Made by a program: the position numbers and the translations under genes. Source: Solimonas terrae (lineage in GTDB: Bacteria > Pseudomonadota > Gammaproteobacteria > Nevskiales > Nevskiaceae). From it: a DNA stretch of 64,000 bases. This document shows positions 1 through 64,000 of the stretch, in pieces. Position 1 is the stretch's first letter; each line of letters opens with the position of its first letter. Below the pieces are notes generated by a model, which searched no databases, had not been told where the DNA came from, and saw nothing but the letters and a program-made list of their open reading frames with translations. The stretch spans positions 558,001-622,000 of the forward strand of contig NZ_JAAMOW010000001.1 of assembly GCF_011067135.1 (NCBI RefSeq), in the 5' to 3' direction.

Positions 1-80
1 TCGATCGCGTCGCCGACATCGTTACCGTTGACGATCTCGCGCAGGTCGTGGAGCGCTTGGGGAACGCGGAACGCGCATGA
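1..80 (+). CDS. acyl carrier protein, C-terminal end (partial)
   Basis: The reading frame is open from base 3 and stops at 78–80. It encodes about 25 residues, ending VERLGNAERA, that resemble the last helix of an acyl carrier protein ('VxDLxxxVxxL'). Its stop overlaps the start of the serine palmitoyltransferase gene in an ATGA arrangement, so the two are translationally coupled. Dedicated ACPs next to serine palmitoyltransferase are known from alpha-proteobacterial ceramide clusters. The phosphopantetheine serine lies outside the window, so the assignment rests on a short tail plus context. Confidence 0.55.
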   Translation, partial: DRVADIVTVDDLAQVVERLGNAERA

Positions 81-1315
81 GCATCTTCGACAAATTCGAT
101 CACCTTCGTCAGACCTATGACAGCCTTGGCGACAGGGCGCACAATCCGTTCTCGGTCAGTTTCGATCGCATCGAATCGGCGACCGAAGGCGTCCTCGGCG
201 GCCGTCGCGTCATCCTGCTCGGCACCAACAACTATCTCGGCCTGACCTTCGATCAGCACGGCATCGACGAGGCCGTGCGCGCCGTGCAGACGCTGGGCAC
301 CGGCACCACCGGCTCGCGTGTCGCCAATGGCAGCTATGCCGGCCACGGCGCACTCGAACGCGATCTCGCGGCCTTCTTCGGACGCCGTCACTGCATGGTG
401 TTCAGTACCGGCTATCAGGCCAACCTCGGCATGCTGTCGACGATCGTCGGCCGCGGCGATCACCTGATCCTCGATTCCGACAGCCACGCCAGCATCTACG
501 ACGGCGCGCGTCTCGGCCATGCCGAGGTGATCCGCTTCCGCCACAGCGATCCGGATGATCTGTACAAACGCCTGCGCCGTCTCAAGGACGTGCCGGGCAG
601 CAAACTGATCGTCGCCGAAGGCATCTATTCGATGCTTGGCGATGTTGCGCCACTGCGCGAGATCGCGGCCGTGAAGCGCGAGATGGGCGCCTATCTGATG
701 GTCGACGAGGCACACTCGATGGGCGTGCTCGGCGAGCACGGCCGCGGTCTGGCCGAAGCCGCAGGGGTCGAGGCCGACGTCGATTTCATCGTCGGCACCT
801 TCTCGAAAAGCCTCGGCAGCGTCGGCGGCTTCTGCGTCGCCGATCTCGACGGCTTCGACATTCTGCGCGTCGCCTGCCGTCCGTACATGTTCACCGCCTC
901 GTTGCCGCCATCGATCATCGCCTCGACACGCAGCGCGCTGCAGCGTCTCGATCGCGACAAGGGCCTGCGTACGCAACTGATGGCCAATGCCACGCAATTG
1001 CATGGCGGTCTGCGGGCGCTGGGGCTGGAAGTCGGCCCGCACATCAGTCCGGTCGTATCGGTCGCACTCGACGAACCGGAGGTTGCCGTCCGTTTCTGGA
1101 ACGCACTGGTCGAAGGCGGCGTCTATCTCAATCTGGCGCTGCCGCCGGCAACACCTTCGAGCCGACCGTTGCTGCGCGCAAGCGTCAGCGCAGCGCACAG
1201 TCCGCGGCAGATTCAGAAGGCCGTCGACCTGTTCGGCGAGATCGGTCGCGAACTGGGCATCCTGCCGGCCGAACCGTTCGTCGAATTGCCGCGCATCGCG
1301 GTCGGCGCCGTCTGA
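77..1315 (+). CDS. spt: serine palmitoyltransferase (alpha-oxoamine synthase family)
   Basis: This PLP enzyme should condense L-serine with an acyl thioester to 3-oxosphinganine, the first step of sphingolipid synthesis. The 412 residues match the soluble bacterial enzyme in length. D210 and H213 in the DEAHSMG motif hold PLP, and K244 in GTFSKSLGSVGG is the Schiff-base lysine. The GTFSKS context and PYMFTASLPP loop resemble serine palmitoyltransferase more than BioF or Kbl. The start overlaps the ACP stop by four bases. There are no biotin genes nearby, while ceramide synthase, ceramide hydroxylase and lipid kinase candidates lie within 10 kb. The alternative is another alpha-oxoamine synthase. 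Confidence 0.9.
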   Translation: MSIFDKFDHLRQTYDSLGDRAHNPFSVSFDRIESATEGVLGGRRVILLGTNNYLGLTFDQHGIDEAVRAVQTLGTGTTGSRVANGSYAGHGALERDLAAFFGRRHCMVFSTGYQANLGMLSTIVGRGDHLILDSDSHASIYDGARLGHAEVIRFRHSDPDDLYKRLRRLKDVPGSKLIVAEGIYSMLGDVAPLREIAAVKREMGAYLMVDEAHSMGVLGEHGRGLAEAAGVEADVDFIVGTFSKSLGSVGGFCVADLDGFDILRVACRPYMFTASLPPSIIASTRSALQRLDRDKGLRTQLMANATQLHGGLRALGLEVGPHISPVVSVALDEPEVAVRFWNALVEGGVYLNLALPPATPSSRPLLRASVSAAHSPRQIQKAVDLFGEIGRELGILPAEPFVELPRIAVGAV

Positions 1316-1340
1316 AGCCGAGCGCAGCTGCGGGCTCGTT

Positions 1341-2279
1341 CTAGCGCAGCACACCACGACGCCAGAGTCGCCAGAGCAGACGTGGCGCGGCGATGACCGG
1401 GTGACGTCGCTGCCAATCGCTCAGTTCCAGGCGAAAGCCGGAATGCCGCTCGATCTTCCACGCCAGATAGTCGGCACCGTTGTCGAAGGTGAACGCGGCC
1501 TTTGCCAGCCGCAGTATATTCAGCGGCTTGCCGGCGAGACGGCGCAGCGACCAGGCCGCTTGTGCCGAACGCCTCGCGTCGGCGCTCAGGGCCGGCGTCA
1601 ACAGTTCTCCCGCCTCGCGATAGGCGATCCCCGCCGCCCGCCACGCCAGGGGCAGCAGCTGCGCATACCTGCCGCCGCCGTACGCGAGCAGCGACTGCGC
1701 ACGCGCGCCGCCCCGTTCGACGCGCAATTCCACCGCGTAAGTGTGCTGGTACAGCAGCTGCCAGTAGTCGGCGGCGGTGCCGGACTCGGGCCCCAGCAGC
1801 GCCGCCCATCGCGCCGCCGTCACCACCGCCTGCATCACATCGGCATCGATCGCGTCTTGTGCTGCCGCATCACGCACCCAGACACAGGCCGCCGGCTGTG
1901 AAAAGCGCGCCCAGATCGTCGTATCGATCGCGGCCGGCCGCATGCCGGCGCGCAGCTGCGCCGGACTGAGGACAGCCACCTTGGCGCGCAAGGTCTGTCC
2001 GTCGACGGTCAGCTCCTCGTACGAAACGTTGACCGGCAGCAGCTCGTTGGCGAGCGCCGCCGTACGGCTGCTGTGCCAGTCCCGCAGCGGCGACGCCACG
2101 ACGTAAAAGTCGAGCAGGCCACTGAAATCCGCATCGCGCAGCGCGGAACCGTAGAACAGCACGGCATACGCAGCCGGGCTGCGCTGCGCAAGTGCACGGG
2201 CAAATGCGACGACGCGCGGATCGAGTTCGCGATGCAGCTCGGCGGCGATCAGACTGTGCAGCACGGTGCGCGTGCTCAT
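1341..2279 (-). CDS. Tam41-like phosphatidate cytidylyltransferase family protein
   Basis: This 312-residue protein has an early YGSAL nucleotidyltransferase element, then a hydrophobic-Asp strand (LLDFYVV) and RDWH. Further on are 'AKVAVLSPAQL' and 'IWARFSQPA', which can be laid on the mitochondrial CDP-DAG synthase Tam41 pattern (YGSxxF, DFxxxV, WH, KYGVxxxxxL, lYxAGRxxKP). The match is from motif recall, not an alignment. The HYS signature of Tam41 is not evident. It is the last gene of a minus-strand operon, and its ATG overlaps the stop of the lipid kinase by ATGA. In this context it may turn a lipid phosphate, possibly ceramide-1-phosphate, into a CDP-lipid. It may instead be an uncharacterised nucleotidyltransferase. 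Confidence 0.55.
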   Translation of the reverse strand: MSTRTVLHSLIAAELHRELDPRVVAFARALAQRSPAAYAVLFYGSALRDADFSGLLDFYVVASPLRDWHSSRTAALANELLPVNVSYEELTVDGQTLRAKVAVLSPAQLRAGMRPAAIDTTIWARFSQPAACVWVRDAAAQDAIDADVMQAVVTAARWAALLGPESGTAADYWQLLYQHTYAVELRVERGGARAQSLLAYGGGRYAQLLPLAWRAAGIAYREAGELLTPALSADARRSAQAAWSLRRLAGKPLNILRLAKAAFTFDNGADYLAWKIERHSGFRLELSDWQRRHPVIAAPRLLWRLWRRGVLR

Positions 2280-3214
2280 GGCGTCACGAATTCCACGGTC
2301 GGGCCGCGACCGAATTCGACGATCGCAGCCGGTCCCGGCATGAAGACTTCACCGTCGATCACCATCGGCTCTTCGCAATGAATGCGGATGTGCTCGGCGC
2401 GACCGCTGCGATAACCATTGCTGAGGATCTGTGCCGTCGGCCGCCCGCGCAGCACGGCTCGCAGCGATCGCCAGAGCTTGCGCGGCGGCGAATCGATGTC
2501 GAGATAGCGCAGCGGTGCCGTGCGATCTTCGTCGCCCCAGAACGGCCACAGCCCCATCATCAGTTTGTTCAGCGTGGTCACCAGAAACAGAAACCGCGCC
2601 CCGTCCAGCGGTGCCGCATCGTCCACCGTTATGGCCATGGCCTCGGCCCCCAGCCACCCCGGCTGCCCCTTGACTGCACGCCATACCGCGACGGCGACCG
2701 TCACCAGCACGGACGCCTTGTGTGTCACACCCTGGGTCAGCACCTTTTCGTTGGCGTGGCGGGTGGCACGCGCAAGCACTGCCGCGCCGCCGAAGAAGCC
2801 GAGCACCGGCGACACATCGCGATCAGGCCAGCTGACACGCAGCATCGGCCGGCATTCGCTGCGACGGAAGCGATTCTCCTGTGCCGCGCGCAGTACACGC
2901 TGCAGCGCGTCGGCCCCGAAACCGGCGGACCCGACATCGGAGGCCACCGTGTTGGCATTGCCGGCCGCCAGCAGCGACAGGCGCGGCAGCCGCTCGCCGT
3001 AGGCCTGCGGCAACAGGGTGGTCACGTCGCGCAGCGTGCCGTCACCGCCGCTGACGATCAGCAGTTCGACCCCTTGCGACGCGAAGTCACGCAAGGTGTC
3101 GAGCAGTTCGGCTGGCGTGCCCGGGCTCGCCGACGGCAGCGTCGGTGGAATCCGCAGATCGACGCCACGGCGGTTGCGCTGACTGCGCGGATTGTGGATC
3201 AGCCCCGCGCGCAT
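2276..3214 (-). CDS. diacylglycerol/ceramide kinase family lipid kinase
   Basis: The 312-residue protein opens with the NPRS nucleotide-binding segment (residues 8–11) and carries the GGDGT signature at 56–60 of the DAGK catalytic fold. A later 'VIDGE' segment fits the family's C-terminal beta-sandwich. The open frame runs further upstream, but the ATG at 3214 is chosen because it gives the family N-terminus and overlaps the upstream stop (TGATG). Downstream it overlaps the Tam41-like gene by four bases. Bacterial ceramide kinases belong to this family, and the neighbours argue for ceramide or a sphingoid base as substrate. Diacylglycerol cannot be excluded. Confidence 0.8.
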   Translation of the reverse strand: MRAGLIHNPRSQRNRRGVDLRIPPTLPSASPGTPAELLDTLRDFASQGVELLIVSGGDGTLRDVTTLLPQAYGERLPRLSLLAAGNANTVASDVGSAGFGADALQRVLRAAQENRFRRSECRPMLRVSWPDRDVSPVLGFFGGAAVLARATRHANEKVLTQGVTHKASVLVTVAVAVWRAVKGQPGWLGAEAMAITVDDAAPLDGARFLFLVTTLNKLMMGLWPFWGDEDRTAPLRYLDIDSPPRKLWRSLRAVLRGRPTAQILSNGYRSGRAEHIRIHCEEPMVIDGEVFMPGPAAIVEFGRGPTVEFVTP

Positions 3215-4398
3215 CAAGCGGCAAGCCAGGACGACAGCGGACCGCGGCGCCGGGCGATCATGCCCTGCACGATGCAGCTTGCATGAACGACGAAGCAGAT
3301 CAGAACCCAGATCGCGACGATCTGCATGCCGATGTCCGGGCGCCCGAACAGAACGCTGATGCTCAGGATCACGAGGTTCGGATTGCGACGAGCCGTGATC
3401 ATGCGGAAGAAACTGTCGAACGGACGCCAGACGTGCATCGCCATGCCGAACAGCAACTGGAAGATCCCCTCCTCCAGGCGCTGGGCGACGTATCCGACAA
3501 GAACGATCGCCAGAACCAGATCGTGATCCGGCAGGCTGCAGCCCGCAACGGAGAGGCCCGCGATCCAGGCCCACCACCAGAATGGCGGATGAATGAGATC
3601 GATGCCGTGATCGAAGACGTCTCCGAATTTCGACGATTGCAATGTGACGCGCGCGAGCTTGCCGTCGACGGTGTCGAGGAAGGTCATGATCCACGCCGCC
3701 AGCAGACCGCCCAGATAGTGGCCGTCGCGAAACTGGAAGAAGGCCACGATCACGAAGGCCAGGCTGGCCAGCGTCACCTGATTCGGGGAAATGCCGAATC
3801 GCGCGCAGAAGCGCGTGACATGCCGCGCCGGCCAAGGCCAGACATACTTGGTGACGATATCCGTCACGCCCTTGTACGAGGCAGCAAACGTGCGCTTCTC
3901 GATCGCGGAAACGGTGCTCGCATCCAGGGCGCCGAGAAACGCGGTTTCACGCTTGCGCAGACGCGCGTTGTAGGTGCCGACGAGCGTGGCGGGTGTCGCG
4001 ACCCGAAACGCGGACGCGAGATTCGCCCCTGGCTCGCCGAGACGAGCAGCGACATCGCGGCACTGCGCCGCATCGACGACGGCGGCCACCAACCGGTCAC
4101 TGCCTTCGTCCAGCAGCACCGTGCCGGCCGTTGCTGCCGCCAGCGCCACCACCAGCGACTCATCGAACACCCAGCCGCAATGCAGCAACAGCACGCGCCC
4201 GGACTGCGCAGCGGCGACCGCCGGCTCTTCGCCGACATCGCGGACACCGGCGCGCTGCAACTGCCGACGCAGTCGTTCGGCGCCGCTGAGCCCCCAGATC
4301 CGCACATCGCTGTCGCCGAGAAGAACGGCAATCGGGGGCGTCGCACCGGAAGTCTCGCCGGCGTTCCGGCCTTCGGCCGATGGTGCCTGTGTCATCAT
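3214..4398 (-). CDS. CDP-alcohol phosphatidyltransferase with extra N-terminal domain
   Basis: This integral membrane enzyme transfers a phospho-alcohol or phospho-lipid unit from a CDP donor. The full signature DxxDGxxARx8GxxxDxxxD is present from about residue 242 (DTVDGKLAR, then GDVFDHGID). At least five membrane segments follow or surround it. The first ~180 residues form a soluble alpha/beta-looking domain that I do not recognise and that ordinary phosphatidyltransferases lack. It recalls the two-domain layout of bifunctional inositol-phosphate cytidylyl/phosphatidyl transferases but has no visible GxGxR cytidylyltransferase loop. It is first in the operon with the lipid kinase and Tam41-like gene, and divergent from the metallophosphatase with only 29 bp between. 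Head group unknown. Confidence 0.8.
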   Translation of the reverse strand: MMTQAPSAEGRNAGETSGATPPIAVLLGDSDVRIWGLSGAERLRRQLQRAGVRDVGEEPAVAAAQSGRVLLLHCGWVFDESLVVALAAATAGTVLLDEGSDRLVAAVVDAAQCRDVAARLGEPGANLASAFRVATPATLVGTYNARLRKRETAFLGALDASTVSAIEKRTFAASYKGVTDIVTKYVWPWPARHVTRFCARFGISPNQVTLASLAFVIVAFFQFRDGHYLGGLLAAWIMTFLDTVDGKLARVTLQSSKFGDVFDHGIDLIHPPFWWWAWIAGLSVAGCSLPDHDLVLAIVLVGYVAQRLEEGIFQLLFGMAMHVWRPFDSFFRMITARRNPNLVILSISVLFGRPDIGMQIVAIWVLICFVVHASCIVQGMIARRRGPLSSWLAA

Positions 4399-4427
4399 GG
4401 AGCCCTGAGTAAAGCCACGTATTATCC

Positions 4428-5342
4428 ATGACCGCGTTCACGCTTGCGCACTTTTCCGATCCGCACCTGCCGTACGAACCGCGACTCGACTGGCGCCAGC
4501 GTTTTTCCAAGCGTCTGCTCAGCGCCTGGTCCTGGCATCGCAAGCGCCGTGAGGTGCAGCGCCACGACATCGTCACCGCCCTGACCGCCGACGTGCGCGC
4601 CGCCCGCCCCGATCACATCGGCGTCACCGGCGATATCACCAATTTCTCGCTGCCCGGCGAATTCACGCAGGCCGCCGCCTGGCTGGAAACGCTGGGCCGC
4701 GCCGACGATGTCAGCATCGTGCCCGGCAATCACGATGCGCTGGTCAAGCTCGATCCGGCGGAGGGCTGGAGCAAATGGCAGCATTGGATGCGCAGCGACG
4801 ACGGTGACGTCGACAACTGGCCCTACGTGCGCGTGCGCGGCGAGATCGCGCTGATCGGCGTCAATTCCGCGGTGCCGACTGCACCGCTGCTGGCCGGCGG
4901 ACGGATCGGCGACATCCAGCTCGCCGCCCTGGAAGCACGGCTGCAAGCGCAGCGTGGCCGCTTCCGCATCGTCCTGGTCCATCATCCGCTTGCGGATGCG
5001 GCGGTGTCGCGCCGCAAGGCGCTCGCCGACCGCGCCGCGCTGCGCGACGTGCTGCGCCGCGCCGGTTGCGAGCTGGTGCTGCACGGCCATGCACGCGACG
5101 CCCGCCTTGACCTGCTCGGCGGCGACGGCCAGCCCATCCTGTGTCTGGGCCTGCCGTCCGCGTCGGCGATGCCGAACGCACATGACGCCGGCGCGCGCTG
5201 GCATGCCTTGCGAATCGATGCCGACAGCGACGACAGCTGGCGACTGGACGTCGCGACCCGCATCTGGGACGAGCCCAGTGCCGCCTTCGTCTCCGGCGGC
5301 AGCTTCCGCTATCGCATTACCCGCCCGGAGCCTCGTCCATGA
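4428..5342 (+). CDS. calcineurin-like metallophosphoesterase
   Basis: The 304 residues show the whole metallophosphatase set: DxH at D11/H13 (FSDPHLP), GDITN, GNHD, a paired His in VHHPL and GHARD near the C-terminus. There is no signal peptide, so it should act in the cytosol. The family includes lipid pyrophosphatases such as LpxH and phosphatidyl-phosphate phosphatases. In this locus it could trim a phosphorylated or CDP-linked sphingolipid intermediate, but the substrate is not visible. It overlaps the following HIT gene by ATGA. Confidence 0.8.
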   Translation: MTAFTLAHFSDPHLPYEPRLDWRQRFSKRLLSAWSWHRKRREVQRHDIVTALTADVRAARPDHIGVTGDITNFSLPGEFTQAAAWLETLGRADDVSIVPGNHDALVKLDPAEGWSKWQHWMRSDDGDVDNWPYVRVRGEIALIGVNSAVPTAPLLAGGRIGDIQLAALEARLQAQRGRFRIVLVHHPLADAAVSRRKALADRAALRDVLRRAGCELVLHGHARDARLDLLGGDGQPILCLGLPSASAMPNAHDAGARWHALRIDADSDDSWRLDVATRIWDEPSAAFVSGGSFRYRITRPEPRP

Positions 5343-5788
5343 GCAATGCCACCGCACGCAAGTTCGGCTATCCGGACACCTTGATCGCGGAAGTCGGGCC
5401 CTGGCTGCTGCTGCTGCGCCCGAAGCAGCCGACGCTCGGCTCGCTGGTCCTGGTCTGCACTGAAGACGCAAGGGCCTTCGGTGATCTCAGCGGCGAGGCC
5501 TACGCGCAGTTGCGCGACGCCGTACGCGGTGCCGAACGCATGCTGAAAGGATTTGTCGGCTACGAGCGCATCAACTATCTGATGCTGATGATGATCGACC
5601 CGGACGTGCACTACCACGTCATTCCCCGCTATGCCGGCAGCCGCGAATTCGCCGCTGCGAGCTACGTCGATCACGGCTGGCCCGGGCCGCCGGCGCTGGG
5701 CGAAACCGTCGATCCAGGACCCGCGGCCCAGGCCGAACTGATCGCCGAATTGCGCAGGCGATGGGCGCAGCCCGATCCGGCTGCATGA
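5339..5788 (+). CDS. HIT-family hydrolase/transferase with DxHxH triad
   Basis: This 149-residue protein has the HIT fold signature around residues 88–98. The motif reads D89-V-H91-Y-H93-V-I-P-R, so the first histidine of the usual HxHxH is aspartate while the catalytic middle position, H91, is kept. HIT proteins cleave or transfer nucleoside monophosphates, including from CDP- or ADP-linked compounds. Its place between the metallophosphatase (4-base overlap) and lptF suggests a step on a nucleotide-activated lipid or head group, which is inference. LptF follows after 13 bp. Confidence 0.75.
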   Translation: MSNATARKFGYPDTLIAEVGPWLLLLRPKQPTLGSLVLVCTEDARAFGDLSGEAYAQLRDAVRGAERMLKGFVGYERINYLMLMMIDPDVHYHVIPRYAGSREFAAASYVDHGWPGPPALGETVDPGPAAQAELIAELRRRWAQPDPAA

Positions 5789-5801
5789 GCAGGCCGGCTC
5801 C

Positions 5802-7007
5802 GTGAACGTACCGGCCCGCAACACGCGGATCGTCGACCGTTACCTGCTCGGCCTGCTGGTCCAGCCGCTGACGGTGTCGATTGGCGTCGTGCTGGTCGCA
5901 CTGTTGCTGGAACGACTGCTGCGCCTGTTCAATCTGGTCGCAGCCAGTGGCTCGGCGCTCGATGCGGTGCTGTTGATGATCGCCAACCTGGTGCCCTATT
6001 ACCTGGGCCTGGCGCTGCCGGCGGCTTTCTTCGCCAGCATTTTCATGGTCGTCGCCAAGCTCGGCGACGACAACGAACTCGACGCGCTGCTGGCGGCCGG
6101 CCGGTCGATCGTGCAGCTCGCGCTGCCGTTCGTGATGGTGGCCGTTGCACTGGCGGTGTTCGCGTTCTATCTCTACGGCTACCTGCAGCCGCACAGCCGC
6201 TACCGCTACCGCGCGGTCTTTTACGAAGCCCTGCACGAAGGCTGGAACGCGCGCGCCGAGGAGAACGTGTTTGCCGACGCCGGCCGCGGCTTCACGCTGA
6301 CGGCCGACAAGGTCGACGCCAGCGGCCGGCAGATGAGCGGTGTCTTCATCCGCCGCCACACCACCGCTTACGACGAAATCATCACGTCCGAAACCGGCAC
6401 CCTGCTGCCGACCGACGATGGCCGACACCTGCGGCTCGAACTCGGCATCGGCCGCATGGTCCGCGAACAGCGCGGCGGCGATGTGGACGACACGCACTTT
6501 GCACACGCCGTCGTCAACGAGGATTTCAATCCGCAGGCGCCACCGTTCCGCGCGCGCGGCGACAGCGAGCGCGAACTGACCTTGCCCGAACTCTGGTCGG
6601 CCATGCACGAAGCCAGTCCGGTGGTCTCGCATGCCGAACTTGCCGGCGAATTCCATGGTCGCCTGGCGCGCTCCGCGGCACTGCCGTTCCTGCCCTTGCT
6701 GGCCTTCGCGCTCGGCATGGCCGCCAAGCGCGGCCAGCGTGCGCCCAGCGTCGCGCTGGCCTGCCTGATGCTGCTGGCGCTGCACCACGGCGTGCAGTTC
6801 GGCGAAAGCCTGGCGCAGACCGGTCATGTGTCGGCGATCGTCGCGGTCTGGACGCCGGTCGTGGTGTTCGCGATCGTCAGCTGCTGGCTGTTCGGGGCCA
6901 GCCTGAAAAGCCCGGGCGACAATCCCCTGACGCGTGCGGTCGCCAGCGTCGAGCGCGCGCTGGAAGGCACCTCGCCGCTGCGGCGCAAGCCGCGGAGCGC
7001 GACGTGA
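5802..7007 (+). CDS. lptF: LptF-like permease subunit (YjgP/YjgQ family)
   Basis: The 401 residues show the LptF/G layout: three N-terminal membrane helices, a central periplasmic region of ~140 residues, and three C-terminal helices. The family supplies the membrane part of the LptB2FGC lipopolysaccharide extractor. The start is GTG at 5802; an ATG at 5785 stops after six codons. A GTGA overlap joins it to lptG. In gammaproteobacteria the LPS pair usually sits beside pepA. Here it lies inside a sphingolipid locus, so it may be a paralogue that exports the sphingolipid. No lptB-type ATPase gene is in the window. Confidence 0.8.
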   Translation: MNVPARNTRIVDRYLLGLLVQPLTVSIGVVLVALLLERLLRLFNLVAASGSALDAVLLMIANLVPYYLGLALPAAFFASIFMVVAKLGDDNELDALLAAGRSIVQLALPFVMVAVALAVFAFYLYGYLQPHSRYRYRAVFYEALHEGWNARAEENVFADAGRGFTLTADKVDASGRQMSGVFIRRHTTAYDEIITSETGTLLPTDDGRHLRLELGIGRMVREQRGGDVDDTHFAHAVVNEDFNPQAPPFRARGDSERELTLPELWSAMHEASPVVSHAELAGEFHGRLARSAALPFLPLLAFALGMAAKRGQRAPSVALACLMLLALHHGVQFGESLAQTGHVSAIVAVWTPVVVFAIVSCWLFGASLKSPGDNPLTRAVASVERALEGTSPLRRKPRSAT

Positions 7008-8089
7008 AAGGCCCGCTGGCGTCCTATCTTCGGCGCATGCTTCTGGGCCAGACGGTCGGCCTACTGCTGGCGCTGGCGGCGCTGATGCAGGTACTGGATC
7101 TGCTCGACGCCACCACCGACATTCTCAAACGCCATCTCGGTCTGCGCGGTGTCCTGCACTACGCCGCCTTGCGCACACCGGCCGAACTGATGCTGGCCAT
7201 GCCGCTCGCGGCCCTGCTCGGTGCACTGTTCACGTTCTACACACTGGCCAGGCGGCGCGAGCTGGTGGCGATCCGCGCCACCGGCGTCAATCTGCGCATG
7301 GTCCTGATCGCCATGCTGCCGGTGCCGCTGCTGTTCGCAAGCGCTCAGTTCTGGGTCGCCGACCAGTTGGTGCCGACAACCGAAACCGCGCTCGCCGCAT
7401 GGTGGAATTCGACGACGCCCCCACCCGGCGACGACGACGCGCAGAGCTCCGGCAACACCCTTTGGGCGCACACCGGCGACGGCCTCGCCGCCTTCGACCG
7501 GATCAGCGCCGACGGCCGGCACATCGGCGGCCTGCATCTGTATCGACGCGGTGCGGACGGCCAGTTTGCAGTACGGCTGGAGGCTAGGCAGGCCGACTGG
7601 GACGGTAGCCGATGGCAGCTGGCGGGCGCTGATCGTCTGGAGCTGCGCGACGACAGCGTCGCGCGCACGCCACCGGACAGCGACATCTGGCAAACCAATC
7701 TGCGTCCGGACGATCTGCTGCGCATCGACTCGCCGCAGCCGCAGCTGTCGAGCACGGTGCTGATCGGCGTACTGGCCGGCGCCCGCGTCGGCGCGCGACC
7801 GGCCAGCTACTACCACACGGCGCTTTATCGCCGCTTCAGTGCACCGCTCGCCTCGCTGGTCATGCTGCTGCTCGCGCTGCCGGCGACCCGCGCCGCTGGC
7901 CGCAGTGGCGAGGGCGGCGGCCTGCTGCTGCTTTCCCTGGGCCTCGGGCTGCTGTTCGTGCTCGTCGACGGACTGCTGGCGGCGCTCGGCGATGGCGGCC
8001 GCGTGCCACCGCTGCTGGCCAGTGCCGGCGCGCCACTGGCCTTCGCCGCACTAGGCCTGACGATCCTGCACCGTTACGATTCGACCTGA
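7004..8089 (+). CDS. lptG: LptG-like permease subunit (YjgP/YjgQ family)
   Basis: This is the partner of the preceding LptF-like protein, with 361 residues, three N-terminal helices, a periplasmic beta-rich middle region and three C-terminal helices (the last near LLFVLVDGLLAAL). The GTG start at 7004 shares bases with the lptF stop, so equal expression is likely. The ceramide synthase candidate follows after 38 bp on the same strand, tying the transporter pair to ceramide synthesis. Whether it handles LPS or a sphingolipid depends on whether another lptFG exists elsewhere in the genome. Confidence 0.78.
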   Translation: MKGPLASYLRRMLLGQTVGLLLALAALMQVLDLLDATTDILKRHLGLRGVLHYAALRTPAELMLAMPLAALLGALFTFYTLARRRELVAIRATGVNLRMVLIAMLPVPLLFASAQFWVADQLVPTTETALAAWWNSTTPPPGDDDAQSSGNTLWAHTGDGLAAFDRISADGRHIGGLHLYRRGADGQFAVRLEARQADWDGSRWQLAGADRLELRDDSVARTPPDSDIWQTNLRPDDLLRIDSPQPQLSSTVLIGVLAGARVGARPASYYHTALYRRFSAPLASLVMLLLALPATRAAGRSGEGGGLLLLSLGLGLLFVLVDGLLAALGDGGRVPPLLASAGAPLAFAALGLTILHRYDST

Positions 8090-8127
8090 CCAAGAACCAG
8101 AACCGGCCGCAGCCGGAAGACCCTCAC

Positions 8128-9261
8128 ATGACTTCCTCCGTCGAAATGGTGCCCGTGCGCAGCGCAGCCGAGATGCGGCGCTTCATTCGCGTGCAGGCGC
8201 GTCTGCACGCACACGACCCCCTGTTCATCGCACCGCTCGAACTCGAGCGCAGCGAGGCCTTCTCCGCGAAGAAAAATCCGTTTTTCGCGCATGCCGACGT
8301 GCAGTTCTGGATTGCACAGCGCGATGGCGTCGATGTCGGCCGCATCAGCGCGCAAATCGATCACCTGTCGCCGATGCTGCGCGACGAGGGTGCGGGTCAC
8401 TTCGGCCTGATCGAGGCGGAAGACGATCCGGCCATCTTTGCCGCCCTGTTCGAAACCGCAGAGGCCTGGCTGCGCGAGCGCGGCTGCCGGCGTGCGCTGG
8501 GCCCGTTCAATCTGTCGATCAACGAGGAAACCGGCCTGCTGGTGCGCGGCTTCGACACACCGCCGATGCTGATGATGGGTCACGATCAGCCGCATGTCGG
8601 CACCCGCATCGAGGCCCAGGGTTACGAGGGCGTCAAGGATCTGCTCGCCTACATCCTGGAAACCGCGCACGCGCCGCCAGCTGGCTTGCAGCGCATGCTG
8701 GCGCAGCCGCCGAAGAACCTGCGCGTGCGGCCCCTCGACAAGAAGCGCTACCGCGAGGACATCGGCACCATCACCGCGATCTTCAACGACGCCTGGTCGC
8801 AGAACTGGGGTTTTGTTCCGTATACGGAGGCGGAGGTCGAACACCTGGCACAGGCCCTCAAGCCGCTGCTCGATCCGCAACTGGTGCCGATCGCCGAGCT
8901 CGATGGTGAAGCGGTTGCCTTCGGCGTGCTGCTGCCCAATCTGAACGAAGCGATCCGCGACTTCGGCGGCAAGCTGCTGCCATTCAACTGGGCCAGGCTG
9001 CTGTGGCGCCTGAAAGTTCGTGGTGTCGGCACCGGCCGCGTGCCGCTGATGGGAGTGCGCCGCAGCCTCGGCGCCGATTTCACGGCGCGCGCCGTCCCCT
9101 TCTTCGTGATCGACGCGATGCGTCAGCGCTGTCTGCAGCTCGGCATCCGTCAGGTCGAGCTGTCGTGGATATTGGAAAACAATGCGCCGATGCGCCGCTT
9201 GCTGGAAATGATCGGCAGCCGCGACTACAAGACTTATCGCGTCTACGGCAAGGCCCTGTGA
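8128..9261 (+). CDS. bCerS-type N-acyltransferase (bacterial ceramide synthase candidate)
   Basis: The 377-residue protein is of the GNAT-like family that includes the Caulobacter ceramide synthase bCerS and E. coli YghO. The characteristic block GPFNLSINEETG followed by FDTPPMLMMGH is present around residues 131–155. A second GNAT-like half ends with the WILENNAPMRRLLE segment typical of acetyl/acyl-CoA binding. It should N-acylate 3-oxosphinganine or sphinganine. GGAAG precedes the ATG by eight bases. Its stop overlaps the next gene (GTGA). The family call is firm; ceramide synthesis follows from the neighbours. Confidence 0.85.
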   Translation: MTSSVEMVPVRSAAEMRRFIRVQARLHAHDPLFIAPLELERSEAFSAKKNPFFAHADVQFWIAQRDGVDVGRISAQIDHLSPMLRDEGAGHFGLIEAEDDPAIFAALFETAEAWLRERGCRRALGPFNLSINEETGLLVRGFDTPPMLMMGHDQPHVGTRIEAQGYEGVKDLLAYILETAHAPPAGLQRMLAQPPKNLRVRPLDKKRYREDIGTITAIFNDAWSQNWGFVPYTEAEVEHLAQALKPLLDPQLVPIAELDGEAVAFGVLLPNLNEAIRDFGGKLLPFNWARLLWRLKVRGVGTGRVPLMGVRRSLGADFTARAVPFFVIDAMRQRCLQLGIRQVELSWILENNAPMRRLLEMIGSRDYKTYRVYGKAL

Positions 9262-10040
9262 AGACAGCCGCCGGGCTGACGGCGCTGGTGCTCGCCGGTT
9301 CGCGTGGCCCGCACGAAGCACTCGCCGTCTACGCAGGCGTCAGTCACAAGGCCCTGATCGAGATCGGTGGCCGGACGATGGTCGAGCGCGTGGTCGAGGC
9401 GCTGGCCGGGCTGCCGGAGATTGCACGAATCGTCGTCATGATCGAGGAACCGGCGCTGCTCGATGGGCTCGCCGGTCTGCGTCGGCTTGGCACGCGCGTG
9501 CGGACGCTGCGCGCGGCTGGCAGCCCGAGCCTCAGCGTCAATGCGGCGCTCGAACAGCTCGGCACGCCGCTGCTGGTGACAACCGCAGATCACGCCCTGC
9601 TCGAAACCGCCTGGGTGCGACATTTTCTCGAGCACTGCCCGGCCGATCGCGACGTCTGCGTCGCGCTCGCGCGGCGCCAGGAGGTGGTGGCTGCGGTACC
9701 CGACACCCAGCGTACCTGGCTGCGCTTCGCAGACGGACAGTTTTCGGGCTGCAATCTGTTCTACCTCGCGACGCCGGCCGCCGGCCGCGTCGTCCGGTTC
9801 TGGCGCCAGCTGGAGAACGACCGCAAACAGCCGCTGAAGATGCTGCGCCGTGTCGGCTACGGCAGCGCGCTGCGTTACGTGCTGGGTCGACTGTCGCTGG
9901 TCAGTGCCCTGGACCGCATCGGGGAGCGCTGCGACGCGCGCGCGGCCATGGTCGAACTGCCGTTCGGTCGCGCAGCGGTCGATGTCGACAAGCCGTCCGA
10001 CCTCGACCTCGTGCGCCGGCTGGTCGAACCGGGCGCGTGA
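9258..10040 (+). CDS. MobA-like nucleotidyltransferase (NTP_transf_3 family)
   Basis: The 260 residues start with LTALVLAGSRG, the nucleotide-binding loop of MobA-like transferases, followed by a conserved HKALIEIGGRTMVERV segment and a TTADHALL motif carrying the metal-binding Asp. The GTG at 9258 overlaps the ceramide synthase stop; the open frame runs further upstream inside that gene and is not used. No molybdopterin genes are nearby. Coupling to the ceramide synthase suggests it activates a polar head-group precursor as an NDP derivative, but the substrate is unknown. It converges on the hydroxylase gene with a 3-bp gap. Confidence 0.75.
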   Translation: MKTAAGLTALVLAGSRGPHEALAVYAGVSHKALIEIGGRTMVERVVEALAGLPEIARIVVMIEEPALLDGLAGLRRLGTRVRTLRAAGSPSLSVNAALEQLGTPLLVTTADHALLETAWVRHFLEHCPADRDVCVALARRQEVVAAVPDTQRTWLRFADGQFSGCNLFYLATPAAGRVVRFWRQLENDRKQPLKMLRRVGYGSALRYVLGRLSLVSALDRIGERCDARAAMVELPFGRAAVDVDKPSDLDLVRRLVEPGA

Positions 10041-10043
10041 AAA

Positions 10044-10691
10044 TCAGGAACGGCCGCGACTGCGCAACACGATGTCCCAGAGCGGCGAGCTGACACCGTA
10101 GCGACGGTCCGGCTCGACGAAGTGGTGCTGCATGTGGTTGCGCTTGAGCCATGCGAACCATGGCATGCGCCAGCTCGCGTGATGCAGCGCGTAGTGCATG
10201 AGGTCGTAGGCGACGTAGCCGCTCATGAATCCGGCCACGAACGATTGCAGGCCACTCGCCGGCAGGACCAGATAGAACAGGCCGTAGAACATCATCGTGA
10301 TCGGCAGGCTCGCCGACGGCGGCATCACCAGCCGATAGGCGTCGTTCGGATAATCGTGATGTACGCCATGAATGATGAAATGCAGGCGCTGGCTCCACTG
10401 TGCGCGCGGTTCGTAGTGAAAGGCCCAGCGGTGCAGCACGTATTCGGTAGGCGTCCACGTCAGCATGCCGCCGACGAACCAGAGCGCCATCGACCCCGGT
10501 GCGACATGCTCGATCGCTGCCGCATGAATCAGCAACAACACGACCAGCGGCGAGTACACCAGCGGCGGCACCCACCAGTAGACCTTGGACAGCGCCTCCA
10601 TCCAGCCGAGCCGGAACATGCGTACCGACTCGCGCGAATTCGAGACGAAGCGCTTGCGTGGGACGGCGCCGGTCGACAGCACCGCTTGCAT
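10044..10691 (-). CDS. fatty-acid 2-hydroxylase (FA2H/Scs7-like membrane di-iron oxygenase)
   Basis: This protein has the His boxes of the sterol desaturase/fatty acid hydroxylase superfamily: HRWAFH, HGVHH, HYALHH and NHMQHHF. The HHDYPNDAYRLVMPP and YGVSSPLWD blocks are those of ceramide fatty-acid 2-hydroxylases (FA2H, yeast Scs7) rather than sterol enzymes. It would 2-hydroxylate the N-acyl chain of ceramide in the membrane. There are about four membrane segments. ATG at 10691 gives 215 residues and an 8-bp gap to the upstream gene; a TTG at 10712 would add seven residues. The Scs7 cytochrome b5 domain is absent, so electrons must come from another protein. Confidence 0.85.
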   Translation of the reverse strand: MQAVLSTGAVPRKRFVSNSRESVRMFRLGWMEALSKVYWWVPPLVYSPLVVLLLIHAAAIEHVAPGSMALWFVGGMLTWTPTEYVLHRWAFHYEPRAQWSQRLHFIIHGVHHDYPNDAYRLVMPPSASLPITMMFYGLFYLVLPASGLQSFVAGFMSGYVAYDLMHYALHHASWRMPWFAWLKRNHMQHHFVEPDRRYGVSSPLWDIVLRSRGRS

Positions 10692-10698
10692 GCCGATC

Positions 10699-11481
10699 TC
10701 AGCCACTGGCAAACACCGCCCGCGACTTGGACGCAGGCGTCAGCCAGCGCGCCGCCCAGGACCCGGTCATCTCGCGATTGCGCTCGACATCCGGCAGGAA
10801 ATCCATCTCCCCCCACTCGAGTCCTTCGATCGACACCGTACGGACGTCGCAACCCTCGTTGACGAGGCGGTTGATGGTCGACAGGTACCAGAGCTTGAGC
10901 CCCTCGCCGCTGCGCATCATGCCTTCCAGATCGGCAATGAAACGCTCGGCGCCGGCGGCATCGAAACGCAGAAAGCCGATCGATTCGCCGTCCACCGTCG
11001 ACATCGGCAGCGACTTGCCGATCGCACGCAGGCGCAAGCCATCGGTCTCGACCTTCATGTCGTCGCTGTCATAGTGCGACTTGCGATCGATCGTGACCGT
11101 CACCGGCGCAGCCGGCGCGGCCAGCAGACGTTCGGCGATTTCCGGTTCGATCAGGGTGTCGCCGTTGAGGATGAGGCCGCCGCCACGCAGTTCCTCGCGA
11201 ACCAGCCAGCAGGTCGCAAGATTGTCGCTGACGTTGTAGAACGGGTTGAAGACCGTACGCACGCGCATGCCGGCCGGGGCATGCAGCGCCAGCATCGCGT
11301 CCACCTGTTCGGCGGCAAAGCCGGTGACGATCACGGCCTCGCCGACACCGGCGCGGGCCAGCGCCAGCAGCTGCCATTCGAGCAGGCTGCGTCCGGACAA
11401 TTCAATCAGGCACTTGGGACGACTTTCGGTCAGTGGCAGCAGGCGACTGCCCTGCCCCGCGCTGAGAATCAGCACCTTCAT
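10699..11481 (-). CDS. sugar/choline-phosphate-type nucleotidyltransferase
   Basis: The 260 residues begin MKVLILSAGQGSRLLPLT, the GxGxRLxPLT loop of sugar-1-phosphate and phosphocholine/inositol-phosphate nucleotidyltransferases (LicC-like), followed by RPKCLIEL and LNGDTL. These enzymes make CDP- or UDP-activated head groups. The ATG at 11481 fits the family; an ATG at 11526 would add 15 residues. It lies 8 bp upstream of the FA 2-hydroxylase gene on the same strand. Activation of a polar alcohol for the CDP-alcohol phosphatidyltransferase is the simplest reading. The nucleotide and alcohol cannot be told from sequence. Confidence 0.75.
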   Translation of the reverse strand: MKVLILSAGQGSRLLPLTESRPKCLIELSGRSLLEWQLLALARAGVGEAVIVTGFAAEQVDAMLALHAPAGMRVRTVFNPFYNVSDNLATCWLVREELRGGGLILNGDTLIEPEIAERLLAAPAAPVTVTIDRKSHYDSDDMKVETDGLRLRAIGKSLPMSTVDGESIGFLRFDAAGAERFIADLEGMMRSGEGLKLWYLSTINRLVNEGCDVRTVSIEGLEWGEMDFLPDVERNREMTGSWAARWLTPASKSRAVFASG

Positions 11482-11633
11482 CGCGGACGGCTTGTCCGTC
11501 CCGCGCCCGGGAATTCCATCATCCATAGCATCCGCACCTGATTGATCACATGCGGCGCTGCCCCCCGGCTGCGCCGACCTATGTGACGCCTATGTTACGG
11601 CGCTGGCGACGAAGCTGCACGGATCATGCCGTT

Positions 11634-13130
11634 TCAGGCGCCGCGGTCTCGCACCACGCGGAGTTCGGGACGCCGGACCCGGTCGCCGGTGCCGGGCAAT
11701 GGCCGGAGCTGCTCCAGCGCACGCACGCACTGGTCGAGCATCTGGCTGATCAGGGTCTGGTTGCGGATCATCTCGATTCTGGGCCAGGTCGCGCGTTCGC
11801 CTTCGAGCATGAAGCGCTTGATCGATTCCATCGATGGATTGGCGGTGACGTTCGCGTACCGCCACAGGCTGACGTCCGGCAGGATGTTGATGTTGCCGCG
11901 GTAATCCTGGTCGAGGATCGACGAGGCAGCGTCCAGGGTGCGCCGCACGCCGCTGACCGGCAGGTTCTGGCGCGCCAGATCGAGAATGCTCTTGCTCTGG
12001 CCGCGCACGGTCGAATAGAGGTAATCGCGTGCGGCATTGCGCAGGCCACGATCGCCCGGTTCGCGTTTGCCGGACACGAACGGCAACACGTGCGGATTGG
12101 TCTGGCTGACGATGAAGTGGTTGACGTTGTGCAGGCGGCGCATGCGCAGGATCGGCAGATCCGATTTCAGCGAGCCGTCATTCCAGCGCAGCAAGGGCAT
12201 GTATGGCACGCGTTCGTCATGCTCGTCCTGGGTCATCAGCATGACCGGCGGAAACAGCAGCGGTACCGCGCAGGACGCCAGCACCGCCTCGCGGATGTAC
12301 AGGTACGGGAAGGTCAGGTGATTGAGCAACCGCGGCTGCTGATTGGTGCCGGCCGGCGAGACGGTGATATTGGTGACGCGCCCGGAAAGATTCTGCGCCT
12401 GCTCGAAGGTCAGATCGCGGACGTTGGCGGCGATCGCCTTGCGCAACTGGTCCTGGTCCATCAACGCGCGGCGCCGGATCACGTCGCGCATGGGCAGCAT
12501 GCGCCAGAAATGGTAGTACGCGGATTCCGGATCGAGCAGGTCCTCGACCTCGTGCGCGGCGCGTGTGCCGACGGTTGCGCAGACGACCGAGCCGGCGCTC
12601 GATCCGGACATCACCAGCGGCACGAGGCTTTCGCGGAACAACGCCTTGACAACGCCGACATGAAACAGGCCAAGCGTCGCGCCGCCGGACAGCATCAGCG
12701 CCGATCGTCCGTAGCTGAGCTCGATCTCCTTGAAGAATTTCAGCTTGGCGGCATGCGGCAGCTCGGCCAGTTCGGTTTCGCAGATCCACTGCAGCGCAGA
12801 GGCCACTTCACGCGTGTACTCGGCGACCAGCTGCTTGGTGCCGACACGGGCATGCGCATAAAGGCGCGGGTTGCCGATATTGCCGAGGTTCCAGTGCAGA
12901 CCCTGCCGCAGATGGTGGATCAGCTTGAGGATGTCGTGCTGGTCCCGATACTGGCGGATCTGCCGCAGACGTGAGCGGATCAGGCGCCAGTCGTAATCAT
13001 CCGATGCCTCGTCCGCCTGCCATTCGTCCCAGCCTTCGCGCCGGTCGAGTTCGTTCGCCGCATCGCGCCACTGCGAATAGCTCGTGGACGCTTCGACCTC
13101 GCGATGCAGTTGACGGCTTCTCGGATCCAA
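11634..13130 (-). CDS. patatin-like lipase with DUF3336 domain (TGL3/SDP1-like)
   Basis: This 498-residue protein has an N-terminal DUF3336 region (AANELDRREG to about residue 60) and a patatin domain with oxyanion loop SGGATLG, nucleophile elbow GSSAG and catalytic Asp in NDGSLKSDLP. This pairing is typical of eukaryotic triacylglycerol lipases Tgl3/4 and SDP1. No signal peptide is seen. No in-frame ATG fits the start; TTG at 13130 is preceded by GGAG at a good distance. It points the same way as the nucleotidyltransferase and hydroxylase, 152 bp away. A role in freeing acyl chains for ceramide synthesis is possible but unproven. Confidence 0.8.
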   Translation of the reverse strand: MDPRSRQLHREVEASTSYSQWRDAANELDRREGWDEWQADEASDDYDWRLIRSRLRQIRQYRDQHDILKLIHHLRQGLHWNLGNIGNPRLYAHARVGTKQLVAEYTREVASALQWICETELAELPHAAKLKFFKEIELSYGRSALMLSGGATLGLFHVGVVKALFRESLVPLVMSGSSAGSVVCATVGTRAAHEVEDLLDPESAYYHFWRMLPMRDVIRRRALMDQDQLRKAIAANVRDLTFEQAQNLSGRVTNITVSPAGTNQQPRLLNHLTFPYLYIREAVLASCAVPLLFPPVMLMTQDEHDERVPYMPLLRWNDGSLKSDLPILRMRRLHNVNHFIVSQTNPHVLPFVSGKREPGDRGLRNAARDYLYSTVRGQSKSILDLARQNLPVSGVRRTLDAASSILDQDYRGNINILPDVSLWRYANVTANPSMESIKRFMLEGERATWPRIEMIRNQTLISQMLDQCVRALEQLRPLPGTGDRVRRPELRVVRDRGA

Positions 13131-13291
13131 AACCAGCTCCGGTCGAAAATTGAATGATCGTTATGGTGGGGGCAAGCGCCCCGGCGTCGCAAGCACGCCG
13201 GCACCGTCCTTCGCCGGATTGCCGCCGCCGGTCCGCAAAGCCGGCCGATTACACTCGCTACATTCCGCTTCGCCTGAGAGATCGCCCGATC

Positions 13292-14203
13292 ATGAGTTCT
13301 TCCGTCGCGCCCGTCCTGCAGGGCCTCAACCGCATCATTCTCGGCAAGGACGAGCAGCTCAAGCTGGTGCTCGCCTGTCTGCTGGCCCGCGGCCACCTGC
13401 TGATCGAGGACATTCCAGGCATGGGCAAGACCACGCTCGCGCTGGCTCTGGCGCGGGTGCTCGGCCTGCACTTCCAGCGCGTGCAATTCACCAGCGACCT
13501 GTTGCCGGCCGACATTCTCGGCGTGTCCGTGTTTGAGACCGCGACCAGCAGCTTTCGTTTCGTCCCCGGCGCGATTTTTTCGCAGCTGGTGCTTGCCGAC
13601 GAGATCAATCGCGCCAGCCCGAAGACGCAGTCGGCGCTGCTGGAAGCGATGGAGGAGCGTCAGGTCACCGCCGAAGGGGAAACCCGGCCGCTGCCGCAGC
13701 CGTTCTTCGTCATCGCCACCCAGAATCCGGCCTATCAACTCGGCACCTTTCCGCTGCCCGAGTCGCAGCTCGACCGCTTTCTGATGCGCATCTCGCTCGG
13801 CTATCCATCGCCGGATGCGGAACGCCAGCTGCTGCTCGAACGCGAACGCCGCGATCTGCTCGCCGAAATCGAACCGGCACTGGCGCCCGCGCAGCTGATC
13901 GAACTGCAGCAACGGGTACGCGAGGTGCGCGCCGCGCCGGCGCTGATCGACTACATCCTGGCGCTGGTGCAACGCACGCGCGAACTGCCCGGCCTGCGGC
14001 AGGGACTGTCGCCGCGCGCCGGACTCGGCCTGCGCCGCGCCGCGCAGGCCTGGGCCTTCATCGAAGGCCGCAGCGGCGTGATTCCGGAAGACGTGCAGGC
14101 CGTGTTCGCGGCCGTCGTCAACCACCGGCTGATCACGGCTGCCGAACGCGAAGGTGCGGCGACCAGCGCCGCGGAAATTCTCGCGCAGGTCGCGATTCCC
14201 TGA
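13292..14203 (+). CDS. MoxR-family AAA+ ATPase
   Basis: The 303-residue protein has Walker A in IPGMGKTTLA, Walker B in LADEINRA and the SALLEAMEERQVT segment typical of MoxR. MoxR ATPases work with DUF58 proteins, which here begin 10 bp downstream. The open frame extends upstream to 13154, but the ATG at 13292 gives the family N-terminus. A TACACT hexamer about 37 bp upstream may be a -10 element. It is divergent from the patatin gene. Confidence 0.9.
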   Translation: MSSSVAPVLQGLNRIILGKDEQLKLVLACLLARGHLLIEDIPGMGKTTLALALARVLGLHFQRVQFTSDLLPADILGVSVFETATSSFRFVPGAIFSQLVLADEINRASPKTQSALLEAMEERQVTAEGETRPLPQPFFVIATQNPAYQLGTFPLPESQLDRFLMRISLGYPSPDAERQLLLERERRDLLAEIEPALAPAQLIELQQRVREVRAAPALIDYILALVQRTRELPGLRQGLSPRAGLGLRRAAQAWAFIEGRSGVIPEDVQAVFAAVVNHRLITAAEREGAATSAAEILAQVAIP

Positions 14204-14213
14204 GCCGCCGGCC

Positions 14214-15209
14214 ATGCGCCTCTGGCTGATTGCCAAGATGCTGCTGCATCCGCTGCGCTGGGCGCAGGATCGCATCGATGCCTGGGTGATGGCGCGCGTC
14301 AAGCGTCAGCCCGGACCGATCGCGATTCCGCGTGGCCGCGTCTACATCGTGCCGACGCGCTTCGGTTACGTGTTCGCCTTCATGCTGCTGGTGATGCTGC
14401 TCGGCGCGATGAACTACAGCAACAGCATGGCCTTCCTGCTGAGCTTCCTGCTGGCCGGGATCGGCCTGTTGTGCATGCACCACACGCACGCCAATCTGGC
14501 GAATCTGCAACTGCGGGCCGGTGTCATCTCGCCGGTCTTCGCCGGCGACACCGCCCACGTCGAAATCCGCATCGACAATCCGTCCGCACAGCAGCGCCTG
14601 TCGATCGGCCTGTCGTGGCCGAGACAGGACGTCAGCATGACGGCGATGGCCGACATCGCCGCGCTGCAGGGCGAGACCCGCAGCCTGCCGTTGCCGGCCG
14701 CCCGCCGTGGCTGGCTGCGCGCCGGGGTATTCAGCGTGTCCACCGAATATCCGCTCGGTCTTTTCCATGCCTGGACCTGGGCAGAACTCGACATCGCGAC
14801 CCTGGTGTTTCCGCGACCGGCGACACCGGGACGGGTGCCGCCGGGCAGCGCCGGTCAGGGCAGCCTGGAAGCGAGCAACCGCGTCGGCCAGGACGAATTC
14901 AGCGGCCTGCGCAGCTATCAGCGCGGCGACACCGCACGCGCAATCCACTGGAAGAGCCTGCCGAAATCGCCGCAGCCGATGGTCAAGCAGTTCCAGGAAA
15001 CGCTCGATCAGGATCTCTGGCTGGAATGGAACACGCTCGCCCACCTCGATCATGAGGCGCGCCTGTCGCAACTGACGCGCTGGGTGCTCGACGCCGACAC
15101 CCTGCATCGCCGCTACGGACTGCGCCTGCCGGGCACGGTGATCGCACCCGGCCAGGGTGAAGCGCATCGCTTCCAGTGTCTGAAGGCGCTGGCGCTGTTC
15201 GACGCATGA
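14214..15209 (+). CDS. DUF58 domain protein
   Basis: The 331 residues include two membrane helices at about 45–85 (FGYVFAFMLLVML onward) and a C-terminal DUF58 region with DEFSGLRSYQRGD and HWKSL, the family's conserved core (a von Willebrand-like fold). DUF58 proteins act with MoxR ATPases and often with transglutaminase-type proteins, exactly the partners here. The stop overlaps the start of tgpA by ATGA. Confidence 0.88.
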   Translation: MRLWLIAKMLLHPLRWAQDRIDAWVMARVKRQPGPIAIPRGRVYIVPTRFGYVFAFMLLVMLLGAMNYSNSMAFLLSFLLAGIGLLCMHHTHANLANLQLRAGVISPVFAGDTAHVEIRIDNPSAQQRLSIGLSWPRQDVSMTAMADIAALQGETRSLPLPAARRGWLRAGVFSVSTEYPLGLFHAWTWAELDIATLVFPRPATPGRVPPGSAGQGSLEASNRVGQDEFSGLRSYQRGDTARAIHWKSLPKSPQPMVKQFQETLDQDLWLEWNTLAHLDHEARLSQLTRWVLDADTLHRRYGLRLPGTVIAPGQGEAHRFQCLKALALFDA

Positions 15210-17188
15210 GCATGAGCGAACGCGGCCTCAACGATTACCTGCCGGTCGCCACGCTGCTGCGCATGCTGGCCGTGCTGTTGCTGATCCTCGCGCCGCATGC
15301 ATCGCACCTGCCGGTCTGGGAATCGGCGCTGATCGTGGCGCTCTTGTCCTGGCGTGGCATGGCCGCGCGCCGCCAGTGGCGCATGCCGCCGCGCATCCTG
15401 CGAGCGGCGCTGGTGTTCGCCGCCCTCGGCGGCGTCTACGCCAGCTTCGGCCACGTCTCCGGGCAGACCGCCGGCACCGCGCTGCTGTGCCTGATGGCGG
15501 CGCTCAAGCTCGTCGAACTGCGCGAGCGCCGCGACGTGATGGTGATGGTGTTCCTGATGTATTTCCTGCTGATCACGCACTTCTTCTATTCGCAGGAAAT
15601 CTGGACCGCGATCTACCTGCTGGCGAGCTGTGTCGCGATCACCGCACTGTTGATCGAATGTCAGCACCTCGGTGCGCTGAGCCCGCGCCAGACCCTGCGC
15701 AAGGCCGGCGTGATGGTCGCGCAGGCATTGCCGCTGATGCTGATGATGTTCATCCTGTTTCCGCGCATTCCCGGACCGCTCTGGGGCCTGCCCTCCGATG
15801 CCGGCGCTGCGGCGCGCAGCGGCCTGTCGGATTCGATGTCGCCGGGTGACATCGCGGCGCTGATCCAGTCCGATGCCGTGGCCTTTCGCGTGCGCTTCGA
15901 GGGGGCGGCGCCGCCACCCGACCAACGTTACTGGCGCGGCCCCGTATTCGACCATTTCGACGGCCGCACCTGGAAGCACGGCTGGACGCCGCCGCGCGCG
16001 TTGAGCGCCGACGCGGTTCGCTACGAAGGCGCGGCCGTCCGCTACGAGCTGACGCTGGAGCCGACGCGCATGCCCTGGCTGCTGGCACTCGACCTGCCGC
16101 AGGCCCGGGATCTGCCGCCGGACAGCCAGCTCGATGACGACGGCGAACTGCTGGCGCGCCATCCGGTGAACGAACGCGTTCGCTACACCTTGACCTCGTA
16201 TCCGCACTACCTGCTCGAACCCGAGCTCGATGTCCGCGAACGTGAACGCCTCACCAGCCTGCCGAAGGGCCGCGATCCACGCGCCGTGGCCCTGGCCCGC
16301 GGCTGGAAGGCGCAAGGCCTGTCCGACCCGGCGATCGTGGCCACCGCGCTGCAGATGATCCGCCGGCAGAATTTCGTCTACACGCTGCGCCCGCCGGCCC
16401 TCGGCACCGACAGCATCGACGAATTCCTGTTCGATACGCGCCGCGGCTTCTGCGAGCACTACAGCAGCAGCTTCACCTTCCTGATGCGAGCCGCGGGAAT
16501 CCCGGCGCGCGTGGTGACCGGCTACCTGGGCGGCGAGCTGAACGAACTCGGCGGCTACTACATCGTCAGCCAGTCCGACGCCCATGCCTGGAGCGAGGTC
16601 TGGTACGGCGGCAGCTGGCATCGCGTCGATCCGACTGCGGCCGTCGCGCCGGAGCGCGTCGAGCGCGGTCTCGATGCGGCGATCGGCAGCGGCGAAGGTC
16701 TGCCTGCGTATCTGGCGCGGCGCACCGCCTGGCGCGATGCCGTCAAGCTGCGCTGGGACTGGCTCAATGCCCGCTGGAACGGCCTGGTGCTCGGCTACGG
16801 CCCGGAACTGCAGCAGCGCTTTCTCGAACGCTTCGGCCTCGACGATCTGCGTTCGATGATTCTGGCCTTGACGGTGTTGCTGACCACCAGCATGAGCATC
16901 GTCGGGCTGCTGCTGTTGCGCCGTGCCGCGCCGGCTCGCAGCGCGGACCGGGCGCTGCGCGAGTGGCAGCGTCTGCAGCATCGGCTGGCGGCGCGCGGCT
17001 ACGTCCAGCGCGGCGACGAAGGTCCGCGCGACTTCGTTGCGCGCGTGCTGGGCGAGCGCCCGGACTGGCGCGCACCGCTGCAGACCGCCGCCGATCTGTA
17101 CCTGCAGACCCGTTACCTGCAGGCGCCGGACGCGGGCCTGCTGACAGCCTTGCAGCAGGCGGTGCGCGCGGCCCGCCTGCCAGCCTGA
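15206..17188 (+). CDS. tgpA: TgpA-like membrane transglutaminase (DUF3488)
   Basis: The 660 residues form five or six N-terminal membrane helices, a large periplasmic transglutaminase domain, one more helix near residues 550–575, and a short cytoplasmic DUF4129-type tail. The Cys-His-Asp triad is visible: C416 in RRGFCEHYSSSFT, H460 in DAHAWSEVW and the Asp in RVDPTAA. Pseudomonas TgpA is an essential periplasmic transglutaminase of unknown substrate. The ATG at 15206 overlaps the DUF58 stop, so MoxR, DUF58 and TgpA are one operon. Confidence 0.9.
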   Translation: MSMSERGLNDYLPVATLLRMLAVLLLILAPHASHLPVWESALIVALLSWRGMAARRQWRMPPRILRAALVFAALGGVYASFGHVSGQTAGTALLCLMAALKLVELRERRDVMVMVFLMYFLLITHFFYSQEIWTAIYLLASCVAITALLIECQHLGALSPRQTLRKAGVMVAQALPLMLMMFILFPRIPGPLWGLPSDAGAAARSGLSDSMSPGDIAALIQSDAVAFRVRFEGAAPPPDQRYWRGPVFDHFDGRTWKHGWTPPRALSADAVRYEGAAVRYELTLEPTRMPWLLALDLPQARDLPPDSQLDDDGELLARHPVNERVRYTLTSYPHYLLEPELDVRERERLTSLPKGRDPRAVALARGWKAQGLSDPAIVATALQMIRRQNFVYTLRPPALGTDSIDEFLFDTRRGFCEHYSSSFTFLMRAAGIPARVVTGYLGGELNELGGYYIVSQSDAHAWSEVWYGGSWHRVDPTAAVAPERVERGLDAAIGSGEGLPAYLARRTAWRDAVKLRWDWLNARWNGLVLGYGPELQQRFLERFGLDDLRSMILALTVLLTTSMSIVGLLLLRRAAPARSADRALREWQRLQHRLAARGYVQRGDEGPRDFVARVLGERPDWRAPLQTAADLYLQTRYLQAPDAGLLTALQQAVRAARLPA

Positions 17189-17223
17189 GCGGCGCGGCCC
17201 TGGAGCCGGTCTCGGCGTTCGGC

Positions 17224-17304
17224 GATAATATCGGCGCCCGCGCAACGGACGCGGCCAACAGCCAGAAAACCTTCGCGTAACGAAGGTCGGGGAGTCAGGG
17301 AAAC
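17224..17304 (+). promoter_or_regulatory. putative -10 element and leader hairpin before the acyltransferase gene
   Basis: GATAAT/TAATAT at 17224–17231 could be a -10 element; no good -35 is seen 17 bp upstream. A perfect 7-bp stem lies at 17269–17287 (accttcg, loop cgtaa, cgaaggt), just before the GGGGAG ribosome site. It has no T-tract and is not a terminator. Confidence 0.35.
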
Positions 17305-17901
17305 ATGAAGGACCACACCGAAATCGGCGCCGCCGTGCCGCGTCGCCGCAGCCGCCTGCTGCGTGCCATCGGCTACGGCGTGCTGCGCGTCTTCGGCTGG
17401 CGCATCGACGTCTGCATGCCGAACGAACCGAAACTGGTCGTGATCGCCGCACCGCACACGTCGAACTGGGATTTCGTGTTCGGCATGGCGACCATCCTGG
17501 CGCTCGATCTGGACCTGCACTGGTTCGCCAAGCACAGCTTGTTCAGTGGCATCTGGGGGCGCCCCCTGCGCGCGATCGGCGGCATCCCGATCGACCGCAG
17601 CGCCCCGGGTGGCGTCGTGCGCCAGACGGCGCAGGCGTTCGAGAACAAGAACCAGCTGATCATCGGCCTTGCTCCGGAAGGCACACGGGCGCGCGTCGCG
17701 CAATGGAAGCGGGGCTTTTATCACCTCGCGATGAGCGCGCAGGTTCCGGTGCTGATCGCCTGGATCGACTACCGCACGAAGACCGTCGGTGCCGATCTCG
17801 TGTTCCGCCCGACCGGCGACTGGGACGCCGACATGCAGCCGGTGTTCGCCCGCTACCGCCGCGTCGGCGCCAGAAAGCCGGAAAACTTCGCGACCGGATG
17901 A
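17305..17901 (+). CDS. PlsC-like lysophospholipid acyltransferase
   Basis: The 198-residue protein carries the HX4D acyltransferase box as HTSNWD near residue 52 and the EGTR box near residue 131, with GGIPIDR between them. It is shorter than typical PlsC (about 240 residues) and matches small 1-acylglycerol-3-phosphate acyltransferase homologues. It should act at the inner membrane face. AGGGA lies just before the ATG. It converges on the transporter gene with almost no gap. Confidence 0.82.
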   Translation: MKDHTEIGAAVPRRRSRLLRAIGYGVLRVFGWRIDVCMPNEPKLVVIAAPHTSNWDFVFGMATILALDLDLHWFAKHSLFSGIWGRPLRAIGGIPIDRSAPGGVVRQTAQAFENKNQLIIGLAPEGTRARVAQWKRGFYHLAMSAQVPVLIAWIDYRTKTVGADLVFRPTGDWDADMQPVFARYRRVGARKPENFATG

Positions 17902-17902
17902 A

Positions 17903-19132
17903 TCAGCGCGACGCCGGTTCGCGGACGCGCGACAGCAGCAGGCCACCGATCACGAAGAACGGCAGCAGCGTGAGGATCGGCAGGCGCTGGTTGTCGACCA
18001 GCAGCGCGGTCTGGCCGACGACCAGCGGACCGAGCACGGCCGCGAACTTGCCGAGCATGTTGTAGAAGCCGAAGAACTGGCCAGACTGTTCGGACGGAAT
18101 CAGGCGCGCGTAGTACGAGCGCGACAGCGACTGCACGCCGCCCTGCACGACGCCGATCGCGGCCGCGAGCAGATAGAAATCGGCTTCGGTCTGCAGCCAG
18201 TAGGAACCGACGGTGACCATGCCGTAGACCAGCAGACCGAGATAGATCATGCGCCGCGTGCCGACGCGATCGGCGAGCCAGCCGTAGGCGACCGCCGCCG
18301 GAAAGCCGATGAACTGCACCAGCAGCAGGGCCTTGATCAGCGCGCCCGGCTCGAAGCCCAGCTTCACGCCGTAGTCCACGGCCATGCGGATGATGGTGTC
18401 GACCGCGTCGATGTACAGCCAGTAACCGGCGAGAAACAGCAGCACCGGTTTCATCGTCAGGACCTGGCGGAAGGTGCGCACCAGTTCCTGCCAGTCGCTG
18501 CCGGACTGGTCGTGCATCGGTTCCTCGTGCACGAAGCGGAACAGCGGCAACGCGAACAGCATCCACCAGATGCCGACCATCAGGAACGACCACAGCACCG
18601 CCTGCGCACCGTCGGCGAGGCCGAAGGCCTGCGGCTTCTGGAACATGACGACGTTGATCGCGAACAGCAGTCCGCCGCCGAGATAGCCGAGGCCGTAGCC
18701 GAGCGCCGAGGTCCGGTCCATCTCGTCCGGCCTGGCAACCGCGACGATCAGCGAGTCGTAGAACGACGTCCCGGCAAAAAAACCGATCGAGCCCAGGGTG
18801 AACAAGCCGAGCGCAAGCGGCCAGTGCCCCTTGGCAACCCAGAACATCGCCGCGGTGGAGGCCGCGCCGAGCAGCGTCGCGAAGAACAGGAAGCGCTTCT
18901 TGTAGCCTTTGCGATCGGCGAGCCCGCCGAGCAGCGGGGCAAGGATCATGACGACGACGCTCGCCGCCGAACTGGCGATGCCGAGCCAGAACGTGCGCGT
19001 GCCCGGCGGCAGGCCGTCGGCCCAGTACGCGGCAAAGAACAGCGGAAAGAACCCCGCCATCACGGTGGTGGCGAATGACGAATTCGCCCAGTCGTAGAAA
19101 GCCCAGGACCAGCGTGCGCGAGACGATGTCAC
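17903..19132 (-). CDS. MFS transporter, UMF1/Atg22-like
   Basis: The 409 residues contain about twelve membrane helices. The N-terminus (WAFYDWANSSFATTVMAGFFP) is the hallmark of the UMF1 (Atg22-like) branch of MFS, followed by ADRKGYKKR in the first cytoplasmic loop. Substrate unknown; amino acids or small metabolites are suggested for relatives. It starts 1 bp after the rimI stop on the same strand, so the two may be co-transcribed. Confidence 0.85.
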   Translation of the reverse strand: MTSSRARWSWAFYDWANSSFATTVMAGFFPLFFAAYWADGLPPGTRTFWLGIASSAASVVVMILAPLLGGLADRKGYKKRFLFFATLLGAASTAAMFWVAKGHWPLALGLFTLGSIGFFAGTSFYDSLIVAVARPDEMDRTSALGYGLGYLGGGLLFAINVVMFQKPQAFGLADGAQAVLWSFLMVGIWWMLFALPLFRFVHEEPMHDQSGSDWQELVRTFRQVLTMKPVLLFLAGYWLYIDAVDTIIRMAVDYGVKLGFEPGALIKALLLVQFIGFPAAVAYGWLADRVGTRRMIYLGLLVYGMVTVGSYWLQTEADFYLLAAAIGVVQGGVQSLSRSYYARLIPSEQSGQFFGFYNMLGKFAAVLGPLVVGQTALLVDNQRLPILTLLPFFVIGGLLLSRVREPASR

Positions 19133-19133
19133 A

Positions 19134-19607
19134 TCATGATCCTGTCAGTTCGAGCGCCAGCACCAGGGCGTCCTCGCGACCATCGAGCGCGGGATAGTAG
19201 TCGCGACGCTCGCCGATCCTGGCGAAGCCGAAGCCGTCGTAGAGTTTCTGCGCAGCCTTGTTCGACTTGCGCACTTCCAGCAGCAGCAGCGTCACGTCGG
19301 CGGCACGCGCGACCATCAGCAGATGCTTCAGCAGAAACGCGGCAAGCCCCTGCCGCTGCTGATCCGGCGCCACGCAGATATTGAGAATGTGCGCTTCGCC
19401 GACCGCCATGCTCATCAAGGTATAGGCCAGCACCTCGCCCAGCGTATTGGTCACGACCCAGGCGCTGTAGCCGACGCGCAGGCAGTCACTGAAAATGCCC
19501 TCGGTCCACGGGTGCGTGTAAGCCTCGCGCTCGATCGCCAGCACCTGCTGCAGATGCGAGGGATGCATCGGATACAGACGCCAGGCGCTCTGCAGCTGCG
19601 CGCTCAT
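19134..19607 (-). CDS. rimI: ribosomal-protein-alanine N-acetyltransferase
   Basis: The 157-residue GNAT protein matches RimI throughout: HPWTEGIFSDCLRVGY, EAHILNICVAPDQQRQG (acetyl-CoA loop), LLEVRKSNKAAQKLY and the C-terminal GERRDYYPA. It acetylates the N-terminal alanine of ribosomal protein S18 in E. coli. It overlaps the stop of the uracil-DNA glycosylase gene by four bases and is followed by the UMF1 transporter. Confidence 0.92.
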   Translation of the reverse strand: MSAQLQSAWRLYPMHPSHLQQVLAIEREAYTHPWTEGIFSDCLRVGYSAWVVTNTLGEVLAYTLMSMAVGEAHILNICVAPDQQRQGLAAFLLKHLLMVARAADVTLLLLEVRKSNKAAQKLYDGFGFARIGERRDYYPALDGREDALVLALELTGS

Positions 19608-20467
19608 GGCACAGCACCCAGCTGCTGGTGAATCTTTTTCAGATCGGCCCAGCTCTTGGCTTTCTCGCGCGGACTGCGCAGCAGGTACGCCGGATGGTAG
19701 GTCACCAGCAGCGGCGTCCGCCTCGCTCCGTAGTGATACAGGGGCCCACGCAGCTTCGACAGCGGGGCGTCGCTGTTCAGCAGGCGCTGCGCGGCAATGC
19801 GGCCGAGCGCAACAATCAGTTTCGGCCTGACCAGCTCGATCTGGCGATCGAGATACGGCCGGCAGGCGTCGACCTCGTCCGCCTCGGGATCACGATTGCC
19901 GGGTGGCCGGCACTTGACGACATTGGCGATGAAGACCGCCTCGGCGGCATCCGCGCGCCGGCGATCGCGGCCGATGCTTTTCAGCATCTGGTCGAGCAGC
20001 TGGCCAGCACGACCGACGAAGGGCTCGCCGCGCGCATCCTCGTCGGCGCCGGGCCCTTCCCCGACAATCATCAGCGGCGCAGTTTCACTGCCGACGCCGA
20101 ATACGGTGTTGCTGCGCGTCGCGCACAGCTTGCATGCCATGCAATCCTTGACGGCGGCACGCAGGCCGGGCCAGTCCGACGGGACGACGATCGCCGGCGA
20201 CGCCGCCGGCCTGTGCTCCGCCGCGGGCGCGGCAGCGATCACGGGGGGCGCCGACCTGGCGCCGACGGCTAGACGCACGGGCGCAGCCGGCGGCGGCAGA
20301 CGCGGTGCGGGCCGTTCGGGGCGCGCGGCTTTCGGCTGCGGCGCCTCGGCGGCGCCGGGCGCGACATCGACGAACGGCTCGGCCGCCTCGGCGCCGCGCA
20401 GACGCCAGACGTCGATGCCCATCAATCTGAGGTACCGCTGCCGGCGCGCCGAGTCCATGTCGGCCAT
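19604..20467 (-). CDS. uracil-DNA glycosylase, family 4 (Fe-S)
   Basis: The 287 residues divide into an Ala/Pro-rich N-terminal linker (to about 120) and a family 4 uracil-DNA glycosylase domain. Visible are CMACKLC for the iron-sulfur cluster, GEGPGADEDARGEPFVGRAG at the active site, CRPPGNRDP with another cluster cysteine, and HPAYLLRSP near the end. It removes uracil from DNA. The long N-terminal extension is common in proteobacterial members. It is coupled to rimI by an ATGA overlap. Confidence 0.9.
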   Translation of the reverse strand: MADMDSARRQRYLRLMGIDVWRLRGAEAAEPFVDVAPGAAEAPQPKAARPERPAPRLPPPAAPVRLAVGARSAPPVIAAAPAAEHRPAASPAIVVPSDWPGLRAAVKDCMACKLCATRSNTVFGVGSETAPLMIVGEGPGADEDARGEPFVGRAGQLLDQMLKSIGRDRRRADAAEAVFIANVVKCRPPGNRDPEADEVDACRPYLDRQIELVRPKLIVALGRIAAQRLLNSDAPLSKLRGPLYHYGARRTPLLVTYHPAYLLRSPREKAKSWADLKKIHQQLGAVP

Positions 20468-20511
20468 TCTAGCCGCGGAGCACGACGCGCCGGCAGTGGA
20501 TTTGCGCGTCC

Positions 20512-22215
20512 TTACGCGACGCGACGCTCGCCGACGCTGCCACGCAGCGCCAATGCGCGATTGACGCCGGACAGGATCGCCTTCAGCGATGCCGTGACGA
20601 TGTTCGGATCGCGCGCGGCACCGAACAGCGCCTTGCTGTCGCCGAGCCTGAGCTCGATGTAAGTGGCCGCTGCCGCGTCCGCCCCGCTGCCGATCGCATG
20701 CTCGTGATAGTCGACAACGGCAATCTTCTCGCCGAGCAGCTGCGACAGGCCGGCAATGAAGGCATCGATCGGTCCGTTGCCGCGGCCGGAAAGCTTCTGG
20801 GCACGGCCGTCGATCTCGATCTCGGTCGACAACTCGACCTCGTTGCGCTTGGAATCCTCGACCAGATGATGGGCGACGTACGCGTACGGTTGCTGCGCGT
20901 CGAAATACTGCTGCGTGAAAATCCCGCCGATGTCCTCGGCCGTCATCTCGCGCCCGGATTCATCCATCGCTTCCTGCACGACCTGCGAGAACTCGATCTG
21001 CAGGCGACGCGGTAGCGACAGGCCGTACTCGTGCTCGAGCAGATACGAGATGCCGCCCTTGCCCGACTGCGAATTGACGCGAATCACCGCCTCGTAGCTG
21101 CGGCCGAGATCCTTGGGGTCGAGCGGCAGGTACGGCATCTCCCAGATATCGTCTTCCTTGCGCGCGGCGAACGCCTTCTTGATCGCGTCCTGATGCGAAC
21201 CGGAAAACGACGTATAGACCAGATCGCCGACATACGGATGGCGCGGATGCACCGGTAGCTGGTTGCAGTATTCGACGACCTGGCGGATCGCGTCGATGTC
21301 GGAAAAATCGAGCTGCGGATCAACGCCCTGCGAATACAGGTTCAGCGCCAGATTGACGACGTCGAAATTGCCGGTGCGCTCGCCGTTGCCGAACAGCGTG
21401 CCTTCGATGCGGTCGGCGCCTGCCATCAGCGCGAACTCGCCGGCCGCGGTGCCGGTGCCACGGTCGTTGTGCGGATGGATCGACAGGATGATGGCTTCGC
21501 GTTTGGCGACGTTGCGATGCATCCATTCGACCATGTCGGCAAAGATGTTCGGCGTCGAATGCTCGACCGTCGACGGCAGGTTGATGATCAGCGGCTTTTC
21601 CCTGGTCGCGCCGAAGGCTTCGACCACGGCATCGACCACGCGCTTGGAGAAATCCAGTTCGGTGCCGGAGAACATCTCCGGGGAATATTCGAAACGCCAG
21701 TCGGTCCCCGGATTCTCGTCGGCGAGCTGCCGCGCCAGGCGCGCGTGCTTGACGGCCAGCTCGTTGAGCACCTGATCCTGGCTCATGTTGAAGACGACAC
21801 GGCGCATGATCGGCGCCACCGCGTTGTAGACGTGGACGATCGCGCGCTTCGCGCCCTTCAGCGACTCGAAGCTGCGCCGGATCAGTTCCTCGCGCGCCGG
21901 CGTCAGCACCTGGATAGTGACGTCGTCCGGAATCATGTTCTTTTCGATCAGCTGGCGGACGAAGTCGAACTCGGTCTGCGACGCACTCGGGAATCCGACC
22001 TCGATTTCCTTGAAACCGATGCGGATCAGCTCGCGGAACATGCGCAGCTTGCGCTCGACGTTCATCGGCTCGATCAGCGCCTGGTTGCCGTCGCGGAGGT
22101 CGGTCGACAGCCAGATCGGCGCCCTGGTGAGCACGGTGTCCGGCCACTGCCGGTCGCGCAGGTGCACGGGTTTGAAGGAACGGTACTTGGTCGAAGGATC
22201 TTTGAGCATGGTCAT
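20512..22215 (-). CDS. leuA: 2-isopropylmalate synthase
   Basis: This enzyme condenses acetyl-CoA with 2-oxoisovalerate, the first step of leucine synthesis. The 567 residues fit the longer LeuA class: DLRDGNQAL near residue 40, [14 protein letters not shown] in the TIM barrel and a C-terminal allosteric domain (about 440–560). AGGA lies about nine bases before the ATG at 22215; an internal ATG at 22209 is also possible. A leucine-rich leader ORF lies 115 bp upstream, consistent with attenuation by charged tRNA-Leu. Confidence 0.95.
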
Positions 22216-22329
22216 GGCGGATTCCTGCCGGTGCGCGAACGAGGCTTTGAACCTGGATCGGCGGTTTTGTTCGTGAGGGTCTTGCTTGGCACGGTTTCGG
22301 CCCCGTGCGGGCGCGGTCTATGGTCTGCC

Positions 22330-22425
22330 TTACGGCAGAAGCTTGAGACCAAGAAGCGAGAACGCGCGCGCGGACCCGGCACTGAGCGTGCGGGCAGCGA
22401 AGTCGGAGTGACGGGCGCAATTCAT
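22330..22425 (-). CDS. leuA leader peptide (candidate attenuator, 31 residues)
   Basis: A short ORF runs from ATG at 22425 to TAA at 22330–22332 and ends FSLLGLKLLP. Five of its last nine residues are leucine, using CTT, CTT, CTC, CTT and CTG. CTT looks scarce in the neighbouring genes, which mostly use CTG and CTC. A perfect hairpin, tctgcc/ggcaga with a 4-base loop, sits at its stop (22324–22339). The segment gagacc at 22345–22350 can pair with either of two ggtct copies (22315–22319 or 22322–22326), a possible switch. A second hairpin (gcacgg/ccgtgc) lies at about 22289–22308. No poly-U run is seen, so the mechanism is not classic termination. Confidence 0.65.
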   Translation of the reverse strand: MNCARHSDFAARTLSAGSARAFSLLGLKLLP

Positions 22426-22433
22426 GGCGTCGA

Positions 22434-22439
22434 ACTATA
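22434..22439 (-). promoter_or_regulatory. -10 element for the leuA leader transcript
   Basis: On the minus strand the hexamer reads TATAGT (five of six consensus) and ends eight bases before the leader ATG. Transcription would then begin at, or one to two bases before, the start codon, so the leader peptide would be translated from a leaderless mRNA. The -35 region is weak (TTTTCG at 17-bp spacing). Confidence 0.5.
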
Positions 22440-22478
22440 GACCAATTCGCCGGCGACGAAAACCGCCGGCCGTCCGGC

Positions 22479-23315
22479 TCACGCCGCCGGCCGGCGCCGC
22501 ATGCGGCGCCACAGCAGGATCGCCGGGCCGGACAGGGCGTAAGCGAAAAACACCAGGAACAGGATGCGCGGCGGATCGATCAGCACCAGCGCGAACACGC
22601 CGATCACCGCGGCCAGCGACATGAAGCGTGTGCGCGTCTTCAGGTTGACCTTCTTGAAACTGTTGTAGCGCACACTCGAGACCATCGACAACGCGGTTGC
22701 CAGCGTCAGCGGCGCGGCGAAGCCGAGCACCTCGCTGCCGGTCAGCGGCACATGACCCGACACCCAGGCGAACAGCGAACGGCTGTCGTCGACGCAGCTC
22801 CAGACGAAGAAAGTGATCACCGCCGCCGCCGCCGGGCTCGGCACCCCGAAGAAATCCTTGTTGGAACTGGCGATGGCCGCCAGCACGTTGAAGCGCGCCA
22901 GACGCAGGGCGGCGCAGGCGGCATAGGCGAACGCGATCACCCAGCCGAGCTTGCCGCCGATCCAGCGATAGTCGGCGAGATAGTGCAGCGAGAACGCCCA
23001 GATCAGCACCGCCGGCGCAATGCCGAACGCCACCATGTCGCACAGCGAATCGTATTCCTTGCCGAAGTCGGTCTGCGTATTGGTCAGCCGCGCGACCCGG
23101 CCGTCGAGTCCGTCGGCGATCATCGCGCCGAAAATGCCGAACACTGCGGCCTCGAAGTGCCCGGCAGTCGCCATCACGATCGCGTAGAAACCGCCGAACA
23201 AGGTGCCGGTCGTCAGCAGGTTCGGCACCAGATAAATGCCCTTGCGACGAGGCTTGAGCGCTTGCTTGTTTTCCATGAGCCCTGCGACAGTCTGTCTTGT
23301 CCGATTGGCCGGCAT
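22479..23315 (-). CDS. pssA: CDP-diacylglycerol–serine O-phosphatidyltransferase
   Basis: The 278-residue membrane protein has the CDP-alcohol phosphatidyltransferase signature as DGLDGRVARLTNTQTDFGKE then YDSLCD near residues 68–95, with about seven membrane segments. The KGIYLVPNLLT N-terminus and length fit the PssA type that lies next to ilvC in many proteobacteria. It makes phosphatidylserine, the precursor of phosphatidylethanolamine. A bidirectional-looking hairpin separates it from ilvC, so it is probably transcribed on its own. Confidence 0.93.
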   Translation of the reverse strand: MPANRTRQTVAGLMENKQALKPRRKGIYLVPNLLTTGTLFGGFYAIVMATAGHFEAAVFGIFGAMIADGLDGRVARLTNTQTDFGKEYDSLCDMVAFGIAPAVLIWAFSLHYLADYRWIGGKLGWVIAFAYAACAALRLARFNVLAAIASSNKDFFGVPSPAAAAVITFFVWSCVDDSRSLFAWVSGHVPLTGSEVLGFAAPLTLATALSMVSSVRYNSFKKVNLKTRTRFMSLAAVIGVFALVLIDPPRILFLVFFAYALSGPAILLWRRMRRRPAA

Positions 23316-23354
23316 CTTAACTGACGGACTCCGTCACGATCCGGACCCGCAATG

Positions 23355-23380
23355 AAAAAGGCGCCCGCAGGCGCCTTTTT
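23355..23380 (-). terminator. intrinsic terminator of ilvC
   Basis: A perfect 11-bp stem (aaaaaggcgcc / ggcgccttttt) with a 4-base loop lies 22 bp past the ilvC stop. On the minus strand the stem runs into TTTTT. Confidence 0.9.
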
Positions 23381-23401
23381 CGAAGCTGATTGGCGTCGCG
23401 A

Positions 23402-24995
<1,594 letters not shown>

Positions 24996-25005
24996 AGGGG
25001 CGCGA

Positions 25006-25011
25006 ATGATA
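25006..25011 (-). promoter_or_regulatory. -10 element of ilvN
   Basis: The minus strand reads TATCAT (five of six consensus), leaving a leader of only three or four bases before the ilvN ATG. The -35 is not convincing. Confidence 0.4.
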
Positions 25012-25089
25012 GAGGCTCGTCGCCGGAAAATCACCCGGAAAAGAGCCGGATATTGCCGTTTCGCTAGCACGGACCGGGCGCCGCGGCTA

Positions 25090-25119
25090 TTGGGGCAGCC
25101 CCCCAAATGGCGCTAATAT
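25090..25119 (+). promoter_or_regulatory. promoter of ilvB
   Basis: TAATAT at 25114–25119 is a good -10, with TTGGGG at 25090–25095 as a partial -35 at 18-bp spacing. Transcription would start near 25126, which rules out the upstream in-frame ATG at 25107 and supports ATG 25155. The -35 half also forms a small inverted repeat, ttgggg/ccccaa (25090–25106). Confidence 0.5.
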
Positions 25120-25154
25120 CGCGCCCCCGCAAGCAAGCCCCGGCCGCAAACGAC

Positions 25155-26999
25155 ATGAACGCTGTGCTGAAGACCCCGCATCCGCTCGCAGGCCGGACGA
25201 TGACCGGCGCGGACATCGTCGTCCAGATCCTGGCGGACGAAGGCGTGGATGTCGTGTTCGGCTACAGCGGCGGCGCGATCCTGCCCAGCTACGACGCGAT
25301 CTTCCGTTACAACGCCGCGCATGCGCCTGCCGGCGGCAGCGAGCCGATGCCCTTGATCGTGCCGGCCAACGAGCAGGCGGCCGGCTTCATGGCCGCCGGC
25401 TTTGCGCGTGCGTCCGGCAAGGTCGGCGTCTGCATGGTGACGTCCGGTCCCGGCGCAACCAATACGGTCACGCCGGTACGCGACTGCATGGCCGACTCGA
25501 TCCCGATCGTCGTGATCTGCGGCCAGGTGCCGACCGCCGCGGTCGGCACCGACGCCTTCCAGGAAGCACCGATCAGCTCGATCATGGGCGCCGCCGCCAA
25601 GCATGTGTTCCTCGTCACCGATGCCAGCAAGCTTGAAGCGACGGTGCGCAGTGCATTCGAGATCGCGCGCACCGGTCGCCCCGGCCCGGTGGTCGTCGAC
25701 ATCCCCAAGGACGTGCAGAACTGGTCGGGCACGTTCCGCGGCGAGGGCCGCCTGCCCCTGCCCGGTTACCGCGCGCGTCTCCGCGAGGTTTACGAAAACC
25801 AGCTGCAGCCGGCCAGGGCCGCCTCGTTTCTCGAATTGCTGCGCGCCGCCAGACGCCCGCTGATCTATGCCGGCGGCGGCGTCATCCACGGCGAAGCCGC
25901 CGCCAGCCTGCGCGCGTTCGCGGCGAGCTTCGGCATTCCGGTGACGACGACGCTGATGGGCATCGGCGCGGTCGACACCACGGCACCGCTGTCGCTGCAG
26001 ATGCTCGGCATGCACGGCACCGCATTCGCGAACTACGCGGTCGACGACTGCGACTTCCTGATCGCGGTCGGCGCGCGTTTCGACGATCGCGTCGCCGGCA
26101 ATCCGGCGCGCTTCGCGCCCCGCGCCCAGGCGATCGCCCATTTCGACATCGACCCGTCGGAGATCAACAAGGTCAAGCGGGTGCACTGGCATCACGTCGG
26201 CGAACTGAACCACGCGCTGAACACGCTGCGCGACTACATCGGCGCGCAGGGCTTCAAGCCGGACTATCAGGCCTGGCATGCGCACATCGCCGAGCTCAAG
26301 CGGCGTTACGCAATGAACTACGAGCGCGGCGGCGAGCTGATCCAGCCGCACGCCGTGATCGAAGCGATCAACGACATCACCGGCGGCGAAGCGGTGGTGG
26401 CAACCGGCGTCGGCCAGCACCAGATGTGGGCCGCCCAGTACTTCGACTTCAAGCAGCCGCGTCTGTGGCTGACGTCCGGCTCCATGGGCACCATGGGTTT
26501 CGGCCTGCCGGCGGCGATCGGCGCCGCCTTCGCGCAAAAGAACCGCACGGTCATCGACATCGACGGTGACGCTTCGATCCGCATGAACCTCGGCGAGCTG
26601 GAAACGGCGACCACCTACAAGCTGCCGGTCAAGATCGTCGTGCTCAACAACAACGGCGACGGCATGGTCAAGCAGTGGCAGCGGCTGTTCTTCGAGTCGC
26701 GCTATGCCGGCTCGGACAAGACCCTGCACCAGAAAGACTTCATCAAGGCCGCCGAAGCCGATGGTTATAAGTTCGCCGTGCGGGTCGAGCGCAAGGATGA
26801 CCTGGCGCGTGTCGTCAAGGACTTCATCGCCTTCGACGGCCCGGCCTTTCTCGAAGTGATGATCGATCCGATGGCGTCGGTCTACCCGATGGTCGGCCCG
26901 GGTCAGGCCTACGCGCAGATGATCACCGGCGACTGGATTGCCTCGCGCGATGCCGCGGCTCCGGACCGGGTCGATCCGCAGACCACACAGATGTTCTGA
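25155..26999 (+). CDS. ilvB: acetolactate synthase large (catalytic) subunit
   Basis: This thiamine-diphosphate enzyme makes acetolactate or acetohydroxybutyrate. The 614 residues have the three domains in order: PYR with FGYSGGAILP and the catalytic Glu in PANEQAAGFMA, central FAD domain with GVGARFDDRV-like AVGARFDDR, and PP domain with IDGDASIRMN and NNNGDGMVKQW for ThDP/Mg binding. ATG 25155 is preferred over 25107 because the likely transcription start lies between them. It faces away from ilvN with 159 bp between the starts. A diguanylate cyclase gene follows after 10 bp. Confidence 0.95.
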   Translation: MNAVLKTPHPLAGRTMTGADIVVQILADEGVDVVFGYSGGAILPSYDAIFRYNAAHAPAGGSEPMPLIVPANEQAAGFMAAGFARASGKVGVCMVTSGPGATNTVTPVRDCMADSIPIVVICGQVPTAAVGTDAFQEAPISSIMGAAAKHVFLVTDASKLEATVRSAFEIARTGRPGPVVVDIPKDVQNWSGTFRGEGRLPLPGYRARLREVYENQLQPARAASFLELLRAARRPLIYAGGGVIHGEAAASLRAFAASFGIPVTTTLMGIGAVDTTAPLSLQMLGMHGTAFANYAVDDCDFLIAVGARFDDRVAGNPARFAPRAQAIAHFDIDPSEINKVKRVHWHHVGELNHALNTLRDYIGAQGFKPDYQAWHAHIAELKRRYAMNYERGGELIQPHAVIEAINDITGGEAVVATGVGQHQMWAAQYFDFKQPRLWLTSGSMGTMGFGLPAAIGAAFAQKNRTVIDIDGDASIRMNLGELETATTYKLPVKIVVLNNNGDGMVKQWQRLFFESRYAGSDKTLHQKDFIKAAEADGYKFAVRVERKDDLARVVKDFIAFDGPAFLEVMIDPMASVYPMVGPGQAYAQMITGDWIASRDAAAPDRVDPQTTQMF

Positions 27000-27009
27000 A
27001 GTGCGGCGA

Positions 27010-28323
27010 ATGGCGGACACCCCTCTACCGGGCTCCGCCCGGTCCTCATCTCCCGGTGACCGCATTCGCTCGCAGCAACGCTGGCAGCGCCTGCGGAGTC
27101 GCGGCCGGGCGCTGGTCAAGGCACGCCTCGGCGATCACCACCAGACGCCGAGCCGGCGCTTCGGCCACGATCTGAGCGCCGGCGACGTACAGATTCTCGA
27201 GACGATCGCCGGCGGCGACAGCACGCGCTATCGATTCCCGGCACCGCTGGAACAGCGCTTTCTCGACTACTCGCGCCTGAGCAGCCGCAATGCGCGAATC
27301 AGCATTGCCGTGCTGGCTTTCGTGCTCTATGCCGGCGCACCGTTGTGGAGCCGCGTACTGGCGACGCCACCGGAAACCGCGCAGCTGATGCTGCTGCTGG
27401 AACTCGGGATCATGGCGCCGGTATTCGGCCTGCTTGCCGTGTTGCTGGCACGCAAACCGTTGTCGCCCGGTGTCGAATGGTTCCTGATCGCGGCGCTGAT
27501 CATGGAACTGGTCGCGATCGAGATCGTGCGCTACATCAGCGCCGATTTCGGTTTTCACATCGAGCCGTCGATCACCATCGTCATTCCGGTCGCGGCGCTG
27601 GTGGTGGTGCGGCTGAGCTTCAATCGCAGCCTGGTATTCGTCGCCGCGTATCTCGTCGCGGTGCTGGGCGTACAGACGCTCTGGCCGGACAGCGATGCGC
27701 GCCGCAGCCAGACCGCCTGGGTCATGGAACTCATCCTGCTCGGACTGTCACTGCTTTCGGTGATCTGGTCGCGGCTATCGATGCGCCGGCAATGGGCGTC
27801 GGCCCTGTTGCTGGAAATCATGGCGTACCGCGACGGCCTGACCGGACTCGCCAATCGCCGCGCGTTCGAGGAGCACTACGAGAAGGTTGCGCGCGCCGTC
27901 GCGCGCGGCCAGAACAAGGTCCTGCTGTTCGCGCTGATCGATCTCGATCATTTCAAGAAACTCAACGACCATTACGGCCACGACTATGGCGACGGCGTAC
28001 TCGCCGAAGTCGGTCTGGCGCTGGCGGGTTTGGCTCGCCGCTCGCTCGATCTGGCGTCGCGGCTCGGCGGCGAAGAATTCGCATTGCTGCTGTACGACTG
28101 CGATGCCGCTGCGGCCGAAGAGCGTCTGCGCGCGATGGTCGCGGCGATCGCCGATCTGCAGATCGAACATGTCGGCAATGACGCCGGTGTCGTCACCTGC
28201 AGTGTCGGTGGCGCACTGATCGGACCGAACGACGTGCTCTCGGACGCTTATCGGCTCGCCGACGCGCGCCTGTACGCCGTCAAGCGCAGCGGCCGCAACG
28301 GCTTCCGCATGAAGGACGACTGA
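27010..28323 (+). CDS. membrane diguanylate cyclase
   Basis: This 437-residue protein has an N-terminal cytosolic stretch of ~95 residues, about six membrane helices (roughly 98–265) and a C-terminal GGDEF domain. GGEEF is at 353–357 and the inhibitory RxxD (RSLD) at 344–347, five residues before it, so an active, product-inhibited c-di-GMP synthase is expected. The layout resembles MASE-type sensor cyclases; the signal is unknown. It starts 10 bp after ilvB, perhaps only by proximity. Confidence 0.9.
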   Translation: MADTPLPGSARSSSPGDRIRSQQRWQRLRSRGRALVKARLGDHHQTPSRRFGHDLSAGDVQILETIAGGDSTRYRFPAPLEQRFLDYSRLSSRNARISIAVLAFVLYAGAPLWSRVLATPPETAQLMLLLELGIMAPVFGLLAVLLARKPLSPGVEWFLIAALIMELVAIEIVRYISADFGFHIEPSITIVIPVAALVVVRLSFNRSLVFVAAYLVAVLGVQTLWPDSDARRSQTAWVMELILLGLSLLSVIWSRLSMRRQWASALLLEIMAYRDGLTGLANRRAFEEHYEKVARAVARGQNKVLLFALIDLDHFKKLNDHYGHDYGDGVLAEVGLALAGLARRSLDLASRLGGEEFALLLYDCDAAAAEERLRAMVAAIADLQIEHVGNDAGVVTCSVGGALIGPNDVLSDAYRLADARLYAVKRSGRNGFRMKDD

Positions 28324-28372
28324 GCGCCGGCACGCTGCAACAACCGGCTCGAAACGCCTGGCGACGCCGGCC

Positions 28373-28879
28373 TCAGCGCAGGCGCCCGCGACGAAACGCG
28401 GGATTGCGTATCGGCTGCGAATCGCGCGCGTCGACCAGATCACCGCTTTCGTTGACCAGCGACACCCGGATGCGCTCGCCGTTGCGGCGGTCCTTCAGCA
28501 GCAGGGGACCACCGCCGGGGCCGGCCACATGCAGATCACCCCACTGCAGCAGACCGACGATCACCGGCAGCAGATCGACCCCCTTTGCCGTCAGGCGATA
28601 TTCGGCGCGCGGCCGCTCGCCGGGCGCCGAATACATCTGCTTGCGGAAAATACCGGCATCGACGAGTTTGCGCAGACGCACCGCCAGCACCGCGGTCGAG
28701 CAGCCGGTATGGCGCAGGAAGTCGTCGTATCGCCGCACGCCATTGAACGCCTCGCGCAGCAGCAAAAGACTCCAGCGATCGCCGATCGCCGCGACCGCCG
28801 CGGCCACCGAGCACGAGGCGGCGTCGAGCACGTCGCGCACCTGTGGCGCTTCATCTCTGGCTGGGACTCTGGCTTTCAT
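28373..28879 (-). CDS. HxlR-family transcriptional regulator
   Basis: The 168-residue protein has the HxlR winged helix: CSVAAAVAAIGDRWSLLLLREAFNGVRRYDDF, then LAVRLRKLVDAGIF and the wing YRLTAKG. The C-terminal ~50 residues go beyond the usual HxlR length. A TTG two codons upstream is an alternative start. It is divergent from a thioesterase gene, with a palindromic operator in the 81-bp gap, so it probably controls itself and the thioesterase/enoyl-CoA hydratase genes. Confidence 0.88.
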   Translation of the reverse strand: MKARVPARDEAPQVRDVLDAASCSVAAAVAAIGDRWSLLLLREAFNGVRRYDDFLRHTGCSTAVLAVRLRKLVDAGIFRKQMYSAPGERPRAEYRLTAKGVDLLPVIVGLLQWGDLHVAGPGGGPLLLKDRRNGERIRVSLVNESGDLVDARDSQPIRNPAFRRGRLR

Positions 28880-28884
28880 TGACA

Positions 28885-28930
28885 AAGTCAGAATACCCGA
28901 CTAGCTTCTGACTTCCAAATTGCAAGTCAG
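28885..28930. promoter_or_regulatory. palindromic operator, likely bound by the HxlR regulator
   Basis: aagtcagaa (28885–28893) and ttctgactt (28906–28914) form a perfect 9-bp inverted repeat with a 12-bp spacer. A third partial copy, aagtcag, lies at 28924–28930. All are in the short gap between two divergent genes. Confidence 0.65.
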
Positions 28931-28960
28931 GTCGCGCCCGGCGCGGCAAGGAAGTCACTC

Positions 28961-29461
28961 ATGTCCGCAGATTCCGTGCGTGCGCCACGCTATGGCGTCG
29001 TCGATCCCGCACAACGCAGCAGCGTCAGTGGCGTCGATTTTCTGAAAGCGATCATCGACGGGCGCGTGCCCCTGCCGCCGATCATGGAGACCATGGCGAT
29101 CACGCCGATCAGCGTGACGCACGGCGAGGTCGTGATGCACGGTGCCCCGGAACAGCGGCATCTCAATCCGCTCGGCAGCGTGCACGGCGGCTACGGCTGC
29201 ACCCTGCTCGACTCGGTCATGGGCTGCGCGGTGCATTCGACGCTGGAGATCGGCCAGGGCTACACGACGGTCGAACTGAAGGTGAATTTCACGCGTCCGA
29301 TCCTGCCCGGCATGCGCGTGCGCGGCGTCGGCACGGTCGTCAATCGCGGCCGGCAGCTGGCGATCGCCGACGGCCGCATCCTCGCCGAGGGCGGCAAGCT
29401 GCTGGCGCACGCGACCACCACCTGTCTGCTGTTCGCGATGCCGGCACGGGCCGCGGCCTGA
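28961..29461 (+). CDS. PaaI-family hotdog thioesterase
   Basis: The 166-residue protein has the hotdog core HLNPLGSVHGGYGCTLLDS, the HGG active-site turn of PaaI-like acyl-CoA thioesterases, followed by TTVELKVNFTRPI and LLAHATTTCLLF. It should hydrolyse acyl- or aryl-CoA in the cytosol. It is the first gene after the HxlR operator, and an enoyl-CoA hydratase follows 99 bp later. Confidence 0.87.
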   Translation: MSADSVRAPRYGVVDPAQRSSVSGVDFLKAIIDGRVPLPPIMETMAITPISVTHGEVVMHGAPEQRHLNPLGSVHGGYGCTLLDSVMGCAVHSTLEIGQGYTTVELKVNFTRPILPGMRVRGVGTVVNRGRQLAIADGRILAEGGKLLAHATTTCLLFAMPARAAA

Positions 29462-29560
29462 GGCCGCCGCGACTGCTGCATTGTGATGACGTCGCGCTGC
29501 AACAGGCCGATACAATGCACGCCATCCGAATCTTCCCTTCCGACCTTCAAGGACTCCGGC

Positions 29561-30334
29561 ATGAGCACTGAACCCATCGTCACCGAAGTACGTGATCGCA
29601 TCCTGACGATTCGCCTGAATCGCGCCGACAAGAAAAACGCCATCAACGGCGTCATGTACAAGGCCATGGCCGATGCCATGATCGCCGGCAACGCCGATCC
29701 CGAAGTGCGGGTGATCCTGTTCACCGGCACCGATGGTTGCTTCAGCAGCGGCAACGATCTCGCCGATTTCCTCAATTCGCCGATGGACGCCGGCGGTGGC
29801 GTCGTTGCGCAGTTCATGCAGTCGGTGGTCGACGCCGGCAAGCCGGTGGTCGCGGCTGTCGCCGGGCCGGCGGTCGGCATCGGCACCACGCTGCTGCTGC
29901 ATTGCGATCTGATCTATGCCGCCGAGAAGACCCGTTTCCAGCTGCCATTCGTCAACATCGGCATCTGCCCGGAATTCGCGTCGAGCCTGATGATGCCGGT
30001 GATCATGGGCCATCCACGCGCTGCCGAACTGCTGCTGCTCGGCGAGCCGTTCACCGCCGCCAAGGCGCGCGAGTACGGACTGATCAACGAGGTGCTGCCG
30101 GAAGCCGATGTCGAAGCGCACGCCCGCGCGCAGGCCCTGAAGCTGGCCGCGCAGCCGCCGAATGCGATGCGCACCGCCAAGGCGCTGCTGAAGCGCTGGA
30201 CGCGCGAGCAGGTCAAGGACGTGATCGGCATCGAGGTCAATCACTTCGTGCCGATGCTGCAGCAGCCGGAAGCGATCGAAGCGATCGGCGCTTTCGTGCA
30301 GAAGCGCAAGCCGGACTTCTCGAAGTTCAACTGA
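29561..30334 (+). CDS. enoyl-CoA hydratase/isomerase family protein
   Basis: The 257-residue crotonase has the oxyanion-hole segments CFSSGNDLADF and VAGPAVGIGTTLLLHCDLIYA. The frame is open from 29483, but ATG 29561 has AAGGA eight bases upstream. TACAAT at 29511–29516 may be its own -10. In this branch the second catalytic Glu of true hydratases is replaced by PEFASS-type context, so isomerase or hydratase activity is open. A terminator follows. Confidence 0.87.
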   Translation: MSTEPIVTEVRDRILTIRLNRADKKNAINGVMYKAMADAMIAGNADPEVRVILFTGTDGCFSSGNDLADFLNSPMDAGGGVVAQFMQSVVDAGKPVVAAVAGPAVGIGTTLLLHCDLIYAAEKTRFQLPFVNIGICPEFASSLMMPVIMGHPRAAELLLLGEPFTAAKAREYGLINEVLPEADVEAHARAQALKLAAQPPNAMRTAKALLKRWTREQVKDVIGIEVNHFVPMLQQPEAIEAIGAFVQKRKPDFSKFN

Positions 30335-30356
30335 AGCAGGCTCCGAGCCGGAACAA

Positions 30357-30379
30357 CGCGGCCTGCCGGCCGCGCTTTT
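30357..30379 (+). terminator. intrinsic terminator after the enoyl-CoA hydratase gene
   Basis: A 7-bp stem cgcggcc/ggccgcg with loop tgcc is followed by cttttc, 22 bp past the stop. Confidence 0.75.
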
Positions 30380-30485
30380 CGTGGCGATCACCCCGAGTGC
30401 CGGAAATGGCGTAGCGTGGCCGGCACGAGAGGCGCGTCGCCAGACCGCTGCTCGCCAGCCGTCACGACGATCCGGTCCCCGAGAC

Positions 30486-31133
30486 ATGCCAGCCAGGCGC
30501 AGACAGAACGACAGCGGCGATCGCGCAGCCATCCTGGCAGCCGCCCGCCGCTGCTTCATCGAAACCGCGTACGAAAACCTGGCGATGGCCGATCTGATTC
30601 AGGCCAGCGAACTCGCGGCGGACCGCTTCGAACGTCACGTCGCGGACAAGGCGTCGCTGTTCCGCGCGCTGGTGGAAGAGAGTCTCGCGCCGCTGCAGGA
30701 GCACATCGACGCGTCGCGCCCACAGGCCGCGAGCTTCGAGGTGCTCTTGCGCAGCACCTGCATTCGCGCGTTGCAGGAAATCCGCAGCGAGCCGGAACTG
30801 TTCGGCATGATGCTGCGCAATGAATCCGCACTGCGCGCGATTTTCGAAGACGACATCGTCGGTCTGATGCTGCGCCCGCTGCACGATGATCTGCGCGAGG
30901 CGGTGCGAAACGGCGCCCTGCCGCCGATCGACGCGGACATGCTGATGACCATCATGATTCGCGCCGCTGACGTGCCTTGCCGTCTGATGGCGGAGCAGCC
31001 GAGCCACGATGCGCAGCCGATGGCCGCCGAAATCGGCCGTCAGTTCACCCACGCCATCGATGCGCTGCAGGCCGCGACGCAGACGCCGATGATCCGCATC
31101 GGCTCCCGCAAGCTGCGCGGTGCGGCGCGCTGA
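30486..31133 (+). CDS. TetR-family transcriptional regulator
   Basis: The 215 residues begin with a TetR-type helix-turn-helix (DRAAILAAARRCFIETAYENLAMADLIQ), but the recognition segment ELAADRFERHVADKASLF departs from the usual 'VSxGTLYxHFxxKExL', so the DNA-binding helix is divergent. The C-terminal ligand domain resembles TetR_C of the AcrR type. The frame is open upstream to 30381; ATG 30486 gives the family start. No neighbouring gene clearly belongs to it. Confidence 0.78.
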   Translation: MPARRRQNDSGDRAAILAAARRCFIETAYENLAMADLIQASELAADRFERHVADKASLFRALVEESLAPLQEHIDASRPQAASFEVLLRSTCIRALQEIRSEPELFGMMLRNESALRAIFEDDIVGLMLRPLHDDLREAVRNGALPPIDADMLMTIMIRAADVPCRLMAEQPSHDAQPMAAEIGRQFTHAIDALQAATQTPMIRIGSRKLRGAAR

Positions 31134-31151
31134 ACCGGTGCCGCAGCGGCT

Positions 31152-31517
31152 TCAGGCTTCGAGGTAGACGCGACCGTCGCGTTCCCGCGCGACGAAGGTC
31201 TGCAGCGGCATCGGCTCGCGGCCCAGTGCGACGATGCGGCGGCTCCATTGCGGCAGCGGCAGGCCGGCGACGGCATTGACCCAGTCGAGATTGGCGCCGC
31301 TGCACAGATCGAAACTCGAACCGCGAAACGGACAGCGGATGACGCCGTCGACGATCCGGCCGCGTGCCAGCGGCAGGCCCAGATGCGGACAGCGGTTCTC
31401 GACGGCGCAGAGCGTGCCGGCAACGCGCGTCAGCACGATGGAACGGCCTGCCGCACGAACCGTCAGTGCGGCACCTTCACGCACATCGGCGACATTCGCC
31501 ACGTCGATCTCGGCCAT
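31152..31517 (-). CDS. Rieske-type ferredoxin-like protein lacking one His ligand
   Basis: The 121-residue protein has the Rieske fold with box 1 C43-P-H45-L-G and box 2 C62-P-F-R65-G. Box 2 of Rieske proteins is CPxHG, so the second histidine ligand is arginine here (codon CGC at 31323–31325; CAC would need one base change). Either the cluster is bound in a different way, the protein is non-functional, or this is a sequence error. The rest of the domain is well kept (GVIRCPFRGSSFDL). It lies downstream of the Fsr-type transporter gene, 44 bp apart on the same strand. Confidence 0.75.
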   Translation of the reverse strand: MAEIDVANVADVREGAALTVRAAGRSIVLTRVAGTLCAVENRCPHLGLPLARGRIVDGVIRCPFRGSSFDLCSGANLDWVNAVAGLPLPQWSRRIVALGREPMPLQTFVARERDGRVYLEA

Positions 31518-31561
31518 CGTCTTCCCCGCAGGCTGCGACACGCAGTGACTATACGCCGCGA

Positions 31562-32812
31562 TCAGTCCTGCGCGCGCAACCGGCCGCCGCGCTGGTCCGG
31601 CAACAGCACGGTCAGCACGCCAAGCAGCGGGAAGAATGCGCACGCGCGATAGACCGCTTCGATGCCGTACAGGTCGGCGAACTTGCCGAGCACCGCGGCG
31701 GCGATGCCGCCCATGCCGAACGCGAACCCGAAGAACAGGCCCGACACGGCGCCGACCTTGTCCGGCGCCAGTTCCTGGGCGAAGACCAGAATTGCAGAGA
31801 ACGCCGACGCCAGCACGAAGCCGATGATGACGCTGAGCACGCCGGTCGCGGCCAGGCCGACGTGCGGCAGCAGCAGCGTGAACGGCGCGACGCCGAGGAT
31901 CGATACCCAGATCACCTGCTTGCGGCCGACGCGATCTCCGATCGGGCCGCCGAGCACGGTGCCGGCGGCGACGGCGAACAGGAACGCGAACAGGTACAGC
32001 TGCGCGGACTGTGCGCTCAGACCGAAGCGATGCATGAGATAGAACGTGTAGTAGCTGGTGATGCTGGCCAGGTAGAAATACTTGGAGAACACCAGCAGCA
32101 TCAGCACCAGCATCGCGCGGAGCACGGTGCGGCGCGGCAGCTTCGACACGGGCACCGCTTTCGGCCGGGCCGCAGCGGCGCGATGCTGCCGGCGGTACCA
32201 GATGCCGATCTTCCACAGCACGCCGATCGCGATCAGCGCGGCGAGCGAAAACCACGCAAGGCTGCGCTGGCCGTGCGGCAGGACGATCAAGGCCGCCAGC
32301 AGCGGTCCGACTGCGCTGCCGGCATTGCCGCCGACCTGGAACAGCGACTGCGCGAGGCCGTGCTGCCCGCCGGAGGCCATGCGCGCGACGCGCGAGGATT
32401 CCGGATGAAAGATCGACGAGCCGGTACCGACCAGCGCCGCCGCCATCAGCACCACCGCGAAACTCGGCGCGAACGCCAGCAGCAGCAGACCGCAAAGCGT
32501 GAAACTCATGCCGACCGCCAGCGAGCTCGGTTGCGGACGCCTGTCGGTGTACAGGCCGATCAGCGGTTGCAGCAGCGAGGCACTGAACTGATAGGTCAGC
32601 GTGATCAAACCGATCTGCGCAAAGCTCAGCGCAAAGCTCGCCTTCAGCAGCGGATAGATCGCCAGGATCAGCGACTGGATCATGTCATTGAGAAAGTGCG
32701 CGAAGCTGATCGCTCCGAGCACGCCGAAGCCGGTGCGCGACGCGCGCTCGCCGGCATTCACGATCGGTGGGCTCAAAGGCGCTTCCAGCGGATTTTTCAG
32801 CGGCGTTTCCAT
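31562..32812 (-). CDS. MFS efflux transporter, Fsr (fosmidomycin resistance) type
   Basis: The 416 residues form about twelve helices. FAHFLNDMIQSLILAIYPLLK at the first helix, and FHPESSRVARMASGG in the fourth, are typical of the Fsr family of drug exporters. ATG 32812 is used; the frame is open to 32932. It is divergent from an AraC regulator with a 106-bp gap, a usual arrangement for a regulated pump. Confidence 0.87.
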   Translation of the reverse strand: METPLKNPLEAPLSPPIVNAGERASRTGFGVLGAISFAHFLNDMIQSLILAIYPLLKASFALSFAQIGLITLTYQFSASLLQPLIGLYTDRRPQPSSLAVGMSFTLCGLLLLAFAPSFAVVLMAAALVGTGSSIFHPESSRVARMASGGQHGLAQSLFQVGGNAGSAVGPLLAALIVLPHGQRSLAWFSLAALIAIGVLWKIGIWYRRQHRAAAARPKAVPVSKLPRRTVLRAMLVLMLLVFSKYFYLASITSYYTFYLMHRFGLSAQSAQLYLFAFLFAVAAGTVLGGPIGDRVGRKQVIWVSILGVAPFTLLLPHVGLAATGVLSVIIGFVLASAFSAILVFAQELAPDKVGAVSGLFFGFAFGMGGIAAAVLGKFADLYGIEAVYRACAFFPLLGVLTVLLPDQRGGRLRAQD

Positions 32813-32918
32813 GTTTGCGGGTCGAGGTCGGCAGCCATCGGCGTCAAGGCTGCGCATCGTAAGCAGCGGCAATACGCCTGTCCTGCGAGAATAGGACGAC
32901 ATCCTTTGCAAATGCGAC

Positions 32919-33689
32919 ATGCCCAAGCTCAACGCCGACTTTCGCGATCACGACCACGGGCCGGCGCCGGTCACCGCGCTTGCCACCGATTATTCGCCCG
33001 GCCACGAGACCGCCGAGCACGACCATCCGTATGCGCAGCTGCTCTACGCCGTGCAGGGCGTGATGATGGTGCGCACCCATGCCGGCCACTGGGTCGTGCC
33101 GCCGACCCGCGCGATGTGGTTGCCGCCGAAAACCCGACATGCCGTGCGCATGATCGGCAGCGTTCACATGCGCTCGGCGTTCATCGATCCGCAGCGCGTA
33201 CCGGATCTGCCGACCCGATGCGCAGTACTCGCGGTTTCGCCCTTGCTGCGCGAACTGCTGGTTGCCGCGGTCGCCTTGACGCCGCCGCACACACCCGATT
33301 CGCGCGGCGAACGCATCACCGAGCTGCTGCTCGACGAGCTGCGGACGGTGCCGGCGCTGGCCTTGCACCTGCCACAACCACGGGATGCACGTTTGCGCCG
33401 GATTTGCGATCGACTCGCCAGAGCGCCGCATGACAACACCACGGCAACGCAATGGGCGCAGACCCTGCACATCGATGCGAAAACCATCCAGCGCCTGTTC
33501 GCCCGCGAAACCGGCATGAGCTTCGGTCAATGGCGCCAGCAGGCGCGACTGCTGGCGGCACTCGAACAACTCGCGCAGGGCGAACGCGTGCTCGACGTCG
33601 CGCTGGCGCTCGGTTATGCCAGCCCCGGCGCGTTCGCGACCATGTTCAAGCGCCAGTTCGGCGTGACGCCAAGCGCGTATTTCAGCTGA
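32919..33689 (+). CDS. AraC-family transcriptional regulator (cupin sensor)
   Basis: The 256 residues have an N-terminal cupin (HDHPYAQLLYAVQGVMMV, PPTRAMWLPP) and a C-terminal double helix-turn-helix of AraC type ending LGYASPGAFATMFKRQFGVTPSAYF. It belongs to the short AraC group whose genes sit next to efflux pumps, here the divergent Fsr-type transporter. A small inverted repeat (gtcct/aggac, 32880–32897) lies in the gap and could be its site. Confidence 0.88.
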   Translation: MPKLNADFRDHDHGPAPVTALATDYSPGHETAEHDHPYAQLLYAVQGVMMVRTHAGHWVVPPTRAMWLPPKTRHAVRMIGSVHMRSAFIDPQRVPDLPTRCAVLAVSPLLRELLVAAVALTPPHTPDSRGERITELLLDELRTVPALALHLPQPRDARLRRICDRLARAPHDNTTATQWAQTLHIDAKTIQRLFARETGMSFGQWRQQARLLAALEQLAQGERVLDVALALGYASPGAFATMFKRQFGVTPSAYFS

Positions 33690-33704
33690 AGCCTCGCGAC
33701 ATGC

Positions 33705-34064
33705 TCAGTGACAGATCCATTCCTTCGCGGCTTCCGTCTCGGCCATCGCAAAGCTGCGCACTTCGACGCCCGGCATCAGCTTGGCGGCCACCGACAGCAC
33801 GTTCTGCACCCAGCTCTGATCGCTGACCACCGCCTCGCGCTCGAAGCGATCCCAGTTCTTCAGGCCGAACTTGAGGTCCTTGAAAAAGGCTTCCGCCGAC
33901 ATGCCGTCGAACGCCGGCACCTCGACGTAGATGCGCAGCTTGTCGTGCGTCGCCAGCTTCGCGTCGATGGTCTTGCGCACGGCATCGTATGCCTCGGTAC
34001 CGATACGGCCGTCGACGCGCAGGCCGACGACATTGCCGGCCGGAAACGGAATCGATTCGATCAT
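33705..34064 (-). CDS. SpoIIAA-like (STAS superfamily) protein
   Basis: The 119-residue cytosolic protein matches the SpoIIAA-like/DUF3478 family: GNVVGLRVDGRIGTEAYDAVRKTID, DKLRIYVEVPAFDGMSAEAFFKDLKFG and the RFEREAVVSDQSW segment. Function is not established. ATG 34064 has a strong GGAGGA site seven bases upstream; an overlapping out-of-frame ATG six bases earlier stops at once. Confidence 0.85.
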   Translation of the reverse strand: MIESIPFPAGNVVGLRVDGRIGTEAYDAVRKTIDAKLATHDKLRIYVEVPAFDGMSAEAFFKDLKFGLKNWDRFEREAVVSDQSWVQNVLSVAAKLMPGVEVRSFAMAETEAAKEWICH

Positions 34065-34229
34065 GTCATGTTCCTCCTGTATTCCATGGCGGGCGCTGGA
34101 GCCCGGTCTGCGGTTGCCGGCAATGAAATCGCACCGGCACAACACGGACGCCGATTGCGGATCGACGACAGACGGCCGCGACCGGCCCCGTTACTATCGC
34201 CGTTCTCCCCTTTTCCGAGCTGAATACCC

Positions 34230-35264
34230 ATGAGCGTCCGCATTCCCGCCACCCTCATCCCCGGCGACGGCATCGGCCCCGAAATCGTCGACGCGACGCT
34301 GGCCGCGCTCGATGCGCTGGACGTGTCGTTCGACTGGGATATCCAGCAGGCCGGACTCGCCGGCGTCAAATCCGCCGGCGACCCGCTGCCCGATGCGGTG
34401 ATCGAGAGCATCCGCCGCACGCGGCTTGCCTTGAAAGGACCGCTGGAAACGCCGTCCGGCAAGGGCTATCGCTCCAGCAACGTGCGCCTGCGCGAAGCGT
34501 TCAAGCTGTACGCCAACGTGCGTCCGGCACGCACGCTGATTCCCGGCGGCCGCTACGACAACATCGATCTGATGATCTATCGCGAGAATCTCGAAGGCCT
34601 GTACATGGGCTACGAGCACTACATCCCGATCGACGGCGATCCGGAGGCCGTCGCGATCGCCACCGGCGTCAACACGCGCCAGGGCTCGCGGCACCTGCTC
34701 GAATACGCGTTCGAGCACGCGATCGCGCTCGGCCGCAAGAAGATCGCCGTCGTGCACAAGGCCAACATCATGAAGGCGCTGACCGGCATCTTCCTCGACG
34801 AGGCGCGCAGGCTGTACAAGGCAAAGTACTCGGATCGCATCGAACTGCAGGAAGTCATCGTCGACGCCTGCGCCATGAAGCTGGTGCTCAATCCCTGGCA
34901 GTTCGACACCATCGTCACCACCAACCTGTTCGGCGACATCCTCTCCGATCTGGTCGCCGGCCTGGTCGGCGGTCTTGGCATGGCGCCGGGCGCCAACATC
35001 GGCGCCGACGCGGCGATCTTCGAAGCGGTACACGGTTCGGCGCCGGACATCGCCGGCCAGGGCATCGCCAATCCGGTCGCGCTGCTGCTGGCAGCGGCGA
35101 TGATGCTCGACCACCTCAAGCTGCAGGACAAGGGCGATCGGCTGCGCAAGGCGATCGACGCCACCTTCAACCTCGATCAGGTCCGCACCGGCGATCTCGG
35201 CGGCAAGGCCGATACCAAGACGTTCACTGCCGCGCTCGTCGCGCGCATTCGCAACGAGGGTTGA
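34230..35264 (+). CDS. NAD-dependent isocitrate dehydrogenase family protein
   Basis: The 344-residue beta-decarboxylating dehydrogenase has IPGDGIGPEIV at the N-terminus, the substrate loop GPLETPSGKGYRSSNVRLR, YRENLEGLYMG with the catalytic Tyr, and GDILSDL for metal binding. The TPxGxGxRSxNVxLR loop points to isocitrate as substrate, as in the IDH3-like NAD enzymes, rather than isopropylmalate; homoisocitrate is a weaker alternative. It stands alone. Confidence 0.87.
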   Translation: MSVRIPATLIPGDGIGPEIVDATLAALDALDVSFDWDIQQAGLAGVKSAGDPLPDAVIESIRRTRLALKGPLETPSGKGYRSSNVRLREAFKLYANVRPARTLIPGGRYDNIDLMIYRENLEGLYMGYEHYIPIDGDPEAVAIATGVNTRQGSRHLLEYAFEHAIALGRKKIAVVHKANIMKALTGIFLDEARRLYKAKYSDRIELQEVIVDACAMKLVLNPWQFDTIVTTNLFGDILSDLVAGLVGGLGMAPGANIGADAAIFEAVHGSAPDIAGQGIANPVALLLAAAMMLDHLKLQDKGDRLRKAIDATFNLDQVRTGDLGGKADTKTFTAALVARIRNEG

Positions 35265-35339
35265 GCCGCGGACCGTCAGAGGCTGCACTTTTAACCCGGG
35301 AAGCTTGCAGATGGATGAGTCAAGCAGCGAAGGCAAAAG

Positions 35340-35810
35340 ATGAGTCGTCGCCGAAAGCAGAAATGGGGTGTCGGCGATGTCTTCGAAGTACCGCTGCGAG
35401 ACGGAAGCGCGGCGATCGGCCAGGTGATTGCACTCGAGCCAGGTGCAATGAAATGCCCGATTTGCGCGTTTTACGCTGAAAAGTGGCGCGACGATGTGTC
35501 GCCGAAACTGATCGAGTCAGACCTGATCGCAGTCCTCTTCGTGACTCCAGATCTTTTGGATAGCGGCGTATGGACTATCGTAGGGAGTCGCCTCGCCATC
35601 AAGCCGGACCGTTTTGTTGCGCTCGACGAATTGCGGCGCTCGAATTTCGTCGGACTGCGAATCATTGGATCCGGCATCGTTCGTGAACTTGTGGAAGCCT
35701 TTGACGGCCTGATTCCTTGGGACAGGTACCACGATCCAAATTATTTGGATGGCCTGCTCGCGCCTGGGCGTAGTCGGCCAAGCTCTGCTCGTTTTTCAAG
35801 GCCACATTGA
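35340..35810 (+). CDS. Imm26-family immunity protein (orphan)
   Basis: The 156 residues fit the Imm26 pattern: WGVGDVFEVPLRDGSAAIGQVI at the start, FVGLRIIGSGIVRELVEAF in the middle and YHDPNYLDGLL near the end. Imm26 proteins neutralise polymorphic toxins. GAAGG precedes the ATG. No toxin gene is beside it. The last ~15 residues (after LLAPG) are Arg/Ser-rich and unlike the family, so the C-terminus may be altered by a frameshift. The gene is clearly lower in GC than its neighbours, a sign of transfer. Confidence 0.7.
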   Translation: MSRRRKQKWGVGDVFEVPLRDGSAAIGQVIALEPGAMKCPICAFYAEKWRDDVSPKLIESDLIAVLFVTPDLLDSGVWTIVGSRLAIKPDRFVALDELRRSNFVGLRIIGSGIVRELVEAFDGLIPWDRYHDPNYLDGLLAPGRSRPSSARFSRPH

Positions 35811-36020
35811 GTGTGCTCTCGTGACGTTGTCAGACTCCTTCTGCGAGAAAATACTGCGAATGGACATTGATGTTTGCGCAATGGACGTACCGCTTGCATG
35901 GAAGATGCATTTACGTGAAGTCATCCGCATCGGGCGAAATATCGATATTGGCATCCCTTATATCGACTTGCGCGGACCTCATCGGCCTTCGCAAAGCGCG
36001 CCGCCGACAAAAAACTCTCA
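35811..36020. other. low-GC gap with no convincing gene
   Basis: This 210-bp stretch is close to 50% GC and continues the low-GC islet of the immunity gene. A frame from 35749 to 36039 is open across it but has no ribosome site, overlaps both neighbours and matches nothing I recognise. Confidence 0.5.
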
Positions 36021-37697
36021 ATGCACGGCACGAACGTAGCCATCATGCCCACCATGCAAGCCTTCGGTTCTTACGACTACATCATCGTCGGTGGCGGCAG
36101 CGCCGGCTGCGTGCTGGCCAATCGCCTGTCGGCAGACCCGGATGTTTCGGTGCTGCTGCTCGAAGCCGGCGGCAAGGACGACTGGATCTGGATTCACATT
36201 CCGGTCGGCTATCTTTACTGCATCGGCAATCCGCGCACGGACTGGTGCTATCACACGCAGGACGAAGCCGGTCTCGGCGGCCGCTCGATTCTCTACGCGC
36301 GCGGCCGCGTGCTCGGCGGCTCGTCGTCGATCAACGCGATGATCTACATGCGCGGCCAGGCATGCGACTACGACCAGTGGGCCGAACTCGGCGGTGATCC
36401 GTCTTGGGCCTGGGACGCCGTGCTGCCCGTCTTCAAGCGCAGCGAAGATCATTGGCGCGGTGCCAGCGAGCACCATGGCAGCGGCGGCGAGCTGCGCGTC
36501 GAGCAGCAGCGCCTGCGCTGGGACATCCTCGATCGCTTTGCCGATGCCGCCGAGCAGGCCGGCATTCCGCGCACCGACGACTTCAATCGCGGTGACAACA
36601 CCGGCTCCGGCAAGTTCGAAGTCACGCAGCGGCGCGGCCTGCGCTGGAGTGCGTCGCGCGCATTCCTGAGACCGGCCATGAAGCGCCCGAACCTGCAGGT
36701 CGTGACCGGCGCGCTCAGCGACCGCCTGTGTCTGGACGGCGCGCGCGTGACCGGCGTCGAGTTCGTCCGCGATGGCGAGCGCCATCGCGCCACGAGCCGG
36801 ATCGAAACCGTGCTCGCCGCCGGTTCGATCGGCTCGCCGACCATCCTGCAGCGCTCCGGGATCGGCGATCCGCAACGACTGAGCGCGCTCGGTATCACGA
36901 CGCATCACGCCCTGCCCGGCGTCGGACGCAATCTGCAGGATCATCTGCAACTGCGCTCGATCTACCGGATCAGCGGCATCCGCTCACTCAACCAGCTCGC
37001 GAACAACTGGTGGGGCCAGGCCATGATGGGCCTGGAATACGCGTGGCGGCGCGGCGGGCCCCTGAGCATGGCGCCCAGTCAGCTCGGGGTGTTCACCCGC
37101 TCGGGACCGGAGCAGACCCGTCCGAACCTCGAGTACCACGTGCAGCCCCTGTCGCTCGACAAGTTCGGCGATCCCCTGCACCGCTTCCCGGCGTTCACGG
37201 CTAGCGTCTGCAATCTGCGGCCGAGTTCCCGCGGCGAAGTGCATGTCGCGTCGGCCGATCCGCACGATGCGCCGGTCATCGCGCCACGCTACCTGTCCAC
37301 CGAAGAGGATCGCCGCGTCGCCGCCGATGCCTTGCGCCTGACCCGTCACATCGTCTCGCAGCCGGCGCTGGCGCCGTACCGGCCCGAGGAATACCTGCCG
37401 GGCCCGCAGTACCGCAGCGACGACGAGCTGGCAGACGCCGCCGGCGCGATCGGCACCACGATCTTCCATCCGGTCGGCACTTGCCGGATGGGACGCGCCG
37501 ACGACGGCTCGGTGGTCGACACCCGGCTGCGCGTGCACGGATTGCACGGCCTGCGCATCGCCGATGCGTCGATCATGCCGACCATCACCTCCGGCAACAC
37601 CAATGCGCCGACCATGATGATTGCCGAACGGGCGGGCGCGATGATTCGGGAAGATCGCCGGCTCGGCCGCACCGGCGGGCCATCTGCATCCATCTGA
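36021..37697 (+). CDS. GMC-family FAD oxidoreductase (choline dehydrogenase-like)
   Basis: The 558-residue flavoprotein has the FAD loop YIIVGGGSAGCVLANRL near residue 20, the GMC signature GRVLGGSSSINAMIYMRG near residue 100, and a C-terminal HPVGTCRMG with the catalytic His, then DASIMPTITSGNTNAPTMMI. It oxidises an alcohol; choline dehydrogenase and alkanol dehydrogenases share these motifs. The start is uncertain: ATGs at 36021, 36045 and 36054 all lack a clear ribosome site, and homologues usually begin near the last. Confidence 0.88.
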   Translation: MHGTNVAIMPTMQAFGSYDYIIVGGGSAGCVLANRLSADPDVSVLLLEAGGKDDWIWIHIPVGYLYCIGNPRTDWCYHTQDEAGLGGRSILYARGRVLGGSSSINAMIYMRGQACDYDQWAELGGDPSWAWDAVLPVFKRSEDHWRGASEHHGSGGELRVEQQRLRWDILDRFADAAEQAGIPRTDDFNRGDNTGSGKFEVTQRRGLRWSASRAFLRPAMKRPNLQVVTGALSDRLCLDGARVTGVEFVRDGERHRATSRIETVLAAGSIGSPTILQRSGIGDPQRLSALGITTHHALPGVGRNLQDHLQLRSIYRISGIRSLNQLANNWWGQAMMGLEYAWRRGGPLSMAPSQLGVFTRSGPEQTRPNLEYHVQPLSLDKFGDPLHRFPAFTASVCNLRPSSRGEVHVASADPHDAPVIAPRYLSTEEDRRVAADALRLTRHIVSQPALAPYRPEEYLPGPQYRSDDELADAAGAIGTTIFHPVGTCRMGRADDGSVVDTRLRVHGLHGLRIADASIMPTITSGNTNAPTMMIAERAGAMIREDRRLGRTGGPSASI

Positions 37698-37807
37698 GTG
37701 ACGCCGACGTAAAGTTTCGTGTGTCGGCACGGAAACTTGTCTTCCGCAAGACCGTCCAACCAGGCAGCGGAATGTTCCGCTCCATCCGACCTCCGGGGAG
37801 ATCACTC

Positions 37808-38356
37808 ATGTCCGTTCGCCTGCTTGCCCCCGCCGCGGTCCTTGCCGCAGCCCTGTCCGCCTGCGCGAGCCAGAGCACTTACCAGCCGGCCGCGCAAGCC
37901 AACGCGGTGGGCTATACGCAGACTGCACTGGGCGACGGCCACTACCGCATCGTCTATGTCGGCGATACCCGGACCCGGGCCGAGACCGTGCGGGACTACG
38001 CCCTGCTGCGGGCTGCCGATTTCACGCTGGAGCAGGGTTACGACTGGTTCACGGTCACCCGGCAGGACACCGAACACCGCGACCGGTCGACGACCAATCT
38101 CGCGCCCGATTTCGCGGCACCGCCGCAGCCGGTCGTCTATCGCAGCTGCGGCCTGCTCGCCTGCACGTCCTCCGTCGCCTATGCTCCCGGCTACAACGAT
38201 GGCGAAGGGAGCGCGACAACGACAAGCGAGCGCGCCTACACGTCACGACTGGAGATCGTCCTGCACAAGGGCCAGAAGCCGGGCGACAACGTCAACGCCT
38301 ATGACGCGCGTGACGTCGCCCGCTCCCTGCGCCCGGGCAGCAGCGTCACGCCATGA
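37808..38356 (+). CDS. CC0125/CC1285-type lipoprotein
   Basis: The 182-residue protein has a signal peptide with lipobox LSAC (Cys near residue 19). The following block GHYRIVYVGDTRTRAETVRDYALLRAADFTLEQGYDWF, here quoted only in part as ALLRAAD and QGYDWF, is the mark of a lipoprotein family of unknown function in Caulobacter and Xanthomonadales. GGGGAG lies seven bases before the ATG. A strong terminator follows. Confidence 0.82.
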   Translation: MSVRLLAPAAVLAAALSACASQSTYQPAAQANAVGYTQTALGDGHYRIVYVGDTRTRAETVRDYALLRAADFTLEQGYDWFTVTRQDTEHRDRSTTNLAPDFAAPPQPVVYRSCGLLACTSSVAYAPGYNDGEGSATTTSERAYTSRLEIVLHKGQKPGDNVNAYDARDVARSLRPGSSVTP

Positions 38357-38370
38357 GGTTTGTCGATGAA

Positions 38371-38401
38371 CGAAAAGGCCGGGCCTTGCCCGGCCTTTTC
38401 G
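38371..38401. terminator. bidirectional terminator
   Basis: A 14-bp stem cgaaaaggccgggc / gcccggccttttcg with loop ctt lies between the convergent lipoprotein (+) and MAPEG (–) genes. T-runs occur on both strands. Confidence 0.9.
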
Positions 38402-38427
38402 TTGCCGCGTCGACCCGCTGCGTTCGC

Positions 38428-38853
38428 TCAGCAGAGCTGCATCGCCGCACGGACGGTGAGCGCGAGCAGCACCAGCGAGGAGATGGCGAACAACCCGAAG
38501 CGCAGTTCGATCTTGTTGATCAGCGCCTGCACGAAGCTGTGCACGACCCGCAGCACGACATAGGCCCAGGCCAGCGCCACACTCAGCGTCGACGCGTCGC
38601 CGAGCGTCGCCAGCGCAATCGCGACCGCATAGAACAGGACCGGCTGCTCCAGCAGATGGTTGTAGTTGTCGGCCTTCCAGCGCACCGAGGCCGGCAGTTC
38701 GGCCATCTGCGCACCGTTGACCCGCTGAGGATCGAGCACCATCTTCATCCGTGTGATCGCCGGAATGCGCGTCGCATACATCCACGCCCACATCACGAAC
38801 GTCCACAGCACCAGCACGACCACCGGCTGCAGCAGCAGCTTGGCGTTTTCCAT
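38428..38853 (-). CDS. MAPEG-family membrane protein
   Basis: The 141 residues form four helices. WKADNYNHLLEQPVLFYAV around residue 60 and RVVHSFVQALINKIELRFG near residue 105 are the conserved MAPEG segments, as in glutathione transferase-like membrane proteins. Catalytic activity in bacterial members is rarely known. The promoter side (38854–38995) holds nothing else that I can identify. Confidence 0.87.
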   Translation of the reverse strand: MENAKLLLQPVVVLVLWTFVMWAWMYATRIPAITRMKMVLDPQRVNGAQMAELPASVRWKADNYNHLLEQPVLFYAVAIALATLGDASTLSVALAWAYVVLRVVHSFVQALINKIELRFGLFAISSLVLLALTVRAAMQLC

Positions 38854-38995
38854 GTTCCCTCCCCCTGATGGGCGCCGGTCGGCGCCGACCGAACTCTATT
38901 GCAGACTCGACACGACAATCCACAGCGGACACGCGCCATGGCCGGAGGCGGTACCGGAAGCCGGGGCTTGGACAGGAAACGGAGTTGCCGGCAAC

Positions 38996-39022
38996 AAAAA
39001 GGGCCGGGCAAAGCCCGGCCCT
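38996..39022 (-). terminator. intrinsic terminator of fadBA
   Basis: gggccgggc/gcccggccc with loop aaa lies 24 bp past the fadA stop. On the minus strand it runs into TTTTT. Confidence 0.88.
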
Positions 39023-39045
39023 CGTGATCGACTGCGGCTCCGGCC

Positions 39046-40313
<1,268 letters not shown>

Positions 40314-40330
40314 AACTGTTGTTGAGAGCT

Positions 40331-42499
40331 TTACTTGGGGAAGTAGAGCTTGCCTTCGGCGGCCATCTTCTTCATCGACTCGGTCGGCTCGTAGAGCTTG
40401 CCGAGCTGCGCGTATCTGGCGCACTTGTCGAGGATGGTCTGCATGCCGATCGTGTCGGCGTACTTGAGCGCGCCGCCGCGGAACGGCGGGAAGCCGATGC
40501 CCATGATCAGGCCCATGTCGGCTTCGGTCGGCGTCTCGACGATACCGTCATCGAGGCAGCGCACCGTCTCGATGATCATCGGCAGCATGTGACGGTCGAT
40601 GATCTCTTCGTCGCTCATGTCGACCTGGCCCTTCTGGGTCGGCTTGAGCAATTCGTAGGTCGCCGGATCGGCAATCTTCTTCGGCTTGCCCTTCGGATCG
40701 GTTTCGTACTTGTAGAAGCCGAGGCCGTTCTTCTGGCCGAAACGCTTCTGTTCGTACAGCACATCCAGCGCGGTCTTGTCGCCGGTGTCGTTTTTCATGC
40801 GATCCGGATAACCCTCGGCCAGCACATCGCCGACGTGGTGCGAGGTGTCGATGCCGACCACGTCCTGCAGGTAGGCCGGGCCCATCGGCCAGCCGAAGCC
40901 TTCCATGACCTTGTCGATCTTGACGAAATCGGCGCCGTCGCGCAGCGCACCGAGGAAGCCGTAGAAGTACGGGAACAGGATGCGGTTGACGAGAAAGCCC
41001 GGGCAGTTCTTGACGACGATCGGCGTCTTGCCCATCGCCGCGGCGTAGGCGGCGGTGGTCGCAATCGCTTCCTTCGAGGTCTTCTCGCCGTAGATCACTT
41101 CGACCAGCGGCATGCGATGCACCGGGTTGAAGAAGTGCATGCCGAGGAAGTTTTCCGGATGCTTCATCGCCGTCGCCAGCTCGTCGATCGAGATCGACGA
41201 AGTGTTGGACGCGATGATCGTACCTGACCGGACCTGACTCTCGACTTCGGCGAGCACCGACTTCTTGATCTTCGGATTCTCGACGACCGCCTCGACAACC
41301 ATGTCCACGGTCTGGAAATCGCCGTAGTTCAGCGTCGAGCGAATCGTCGACAGGATGTGGCCGGCCTTTTCCGGCGTCAGCTTCTTGCGCTCGACCTGCT
41401 TGGACAGCAGCTTGTTGGCTTCTTCCATGCCGAGGTCCAGCGCCTTGTCGGCGATGTCCTTCATGATCACCGGCACGCCCTTGACGGCGGACTGGTACGA
41501 GATGCCGCCACCCATGATGCCGGCACCGAGCACAGCCGCGTGCTGCACCTTCTTGCCGGCCTTGACGTAGCCCTTGCCCTTCTTCTTGATGAGCTGGTCG
41601 TTGAGGAACAGGCCGATCAGCGCGTCTGCCTGCGGGGTCTTCGCGACCTTGGCGAACGCCTGGCCCTCGATCTTGAGTGCATCGTCGCGGGTCTTGCCGG
41701 CGGCCTTCTCGATCGCCGAAACCGCAGCCAGCGGCGCCGGATAGTTCTTGCCGGCCTGGCCGGCGATGAAGGCCTTCGAGGTGCTGAACACCATCATCGC
41801 TTCGATCGCATTGAGCTGGAGCTTGCCGGTCTTCTGGGCGCGGCGCGCCTTCCAGTCGTACTTGCCGTCGACAGCCTGCTGCAGCAGCTTGATCGCGGCG
41901 TCCTTGAGCTTGTCCGGCGCCACCACGGCATCGACCGCGTGCACCTTGAGCGCCGCTGCCGGCTTCTGCTGCTCGCCGCCGGCGATCCATTCGATCGCGT
42001 TGTCGGCACCGATCAGGCGCGGCAGGCGCACGGTGCCACCGAAGCCCGGGAACAGGCCGAGCTTGGCCTCCGGCAGGCCGACCTGGGCGGTCGCGCTCAT
42101 CACGCGATAGTCCGTCGACAGCGCCATCTCGAAACCGCCGCCGAGGGCGATGCCATTGATCACCGTCACGCTGGGAAACGGCAGGTCCTCGATCGCACTG
42201 AACACCTTGTTGGACTCGAAGGTCCAGGCGGCGATCTCCTCCTCCGGGCGCTGGAAGCTGGCGCCGAATTCGGTGATGTCGGCACCGACGATGAACACGT
42301 CCTTGGCGCTGGTCACCAGCAGGCCCTTGATCGAACCGTCCTTCGCCAGCGCGGCACCGGCCTCGCCGAGTTCGGCCACGGTACGCGCGTCGAACTTGTT
42401 GATGACATCACCCTGGCGATCGAAGCGGAGTTCGGCAAAACCGTTCTCGAGCTTGTCGACCTGGATGGACTGCCCTTGATACAGGGGCGTGTTGGACAT
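40331..42499 (-). CDS. fadB: fatty oxidation complex alpha-subunit (enoyl-CoA hydratase/3-hydroxyacyl-CoA dehydrogenase)
   Basis: The 722 residues match FadB. The N-terminal crotonase domain (1–190) has [13 protein letters not shown]; the NAD-binding domain has [11 protein letters not shown] near 318; and the dehydrogenase domain has [17 protein letters not shown] with the catalytic His. It hydrates enoyl-CoA and oxidises 3-hydroxyacyl-CoA. GAGGTG precedes the ATG at 42499; the frame is open to 42766 but that part is unlike FadB. Confidence 0.95.
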
Positions 42500-42689
42500 T
42501 ACAGACACCTCGCTCAGCAGATGGAAAAGGGGGAGGCGCGGCCGCCTTGCGACAGCCTGGCGCGACGGAAATTTGAAGTCGGCCATCATAGCGGCGGCCC
42601 GGCAAACGTGAAACCTCGAAACCGGGCCGCGCCAGGTGTCCGCAAGCGCCCCGCCAGAGGCCGGCCGGACGCGCGCATGTGTTTCTTTT

Positions 42690-42718
42690 TTGACAATGTT
42701 TTGGGCCAGACCTACACT
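42690..42718 (+). promoter_or_regulatory. near-consensus sigma-70 promoter for the H1-like gene
   Basis: TTGACA (42690–42695) and TACACT (42713–42718) are separated by exactly 17 bp. Transcription would start near 42725, about 300 bp before the H1-like gene. It is the best promoter match I found in the window. Confidence 0.75.
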
Positions 42719-42724
42719 CGACGA

Positions 42725-43022
42725 CAGCTTTTTGGGGGAAAAGTCAAGGGGAGTAGATGGCGCCATCGAATCGCCACTGTAAGGACATGAAAAAGCCGTT
42801 CGTTACCGGCCATCGCCATGCTGCGCGCGCCCCCGCCATGCCGGCATCTGTTGTCGCCCCGCCCCACGAATTCCCGGTATCCGGTCGCCACCTTGCGCGC
42901 CGGACCCTGCCGCGAATCGCGTCCTGCCTTCGCCACGCCCCGCAGCCGACGCGCCTGGTTCCACTGCTGCACGCATATTCCTGGCCGTCCTGGCCGCAAC
43001 CCGTATGGAGCTTGTCACGCTT
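42725..43022 (+). other. long leader of the H1-like gene
   Basis: Between the strong promoter and the ATG at 43023 lie about 300 bases. A frame from ATG 42787 (AAGGA seven bases upstream) is open to 43026 and would overlap the H1-like start. Its His/Arg/Pro-rich product matches nothing I know. It could be an upstream ORF or simply untranslated leader. I see no named riboswitch. Confidence 0.4.
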
Positions 43023-43697
43023 ATGAAGAAGTCCGCGAAGAAGGGCCCGGCCAAGGCTGCCAAAGCTGCGAAGAAGGTCGTTGCCAAGAAGGCCGTGAAG
43101 ACCAAGAAGGTCGTCGCGAAGAAAGCCGTCAAGGCCAAGAAGGTCGTTGCCAAGAAGGCAGCGCCGAAAAAGGCGGCAGCCAAGAAGCCGGCCGCGAAGA
43201 AGCTCGTGAAGAAGGCCGTCGCCAAGAAGAGCTCGGCCAAGAGCAAGATCGCCGCGCTGAAGAAGTCCGCGAAGAAGGTCGTGAAGAAGGCGCAGAACGG
43301 CGCCAAGAAGGCCGTCAAGCAGGCCAAGGCGGCGGTGAAGAAGAACACGGCCAAGGTCAAGAAAGTTCAGGCGACCGTCAAGAAGGACGTGAAGAAGGTT
43401 CAGGCGACCGTCAAGAAAGACGTCAAGAAGGCGCAGGCGGTCGTCAAGAAGGATGTCAAGAAAGCACAGGCAGCCGTCAAGAAGGTCGAAGTGCAGGCGA
43501 AGAAGGCCGTCGCTGCGGTGGAAAAGAAAGTCAGTGCCGTGACCGAGCCGGTCGTCGCCGCGGCCGTCAACATCACGCCGTCGCCGCTGTCGCGCGCCTT
43601 TCTGGCCACGTCGGCGGGCAAGAAGGAGATCGCCGAGCATCCGGAAATCGTCGCGACCATCAGCGACAGCACGCCGCCGGAATCATCGTCTTCCTGA
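43023..43697 (+). CDS. histone H1-like lysine/alanine-rich DNA-binding protein
   Basis: The 224-residue protein is built of Lys-Lys-Ala/Val repeats, like AlgP and the H1-like proteins of Pseudomonas and Xanthomonadales. Two sets of 11-residue repeats are visible: KKVVAKKAVKT three times near the start, and VKKDVKKVQAT three times from about residue 119. A non-basic C-terminal tail of ~50 residues (from about VTEPVVAAAVNI) ends in SSSS. It should bind DNA through its basic, unstructured body. ATG 43023 is preferred; ATG 43005 would add six residues without a ribosome site. Confidence 0.87.
   Translation: MKKSAKKGPAKAAKAAKKVVAKKAVKTKKVVAKKAVKAKKVVAKKAAPKKAAAKKPAAKKLVKKAVAKKSSAKSKIAALKKSAKKVVKKAQNGAKKAVKQAKAAVKKNTAKVKKVQATVKKDVKKVQATVKKDVKKAQAVVKKDVKKAQAAVKKVEVQAKKAVAAVEKKVSAVTEPVVAAAVNITPSPLSRAFLATSAGKKEIAEHPEIVATISDSTPPESSSS
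43071..43169 (+). repeat. three 33-bp tandem repeats in the H1-like gene
   Basis: Units at 43071–43103, 43104–43136 and 43137–43169 encode KKVVAKKAVKT and close variants. Confidence 0.8.
43377..43475 (+). repeat. three further 33-bp tandem repeats in the H1-like gene
   Basis: Units at 43377–43409, 43410–43442 and 43443–43475 encode VKKDVKKVQAT and variants; partial units flank them. They have the same 11-codon period as the upstream repeat set but a different unit. Confidence 0.8.
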
Positions 43698-43715
43698 TCG
43701 GCACTTCGCTTCGTG

Positions 43716-43750
43716 CAAAGGCCCGCCATCCGGCGGGCCTTTGTCGTTTT
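43716..43750 (+). terminator. intrinsic terminator of the H1-like gene
   Basis: A 12-bp stem caaaggcccgcc / ggcgggcctttg with a 4-base loop is followed by tcgtttt. Confidence 0.88.
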
Positions 43751-43809
43751 GGCGCGCGCAGGCGACAATCCGCAAGCCGTCCCATTCATCCGTCCATCCG
43801 CATGAACTC

Positions 43810-44739
43810 ATGAGCCTGACGCTGGAACAAAGCACGGCGCTGTGCAGTCTGCTGTCCGACATCAGCCGTCAACGCCTGCTGCTCCTGCTCGAGCGCTACG
43901 AGCTGTCGGTCGCGGAGCTGACCGAAGTCACCGACCTCGCGCAAAGCCGGGTATCGACGCATCTGGCCCGCCTCAAGCGCGCCGGCCTGGTCCAGGACAA
44001 GCGCGCCGGCAATGCGGCGTATTACTCCGCCATCCAGCACGACGGCGAAGCCTCGACCTTCTGGAACCTGCTGCGCGGCACGCTCGACGACGGCCAGGCT
44101 CGTGTCGACGACGAACGGGCCGAACAGGTCGTGGCGCGCCGCAAGCACGGCCAGACCTGGGCCGAATCGGTTGCCGGGCGCATGGAACTGCACTATTCGC
44201 CGGGCCGCACCTGGGAAGCGACGGCGCGCGCGCTGATCGGCCTGCTGTCGCTGGGCGAAGTGCTCGACATCGGCTGCGGCGACGGCGTGCTCGCCGAGCT
44301 CGTCGCGGAACGCGCCGACGGCGTGACCTGCGTCGACATCAGTCCGACCGTCATCGCCGCGGCGCGCAAACGGCTGCACGATTTCCCGAAAGTCGAATTC
44401 GTCGAGGCCGACATGCACGCACTGCCGCTCGCGGCCGGCCGCTATGACCATGTCTTCATGATGCATGCCCTGGCCTACACCAGGGAGCCGAAGCTGGTAC
44501 TGCAGGAGACGGCGCGCCTGCTCAAACCCGGCGGCCGCCTGATCGTGGCAGCGCTGGCGGAGCACACGCATGAAGAGACGATGCGTGCCTACGATCACGT
44601 CAACCTCGGCATCAGCCCCGACAAACTACGCAAGCTGCTGGTCGCCTGCGGTTATGCAGTGGAAAGCTGCCGGATCAGTTCGCACGAGCCGCGGCCGCCG
44701 TATTTCGCGGTCGTCACGGCACTGGCCCGACGCGTCTGA
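43810..44739 (+). CDS. ArsR-type regulator fused to a SAM methyltransferase
   Basis: The 309 residues have an ArsR winged helix (about 1–85; SVAELTEVTDLAQSRVSTHLARLKRAGLV) with no Cys metal-binding motif, then a class I methyltransferase with EVLDIGCGDGVLAELV (motif I) and MHALAYTREPKLVLQETARLLKPGG. Such fusions are known in proteobacteria, often near methionine or SAM-cycle genes; none is here. SAM or a methyl acceptor may be the sensed ligand, which is inference. The gene stands alone. Confidence 0.87.
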   Translation: MSLTLEQSTALCSLLSDISRQRLLLLLERYELSVAELTEVTDLAQSRVSTHLARLKRAGLVQDKRAGNAAYYSAIQHDGEASTFWNLLRGTLDDGQARVDDERAEQVVARRKHGQTWAESVAGRMELHYSPGRTWEATARALIGLLSLGEVLDIGCGDGVLAELVAERADGVTCVDISPTVIAAARKRLHDFPKVEFVEADMHALPLAAGRYDHVFMMHALAYTREPKLVLQETARLLKPGGRLIVAALAEHTHEETMRAYDHVNLGISPDKLRKLLVACGYAVESCRISSHEPRPPYFAVVTALARRV

Positions 44740-44783
44740 GCGATCGACCGCGGCGCTACCGCGGCGCTACCGCGGCAACGGTA

Positions 44784-45509
44784 TCAGGCGTCCTTGGCGG
44801 GCAGCTCGCCGGCCCAGACACAATTGCCCCTGGACTTGTCGTCGATCTTCTGCAGCCGTGCGCGATGCGCGACGAGTTCGGCGTCGCTGGCCCGCCGTAC
44901 CGGCAGTGCCGCATCGCTGACGCCAAGCAGCTCGGCGAAACGCGAGCGCCGGTTCTGGCCGGCGCCTTCGTCATCGAGCACCAGCTTGCTCTGGCCGCCG
45001 GTCATCGCCAGATAGACGTCGGCGAGCAGGCGCGCGTCGAGCAGTGCGCCGTGGAAATCGCGATTCGAATTGTCGACGGCGTAACGCTTGCACAAGGCGT
45101 CGAGATTGACCTTCTGGCCCGGGTGCAGACGCCGCGCCATGGTCACCGTGTCGGTGATCTCGCAGACTTCTTCGAGCTTGCGCAGCACACCGGCGCGCGC
45201 GAACTCGGCATTGAGAAAGCCGACGTCGAACGGCGCGTTGTGAATGATCAGCTCGGCGCCGGCGAGGTAGTCCCAGATCTGCTGCGCCAGCGCCTCGAAC
45301 TTCGGCTCCTGCGCGACGCGCTCGTTGGTGATGCCGTGCACGCTGATCGCGCCGGCGTCGATTTCGCGTTCGGGATTGAGGTAACGGTGGAAGTTGTTGT
45401 GCGTGGGGCGCCGGTTGCGCAGCTCGATGCAGCCGATCTCGATGATGCGGTGGCCGAGGTCGACCTCGAGGCCGGTCGTTTCGGTATCGAGAATGATCTG
45501 GCGGTTCAT
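44784..45509 (-). CDS. dnaQ: DNA polymerase III epsilon subunit (proofreading 3'-5' exonuclease)
   Basis: The 241-residue exonuclease has Exo I with D8 and E10 in ILDTETTGL, Exo II in [10 protein letters not shown] and Exo III with His/Asp in [15 protein letters not shown]. The C-terminal tail after ~185 is the alpha-binding part. ATG 45509 overlaps the rnhA stop by four bases, the order found in E. coli relatives. Confidence 0.95.
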
Positions 45510-45994
45510 GAAGTCAGTTCCCCGGAGCTGACGGCAGTCGACAGCGCCATCAGCACGCCCTCGTTGGCGAGCCGATCGGCCTCCTCGTTGCCTGGATCGC
45601 CGTTGTGCCCCTTGACCCAGCGCCAGTCGATCCGGTGTCGCTGGGCGGCAGCATCGAGCGCCTGCCACAGATCCTGATTCTTGACCGGCTTCCGGTCGGC
45701 GGTTTTCCAGCCACGCGCCTTCCAGTTCGGCAGCCACTGCGTCAATCCCTGCACGACGTAAACCGAGTCGGTGAACAGCGTCACCTCGCAGGTCTGCTTC
45801 AGCGCATTCAGCGCCTCGATCGCGGCAGTCAACTCCATGCGGTTGTTGGTGGTCGCACGTTCACCGCCCTTGAGCGTGCGTCGCGTCCCGCCGTACTGGA
45901 GAACCGCACCCCAGCCGCCCGGGCCGGGATTGCCCTTGCAGGCACCGTCGGTGTAAACGGTGATCGACTTCAATGCAGGCGCGGAATCATTCAT
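45506..45994 (-). CDS. rnhA: ribonuclease HI
   Basis: The 162-residue enzyme has all four acidic residues: D16 in [17 protein letters not shown], Glu in RMELTAA, Asp in [10 protein letters not shown] and Asp in [15 protein letters not shown]. It degrades RNA in RNA:DNA hybrids. ATG 45994 is used; a GTG two codons upstream is possible. It is coupled to dnaQ. Confidence 0.96.
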
Positions 45995-46085
45995 GCGCAC
46001 ATTCTAGCGACCGCGCCTGCACGCCACTCGCGATGACGATGCGCGCGCCATCGCCACTCGCCTCCCGATTCGCAGGTGACGACGC

Positions 46086-46862
46086 TCAGGGCGCGGGCTT
46101 GGGCTCGCCGTCGAGCCCTTGCCGCTGCGCGGCCGGCGTGGCAACGCCGATCAACGGTTTGATCTGTGCGCGCTGCGTCTTGCCGACCAGATTGATCGGC
46201 AGCACACGCCGGCGCGCGACGATCAGATAGCTTTCCGCCAGTGGTGCCAGCAGATTGCCGGGCGTCCAGGGATGCGTGATCGAACGCGGCGCCAGCCACG
46301 GAAAGCCACTGCCGAAACGACGCACGTCAACGATGTCGAAATCGAGCAGCTGCAGCCAGTCGCCGACCCGGCCGGCACCGTAGTAACGCGCGCCCGGCGG
46401 AAAGTTGCGTGCGCGCAGGCCGAGCCGCTGCCGCCAGGCCAGCCAGCTCCAGGGGCTGAACCCGAGCAGGAACAGGCGACCGCGATCATTGAGCACGCGC
46501 GCCGCCTCGCGCAGCACCGTATGCGGCGAACCGCTGAACTCGATGGTGTGCGGCAGCACCAGCGCATCGACGCTGCGCGCCGGCAGCGGCAGATGTTCGG
46601 GATCGATCACGGCCGACGCACTGCCGCCGATCGCGGTTCCGAGCACCGCGCGATGCAGGGTTTCCGCGCCCTCCAGCAGACGACTGTCGCCCAGCCAGCT
46701 GCCGATCTGCAGGACATGGCGACCGAAGATGTCCGGCAGCAGACGCCGCAGCTCCGCAGACTCGAGGGCGAGCAAACGCTGGCCGCGCGGCGACGCCGAC
46801 CATTGCTCAAGCGCACCACGATCCGACAGTCGCCGACCGCGGGGATGACGTGCTGGAGTCAT
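46086..46862 (-). CDS. SAM-dependent methyltransferase between gloB and rnhA
   Basis: The 258-residue protein has a degenerate class I methyltransferase core: HVLQIGSWLG for motif I, DPEHLPLPARSVDALVLPHTIEF for the motif II–IV region and LNDRGRLFLLGFSPWS. It corresponds by place and size to YafS of E. coli, encoded between gloB and rnhA. Function unknown. It is divergent from gloB with 55 bp between. Confidence 0.82.
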   Translation of the reverse strand: MTPARHPRGRRLSDRGALEQWSASPRGQRLLALESAELRRLLPDIFGRHVLQIGSWLGDSRLLEGAETLHRAVLGTAIGGSASAVIDPEHLPLPARSVDALVLPHTIEFSGSPHTVLREAARVLNDRGRLFLLGFSPWSWLAWRQRLGLRARNFPPGARYYGAGRVGDWLQLLDFDIVDVRRFGSGFPWLAPRSITHPWTPGNLLAPLAESYLIVARRRVLPINLVGKTQRAQIKPLIGVATPAAQRQGLDGEPKPAP

Positions 46863-46917
46863 CGCACTACCCTCTTGCTGGAAACCTCGCCTTCATCATA
46901 ACGCCGAGCCCCGCACG

Positions 46918-47688
46918 ATGATCACCGTTCAGCCCCTGCCGGCATTTACCGACAACTACATCTGGGCCCTGCGCCGCGACCGGCAGGCGATCGTCGTCGA
47001 TCCGGGCGACGGCAGCGTCGTGCAGCGCTGGCTGGACGCCGAATCCCTGCAGCTCACGGCCATCGTCATCACCCACCACCACCCGGACCACACCGCCGGC
47101 ATCGCGCCCTTGCGCCAACGCTGGGACGTGCCGGTCTGCGGGCCGCGTGCCGAGCAGGCCACGATCCCCGGCCTGACGACGCTGCTCGACGACGGCGACC
47201 GCGTCGAGCTGTTCGGCGAGCCGTACACGGTGATGGCGGTACCCGGGCACACGCTCGGTCACATCGCCTATTGCGGCGGCGGTCGGCTGTTCTGCGGCGA
47301 CACCCTGTTCTCGGCCGGCTGCGGCCGGCTGTTCGAAGGCACGCCGGCGCAAATGCATGCGTCGCTGAGCCGTCTGGCCGCGCTGCCTGGCGAAACGGCG
47401 GTTTACTGCACGCATGAGTACACGACCGCCAATCTCGCCTTCGCCGCCGCCGTCGAGCCGGACAATGCCGATCTGCAGGCACGCATTGCCGAAGTCCGCA
47501 GCCTGCGGGCCGCCGACCGGCCGAGCCTGCCATCGACGATCGCACTGGAGCGCCGCCACAACCCCTTCCTGCGCAGCGCGGTGCGCGAGGTGCAGTCCAG
47601 CGCCGCGCAACATGCCGGACAGCCACTTGATGGCGAGGTCGCCGTATTCGCCGCGCTGCGCGCCTGGAAAGACGGCTTCCGCGGCTAG
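46918..47688 (+). CDS. gloB: hydroxyacylglutathione hydrolase (glyoxalase II)
   Basis: The 256-residue metallo-beta-lactamase-fold enzyme has the metal site H53-H-H55-P-D57-H58, then PGHTLGH, GDTLFSAGCGRLFEG and CTHEYT. It hydrolyses S-lactoylglutathione to lactate in methylglyoxal detoxification. The C-terminal HRRHNPFLR-like ERRHNPFLRS is the glutathione-binding end of true GloB. Confidence 0.96.
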   Translation: MITVQPLPAFTDNYIWALRRDRQAIVVDPGDGSVVQRWLDAESLQLTAIVITHHHPDHTAGIAPLRQRWDVPVCGPRAEQATIPGLTTLLDDGDRVELFGEPYTVMAVPGHTLGHIAYCGGGRLFCGDTLFSAGCGRLFEGTPAQMHASLSRLAALPGETAVYCTHEYTTANLAFAAAVEPDNADLQARIAEVRSLRAADRPSLPSTIALERRHNPFLRSAVREVQSSAAQHAGQPLDGEVAVFAALRAWKDGFRG

Positions 47689-47735
47689 GATATTGCTTGC
47701 CAATGTCGGACAAACCCGCAGCGCAGGAGCCCTTC

Positions 47736-48134
47736 ATGAACCATCTGCCGGCCGCCGCGTGGCCAGGCCGACGCCGCCACGCACCGATGCTGATGCTGGC
47801 CGCATGCGCAGGCCTGCTCTCCTTGCCAGCATTCGCCCAGGCCGGGGCCGCGGGCGGCGCGACCGCCAGCGCCGCCGCCGCCGCTGCGGCGCCGGATCCA
47901 CTGGCGCGAATCGCTGAACTGTCCCGCATCCGGCGCGAGGCCGGCCTGAAGATCTGCCGCGACTCCGCCGACGGCAAGCTCGCCTACGTCGGCTTCGTGC
48001 AGGACGCCGAGCAAGGCAACATCAAGGTCGAGATCGCCCAGGAACTGGACAAGGCTGCCGGCACGCCGGTCGCCGGCTTTCAGCCCGTCAATGTCTGGGA
48101 TGCGATCGACAACTGGACGATCTGTCCGCAGTAG
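47736..48134 (+). CDS. small secreted protein of unknown function
   Basis: The 132-residue protein has a long signal peptide (basic WPGRRRH, then MLMLAACAGLLSLPAFAQA), an Ala-rich linker and a ~75-residue mature domain with two cysteines (KICRDS and WTICPQ at the very end) that could form a disulfide. I do not recognise the family. ATG 47736 has CAGGAG seven bases upstream and is preferred over ATG 47703 or TTG 47697. A strong terminator follows. Confidence 0.7.
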   Translation: MNHLPAAAWPGRRRHAPMLMLAACAGLLSLPAFAQAGAAGGATASAAAAAAAPDPLARIAELSRIRREAGLKICRDSADGKLAYVGFVQDAEQGNIKVEIAQELDKAAGTPVAGFQPVNVWDAIDNWTICPQ

Positions 48135-48140
48135 CCGCAC

Positions 48141-48170
48141 GAAAAAGCCCGGGCTGACCCGGGCTTTTTC
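48141..48170. terminator. bidirectional terminator between the small secreted protein gene and lon
   Basis: A 13-bp stem gaaaaagcccggg / cccgggctttttc with loop ctga; T-runs lie on both strands, so it can end both convergent genes. Confidence 0.92.
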
Positions 48171-48184
48171 CGCCTGCCGAGAAC

Positions 48185-50584
<2,400 letters not shown>

Positions 50585-50712
50585 GAGATCTCCAGGTTGG
50601 GTGCCAGCATTATGCCGGCTCGGGTCTCTTCCTGTAGTCGAAGCGGCAAGAATCAAGCCATGCGCCGGACACCCAAGGTCAAAGCGTCTTGCGATCAGCG
50701 ACTTGCGCATCA

Positions 50713-52773
50713 TCACCGGACCGTGAAGTGCACCGCCGGCGTCAGCTTCTCGACACCGTCGGCACCACGCACCGCCGCTTGCAGGCGGTGCGCGCCGACC
50801 ACCAGCGGCCAGTCGTATTGCGCGTCGCTGGTTTCGGCGACCGTCGCGCCGTCGACCTGCCAGCGCACGGCGACCGGCGTCTCGCGCCAGGCCAGTTCGA
50901 AGCGCAGCGCCTCCAGCGCGTCCGGAATGCGCGGATCGCGCGCCAGCAGCAGGCCATCGAAGGGCTGGCCGATCCTCGGCGTGTCCGGCAAGGTCTCGAC
51001 CGGTTTGCTTGCGTCGGCATCGGCCGCCAGATTCAGTGTCGCGGCGCGCAGCGGCGTGTCCGGCGGCAAACCGGCGAGCAGCGAACGTGTCAGCAGCGCC
51101 GGTCCGCGCGCGCCGGTCACGCCTTCGGTTGCGACGCCCGACAGATTGCCGATCCACACGCCGACCAGCCAGCGGCCGTTGTACGCAACCGTCCAGGCAT
51201 CGCGGTAATCGCTGGAGGTACCGGTCTTGACCGCGGTGCGCACGGGAAAGCGCAGCACGCCGCCTTCGCCGAACTCGAGCAGTCGCGACGAGGCGTCGGA
51301 CAGGATCGCGCTGATCGTGCGTGCCGCGTCGCGCGCGATCAGCGGCTGCGGCGGCGCTTGCGGTCCGGTGTCGTCGAACACCGTCAGAGGCTGCCAGACG
51401 CCATCGCGCGCCAGCGCCGTGTAGGCCTGCACGAGCTCGTACAGACTCAGCGCACCATTGCCGAGCGCCAGACCGTCCCCGTAATAGTCGGCAGGTTCGA
51501 CGAGGCTGTGCACGCCCAGCGCCTGCAGGCGCGTCAGAAACGCCTGCTGACCGACGAATTGCAGCGCCTTCACGGCCGGAATGTTCAGCGAATTGCCGAG
51601 CGCCTCGGCGACCGTGACCGTGCCGTAGTGCGTGCGGCTGTAGTTGCGGTACTCGTGCAGACCGCCGTTGATGCGCTCGCGCAGTTCGGCGTCGTCTATC
51701 GTCGTGTCGGCGCGCCAGCCGCGTTCCAGGGCCTGCGCATAGAGCAGCGGCTTGAGCGTCGAACCGGGCTGGCGCGGTGTCTGCACGGCGTCGATGCCGA
51801 CCGCATGCGGATGGACGCGATCGGCGCTCGCGTAGGCGCGAATGCGGTTGCCGTCGAGATCGACGACCAGCACCGCGCCCTGCCCGGCGCCATCGCGCGC
51901 CAGATCGCGCAGTCGCTCGCGCAGGAAATCTTCGGCCGCGGCCTGCAGCGCGACGTCGAGGCTGGAGTGCACACGCGTCGTGCCGGGTCGCAGACGCGCC
52001 GCCTCGCGTGCCGCAAACGCACGAAAATGCGCGGCATGCAGTTCCGGCACCGGCCGCACGAAATCGGGCAGATTGGTGATGATCGCGCCGGCCGGCCATT
52101 CGCCGCGCGCCTGCATCGCCGACGCCAGACGCCGTACGCGCTGCTGCAGCGCCAGCGGTTCGCGCGCGAAACGCGAGGGCGCGCGCACCATGACCGCGAG
52201 CGCCAGCATTTCCTGCGCCGACAGCGTGTCGAGGCTGCGTCCGAAGTAGTACTGCGCCGCCGGCCCGACACCGCGACGGTTGGCGCCGTACGGCACCTGA
52301 TTCAGATAGAACTCGAGGATGTCGGCCTTGCTGAAGCGGGCTTCCAGACGCATGGCCTCGAAGCCTTCGACCCAGCGCGACCAGACCGTGCGCGGTCTGG
52401 GATGGAGAATCCGCACGACCTGCTCGCTGATCGTGCTCGCGCCGCGAACAGCGTGGCCGGCGCGCAGATCGGTCCACAGCGCCGCGACGCGCGCGCGCCA
52501 GTCGACGCCCCGATGCCGCCAGTAGCGATGATCCTCGGCCTCGACAAAGGCCGTGCGCAGGCGCGCCGGAATGCGCTCCAGCGGCACCCGATCATGCAGA
52601 TTCCAACCACCGTCATACGAAACCTGCAAGGCACGACCGTCGCGGTCGAGCACCTCGGGCTGCTGCGCGGCGACGGTATCGAGTCGCAAGGTGTCCGGCA
52701 GGGCGCGCTGGGAGGCCAGCGTCGCCAGCACCAGCAGCGCACCGGCAAGGGCGATGGCGCGGACGATCTTCAT
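50713..52773 (-). CDS. pbpC: penicillin-binding protein 1C
   Basis: The 686 residues comprise an N-terminal membrane anchor, a GT51 glycosyltransferase domain with [12 protein letters not shown] and [11 protein letters not shown], a transpeptidase domain with SxxK (STLK in RQPGSTLKP), SxN (NSLNIPAV) and KTGTS, and a C-terminal BiPBP_C domain from about 600. It polymerises peptidoglycan in the periplasm. It follows the alpha-2-macroglobulin gene after 37 bp, the pairing known from E. coli yfhM–pbpC. Confidence 0.95.
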
Positions 52774-52810
52774 GCGTGCGCGCCGGACGCCACGATCGGC
52801 AAACGCCCGT

Positions 52811-55800
52811 TCACGGCGCCGGCTCGACCTTCAGTCGCGCGGCGATGCCGTTGCCGAACACGTCCGGGTCATACATGCGTTCGGCGTGCGTCTCGGTGAC
52901 CGCGAACTCGCCGCTCGCGACCGCCTGTGCGATCCACGCCAGCTTGTAGTGCCCGGCCGCAATCTCGTCGGCGTAGAAGCGCACGCCATCGAAGCGCAGG
53001 GCGCGGTAGTAGAACGGATACGGATAGGCCGGACTGGCCTGCGCCAGCGTCTCCGCATCCAGGCCCGAGGCAGTGGCCAGGTCAGGATTGACCGGCTCGA
53101 GACCGGCCGGCACCGGATCGTCGACGACGACGTAGGTCATCCATGCCGGCACATCGAGACTCAACTCGATTTTCAGTCGTTCGCCCTGGCGTACCGACAT
53201 CAGCGGACCCGACAGTGCCTGCCACTGGCCATCGCGCTGCACGAAGTAGTGGCGCGACACGCTCAGACCGGCGTCGAGTGCCGCATCGGGCACCGGCGTC
53301 GCATAGCGCAGGGTCGTCGTCACGTAGGCGCGGCCGTCGCCGCTGCCGCGGATCTGCAGGCTGCGCGCGGCGCCGGCCGATGCTTCGAGCGGCTTGTCGA
53401 TCGTCGCCGAGCGACCGTCGGCGAGCTGTACGCTGCCGAGCGTCTGCGCGTCCAGTGCCGCGCTTGCCGTCATCTTCAGGGGCACGGCTTCGTAGCGATC
53501 CGCATAGTCGATCAGCGCACGCGTGCAGAACAGATTCTCCTGCGTGTTCTCCCAGTGTGTGTGCGTGCCGCGCGCCTGCGTGATGGTGCGTGTCAGTTTC
53601 ATCGCCAGCTCGGCGTCGCCGGCCGTGCCGTGCGAATCGGCCGGCGCCAGCAGCGCCGACAACGCCGCGCAGTTCGAGCGCAACGGCGAGCCCAGCAGCC
53701 AGGCATCGTCGCTGCCACGATCGTCGGCCAGCACGAAACTGCCGGCCGACTGCTGACCGCGCGCGAGCATGCGCGCCGTCGCCGCCTGCAGCGCATCGCC
53801 GCCACCCGGCGTATGCGCGGCGGCCTGCGCAAACAGCGCCTCGCCGAACAGGCCCATGCGCGGCAGCTGCACTTGATAGCGTTGCAGATCCTCGGCCCCG
53901 AGCTGACCACGCTGCGCGAGCGCGGCGAGCGCGACGGCCCGGACCTGTGCGCGAAGTTCGGCGCTGTCGTAGCCGCTGCCCTGGATATCCTCGCGCAGCA
54001 GCGTCCGCAGATAGGCGTCGAGCTTGTCCCAGACCGCGTTCGGCGGCCGGTAGCCCATCGCCTGCAGCCAGCCGAACGCGAGCGCGGTATAGGCCGACAG
54101 ATACGGACTCTGGTACGCATCCTGCGGCACGAAAAACGTCATGCCGCCACCCGGCGCCTGGAACGAGGCCGCGTCGTCGAGCGTCTTCTGCGTCAGGGTC
54201 TGCGCGTCGCTCCAGTCCGGCGGCGATGCCAGTCGTGCGCGCAGCTTGAGGAAGTGCGCGGCCATCACGCCCTTGGTGAGCCGTTGCTCCCAGCACAGGT
54301 ACGGGTAGTCCGCCATGTAACTGAACGCGCCGTCGAGATTGCCCAGCAGACTGCTGGCAAAGGCCAGCCGCAGATCGGCGTGCGTCGCCCCGGCCGGCAA
54401 CTGCAGGGGAAGGGTCAATGGCTGCGCGGCGGTCAGCGGCGAGAAGTCGGCGGCTGTCATCGTCAGCGGACGCTCGTGCACCGGTACGTCAAGCTGCAAG
54501 GCATCCCGATCGGCAGCGTCGCCGGCGCGCACGACGAAGTGCACGGTGCCGGCCTGATCGACCGTCAACGGCAGGCCGATATTGCGACGCTCGAACGGCT
54601 TGAGCGTCAGCGACTGCTCGATCCTGCCGCGCGCCGCGCCGCTTGCCTCGATGCTGACGCCGAGCGTCCGGGGCTTCCTGGCGCGGTTCATCAAGGTGAA
54701 CGCCGCGTCGACTTGATCGCCGAGCGCGAGCTGATTCGGCAGGGCGGAGCGCAGCTCGGTCGGCTTGTTGACCGCGATCCTGCCCTGCCCGAGCCCCATG
54801 CGATCACCGGGTGTCACGGCCATCGCCAGCACGCGCCAGCCGGACAGATTGTCCGGCGTCGTGAACGTGAACCGCGCACGACCGTCGGCGTCGGCCTTCA
54901 GCGACGGATTCCAGTACGCAACGAACTTGTCGACCGAGCGCAGCGACAGGTCGGCGCCACCATCGCCGCCCGCGTTCGCGCCCTTCTTCTCGAATTTCTG
55001 GCGGCCGATCAATCGCGTCAGCAGACTGTAGTTCGCAAGATCCAGCGCATCGAGCTGATTGAAGCCCTGGAGCGGATCGAAGTATGTGCTGCCACCGGAG
55101 ATCAGATCGAACACGGCATCGTCGAGTACCGCAACCGCGAATTCGATCGGTTCGCCGCTGTCGTGGCGCGGCCTTGCCGCCAGCTCGACCTGCAGCGCCT
55201 CGCGCGGCCTGGCCTCGGCTTTCGACGGTGTGACCTCGACCTGCAGTTCGCGATACGGGTCCTCGACCTTGAGCGTCGCGTAGCCCATGCGGAACGTCGG
55301 CTTGCCGAGATCGACGCCGTCCTTGACGGGCGCCGCCACACGCGGTGACACCACCGTCACCGAAACATAGGCGCCGGGCAGATATTCAGGCTTGATCGGA
55401 ATCTCGATGACCGGCGTCGCCGTCTCCAGCTTCTGCGTGCGACGCTCGAGCACACCGTAGCGCTCGACCGTGATCAATGCGGTCGCGCCCGGATACGGAT
55501 TCTCGACGAACAGACGGGCGACATCGCCGACCTTGTACTTCGCCTTGTCGACGCGCACGTCGAGTGAAAAGTCCGGCCGGTCTTCCCATAGCACGGCGTC
55601 ACGACCCTGCGCGTAGATCCAGGTCGTCGACTCGTGCAGGCGGCCATGACGATCCTGCGTCATCGCCGTCGCGCGCAATTCGCCTGCGGCATCCGGCGTG
55701 AAACGGCAGTGATCGCCGTCTGCGTGCGAACGGCCCTTGCAGCTTGCGACCCGCTGCCAGCTCTGCACGTAGCGCGTGATGTAGGCGTTGCCCGCCCCCT

Positions 55801-58453
55801 TGACGCGCGCGCCCTTGGTGATCCGGCGTTCGATCGTAACGTAGTACGGGGCGTCCGCCTGCGGCTTGCCGTCGCGATCGACGACCAGCGTGTCGACCTC
55901 GGCGGCCTGACCGGCCTGCGCCCAGCCGCTGTAGTTGATGCCGATGTAGCGATCGCGCCCGAAATACGGAATCCGCGCCTGACCGACGATGGCGCGACCG
56001 CGATCGTCCTGCACCGTGCCTTCGAGCACCAGATCGCCGACCAGCACCGCGCTGTCGTTCAACTGCAGCGACGTGGTCCATTCGCCCTTGTTGTCGAGCG
56101 TCGCTTCCTGATCGAGCAGCGGTGCGCTCTCGCGTCCCCCGGACTGCCAGGTGTCGAAGCTGTAGCGTTTCGCGAGCGGGTCCTGCGGCTCGAATGGCGC
56201 CGCCTGCACGCGCGCGGTGATGCGCGCCCTGGCATCGGCGAACGGACCGCCGCCGTGCAGTGTCGCGCGCAGGTTCGCGTCGAGCCGCGCACCCGGCATC
56301 GCATCCCCGGCACGCCATTCGGCGCTGACGTGGAACGGCGCCGGCACGAAATCCGAGACCAGCACGCGAATCGGCTCCAGCGTCAGGTCCCTGGCGTAAG
56401 CAGGCTGCAATTCGAAGCGATACCAGCCGACCGCCGCCGCGTCGGCGAGCTTGAGTTCGCCGTCGATCGCGCCGAAGGCCGACAGTGCGAGATGCTCGCG
56501 CACCTGCACGGCCGTGCCGGTCGGATCGATGATGCGCAGCGTGTAGTCGCCGGCCGGTGCCGGCTTCAGCGTGCGGTCGCCGTCGTCGCGGACATAGAGC
56601 TTGTACTGAATCGTGTCGCCGGCGCGGTAAACGCCCTGCGCGGTCGTGCCCCAGGCGCGCAGATGACCATGCCGCTCGCGCCGCCATTCGGAAATCTGTT
56701 CGCGGGACGCGCGCCAGGTGTCGACCTGGAACTCGCTGGTCAGCGGCAACAGCGCGATGTCGTTGCCGCGCGTGACCCGCAGCACCAGCGGCTGCCGGCC
56801 GTCGCTGCGCGTCGCAAGGTATTGCCGATCGAGCTGCGGATCGAGCTCGGCGCTGCCCGGCAACTGCACCAGGCCGCTGGCGTCGGTACGGCCGCTGGCC
56901 TTGACGGCGCCATGCCAGCCGTCGAGCACCGCGACATCGGCGCTGCCGACCGCGGCGCCGTCGGCCATGGCCGTCACCCAGACCAGGAGATTGGCGTTGC
57001 CGTACTTGGCGTGTACCTGCCAGGGCGTGACTTCGGCAAAGAACGGCAAGGGCTTTTTCGAGGTCGCCGGCGTGCTGCTCAGCTCGCCGAGCAGCACGCC
57101 GCTGCCCGCACCCAGCAGTTCGCGCATGCCGAGCGGCGTCGCGTAGGCGAGATTGCGAACCGCCGGCAACTTCAGGTCGCGGCTCGCCGCGCGGTCAGCG
57201 TCGGCGCCGGCCGTGATGCGCTGCGCGCCGAGATGCAGCGTCTCGAGATTGGTGACGATCGCCGGCACGTCGGAGTCGACACCCGATTCGATCACTGCCG
57301 GCGAATGCTCGAACACCAGTCGCGGCGTGCGCGCGCCGGTGCGAAAGCCGAGCGTCGTCGCCTTGCCGAATGCACGACCGAATCGATCCTGCAATGCCGC
57401 TGCGACGGTCAGCTGGTAGTCGGTTTCGGCTGCCAGCGCGAACGGCAGGCGCAGGTCGTAGGTGTCGGTCCTGGCGTGATCGCCGCTGACCGTGCGCGCA
57501 GCCGCGGCGCTGTCGTCGTCGCCATCATCGCCGTCCCCGGTACCGTCATCGGCGCTGTCGTCATCGTTCGCCTCGGCCTTGCGCAGGTCGGGGACGATCG
57601 TCAGCGCGTCGCGCAGGGCCTGCGCCGCGACCGGCACATTGAACACCAGCGACGCACCTTCCAGCGGCGCACAACGCGCACCCGGCGCGATCACGCGCGT
57701 GCGACCGTTGTCGTCGCAGCGCAGACCGATCAGCCGCGGCGCAGCAAACGTCTGGAAACCGGCGATGCTGCGCGATTCGTCGCCACGCTGCGCACCGAAC
57801 GCCGAACGCAGTCCCGGCTGCACCTGCAGGCTGTAGCCCCGGTCATCGGCAAGCGGCGCACGTGGGCGCAGGAGCCAGGTTGCACGCGCCTCGCCGTCCG
57901 GTGTCCAGAACGGCGTCTCGCGATCGTACCAGGCCGGCTGTGCCTGCAATGGCGCACCGTCGAGCGTGATGGACTGTTCGACGGACTTGGCGGTCACCGG
58001 CTGGCTGAACTGCACTCGTAGCTGCGGCAGGCTCGGACCGGACCAGTCGCCGACCTCGGCGTACTGCACGCGCGGCAGACTGGTGACGAACCGATAGCGG
58101 CGCGGCGACGCCAGACTGCTGCCGTCCTGTGCGACGAAGCCCGGCTGCACGGCAATCGTGTACGCGGTCGCCTCGCGCAACGAGTCACCGTCGGCAAGAT
58201 TGCAGGCGAGATTCTGGGTGTCGAGCCAGCGCCAGTGGCACGCGACCGCCGGCGTGATCGTCACCGGCACTTCGCTGCTGTCGCGCTCCATGCGGCCGAG
58301 CGGCACGACGGCGCGGTCGAACGCGAGCACGATCTGGCTCTGCGCCGGCACGTCCTCGCCGGCCGGCGTCACGCGCAGCAACTGCAGCGCCTCGGCGCGC
58401 GCGCCGGGCGCGTACAGCAATGCCAGCGCCAGCGTGACGATCAGCCGGCGCAT
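52811..58453 (-). CDS. yfhM: bacterial alpha-2-macroglobulin (YfhM-like)
   Basis: This 1880-residue secreted protein traps proteases in the periplasm. It has a signal peptide (RRLIVTLALALLYAPGARA) but no lipobox cysteine, so unlike E. coli YfhM it should be soluble. MG and bait-type domains are followed by the thioester motif CWEQ with Cys at about 1387, which is intact. An Asp-rich insert (about residues 291–320, e.g. DDDSADDGTGDGDDGDDD) is unusual. ATG 58453 is used; the upstream open frame covers the preceding gene. It lies between a small anchored protein and pbpC in one operon. Confidence 0.95.
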   Translation of the reverse strand: MRRLIVTLALALLYAPGARAEALQLLRVTPAGEDVPAQSQIVLAFDRAVVPLGRMERDSSEVPVTITPAVACHWRWLDTQNLACNLADGDSLREATAYTIAVQPGFVAQDGSSLASPRRYRFVTSLPRVQYAEVGDWSGPSLPQLRVQFSQPVTAKSVEQSITLDGAPLQAQPAWYDRETPFWTPDGEARATWLLRPRAPLADDRGYSLQVQPGLRSAFGAQRGDESRSIAGFQTFAAPRLIGLRCDDNGRTRVIAPGARCAPLEGASLVFNVPVAAQALRDALTIVPDLRKAEANDDDSADDGTGDGDDGDDDSAAAARTVSGDHARTDTYDLRLPFALAAETDYQLTVAAALQDRFGRAFGKATTLGFRTGARTPRLVFEHSPAVIESGVDSDVPAIVTNLETLHLGAQRITAGADADRAASRDLKLPAVRNLAYATPLGMRELLGAGSGVLLGELSSTPATSKKPLPFFAEVTPWQVHAKYGNANLLVWVTAMADGAAVGSADVAVLDGWHGAVKASGRTDASGLVQLPGSAELDPQLDRQYLATRSDGRQPLVLRVTRGNDIALLPLTSEFQVDTWRASREQISEWRRERHGHLRAWGTTAQGVYRAGDTIQYKLYVRDDGDRTLKPAPAGDYTLRIIDPTGTAVQVREHLALSAFGAIDGELKLADAAAVGWYRFELQPAYARDLTLEPIRVLVSDFVPAPFHVSAEWRAGDAMPGARLDANLRATLHGGGPFADARARITARVQAAPFEPQDPLAKRYSFDTWQSGGRESAPLLDQEATLDNKGEWTTSLQLNDSAVLVGDLVLEGTVQDDRGRAIVGQARIPYFGRDRYIGINYSGWAQAGQAAEVDTLVVDRDGKPQADAPYYVTIERRITKGARVKGAGNAYITRYVQSWQRVASCKGRSHADGDHCRFTPDAAGELRATAMTQDRHGRLHESTTWIYAQGRDAVLWEDRPDFSLDVRVDKAKYKVGDVARLFVENPYPGATALITVERYGVLERRTQKLETATPVIEIPIKPEYLPGAYVSVTVVSPRVAAPVKDGVDLGKPTFRMGYATLKVEDPYRELQVEVTPSKAEARPREALQVELAARPRHDSGEPIEFAVAVLDDAVFDLISGGSTYFDPLQGFNQLDALDLANYSLLTRLIGRQKFEKKGANAGGDGGADLSLRSVDKFVAYWNPSLKADADGRARFTFTTPDNLSGWRVLAMAVTPGDRMGLGQGRIAVNKPTELRSALPNQLALGDQVDAAFTLMNRARKPRTLGVSIEASGAARGRIEQSLTLKPFERRNIGLPLTVDQAGTVHFVVRAGDAADRDALQLDVPVHERPLTMTAADFSPLTAAQPLTLPLQLPAGATHADLRLAFASSLLGNLDGAFSYMADYPYLCWEQRLTKGVMAAHFLKLRARLASPPDWSDAQTLTQKTLDDAASFQAPGGGMTFFVPQDAYQSPYLSAYTALAFGWLQAMGYRPPNAVWDKLDAYLRTLLREDIQGSGYDSAELRAQVRAVALAALAQRGQLGAEDLQRYQVQLPRMGLFGEALFAQAAAHTPGGGDALQAATARMLARGQQSAGSFVLADDRGSDDAWLLGSPLRSNCAALSALLAPADSHGTAGDAELAMKLTRTITQARGTHTHWENTQENLFCTRALIDYADRYEAVPLKMTASAALDAQTLGSVQLADGRSATIDKPLEASAGAARSLQIRGSGDGRAYVTTTLRYATPVPDAALDAGLSVSRHYFVQRDGQWQALSGPLMSVRQGERLKIELSLDVPAWMTYVVVDDPVPAGLEPVNPDLATASGLDAETLAQASPAYPYPFYYRALRFDGVRFYADEIAAGHYKLAWIAQAVASGEFAVTETHAERMYDPDVFGNGIAARLKVEPAP

Positions 58454-58457
58454 GGCG

Positions 58458-58952
58458 TCAAAGCGTGGTGACCTTGATGCGCGCATAGATCGCCCCCTGA
58501 TCGTTGCCCACCAGCCGCACCTCGCGGTAGCCGGCCAGGCCATGCCAGATATCGTCGTGTTCATCGATCTGATCCGGCTCGCGCTGCGGCAGACCGAGCA
58601 CCGCGAGGCTGGTCGCCGCCAATGGCAGCTCGCCGGACGACAGCGGCACGGTGATCCAGTCGGCCTTGTCGGCGATGTACGTGATCTCGACACCGATGCC
58701 GTTGTAGCGGCAGCGCTCCGAGAACTCGCCGGGCTCGCAACGCTGCGGCTCGCCGAGCACCTTGCTCACTGCAGCACGCGGCTTGCCGGCGATCGCAACG
58801 ATGTCGATCAGCGAGGCCGCGGCGCCGGAAGTCGCGGGCTTTTCGAAAACGGCTTCGTAGTCGAAGCGATCCGCCGCCCCACGTACGTGATACCACCAGC
58901 CGCCAGCCGCAACGATCAGCAGCACGGCGATCAGCGCGAAGATCTTCCTCAT
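58458..58952 (-). CDS. small membrane-anchored protein upstream of the alpha-2-macroglobulin gene
   Basis: The 164-residue protein has one N-terminal helix (KIFALIAVLLIVAAGGWWY) and a periplasmic domain with a Cys pair (QRCEPGEFSERC). I do not recognise the family. GGGAGAG precedes the ATG at 58952; the stop is only four bases before the alpha-2-macroglobulin ATG, so it is the first gene of that operon and may work with it. Confidence 0.75.
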   Translation of the reverse strand: MRKIFALIAVLLIVAAGGWWYHVRGAADRFDYEAVFEKPATSGAAASLIDIVAIAGKPRAAVSKVLGEPQRCEPGEFSERCRYNGIGVEITYIADKADWITVPLSSGELPLAATSLAVLGLPQREPDQIDEHDDIWHGLAGYREVRLVGNDQGAIYARIKVTTL

Positions 58953-59038
58953 CGCTCTCTCCCTGAATCGGCTCACTGTACCAGCGGCCTGCGGGCTTGA
59001 CGCTCGTGGAATAATGACAGCTGATCACCGGCCTCCTC

Positions 59039-60121
59039 ATGCACTTCGCCCTGCTTCTCGCCACGCTCGCTGCCCTGCTCAGTGGACCGCTGCTGTACGG
59101 CTGGGCGCAGCGGCGCTCGGCCGTGCTGGCCTTCCTCGACGGCTTCCTGTTCGTCAGCATCTTCGGCCTCGTGCTGATCGAAGCAGTGCCCGGCACGTTC
59201 AGCGCCGGCGGCCGCTGGAGCGCGTTGTTCCTCGTGACCGGTCTGCTCGGCCCGACGCTGCTCGAGAACTGGCTGAGCCGCGCGCGCCGCGAAGCGCATC
59301 TGGTCGCCCTGCTGCTGGCCATGCTCGGGCTGGTCGTGCACAGCCTTGGCGACGGCGTGGCGCTGTCGGCGGGCGGCGATGCGCATATCGCCATCGCGCT
59401 GCCACTGGCCGTCGCCCTGCACAGCGTGCCGGTCGGCCTGATGGTCTGGTGGCTGCTGTTTCCGGTGTTCGGCCGCTGGCCACCGCTGTTGGCCATTCTG
59501 GCGATGTGTGCCGGCACGATCGCCGGCTTCCGCTACGGCCCGGCGCTCGGCGCCCTGCTCGGCGCAACCGGCTGGGCCTGGTTCCAGGCACTGGTTGCCG
59601 GCACCATCCTGCACGTCGTGTTCGGGCGTCCACACATCGATCCGGACGCGCATCATCCCTCGGCGCCGCGATTCGAAGGCCTCGGCAATCTCTGCGCTCT
59701 GGCCGGCCTGGTCGTGCTCGCACGGCTCGATACCGACGCCCTGCCGGCCGCCGAACTGTTCAGCCACTTCACCCGGCTGGCAGCGGCCGTGGCGCCGTGG
59801 CTGATCGCGGCACACGTGCTTCATGGCCTCAGTGCGATCGGCAAAGGCCTGCCGGCGGCCTGGCAGCGCGGCGCGGCACGATCGGTCGACGCCAGTGCAA
59901 TCTGGGTGGTGCTGGCGCTGCTGCTCGCGGCGTTCCTGGGCGCCCATCTCGGCCACGGTTTCGCGCCATTGCCGACGCCAGCCGTACCGGACGCCCTGCA
60001 TCTCGGCGCGCTGGTCGCGCTGGTCGCGCTCTATGCCGCATCGCTGCTGCGCTGCGGTGGCCGCGCCTGGATCGCGCGCGCGCTGCCGCATCCGCGGCAC
60101 GACCACGAGCACGCGCACTGA
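59039..60121 (+). CDS. ZIP-like polytopic membrane protein
   Basis: The 360 residues form about nine or ten helices. VVHSLGDGVAL and LAVALHSVPVGL resemble the paired metal-binding helices of ZIP transporters (HxxxDG and HxxP), and the C-terminus is His-rich (HPRHDHEHAH). A divalent metal transporter is likely, but helix number and motifs differ from ZupT. It is divergent from the small anchored protein. Confidence 0.6.
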   Translation: MHFALLLATLAALLSGPLLYGWAQRRSAVLAFLDGFLFVSIFGLVLIEAVPGTFSAGGRWSALFLVTGLLGPTLLENWLSRARREAHLVALLLAMLGLVVHSLGDGVALSAGGDAHIAIALPLAVALHSVPVGLMVWWLLFPVFGRWPPLLAILAMCAGTIAGFRYGPALGALLGATGWAWFQALVAGTILHVVFGRPHIDPDAHHPSAPRFEGLGNLCALAGLVVLARLDTDALPAAELFSHFTRLAAAVAPWLIAAHVLHGLSAIGKGLPAAWQRGAARSVDASAIWVVLALLLAAFLGAHLGHGFAPLPTPAVPDALHLGALVALVALYAASLLRCGGRAWIARALPHPRHDHEHAH

Positions 60122-60163
60122 ATACGGTACGCAGGCCCGTAGGCGCTCGATCCGCGCCGCGGC

Positions 60164-61510
60164 TCAGTCCGCGATGCGGGCGATCTTGATCGCAAGCTCC
60201 AGGGCTTGCTCGTAGTTGAGGCGCGGATCGACCTGCGACTTGTACGCCCGTTCCAGATCCTCGTGCGACAGGTTGCGTGCGCCGCCCGTGCACTCGGTGA
60301 CGTCCTCGCCGGTCAGTTCCAGATGCATGCCGCCCAGCGTCGAGCCGCAGGCCTTGTGCAGCGCGAACGCCTGTTCGACTTCCGACATGATGCGATCGAA
60401 GGGCCGCGTCTTCAGGCCGTTCGGCGTCGACACGGTATTGCCGTGCATCGGGTCGCACATCCACAGCACCTGATGACCGGCCTTGCGCACGGCTTCGATC
60501 AGGCGCGGCAGATGATCTGCGATCTTGTCGGCTCCCATGCGGTGAATCAGGGTCAGACGTCCGGCTTCGTTGTCCGGATTCAGCACGCGGCACAGATCGA
60601 GCACCCACTCCGTCGTCATCGTCGGGCTGACCTTGACGCCCATCGGATTTCGGATGCCACGACAGTATTCGACGTGCGCGCCGCCGAGGTCGGCCGTGCG
60701 CATGCCGATCCACGGGAAATGCGTGGACAGGTTGTACCAGCCCGGGGCGCGCGGCACCTGCCGGGTCTGCGCCTGTTCGGCCCACAGCAGCAGCGCTTCA
60801 TGCGAAGTGTAGAAATCGACACGCGAGAAATCGCTGACCCTGCCGCCGGCCAGCGTCTCCATGAAGCGCACGGAATCGCCCAGGGTATCGACCATGCGCT
60901 GATAGTCGGCGGCCAGCGGTGAATGCTGAACCCAATCGAGATCCCAGTATTCCGGGTGGTGCAGATCGGCGAAGCCGCCGTCGATCAGGCCGCGCACGAA
61001 ATTGATCGTCATCGCCGAACGCATGTGGCCTTCGAGCAGGCGCTGCGGATCGGGAATGCGCGCCGCGGCGCTGAAGCCCGGGGCATTGACCAGATCGCCG
61101 CGATAGCTCGGCAGCGTGACGCCGTCCCGCGTCTCCAGATCGGCCGAACGCGGCTTGGCGTACTGCCCGGCAAAGCGGCCGATGCGCAGCACCCGCTTGC
61201 GCATGCCGTGCACCAGCACCAGTGACATCTGCAGCAGTACCTTGAGGCGATTGGCGATCACGTCCGAGCGGCAGTCCGCGAACGATTCGGCGCAGTCGCC
61301 GCCCTGCAGCACGAACAGCTCGCCGGCCTGCGCACGCGCAATCTGCGCCTTGAGGCTGTTGACCTCCCAGGACGTGACCAGCGGCGGCAGGCTGCGCAGC
61401 TGGGCCAGTGCCGCCTGCAGCGCATCGGCATCCGGATAGTTCGGCTGCTGGGCGGCAGGCCTGTCCTGCCAGGAATCGGGGCGCCAGTCGGGCGCGATGA
61501 CGGGGCTCAC
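60164..61510 (-). CDS. 3-deoxy-7-phosphoheptulonate synthase, class II
   Basis: The 448-residue enzyme is the plant-like class II DAHP synthase that starts the shikimate pathway. Typical blocks are QGGDCAESF, GRFAGQYAKPRS, CDPMHGNT, and GGMHLELTGEDVTECTGG with metal ligands. Class II enzymes differ wholly in sequence from AroF/G/H. It has its own promoter region of 89 bp, and the gene converges on the ZIP-like gene. Confidence 0.95.
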   Translation of the reverse strand: MSPVIAPDWRPDSWQDRPAAQQPNYPDADALQAALAQLRSLPPLVTSWEVNSLKAQIARAQAGELFVLQGGDCAESFADCRSDVIANRLKVLLQMSLVLVHGMRKRVLRIGRFAGQYAKPRSADLETRDGVTLPSYRGDLVNAPGFSAAARIPDPQRLLEGHMRSAMTINFVRGLIDGGFADLHHPEYWDLDWVQHSPLAADYQRMVDTLGDSVRFMETLAGGRVSDFSRVDFYTSHEALLLWAEQAQTRQVPRAPGWYNLSTHFPWIGMRTADLGGAHVEYCRGIRNPMGVKVSPTMTTEWVLDLCRVLNPDNEAGRLTLIHRMGADKIADHLPRLIEAVRKAGHQVLWMCDPMHGNTVSTPNGLKTRPFDRIMSEVEQAFALHKACGSTLGGMHLELTGEDVTECTGGARNLSHEDLERAYKSQVDPRLNYEQALELAIKIARIAD

Positions 61511-61599
61511 GTTGACTTCGTCGTTGACCGGAAAGGCGCGGATTATAGGGACTGATCCGCTCGGCGGCCCATGAGGCCGCGCGAGGCCACCACCGGCAT

Positions 61600-62415
61600 T
61601 CAGTCGAAGCGATAGGCGGACACTGTCGTCTCCATCACGCGGTCGCTGAAGATGCAGCGGCCGACGCCGCCCGGCGCCGCGCCGGCCGCGACCATCAGCG
61701 GCAGCAGGTGCTCTTCGGCGCGCGGTGGATGCGACAGGCGCGCGTCAGGGGCTTCGTCCCAACGCGCAAGCCGCGCTTCACGCTCGGCCGGAGCGGCCTC
61801 GACCGCCGCCGTCAGCCAGCTGTCGAAGCGCTCGGAGACCGGACCGAAGCGCGGATCGCCGTAGGCGCGCATGTTGTGAAAGCTCATGCCGCTGCCGACG
61901 ATCAGCACGCCTTCGTTGCGCAATGCGGCCAGCGCGCGGCCGGCAGCGAGATGCGCGGCCGCATCCATCGACGCCATCAGCGAGAGCTGCACGACCGGCA
62001 CATCGGCCGCCGGCAGGACCAGCTTCAGCGGAATGAAGACGCCGTGGTCATAGCCGCGCTGCGCGTCATCGGCGGCGGGCAGCGCCTGCGCCTCCAGCAA
62101 TGTCCGCACGCGCGCGGCCAGCACCGGTGCGCCGGGCGCGCCGTAACGCAGCTGATAAGTGTGCTCGGGAAAGCCGTAGTAGTCGTAGATCAGCGGTGGC
62201 TGCGGATGACTGCCGACCGTGAAGGCGGCTTCGAGCCAGTGCGCGGAAATCAGCAGCACGGCGCGTGGCCTCGCCGGCAGGGTTGCGACCAGACCGCGCA
62301 GGAAATCCGCCATGCGATCCCAGATGCCGGGCGGATTCCAGTCCATGAAAAAGCAAGGGCCGCCGCCATGCGGAATGTACAGGCTGGGCTGACGAAGCGG
62401 ATCGCGATCGGACAT
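61600..62415 (-). CDS. ygiD: LigB-type extradiol dioxygenase (4,5-DOPA dioxygenase-like)
   Basis: The 271-residue protein has the DODA-type zinc/iron site: H16 in YIPHGGGPCFF, His in ISAHWLEAAF, and YDHGVFIPLKL, plus the C-terminal HPPRAEEHLLPL. It matches YgiD-like dioxygenases that open catechol rings such as L-DOPA. ATG 62415 is the family start although the frame is open to 62559. It starts 31 bp after the DUF4105 stop. Confidence 0.9.
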   Translation of the reverse strand: MSDRDPLRQPSLYIPHGGGPCFFMDWNPPGIWDRMADFLRGLVATLPARPRAVLLISAHWLEAAFTVGSHPQPPLIYDYYGFPEHTYQLRYGAPGAPVLAARVRTLLEAQALPAADDAQRGYDHGVFIPLKLVLPAADVPVVQLSLMASMDAAAHLAAGRALAALRNEGVLIVGSGMSFHNMRAYGDPRFGPVSERFDSWLTAAVEAAPAEREARLARWDEAPDARLSHPPRAEEHLLPLMVAAGAAPGGVGRCIFSDRVMETTVSAYRFD

Positions 62416-62446
62416 GGGGGCGGATACTCCGGAGTGCGTTGCGTTT

Positions 62447-63439
62447 TCAGATGCCGGGCACGCCATCGCGGATGCGCTGCGAAAAGGCAGGGTCCTGATC
62501 GGCAAGCCAGGCGCGCGTGTTGATGCAGCCGGCGCGGCGCAGCGTGGCCAGATCGACACCCGGTGTCAGACCGCCGAGGCCGGCGATGTATTCCGGCAGG
62601 CGGCCGGACAGCAACAGCCGGTAATCCAGCGGCAAACGGCCGACGATGCGGCGCAGCATCTCGAACACCACGGTGGTGCAGTTCGCGGTTGCGGTGTTGT
62701 ACCAGCGCGGCCGGCGGCGCAGGCTCTCGGCCTCGGCGAGATACGCGAGAAACAGCGAGCGGATTGCGTCCGGCGGCAGGGCGATGCGGTACAGGTAGAC
62801 ATCTTCGCGCCGCAGGTTCGATCGCAGGCGCACGATGTCGCGCTCGTCGGCGGCGACCAGGCCGGTTTCGAACTTGCGGAAGAAGCCGCCCAGCGCCGAA
62901 TACGCTTCGCCGTGTTCCTTGCGGATCTCGATCGAGAACGCCAGATAGCGATCGTCGGCGAAACCGAACGAGACCAGCACATGGGCGATCAGCGGCCCGG
63001 TCCAGTACGACAGCAGGGCATCGACCGAACGCAGCTGGCCGAGATCGTACTGGCGCGTCTCCCAGCGCGCGCTGTAGTCGCCGAGGCTGCGCCATTCGAA
63101 ATTGCGCACGTTTTCCAGGGTGACGATATCGCCGACGACGCGGCTGCCAAGCTGACGGGCGACATCATCGGCCCAGACGCGGGTATTCGAGGGCCTTATC
63201 GTCCGCCACCAGGCGAGCAGCACGGTCATGGCAATCGCGCCGACCACCAGCGCCGCTCCCGCATGTCCGCTCCAAGGCAGCACGGTCACCAGCAGACCCA
63301 TCACGATCCACGCACCGATCATCCAGCCTCTGCCCGGACCGCGCGCCGGCAGCTGATAGCCGAGCGCAAGGCCGCCCCAGGCGGTCGCCGACAGCGACAG
63401 CAGCGAGCCCAGCCACAGCAGGCTCAAATGCAGCAGCAC
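62447..63439 (-). CDS. DUF4105 membrane protein
   Basis: The 330 residues have two or three N-terminal helices and a periplasmic DUF4105 domain: WRSLGDYSARWETRQYDL, FSIEIRKEHGEAYSALGGFFRKFE (split here as FSIEIRKE and FFRKFE) and the NCTT motif near 230, which carries a conserved Cys. Function unknown. GTG at 63439 is used; no ATG is available upstream in frame. Confidence 0.85.
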   Translation of the reverse strand: MLLHLSLLWLGSLLSLSATAWGGLALGYQLPARGPGRGWMIGAWIVMGLLVTVLPWSGHAGAALVVGAIAMTVLLAWWRTIRPSNTRVWADDVARQLGSRVVGDIVTLENVRNFEWRSLGDYSARWETRQYDLGQLRSVDALLSYWTGPLIAHVLVSFGFADDRYLAFSIEIRKEHGEAYSALGGFFRKFETGLVAADERDIVRLRSNLRREDVYLYRIALPPDAIRSLFLAYLAEAESLRRRPRWYNTATANCTTVVFEMLRRIVGRLPLDYRLLLSGRLPEYIAGLGGLTPGVDLATLRRAGCINTRAWLADQDPAFSQRIRDGVPGI

Positions 63440-63610
63440 GTCCGGCCAGGCCGGTGCACGAACGAAAACCGCCGCCGCGCGTCGACGACAGCACCGCCGG
63501 CATCGATCAGCCTGATGGTGTTTTGCATGGCCGGCATTCTGGCATCAAGACCCGGCTTGGCGTCGCGAACCGGCGGAAAGCCCACGGCGCGATCCGCTTC
63601 CAAAGCGGTT

Positions 63611-64000
63611 TCAGCCCTTTTTGCCGCCGACCAGTTGCCCGATCAGATCCATCGGCAGCGGAAACACGATCGTCGAATTGTGCTCGCCGGCGATGTCGAT
63701 CAACGTCTGCAGATAACGCAGCTGGATCGCCAGCGGCTCGCGCGCGAGCAGCGCCGCGGCTTCGGTCAGCCTCTGCGCGGCCTGCATTTCACCCTCGGCG
63801 TGAATCACCTTGGCACGCCGAGTACGCTCGGCTTCCGCCTGCCGGGCGATCGCGCGAATCATGCTCTCGTCGATGTCGACATGCTTGATCTCGACCGTGC
63901 TCACTTTGACACCCCAGGGATCGCTCTGCTCGTCGAGGATGATCTGGATGTCGTTGTTGAGCTTGTCGCGGGCACTGAGCATTTCGTCGAGATCGTGCTG
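63611..64000 (-). CDS. slipin/stomatin-like SPFH protein, C-terminal part (partial)
   Basis: The frame is open to the window edge. It shows the end of an SPFH (band 7) domain ([34 protein letters not shown]), then an Ala/Glu/Arg-rich coiled-coil stretch ([19 protein letters not shown]) and the tail [17 protein letters not shown]. These are typical of prokaryotic slipins, which form membrane microdomain scaffolds and often pair with NfeD. The N-terminus lies beyond base 64000. Confidence 0.88.

Follow-up and report, generated by a model that had tools for sequence, protein, structure and literature searches.

The window analysed here, 64,000 nucleotides of Solimonas terrae DNA, opens on a sphingolipid locus that is real and complete, and that belongs to the already known kind of cluster for ceramide (di)phosphoglycerate (CPG/CPG2). 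Two features are new relative to the literature we found: the product of cpgC appears to be a Tam41-type protein, and a gene for a putative Scs7-type hydroxylase stands within the ceramide cluster. We consider it quite probable that the whole represents a chromosomal Caulobacter-type CPG/CPG2 cluster with a CDP-ceramide route via CpgC, Scs7-type 2-hydroxylation and export by LptF2/LptG2. For the proposal that bacterial ceramide phospholipids arise by a CDP-ceramide route parallel to the CDP-DAG pathway, in which CpgC would be a Tam41-descended CTP:ceramide-1-phosphate cytidylyltransferase, and which in Nevskiaceae would be joined to a Scs7-type ceramide 2-hydroxylase, the balance tips only slightly in favour.

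The ceramide locus and its recurrence

All five ceramide genes (aasR, cerR, acpR, spt, cerS) are present, together with six head-group genes (1161, 1160, 1159, 1158, 1153, 1152) that were recognised by family, order and comparison with two loci of another class, presumably Alphaproteobacteria (L162/L163), and not from Caulobacter sequence. The stretch directly upstream on the same contig (L003, G000:C11:540001-558200) supplies the parts missing from the window. The features are:

L003:14882-16675, aasR, acyl ligase (AMP-binding; NF006624 fatty acyl-AMP ligase, 816 bits, cut-off 600)
L003:16647-17639, cerR, reductase (Epimerase domain)
1..80, +, 3' end of acpR, sphingolipid acyl carrier protein (PP-binding; full gene L003:17772-18080)
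77..1315, +, spt, serine palmitoyltransferase (SPT; NF047599 equivalog, 663.8 bits, cut-off 500; trees)
1341..2279, -, cpgC (CC_1161 by position), putative Tam41-type nucleotidyltransferase (AF2 model and Foldseek)
2276..3214, -, cerK/cpgB (CC_1160 by position), ceramide kinase-type DAGK_cat (PF00781, 33.9 bits, cut-off 23.6, in a scan that began at 3187, i.e., without the first nine residues)
3214..4398, -, cpgA (CC_1159 by position), CDP-alcohol phosphotransferase (PF01066, 39.5 bits at residues 204-301; motif scan)
4428..5342, +, metallophosphoesterase (CC_1158 by position; PF00149, 48 bits)
5339..5788, +, small protein, HIT-like by reading only (CC_1157 by position)
5802..7007, +, lptF2, LptF-type permease (PF03739; LptF 189.1 bits, under the equivalog cut-off of 230)
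7004..8089, +, lptG2, LptG-type permease (PF03739; LptG 228.7 bits, under the equivalog cut-off of 240)
8128..9261, +, cerS/bCerS (CC_1154 by position), predicted GNAT-like acyltransferase (PF00583, 20.1 bits, just under the cut-off of 20.7)
9258..10040, +, ntp1 (CC_1153 by position), MobA-like NTP transferase (PF12804, 54.2 bits; PDB 2dpw, E 7.6e-19)
10044..10712, -, putative FA2H/Scs7-type hydroxylase (PF04116, 63.9 bits; PDB Scs7; Foldseek; histidines)
10699..11526, -, cpgD (CC_1152 by position), cytidylyltransferase of the phosphocholine/inositol-phosphate type (PF12804/PF00483)
11634..13130, -, DUF3336-patatin lipase, a neighbour outside the cluster (PF11815, PF01734)

Many of the genes overlap: acpR and spt by 4 bases, cerK by 4 bases with cpgC and by 1 base with cpgA, lptG2 and lptF2 by 4 bases, and ntp1 and cerS by a GTGA. 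The cpgA product is extended at its N-terminus by about 190 residues, and CpgD matched the CTP:phosphocholine cytidylyltransferase 1jyk in the PDB with E 1.2e-17. The small protein at 5339..5788 matched no Pfam or NCBIfam family. A scan for promoters and terminators gave no more signals than were found in shuffles.

Other Nevskiaceae genomes share largely the same gene set in the same order, and so do L162/L163, where the orientation of the genes also matches; this recurrence is more than chance. For comparison we used 65 fetched spt loci, with homologue limits of our own choice (E 1e-4, >60 bits). A bCerS homologue occurred in 49 of them, a metallophosphoesterase homologue in 24 and a homologue of the small protein in 21. 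CpgD is 60% identical to its counterparts in L162/L163, and cerS 52-57%.

The SPT scored 312.3 bits against the bioF model, below its cut-off of 426, and in the tree the genome's own BioF joined the distant enzymes of L149/L150 at 75 and not the window SPT; these scores and this tree, in which BioF but neither Kbl nor ALAS has a row, rule out that the window SPT is a BioF. The comparison of the window acyltransferase covered uncharacterised bCerS-like proteins encoded in spt loci, with which it grouped; it is probably a bCerS. Both trees, which were quick searches with SH-aLRT support only, placed the window cluster beside L162-L164 and away from other gammaproteobacteria; L112, a divergent row from an incomplete genome of the same class, was part of the first SPT tree and was left out of the second.

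An earlier note on this DNA had named an SPT, a ceramide/diacylglycerol-type kinase, a bCerS-type acyltransferase, an FA2H-like hydroxylase and a DUF3336 lipase, besides head-group and transport genes, and these genes (for the last two groups CDP-alcohol phosphotransferase and LptF/LptG) lie at or near the positions it gave. Its view that the sphingolipid locus of this gammaproteobacterium is complete is borne out, as are its placing of SPT apart from BioF and of the acyltransferase with bCerS, and the reductase that it expected next to the ACP upstream of base 1 was found by extending the contig, along with the acyl ligase and the ACP. The apparent Tam41-type character of CpgC had escaped it. 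The DUF3336 lipase, which it had taken for an added part, occurs in only 1 of the 65 spt loci (L089, of the same genus), which rules it out as a cluster member. The rarity that the note implied does not hold either: SPT exceeds the NF047599 cut-off in 36 of 85 genomes of the order, and the available part of PMC11324152 already describes gammaproteobacterial ceramide clusters.

Within the genus, 9 of 11 genomes gave no SPT match, as might be expected if the cluster were decayed or silent and no lipid were made. Against this, every frame is open, the short gene overlaps are preserved and the architecture is unchanged in distant genomes, and we regard such decay as highly improbable. Sphingoid bases are to be expected in the organism, and ceramide (di)phosphoglycerate is the predicted lipid product.

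CpgC and a possible CDP-ceramide route

A preprint of May 2026 ascribes to CpgC an 'unidentified mechanism', and in the literature we found no mechanism by which ceramide-1-phosphate is converted into ceramide phosphoglycerate. The AF2 model of CpgC (pLDDT 92.3) was compared with the PDB by Foldseek. All five matches with E<=0.001 were Tam41 CDP-DAG synthases, with E values of 2.6e-8 to 2.5e-7 versus 2.1e-3 for other nucleotidyltransferases. The modelled CpgC has the Tam41 fold; the TM-scores (0.49-0.54 by query, 0.55-0.61 by target) count against the assignment.

Sequence comparison gave a mixed picture. The CpgC relative from L036 matched Tam41 of S. pombe (6ig2) by phmmer with E 2.7e-4, and through this alignment the window residues K100, R125, P129, Y181 and R186, invariant in the CpgC family set A2 (24 members), align to identical Tam41 residues. 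Pfam Tam41_Mmp37 (PF09139) exceeded its cut-off in two of the 24 members; the window CpgC stayed below it. Counting against the assignment, the window CpgC matched no Pfam family, a PF09139 search of the genome itself found nothing, and Tam41 was found in the PDB neither with the CpgC relative from L042 nor with the A2 profile, whose best match (E 0.12) was another nucleotidyltransferase.

Gene co-occurrence supports the proposed route. Each of cpgC and cerK occurs in 28 of the 65 spt loci, and 27 loci have both. A CDP-alcohol phosphotransferase motif, which was our own choice, is present in 19 of 29 cpgC loci (window included) versus 4 of 37 loci without cpgC. The other 10 lack it, which counts against the route; of these, L036 ends at a contig end and L085 spans 7 kb. 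The genome carries its own CdsA, and CpgC is therefore not needed for CDP-DAG. Most likely, CpgC would be a CTP:ceramide-1-phosphate cytidylyltransferase.

CpgC might instead be a nucleotidyltransferase-fold protein with another role in an ordinary CPG/CPG2 cluster, for example in direct attachment of glycerate to ceramide-1-phosphate, or act on a non-lipid acceptor. In Caulobacter CPG is made without need for cpgA, which fits such a role and counts against CpgA as the CDP-ceramide transferase, and the 20 kb fetched for each of L166, L167, L169 and L173 contain cerK and cpgC but no CDP-alcohol phosphotransferase motif. However, CpgC is closest in fold to Tam41 along most of its length, well ahead of other nucleotidyltransferases, and the sphingolipid counterpart of phosphatidate is ceramide-1-phosphate. 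We consider a different role of CpgC unlikely, though it deserves serious attention.

The Scs7-type hydroxylase

From its listed TTG start the hydroxylase gene overlaps cpgD by 14 bases, while from the first ATG it begins 7 bases after cpgD. Its product (222 residues) has PF04116 as sole domain and no cytochrome b5 domain. Scs7 was the only match in a sequence search of the PDB (E 4.5e-30) and the only one by Foldseek at E<=0.001, and the structural alignment showed 35% identity, with an RLVMPP stretch and histidines common to both proteins. The ten histidines of the metal site, which we take to be those that bind metal in Scs7, are kept in 24 of 24 sequences. This agrees with the FA2H/Scs7-like character claimed by the earlier note and points to an FA2H/Scs7-type enzyme, for which we propose ceramide N-acyl 2-hydroxylase activity; substrate and position are predicted from sequence.

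Ceramide loci that include the hydroxylase occur again in Nevskiaceae, in a second gammaproteobacterial family, in another class and in Bacteroidota. SPT was present in 14 of the 15 hydroxylase-bearing genomes of the order, versus 36 of 85 overall (the Fisher test ignores relatedness). Several observations count against a tight link: 22 of the 36 SPT genomes lack the hydroxylase, G292 has it with no SPT match, in G291, G293 and G301 it lies on a different contig from spt (the contigs of G293 and G301 are short), and among 13 fetched neighbourhoods of distant homologues only L149 and L150 had a spt or cerS homologue.

PF04116 is a broad family, and the PDB match to Scs7 alone is biased because Scs7 may be the sole close relative with a solved structure. 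These points and the G292 homologue would suit an enzyme whose target is not the N-acyl chain but the sphingoid base (at C4, Sur2-like), a free fatty acid or some other lipid. The degree of identity to Scs7, with the common stretch and histidines, speaks against this, as does the recurrent position in ceramide loci, a bCerS homologue lying in the fetched flank of 40 of 80 kept genome relatives. Functional FA2H relatives also exist in myxobacteria, according to the accessible part of a review (PMC10002949). Another target is thus rather improbable, and N-acyl 2-hydroxylation remains our preferred reading. In the literature searched we came across no bacterial ceramide cluster described with an FA2H-type gene and, by title, no bacterial delta4-desaturase locus.

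Proposed pathway and comparison with known systems

From the gene content, order, family assignments, folds and recurrence shown above, we infer the following route. AasR, AcpR, SPT, CerR and bCerS would form ceramide, which CerK would convert to ceramide-1-phosphate. CpgC would most likely use CTP to turn this into CDP-ceramide, from which a CDP-alcohol phosphotransferase may produce ceramide phosphoglycerate. CpgD would provide CDP-glycerate and CpgA would add a further phosphoglycerate. The hydroxylase, encoded directly behind cpgD on the same strand, would place a 2-hydroxyl on the N-acyl chain, and LptF2/LptG2 may carry the lipid to the outer membrane.

The Tam41 assignment suggests a testable answer for the step beyond ceramide-1-phosphate and, if true, would make CDP-ceramide a defined lipid intermediate. 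The hydroxylase gene adjoining cpgD offers a genetic handle on the hydroxylation of bacterial outer-membrane sphingolipids, and strains with and without it form a natural comparison. The part of PMC11324152 available to us links sphingolipid hydroxylation to interaction with cationic peptides.

Tam41/Mmp37 CDP-DAG synthases (PDB 7ecd, 6ig2, 6ig4) share the fold of the CpgC model across 278-301 alignment columns, but their identity to CpgC is 12-14% and their substrate is phosphatidate, whereas ceramide-1-phosphate is expected for CpgC. Yeast Scs7 (PDB 4zr0, 4zr1) resembles the window hydroxylase in fold, RLVMPP stretch and, presumably, metal-site histidines; the window protein differs in showing PF04116 only, with no cytochrome b5 domain. 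The closest hydroxylase homologues found outside the family are those of Bacteroidota (Pedobacter, Mucilaginibacter), often in ceramide loci of the form spt-cerS-cerR-...-CDP-OH-hydroxylase; these have other head-group genes (inositol-phosphate-synthase-like and PgpA-like by reading).

The kinase, CpgD activity and genetics were established in the Caulobacter work. As far as the accessible text of PMC11324152 goes, CC_1165-CC_1152 of Caulobacter crescentus has the same content and order (aasR, cerR, acpR, spt, 1161, 1160, 1159, 1158, 1157, lptF2, lptG2, cerS, 1153, 1152), with orthology resting on published position and L162/L163; the different order claimed by the earlier note is thus not upheld. 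The window has the Scs7-type hydroxylase in addition, after cpgD, whereas the hydroxylation gene proposed there, CC_0202, belongs to the DesA family and lies outside the cluster. The same text describes one contiguous gammaproteobacterial cluster each in Azotobacter vinelandii and Pseudomonas luteola, for which its authors considered an alphaproteobacterial origin possible; these are reported there without CC_1158, whereas the window has a metallophosphoesterase at this place.

Layout of the ceramide cluster

The genome assembly has 4.42 Mb and is 99.67% complete, and the window covers positions 558001-622000 of contig 11. Within the first 11.5 kb of the window, spt (serine palmitoyltransferase, SPT) on the plus strand is followed by cpgC, cerK (ceramide kinase type) and cpgA on the minus strand, then by genes for a metallophosphoesterase and a small protein, lptF2, lptG2, bCerS and an NTP transferase gene (ntp1) on the plus strand, and finally by the hydroxylase gene and a second NTP transferase gene (cpgD) on the minus strand. 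Three of these genes are considered in particular:

1341-2279, minus strand: cpgC, proposed CTP:ceramide-1-phosphate cytidylyltransferase
3214-4398, minus strand: cpgA, CDP-alcohol phosphotransferase
10044-10712, minus strand: FA2H/Scs7-type hydroxylase (PF04116)

The genes are closely packed, with overlaps of 1 base (cpgA/cerK), 4 bases (cerK/cpgC) and 4 bases (lptF2/lptG2), and a GTGA overlap between bCerS and ntp1. With the listed TTG start the hydroxylase gene overlaps cpgD by 14 bases, while use of its first ATG leaves 7 bases between them. SPT scored 663.8 bits against the NCBIfam equivalog NF047599 (cut-off 500). The earlier note had expected the missing reductase upstream of base 1, and an epimerase-type reductase gene is indeed found immediately 5′ of the window, together with an ACP gene that overlaps spt and the gene of an acyl ligase belonging to the fatty acyl-AMP ligases (NF006624, 816 bits against a cut-off of 600). 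Farther 5′ lie an MsbA-like ABC transporter, two glycosyltransferase-like genes and an ELM1-like gene.

The ELM1-family gene (L003:13660-14802, on the contig stretch directly upstream) has a homologue within 15 of 65 fetched spt loci, and bacterial ELM1 proteins may be linked to sphingolipids. CpgA carries about 190 residues N-terminal to its phosphotransferase domain that have no Pfam match and are possibly a worn NTP-transferase domain. Past the cluster (13280-17188) we noted moxR, DUF58 and TgpA-like transglutaminase genes, which look like ordinary neighbours, since among the spt loci moxR is common only to the window and to L089 from the same genus.

Similarity of CpgC to Tam41

Caulobacter cpgC is required for conversion of ceramide-1-phosphate to ceramide phosphoglycerate (CPG), "through a yet unidentified mechanism" (PMC12275187); a preprint of May 2026 says the same of the CpgC mechanism (PMC13228409). 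The structure predicted for the window CpgC (pLDDT 92.3, pTM 0.90) was compared to the PDB by Foldseek, which returned 905 matches at E<=10. Five had E<=0.001, and all of these are Tam41 (7ecd, 6ig4 and 6ig2 among them). The best match was 7ecd, a bacterial Tam41 with CTP-Mg (2.6e-8), and the first match outside the top five had an E-value of 2.1e-3. The window CpgC was aligned to 23 relatives encoded in spt loci, and 2 of these 24 proteins passed the Pfam Tam41_Mmp37 cut-off of 24 bits (43.0 and 26.3 bits). One of the two, from locus L036, matches S. pombe Tam41 in the PDB (2.7e-4), and through it K100, R125, P129, Y181 and R186 (window numbering) align to identical residues of S. pombe Tam41. 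The L036 cpgC was also the sole match to PF09139 in 143 genomes of the class. Several results speak against a Tam41 assignment: sequence searches with the window CpgC alone gave no match, a search of the PDB with the CpgC-family profile did not reach Tam41, the relative from L042 found no Tam41 in the PDB, and TM-scores between the predicted structure and Tam41 were about 0.5 to 0.6. The predicted fold exposes CpgC as a Tam41-type protein, and for this reason the window cluster is useful as a lead.

Tam41 attaches CMP to phosphatidate (PMC7018664). By analogy, ceramide-1-phosphate, made by the adjacent kinase, would be the natural counterpart of phosphatidate as substrate of CpgC. Among 65 fetched spt loci, cpgC and cerK are each present in 28, with 27 loci common to both. 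Of 29 loci with cpgC (window included), 19 show a CDP-alcohol phosphotransferase motif, compared with 4 of 37 lacking cpgC. The window genome also encodes CdsA, PgsA and a further PF01066 protein (window about 22761-23231). The weak point of a CpgC that forms CDP-ceramide is the step using this product, because Caulobacter CPG is formed without CpgA (PMC11324152). In the literature searched, 88 papers mention CDP-ceramide, ceramide phosphoglycerate or Tam41, and none was found to join two of these; a search for CpgC, ceramide 1-phosphate, Caulobacter and cytidylyltransferase found only two papers, both on CpgD.

The Scs7-type hydroxylase

Compared to the PDB by sequence, the hydroxylase matched solely two Scs7 entries (4.5e-30), and its predicted structure (pLDDT 86.4) matched Scs7 alone at E<=0.001 (TM 0.76-0.77). 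Twelve of its histidines have counterparts in Scs7. Ten of them are conserved without exception in 24 of 24 relatives, and we take these to be the di-metal ligands of Scs7. A review describes the FA2H relatives found in myxobacteria as functional and Sphingomonas as relying on P450 enzymes (PMC10002949). For Caulobacter, N-acyl hydroxylation was assigned, as a proposal, to a DesA-type gene outside its cluster (PMC11324152). A DesA-type route is possible in the window organism as well, since its genome has nine matches to the PF00487 desaturase family. Even so, the window cluster seems to supply another enzyme, the Scs7-type protein, for what would be the same decoration.

At E<=1e-25 the hydroxylase was found in 15 of 85 genomes of the order, 14 of them also with SPT; a further 22 genomes of the order have SPT but no such hydroxylase. 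It lies in the ceramide cluster in the window, in nine further loci of the family and in a distant gammaproteobacterial genome (G127); at L086 the edge of the gene is visible in the fetched locus, whereas G291, G293 and G301 carry it on a contig other than that of spt. More widely it is uncommon, with matches at E<=1e-10 in 8 of 274 genomes from the class and in 7 of the 398 sampled from the phylum, and two of 13 neighbourhoods of such homologues (L149, L150) contain spt and cerS homologues. A scan of named genomes gave at least 587 confirmed relatives; 74 of the best 80 are Bacteroidota by title, and an spt or bCerS homologue is in the fetched flank of 47 of these 80 (38 of 56 when only loci of 19 kb or more are counted). 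In the hydroxylase tree, built from a short alignment and with many forks open, the family rows split into two groups, one of them with two Bacteroidota rows (support 97), which suggests more than one acquisition in the family. No branch length separates the protein of G291, a genome of the window's family, from that of L241, a Nevskia sp. MAG (Nevskiaceae), which makes Nevskiaceae the most likely family of the window.

Other hydroxylase-like genes were met in further loci. L149:6205-10463 and L150:6407-10583 (family f201, presumably Alphaproteobacteria) hold an AOS enzyme, a bCerS-like gene, a desaturase and an FA2H-like hydroxylase head to tail; in L149 the AOS enzyme is closest to the bioF model and the desaturase has the sphingolipid delta4-desaturase domain PF08557 above cut-off. 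By its genes this row is a eukaryote-like ceramide-tailoring operon. A second, distant PF04116-like protein, perhaps another hydroxylase, occurs in the ceramide loci L040, L111, L165 and L169, and adjoins bCerS in all of these except L111.

Descent of the cluster and comparison with Caulobacter

An SPT above the NF047599 cut-off is present in 36 of the order's 85 genomes, but in only 2 of 11 within the genus of the window. The SPT and bCerS phylogenies proposed in the earlier note both place the window cluster with L162-L164. SPT of the window and 20 family members groups with these loci (SH-aLRT 98-99), separate from other gammaproteobacteria, from family f3 of the same order and even from four members of its own family whose SPT is of another type; the bCerS tree gives the same picture, with 18 rows of the family beside L162-L164 (support 99). 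We infer that L149, L150, L162-L170, L172 and L173 (same phylum, other class) are Alphaproteobacteria. Both trees point to transfer of the cluster between classes, in either direction; such transfer was already proposed for clusters of other gammaproteobacteria (PMC11324152). For the four family members with the other SPT type (L105-L108), no cerS homologue was found in the fetched 16-20 kb. In L044 and L045 (gammaproteobacterial family f112) the SPT is divergent and falls among Bacteroidota rows in the tree; these loci show two CDP-alcohol phosphotransferase motifs and no cpgC.

Contiguous clusters were already published for two other gammaproteobacteria, Azotobacter vinelandii and Pseudomonas luteola, and Caulobacter CC_1165-CC_1152 comprises five genes for ceramide and six for the head group, along with a second Lpt permease set (PMC11324152). 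The view that the window differs from Caulobacter in gene order finds no support in this published set or in L162 and L163, which have the order and orientation of the window from aasR to cpgD. By gene content and order the window cluster is of the CPG/CPG2 (ceramide (di)phosphoglycerate) kind, and its lipid would be of this type. In contrast to L162 and L163, it has the Scs7-type hydroxylase in addition, which makes it a variant of this kind.
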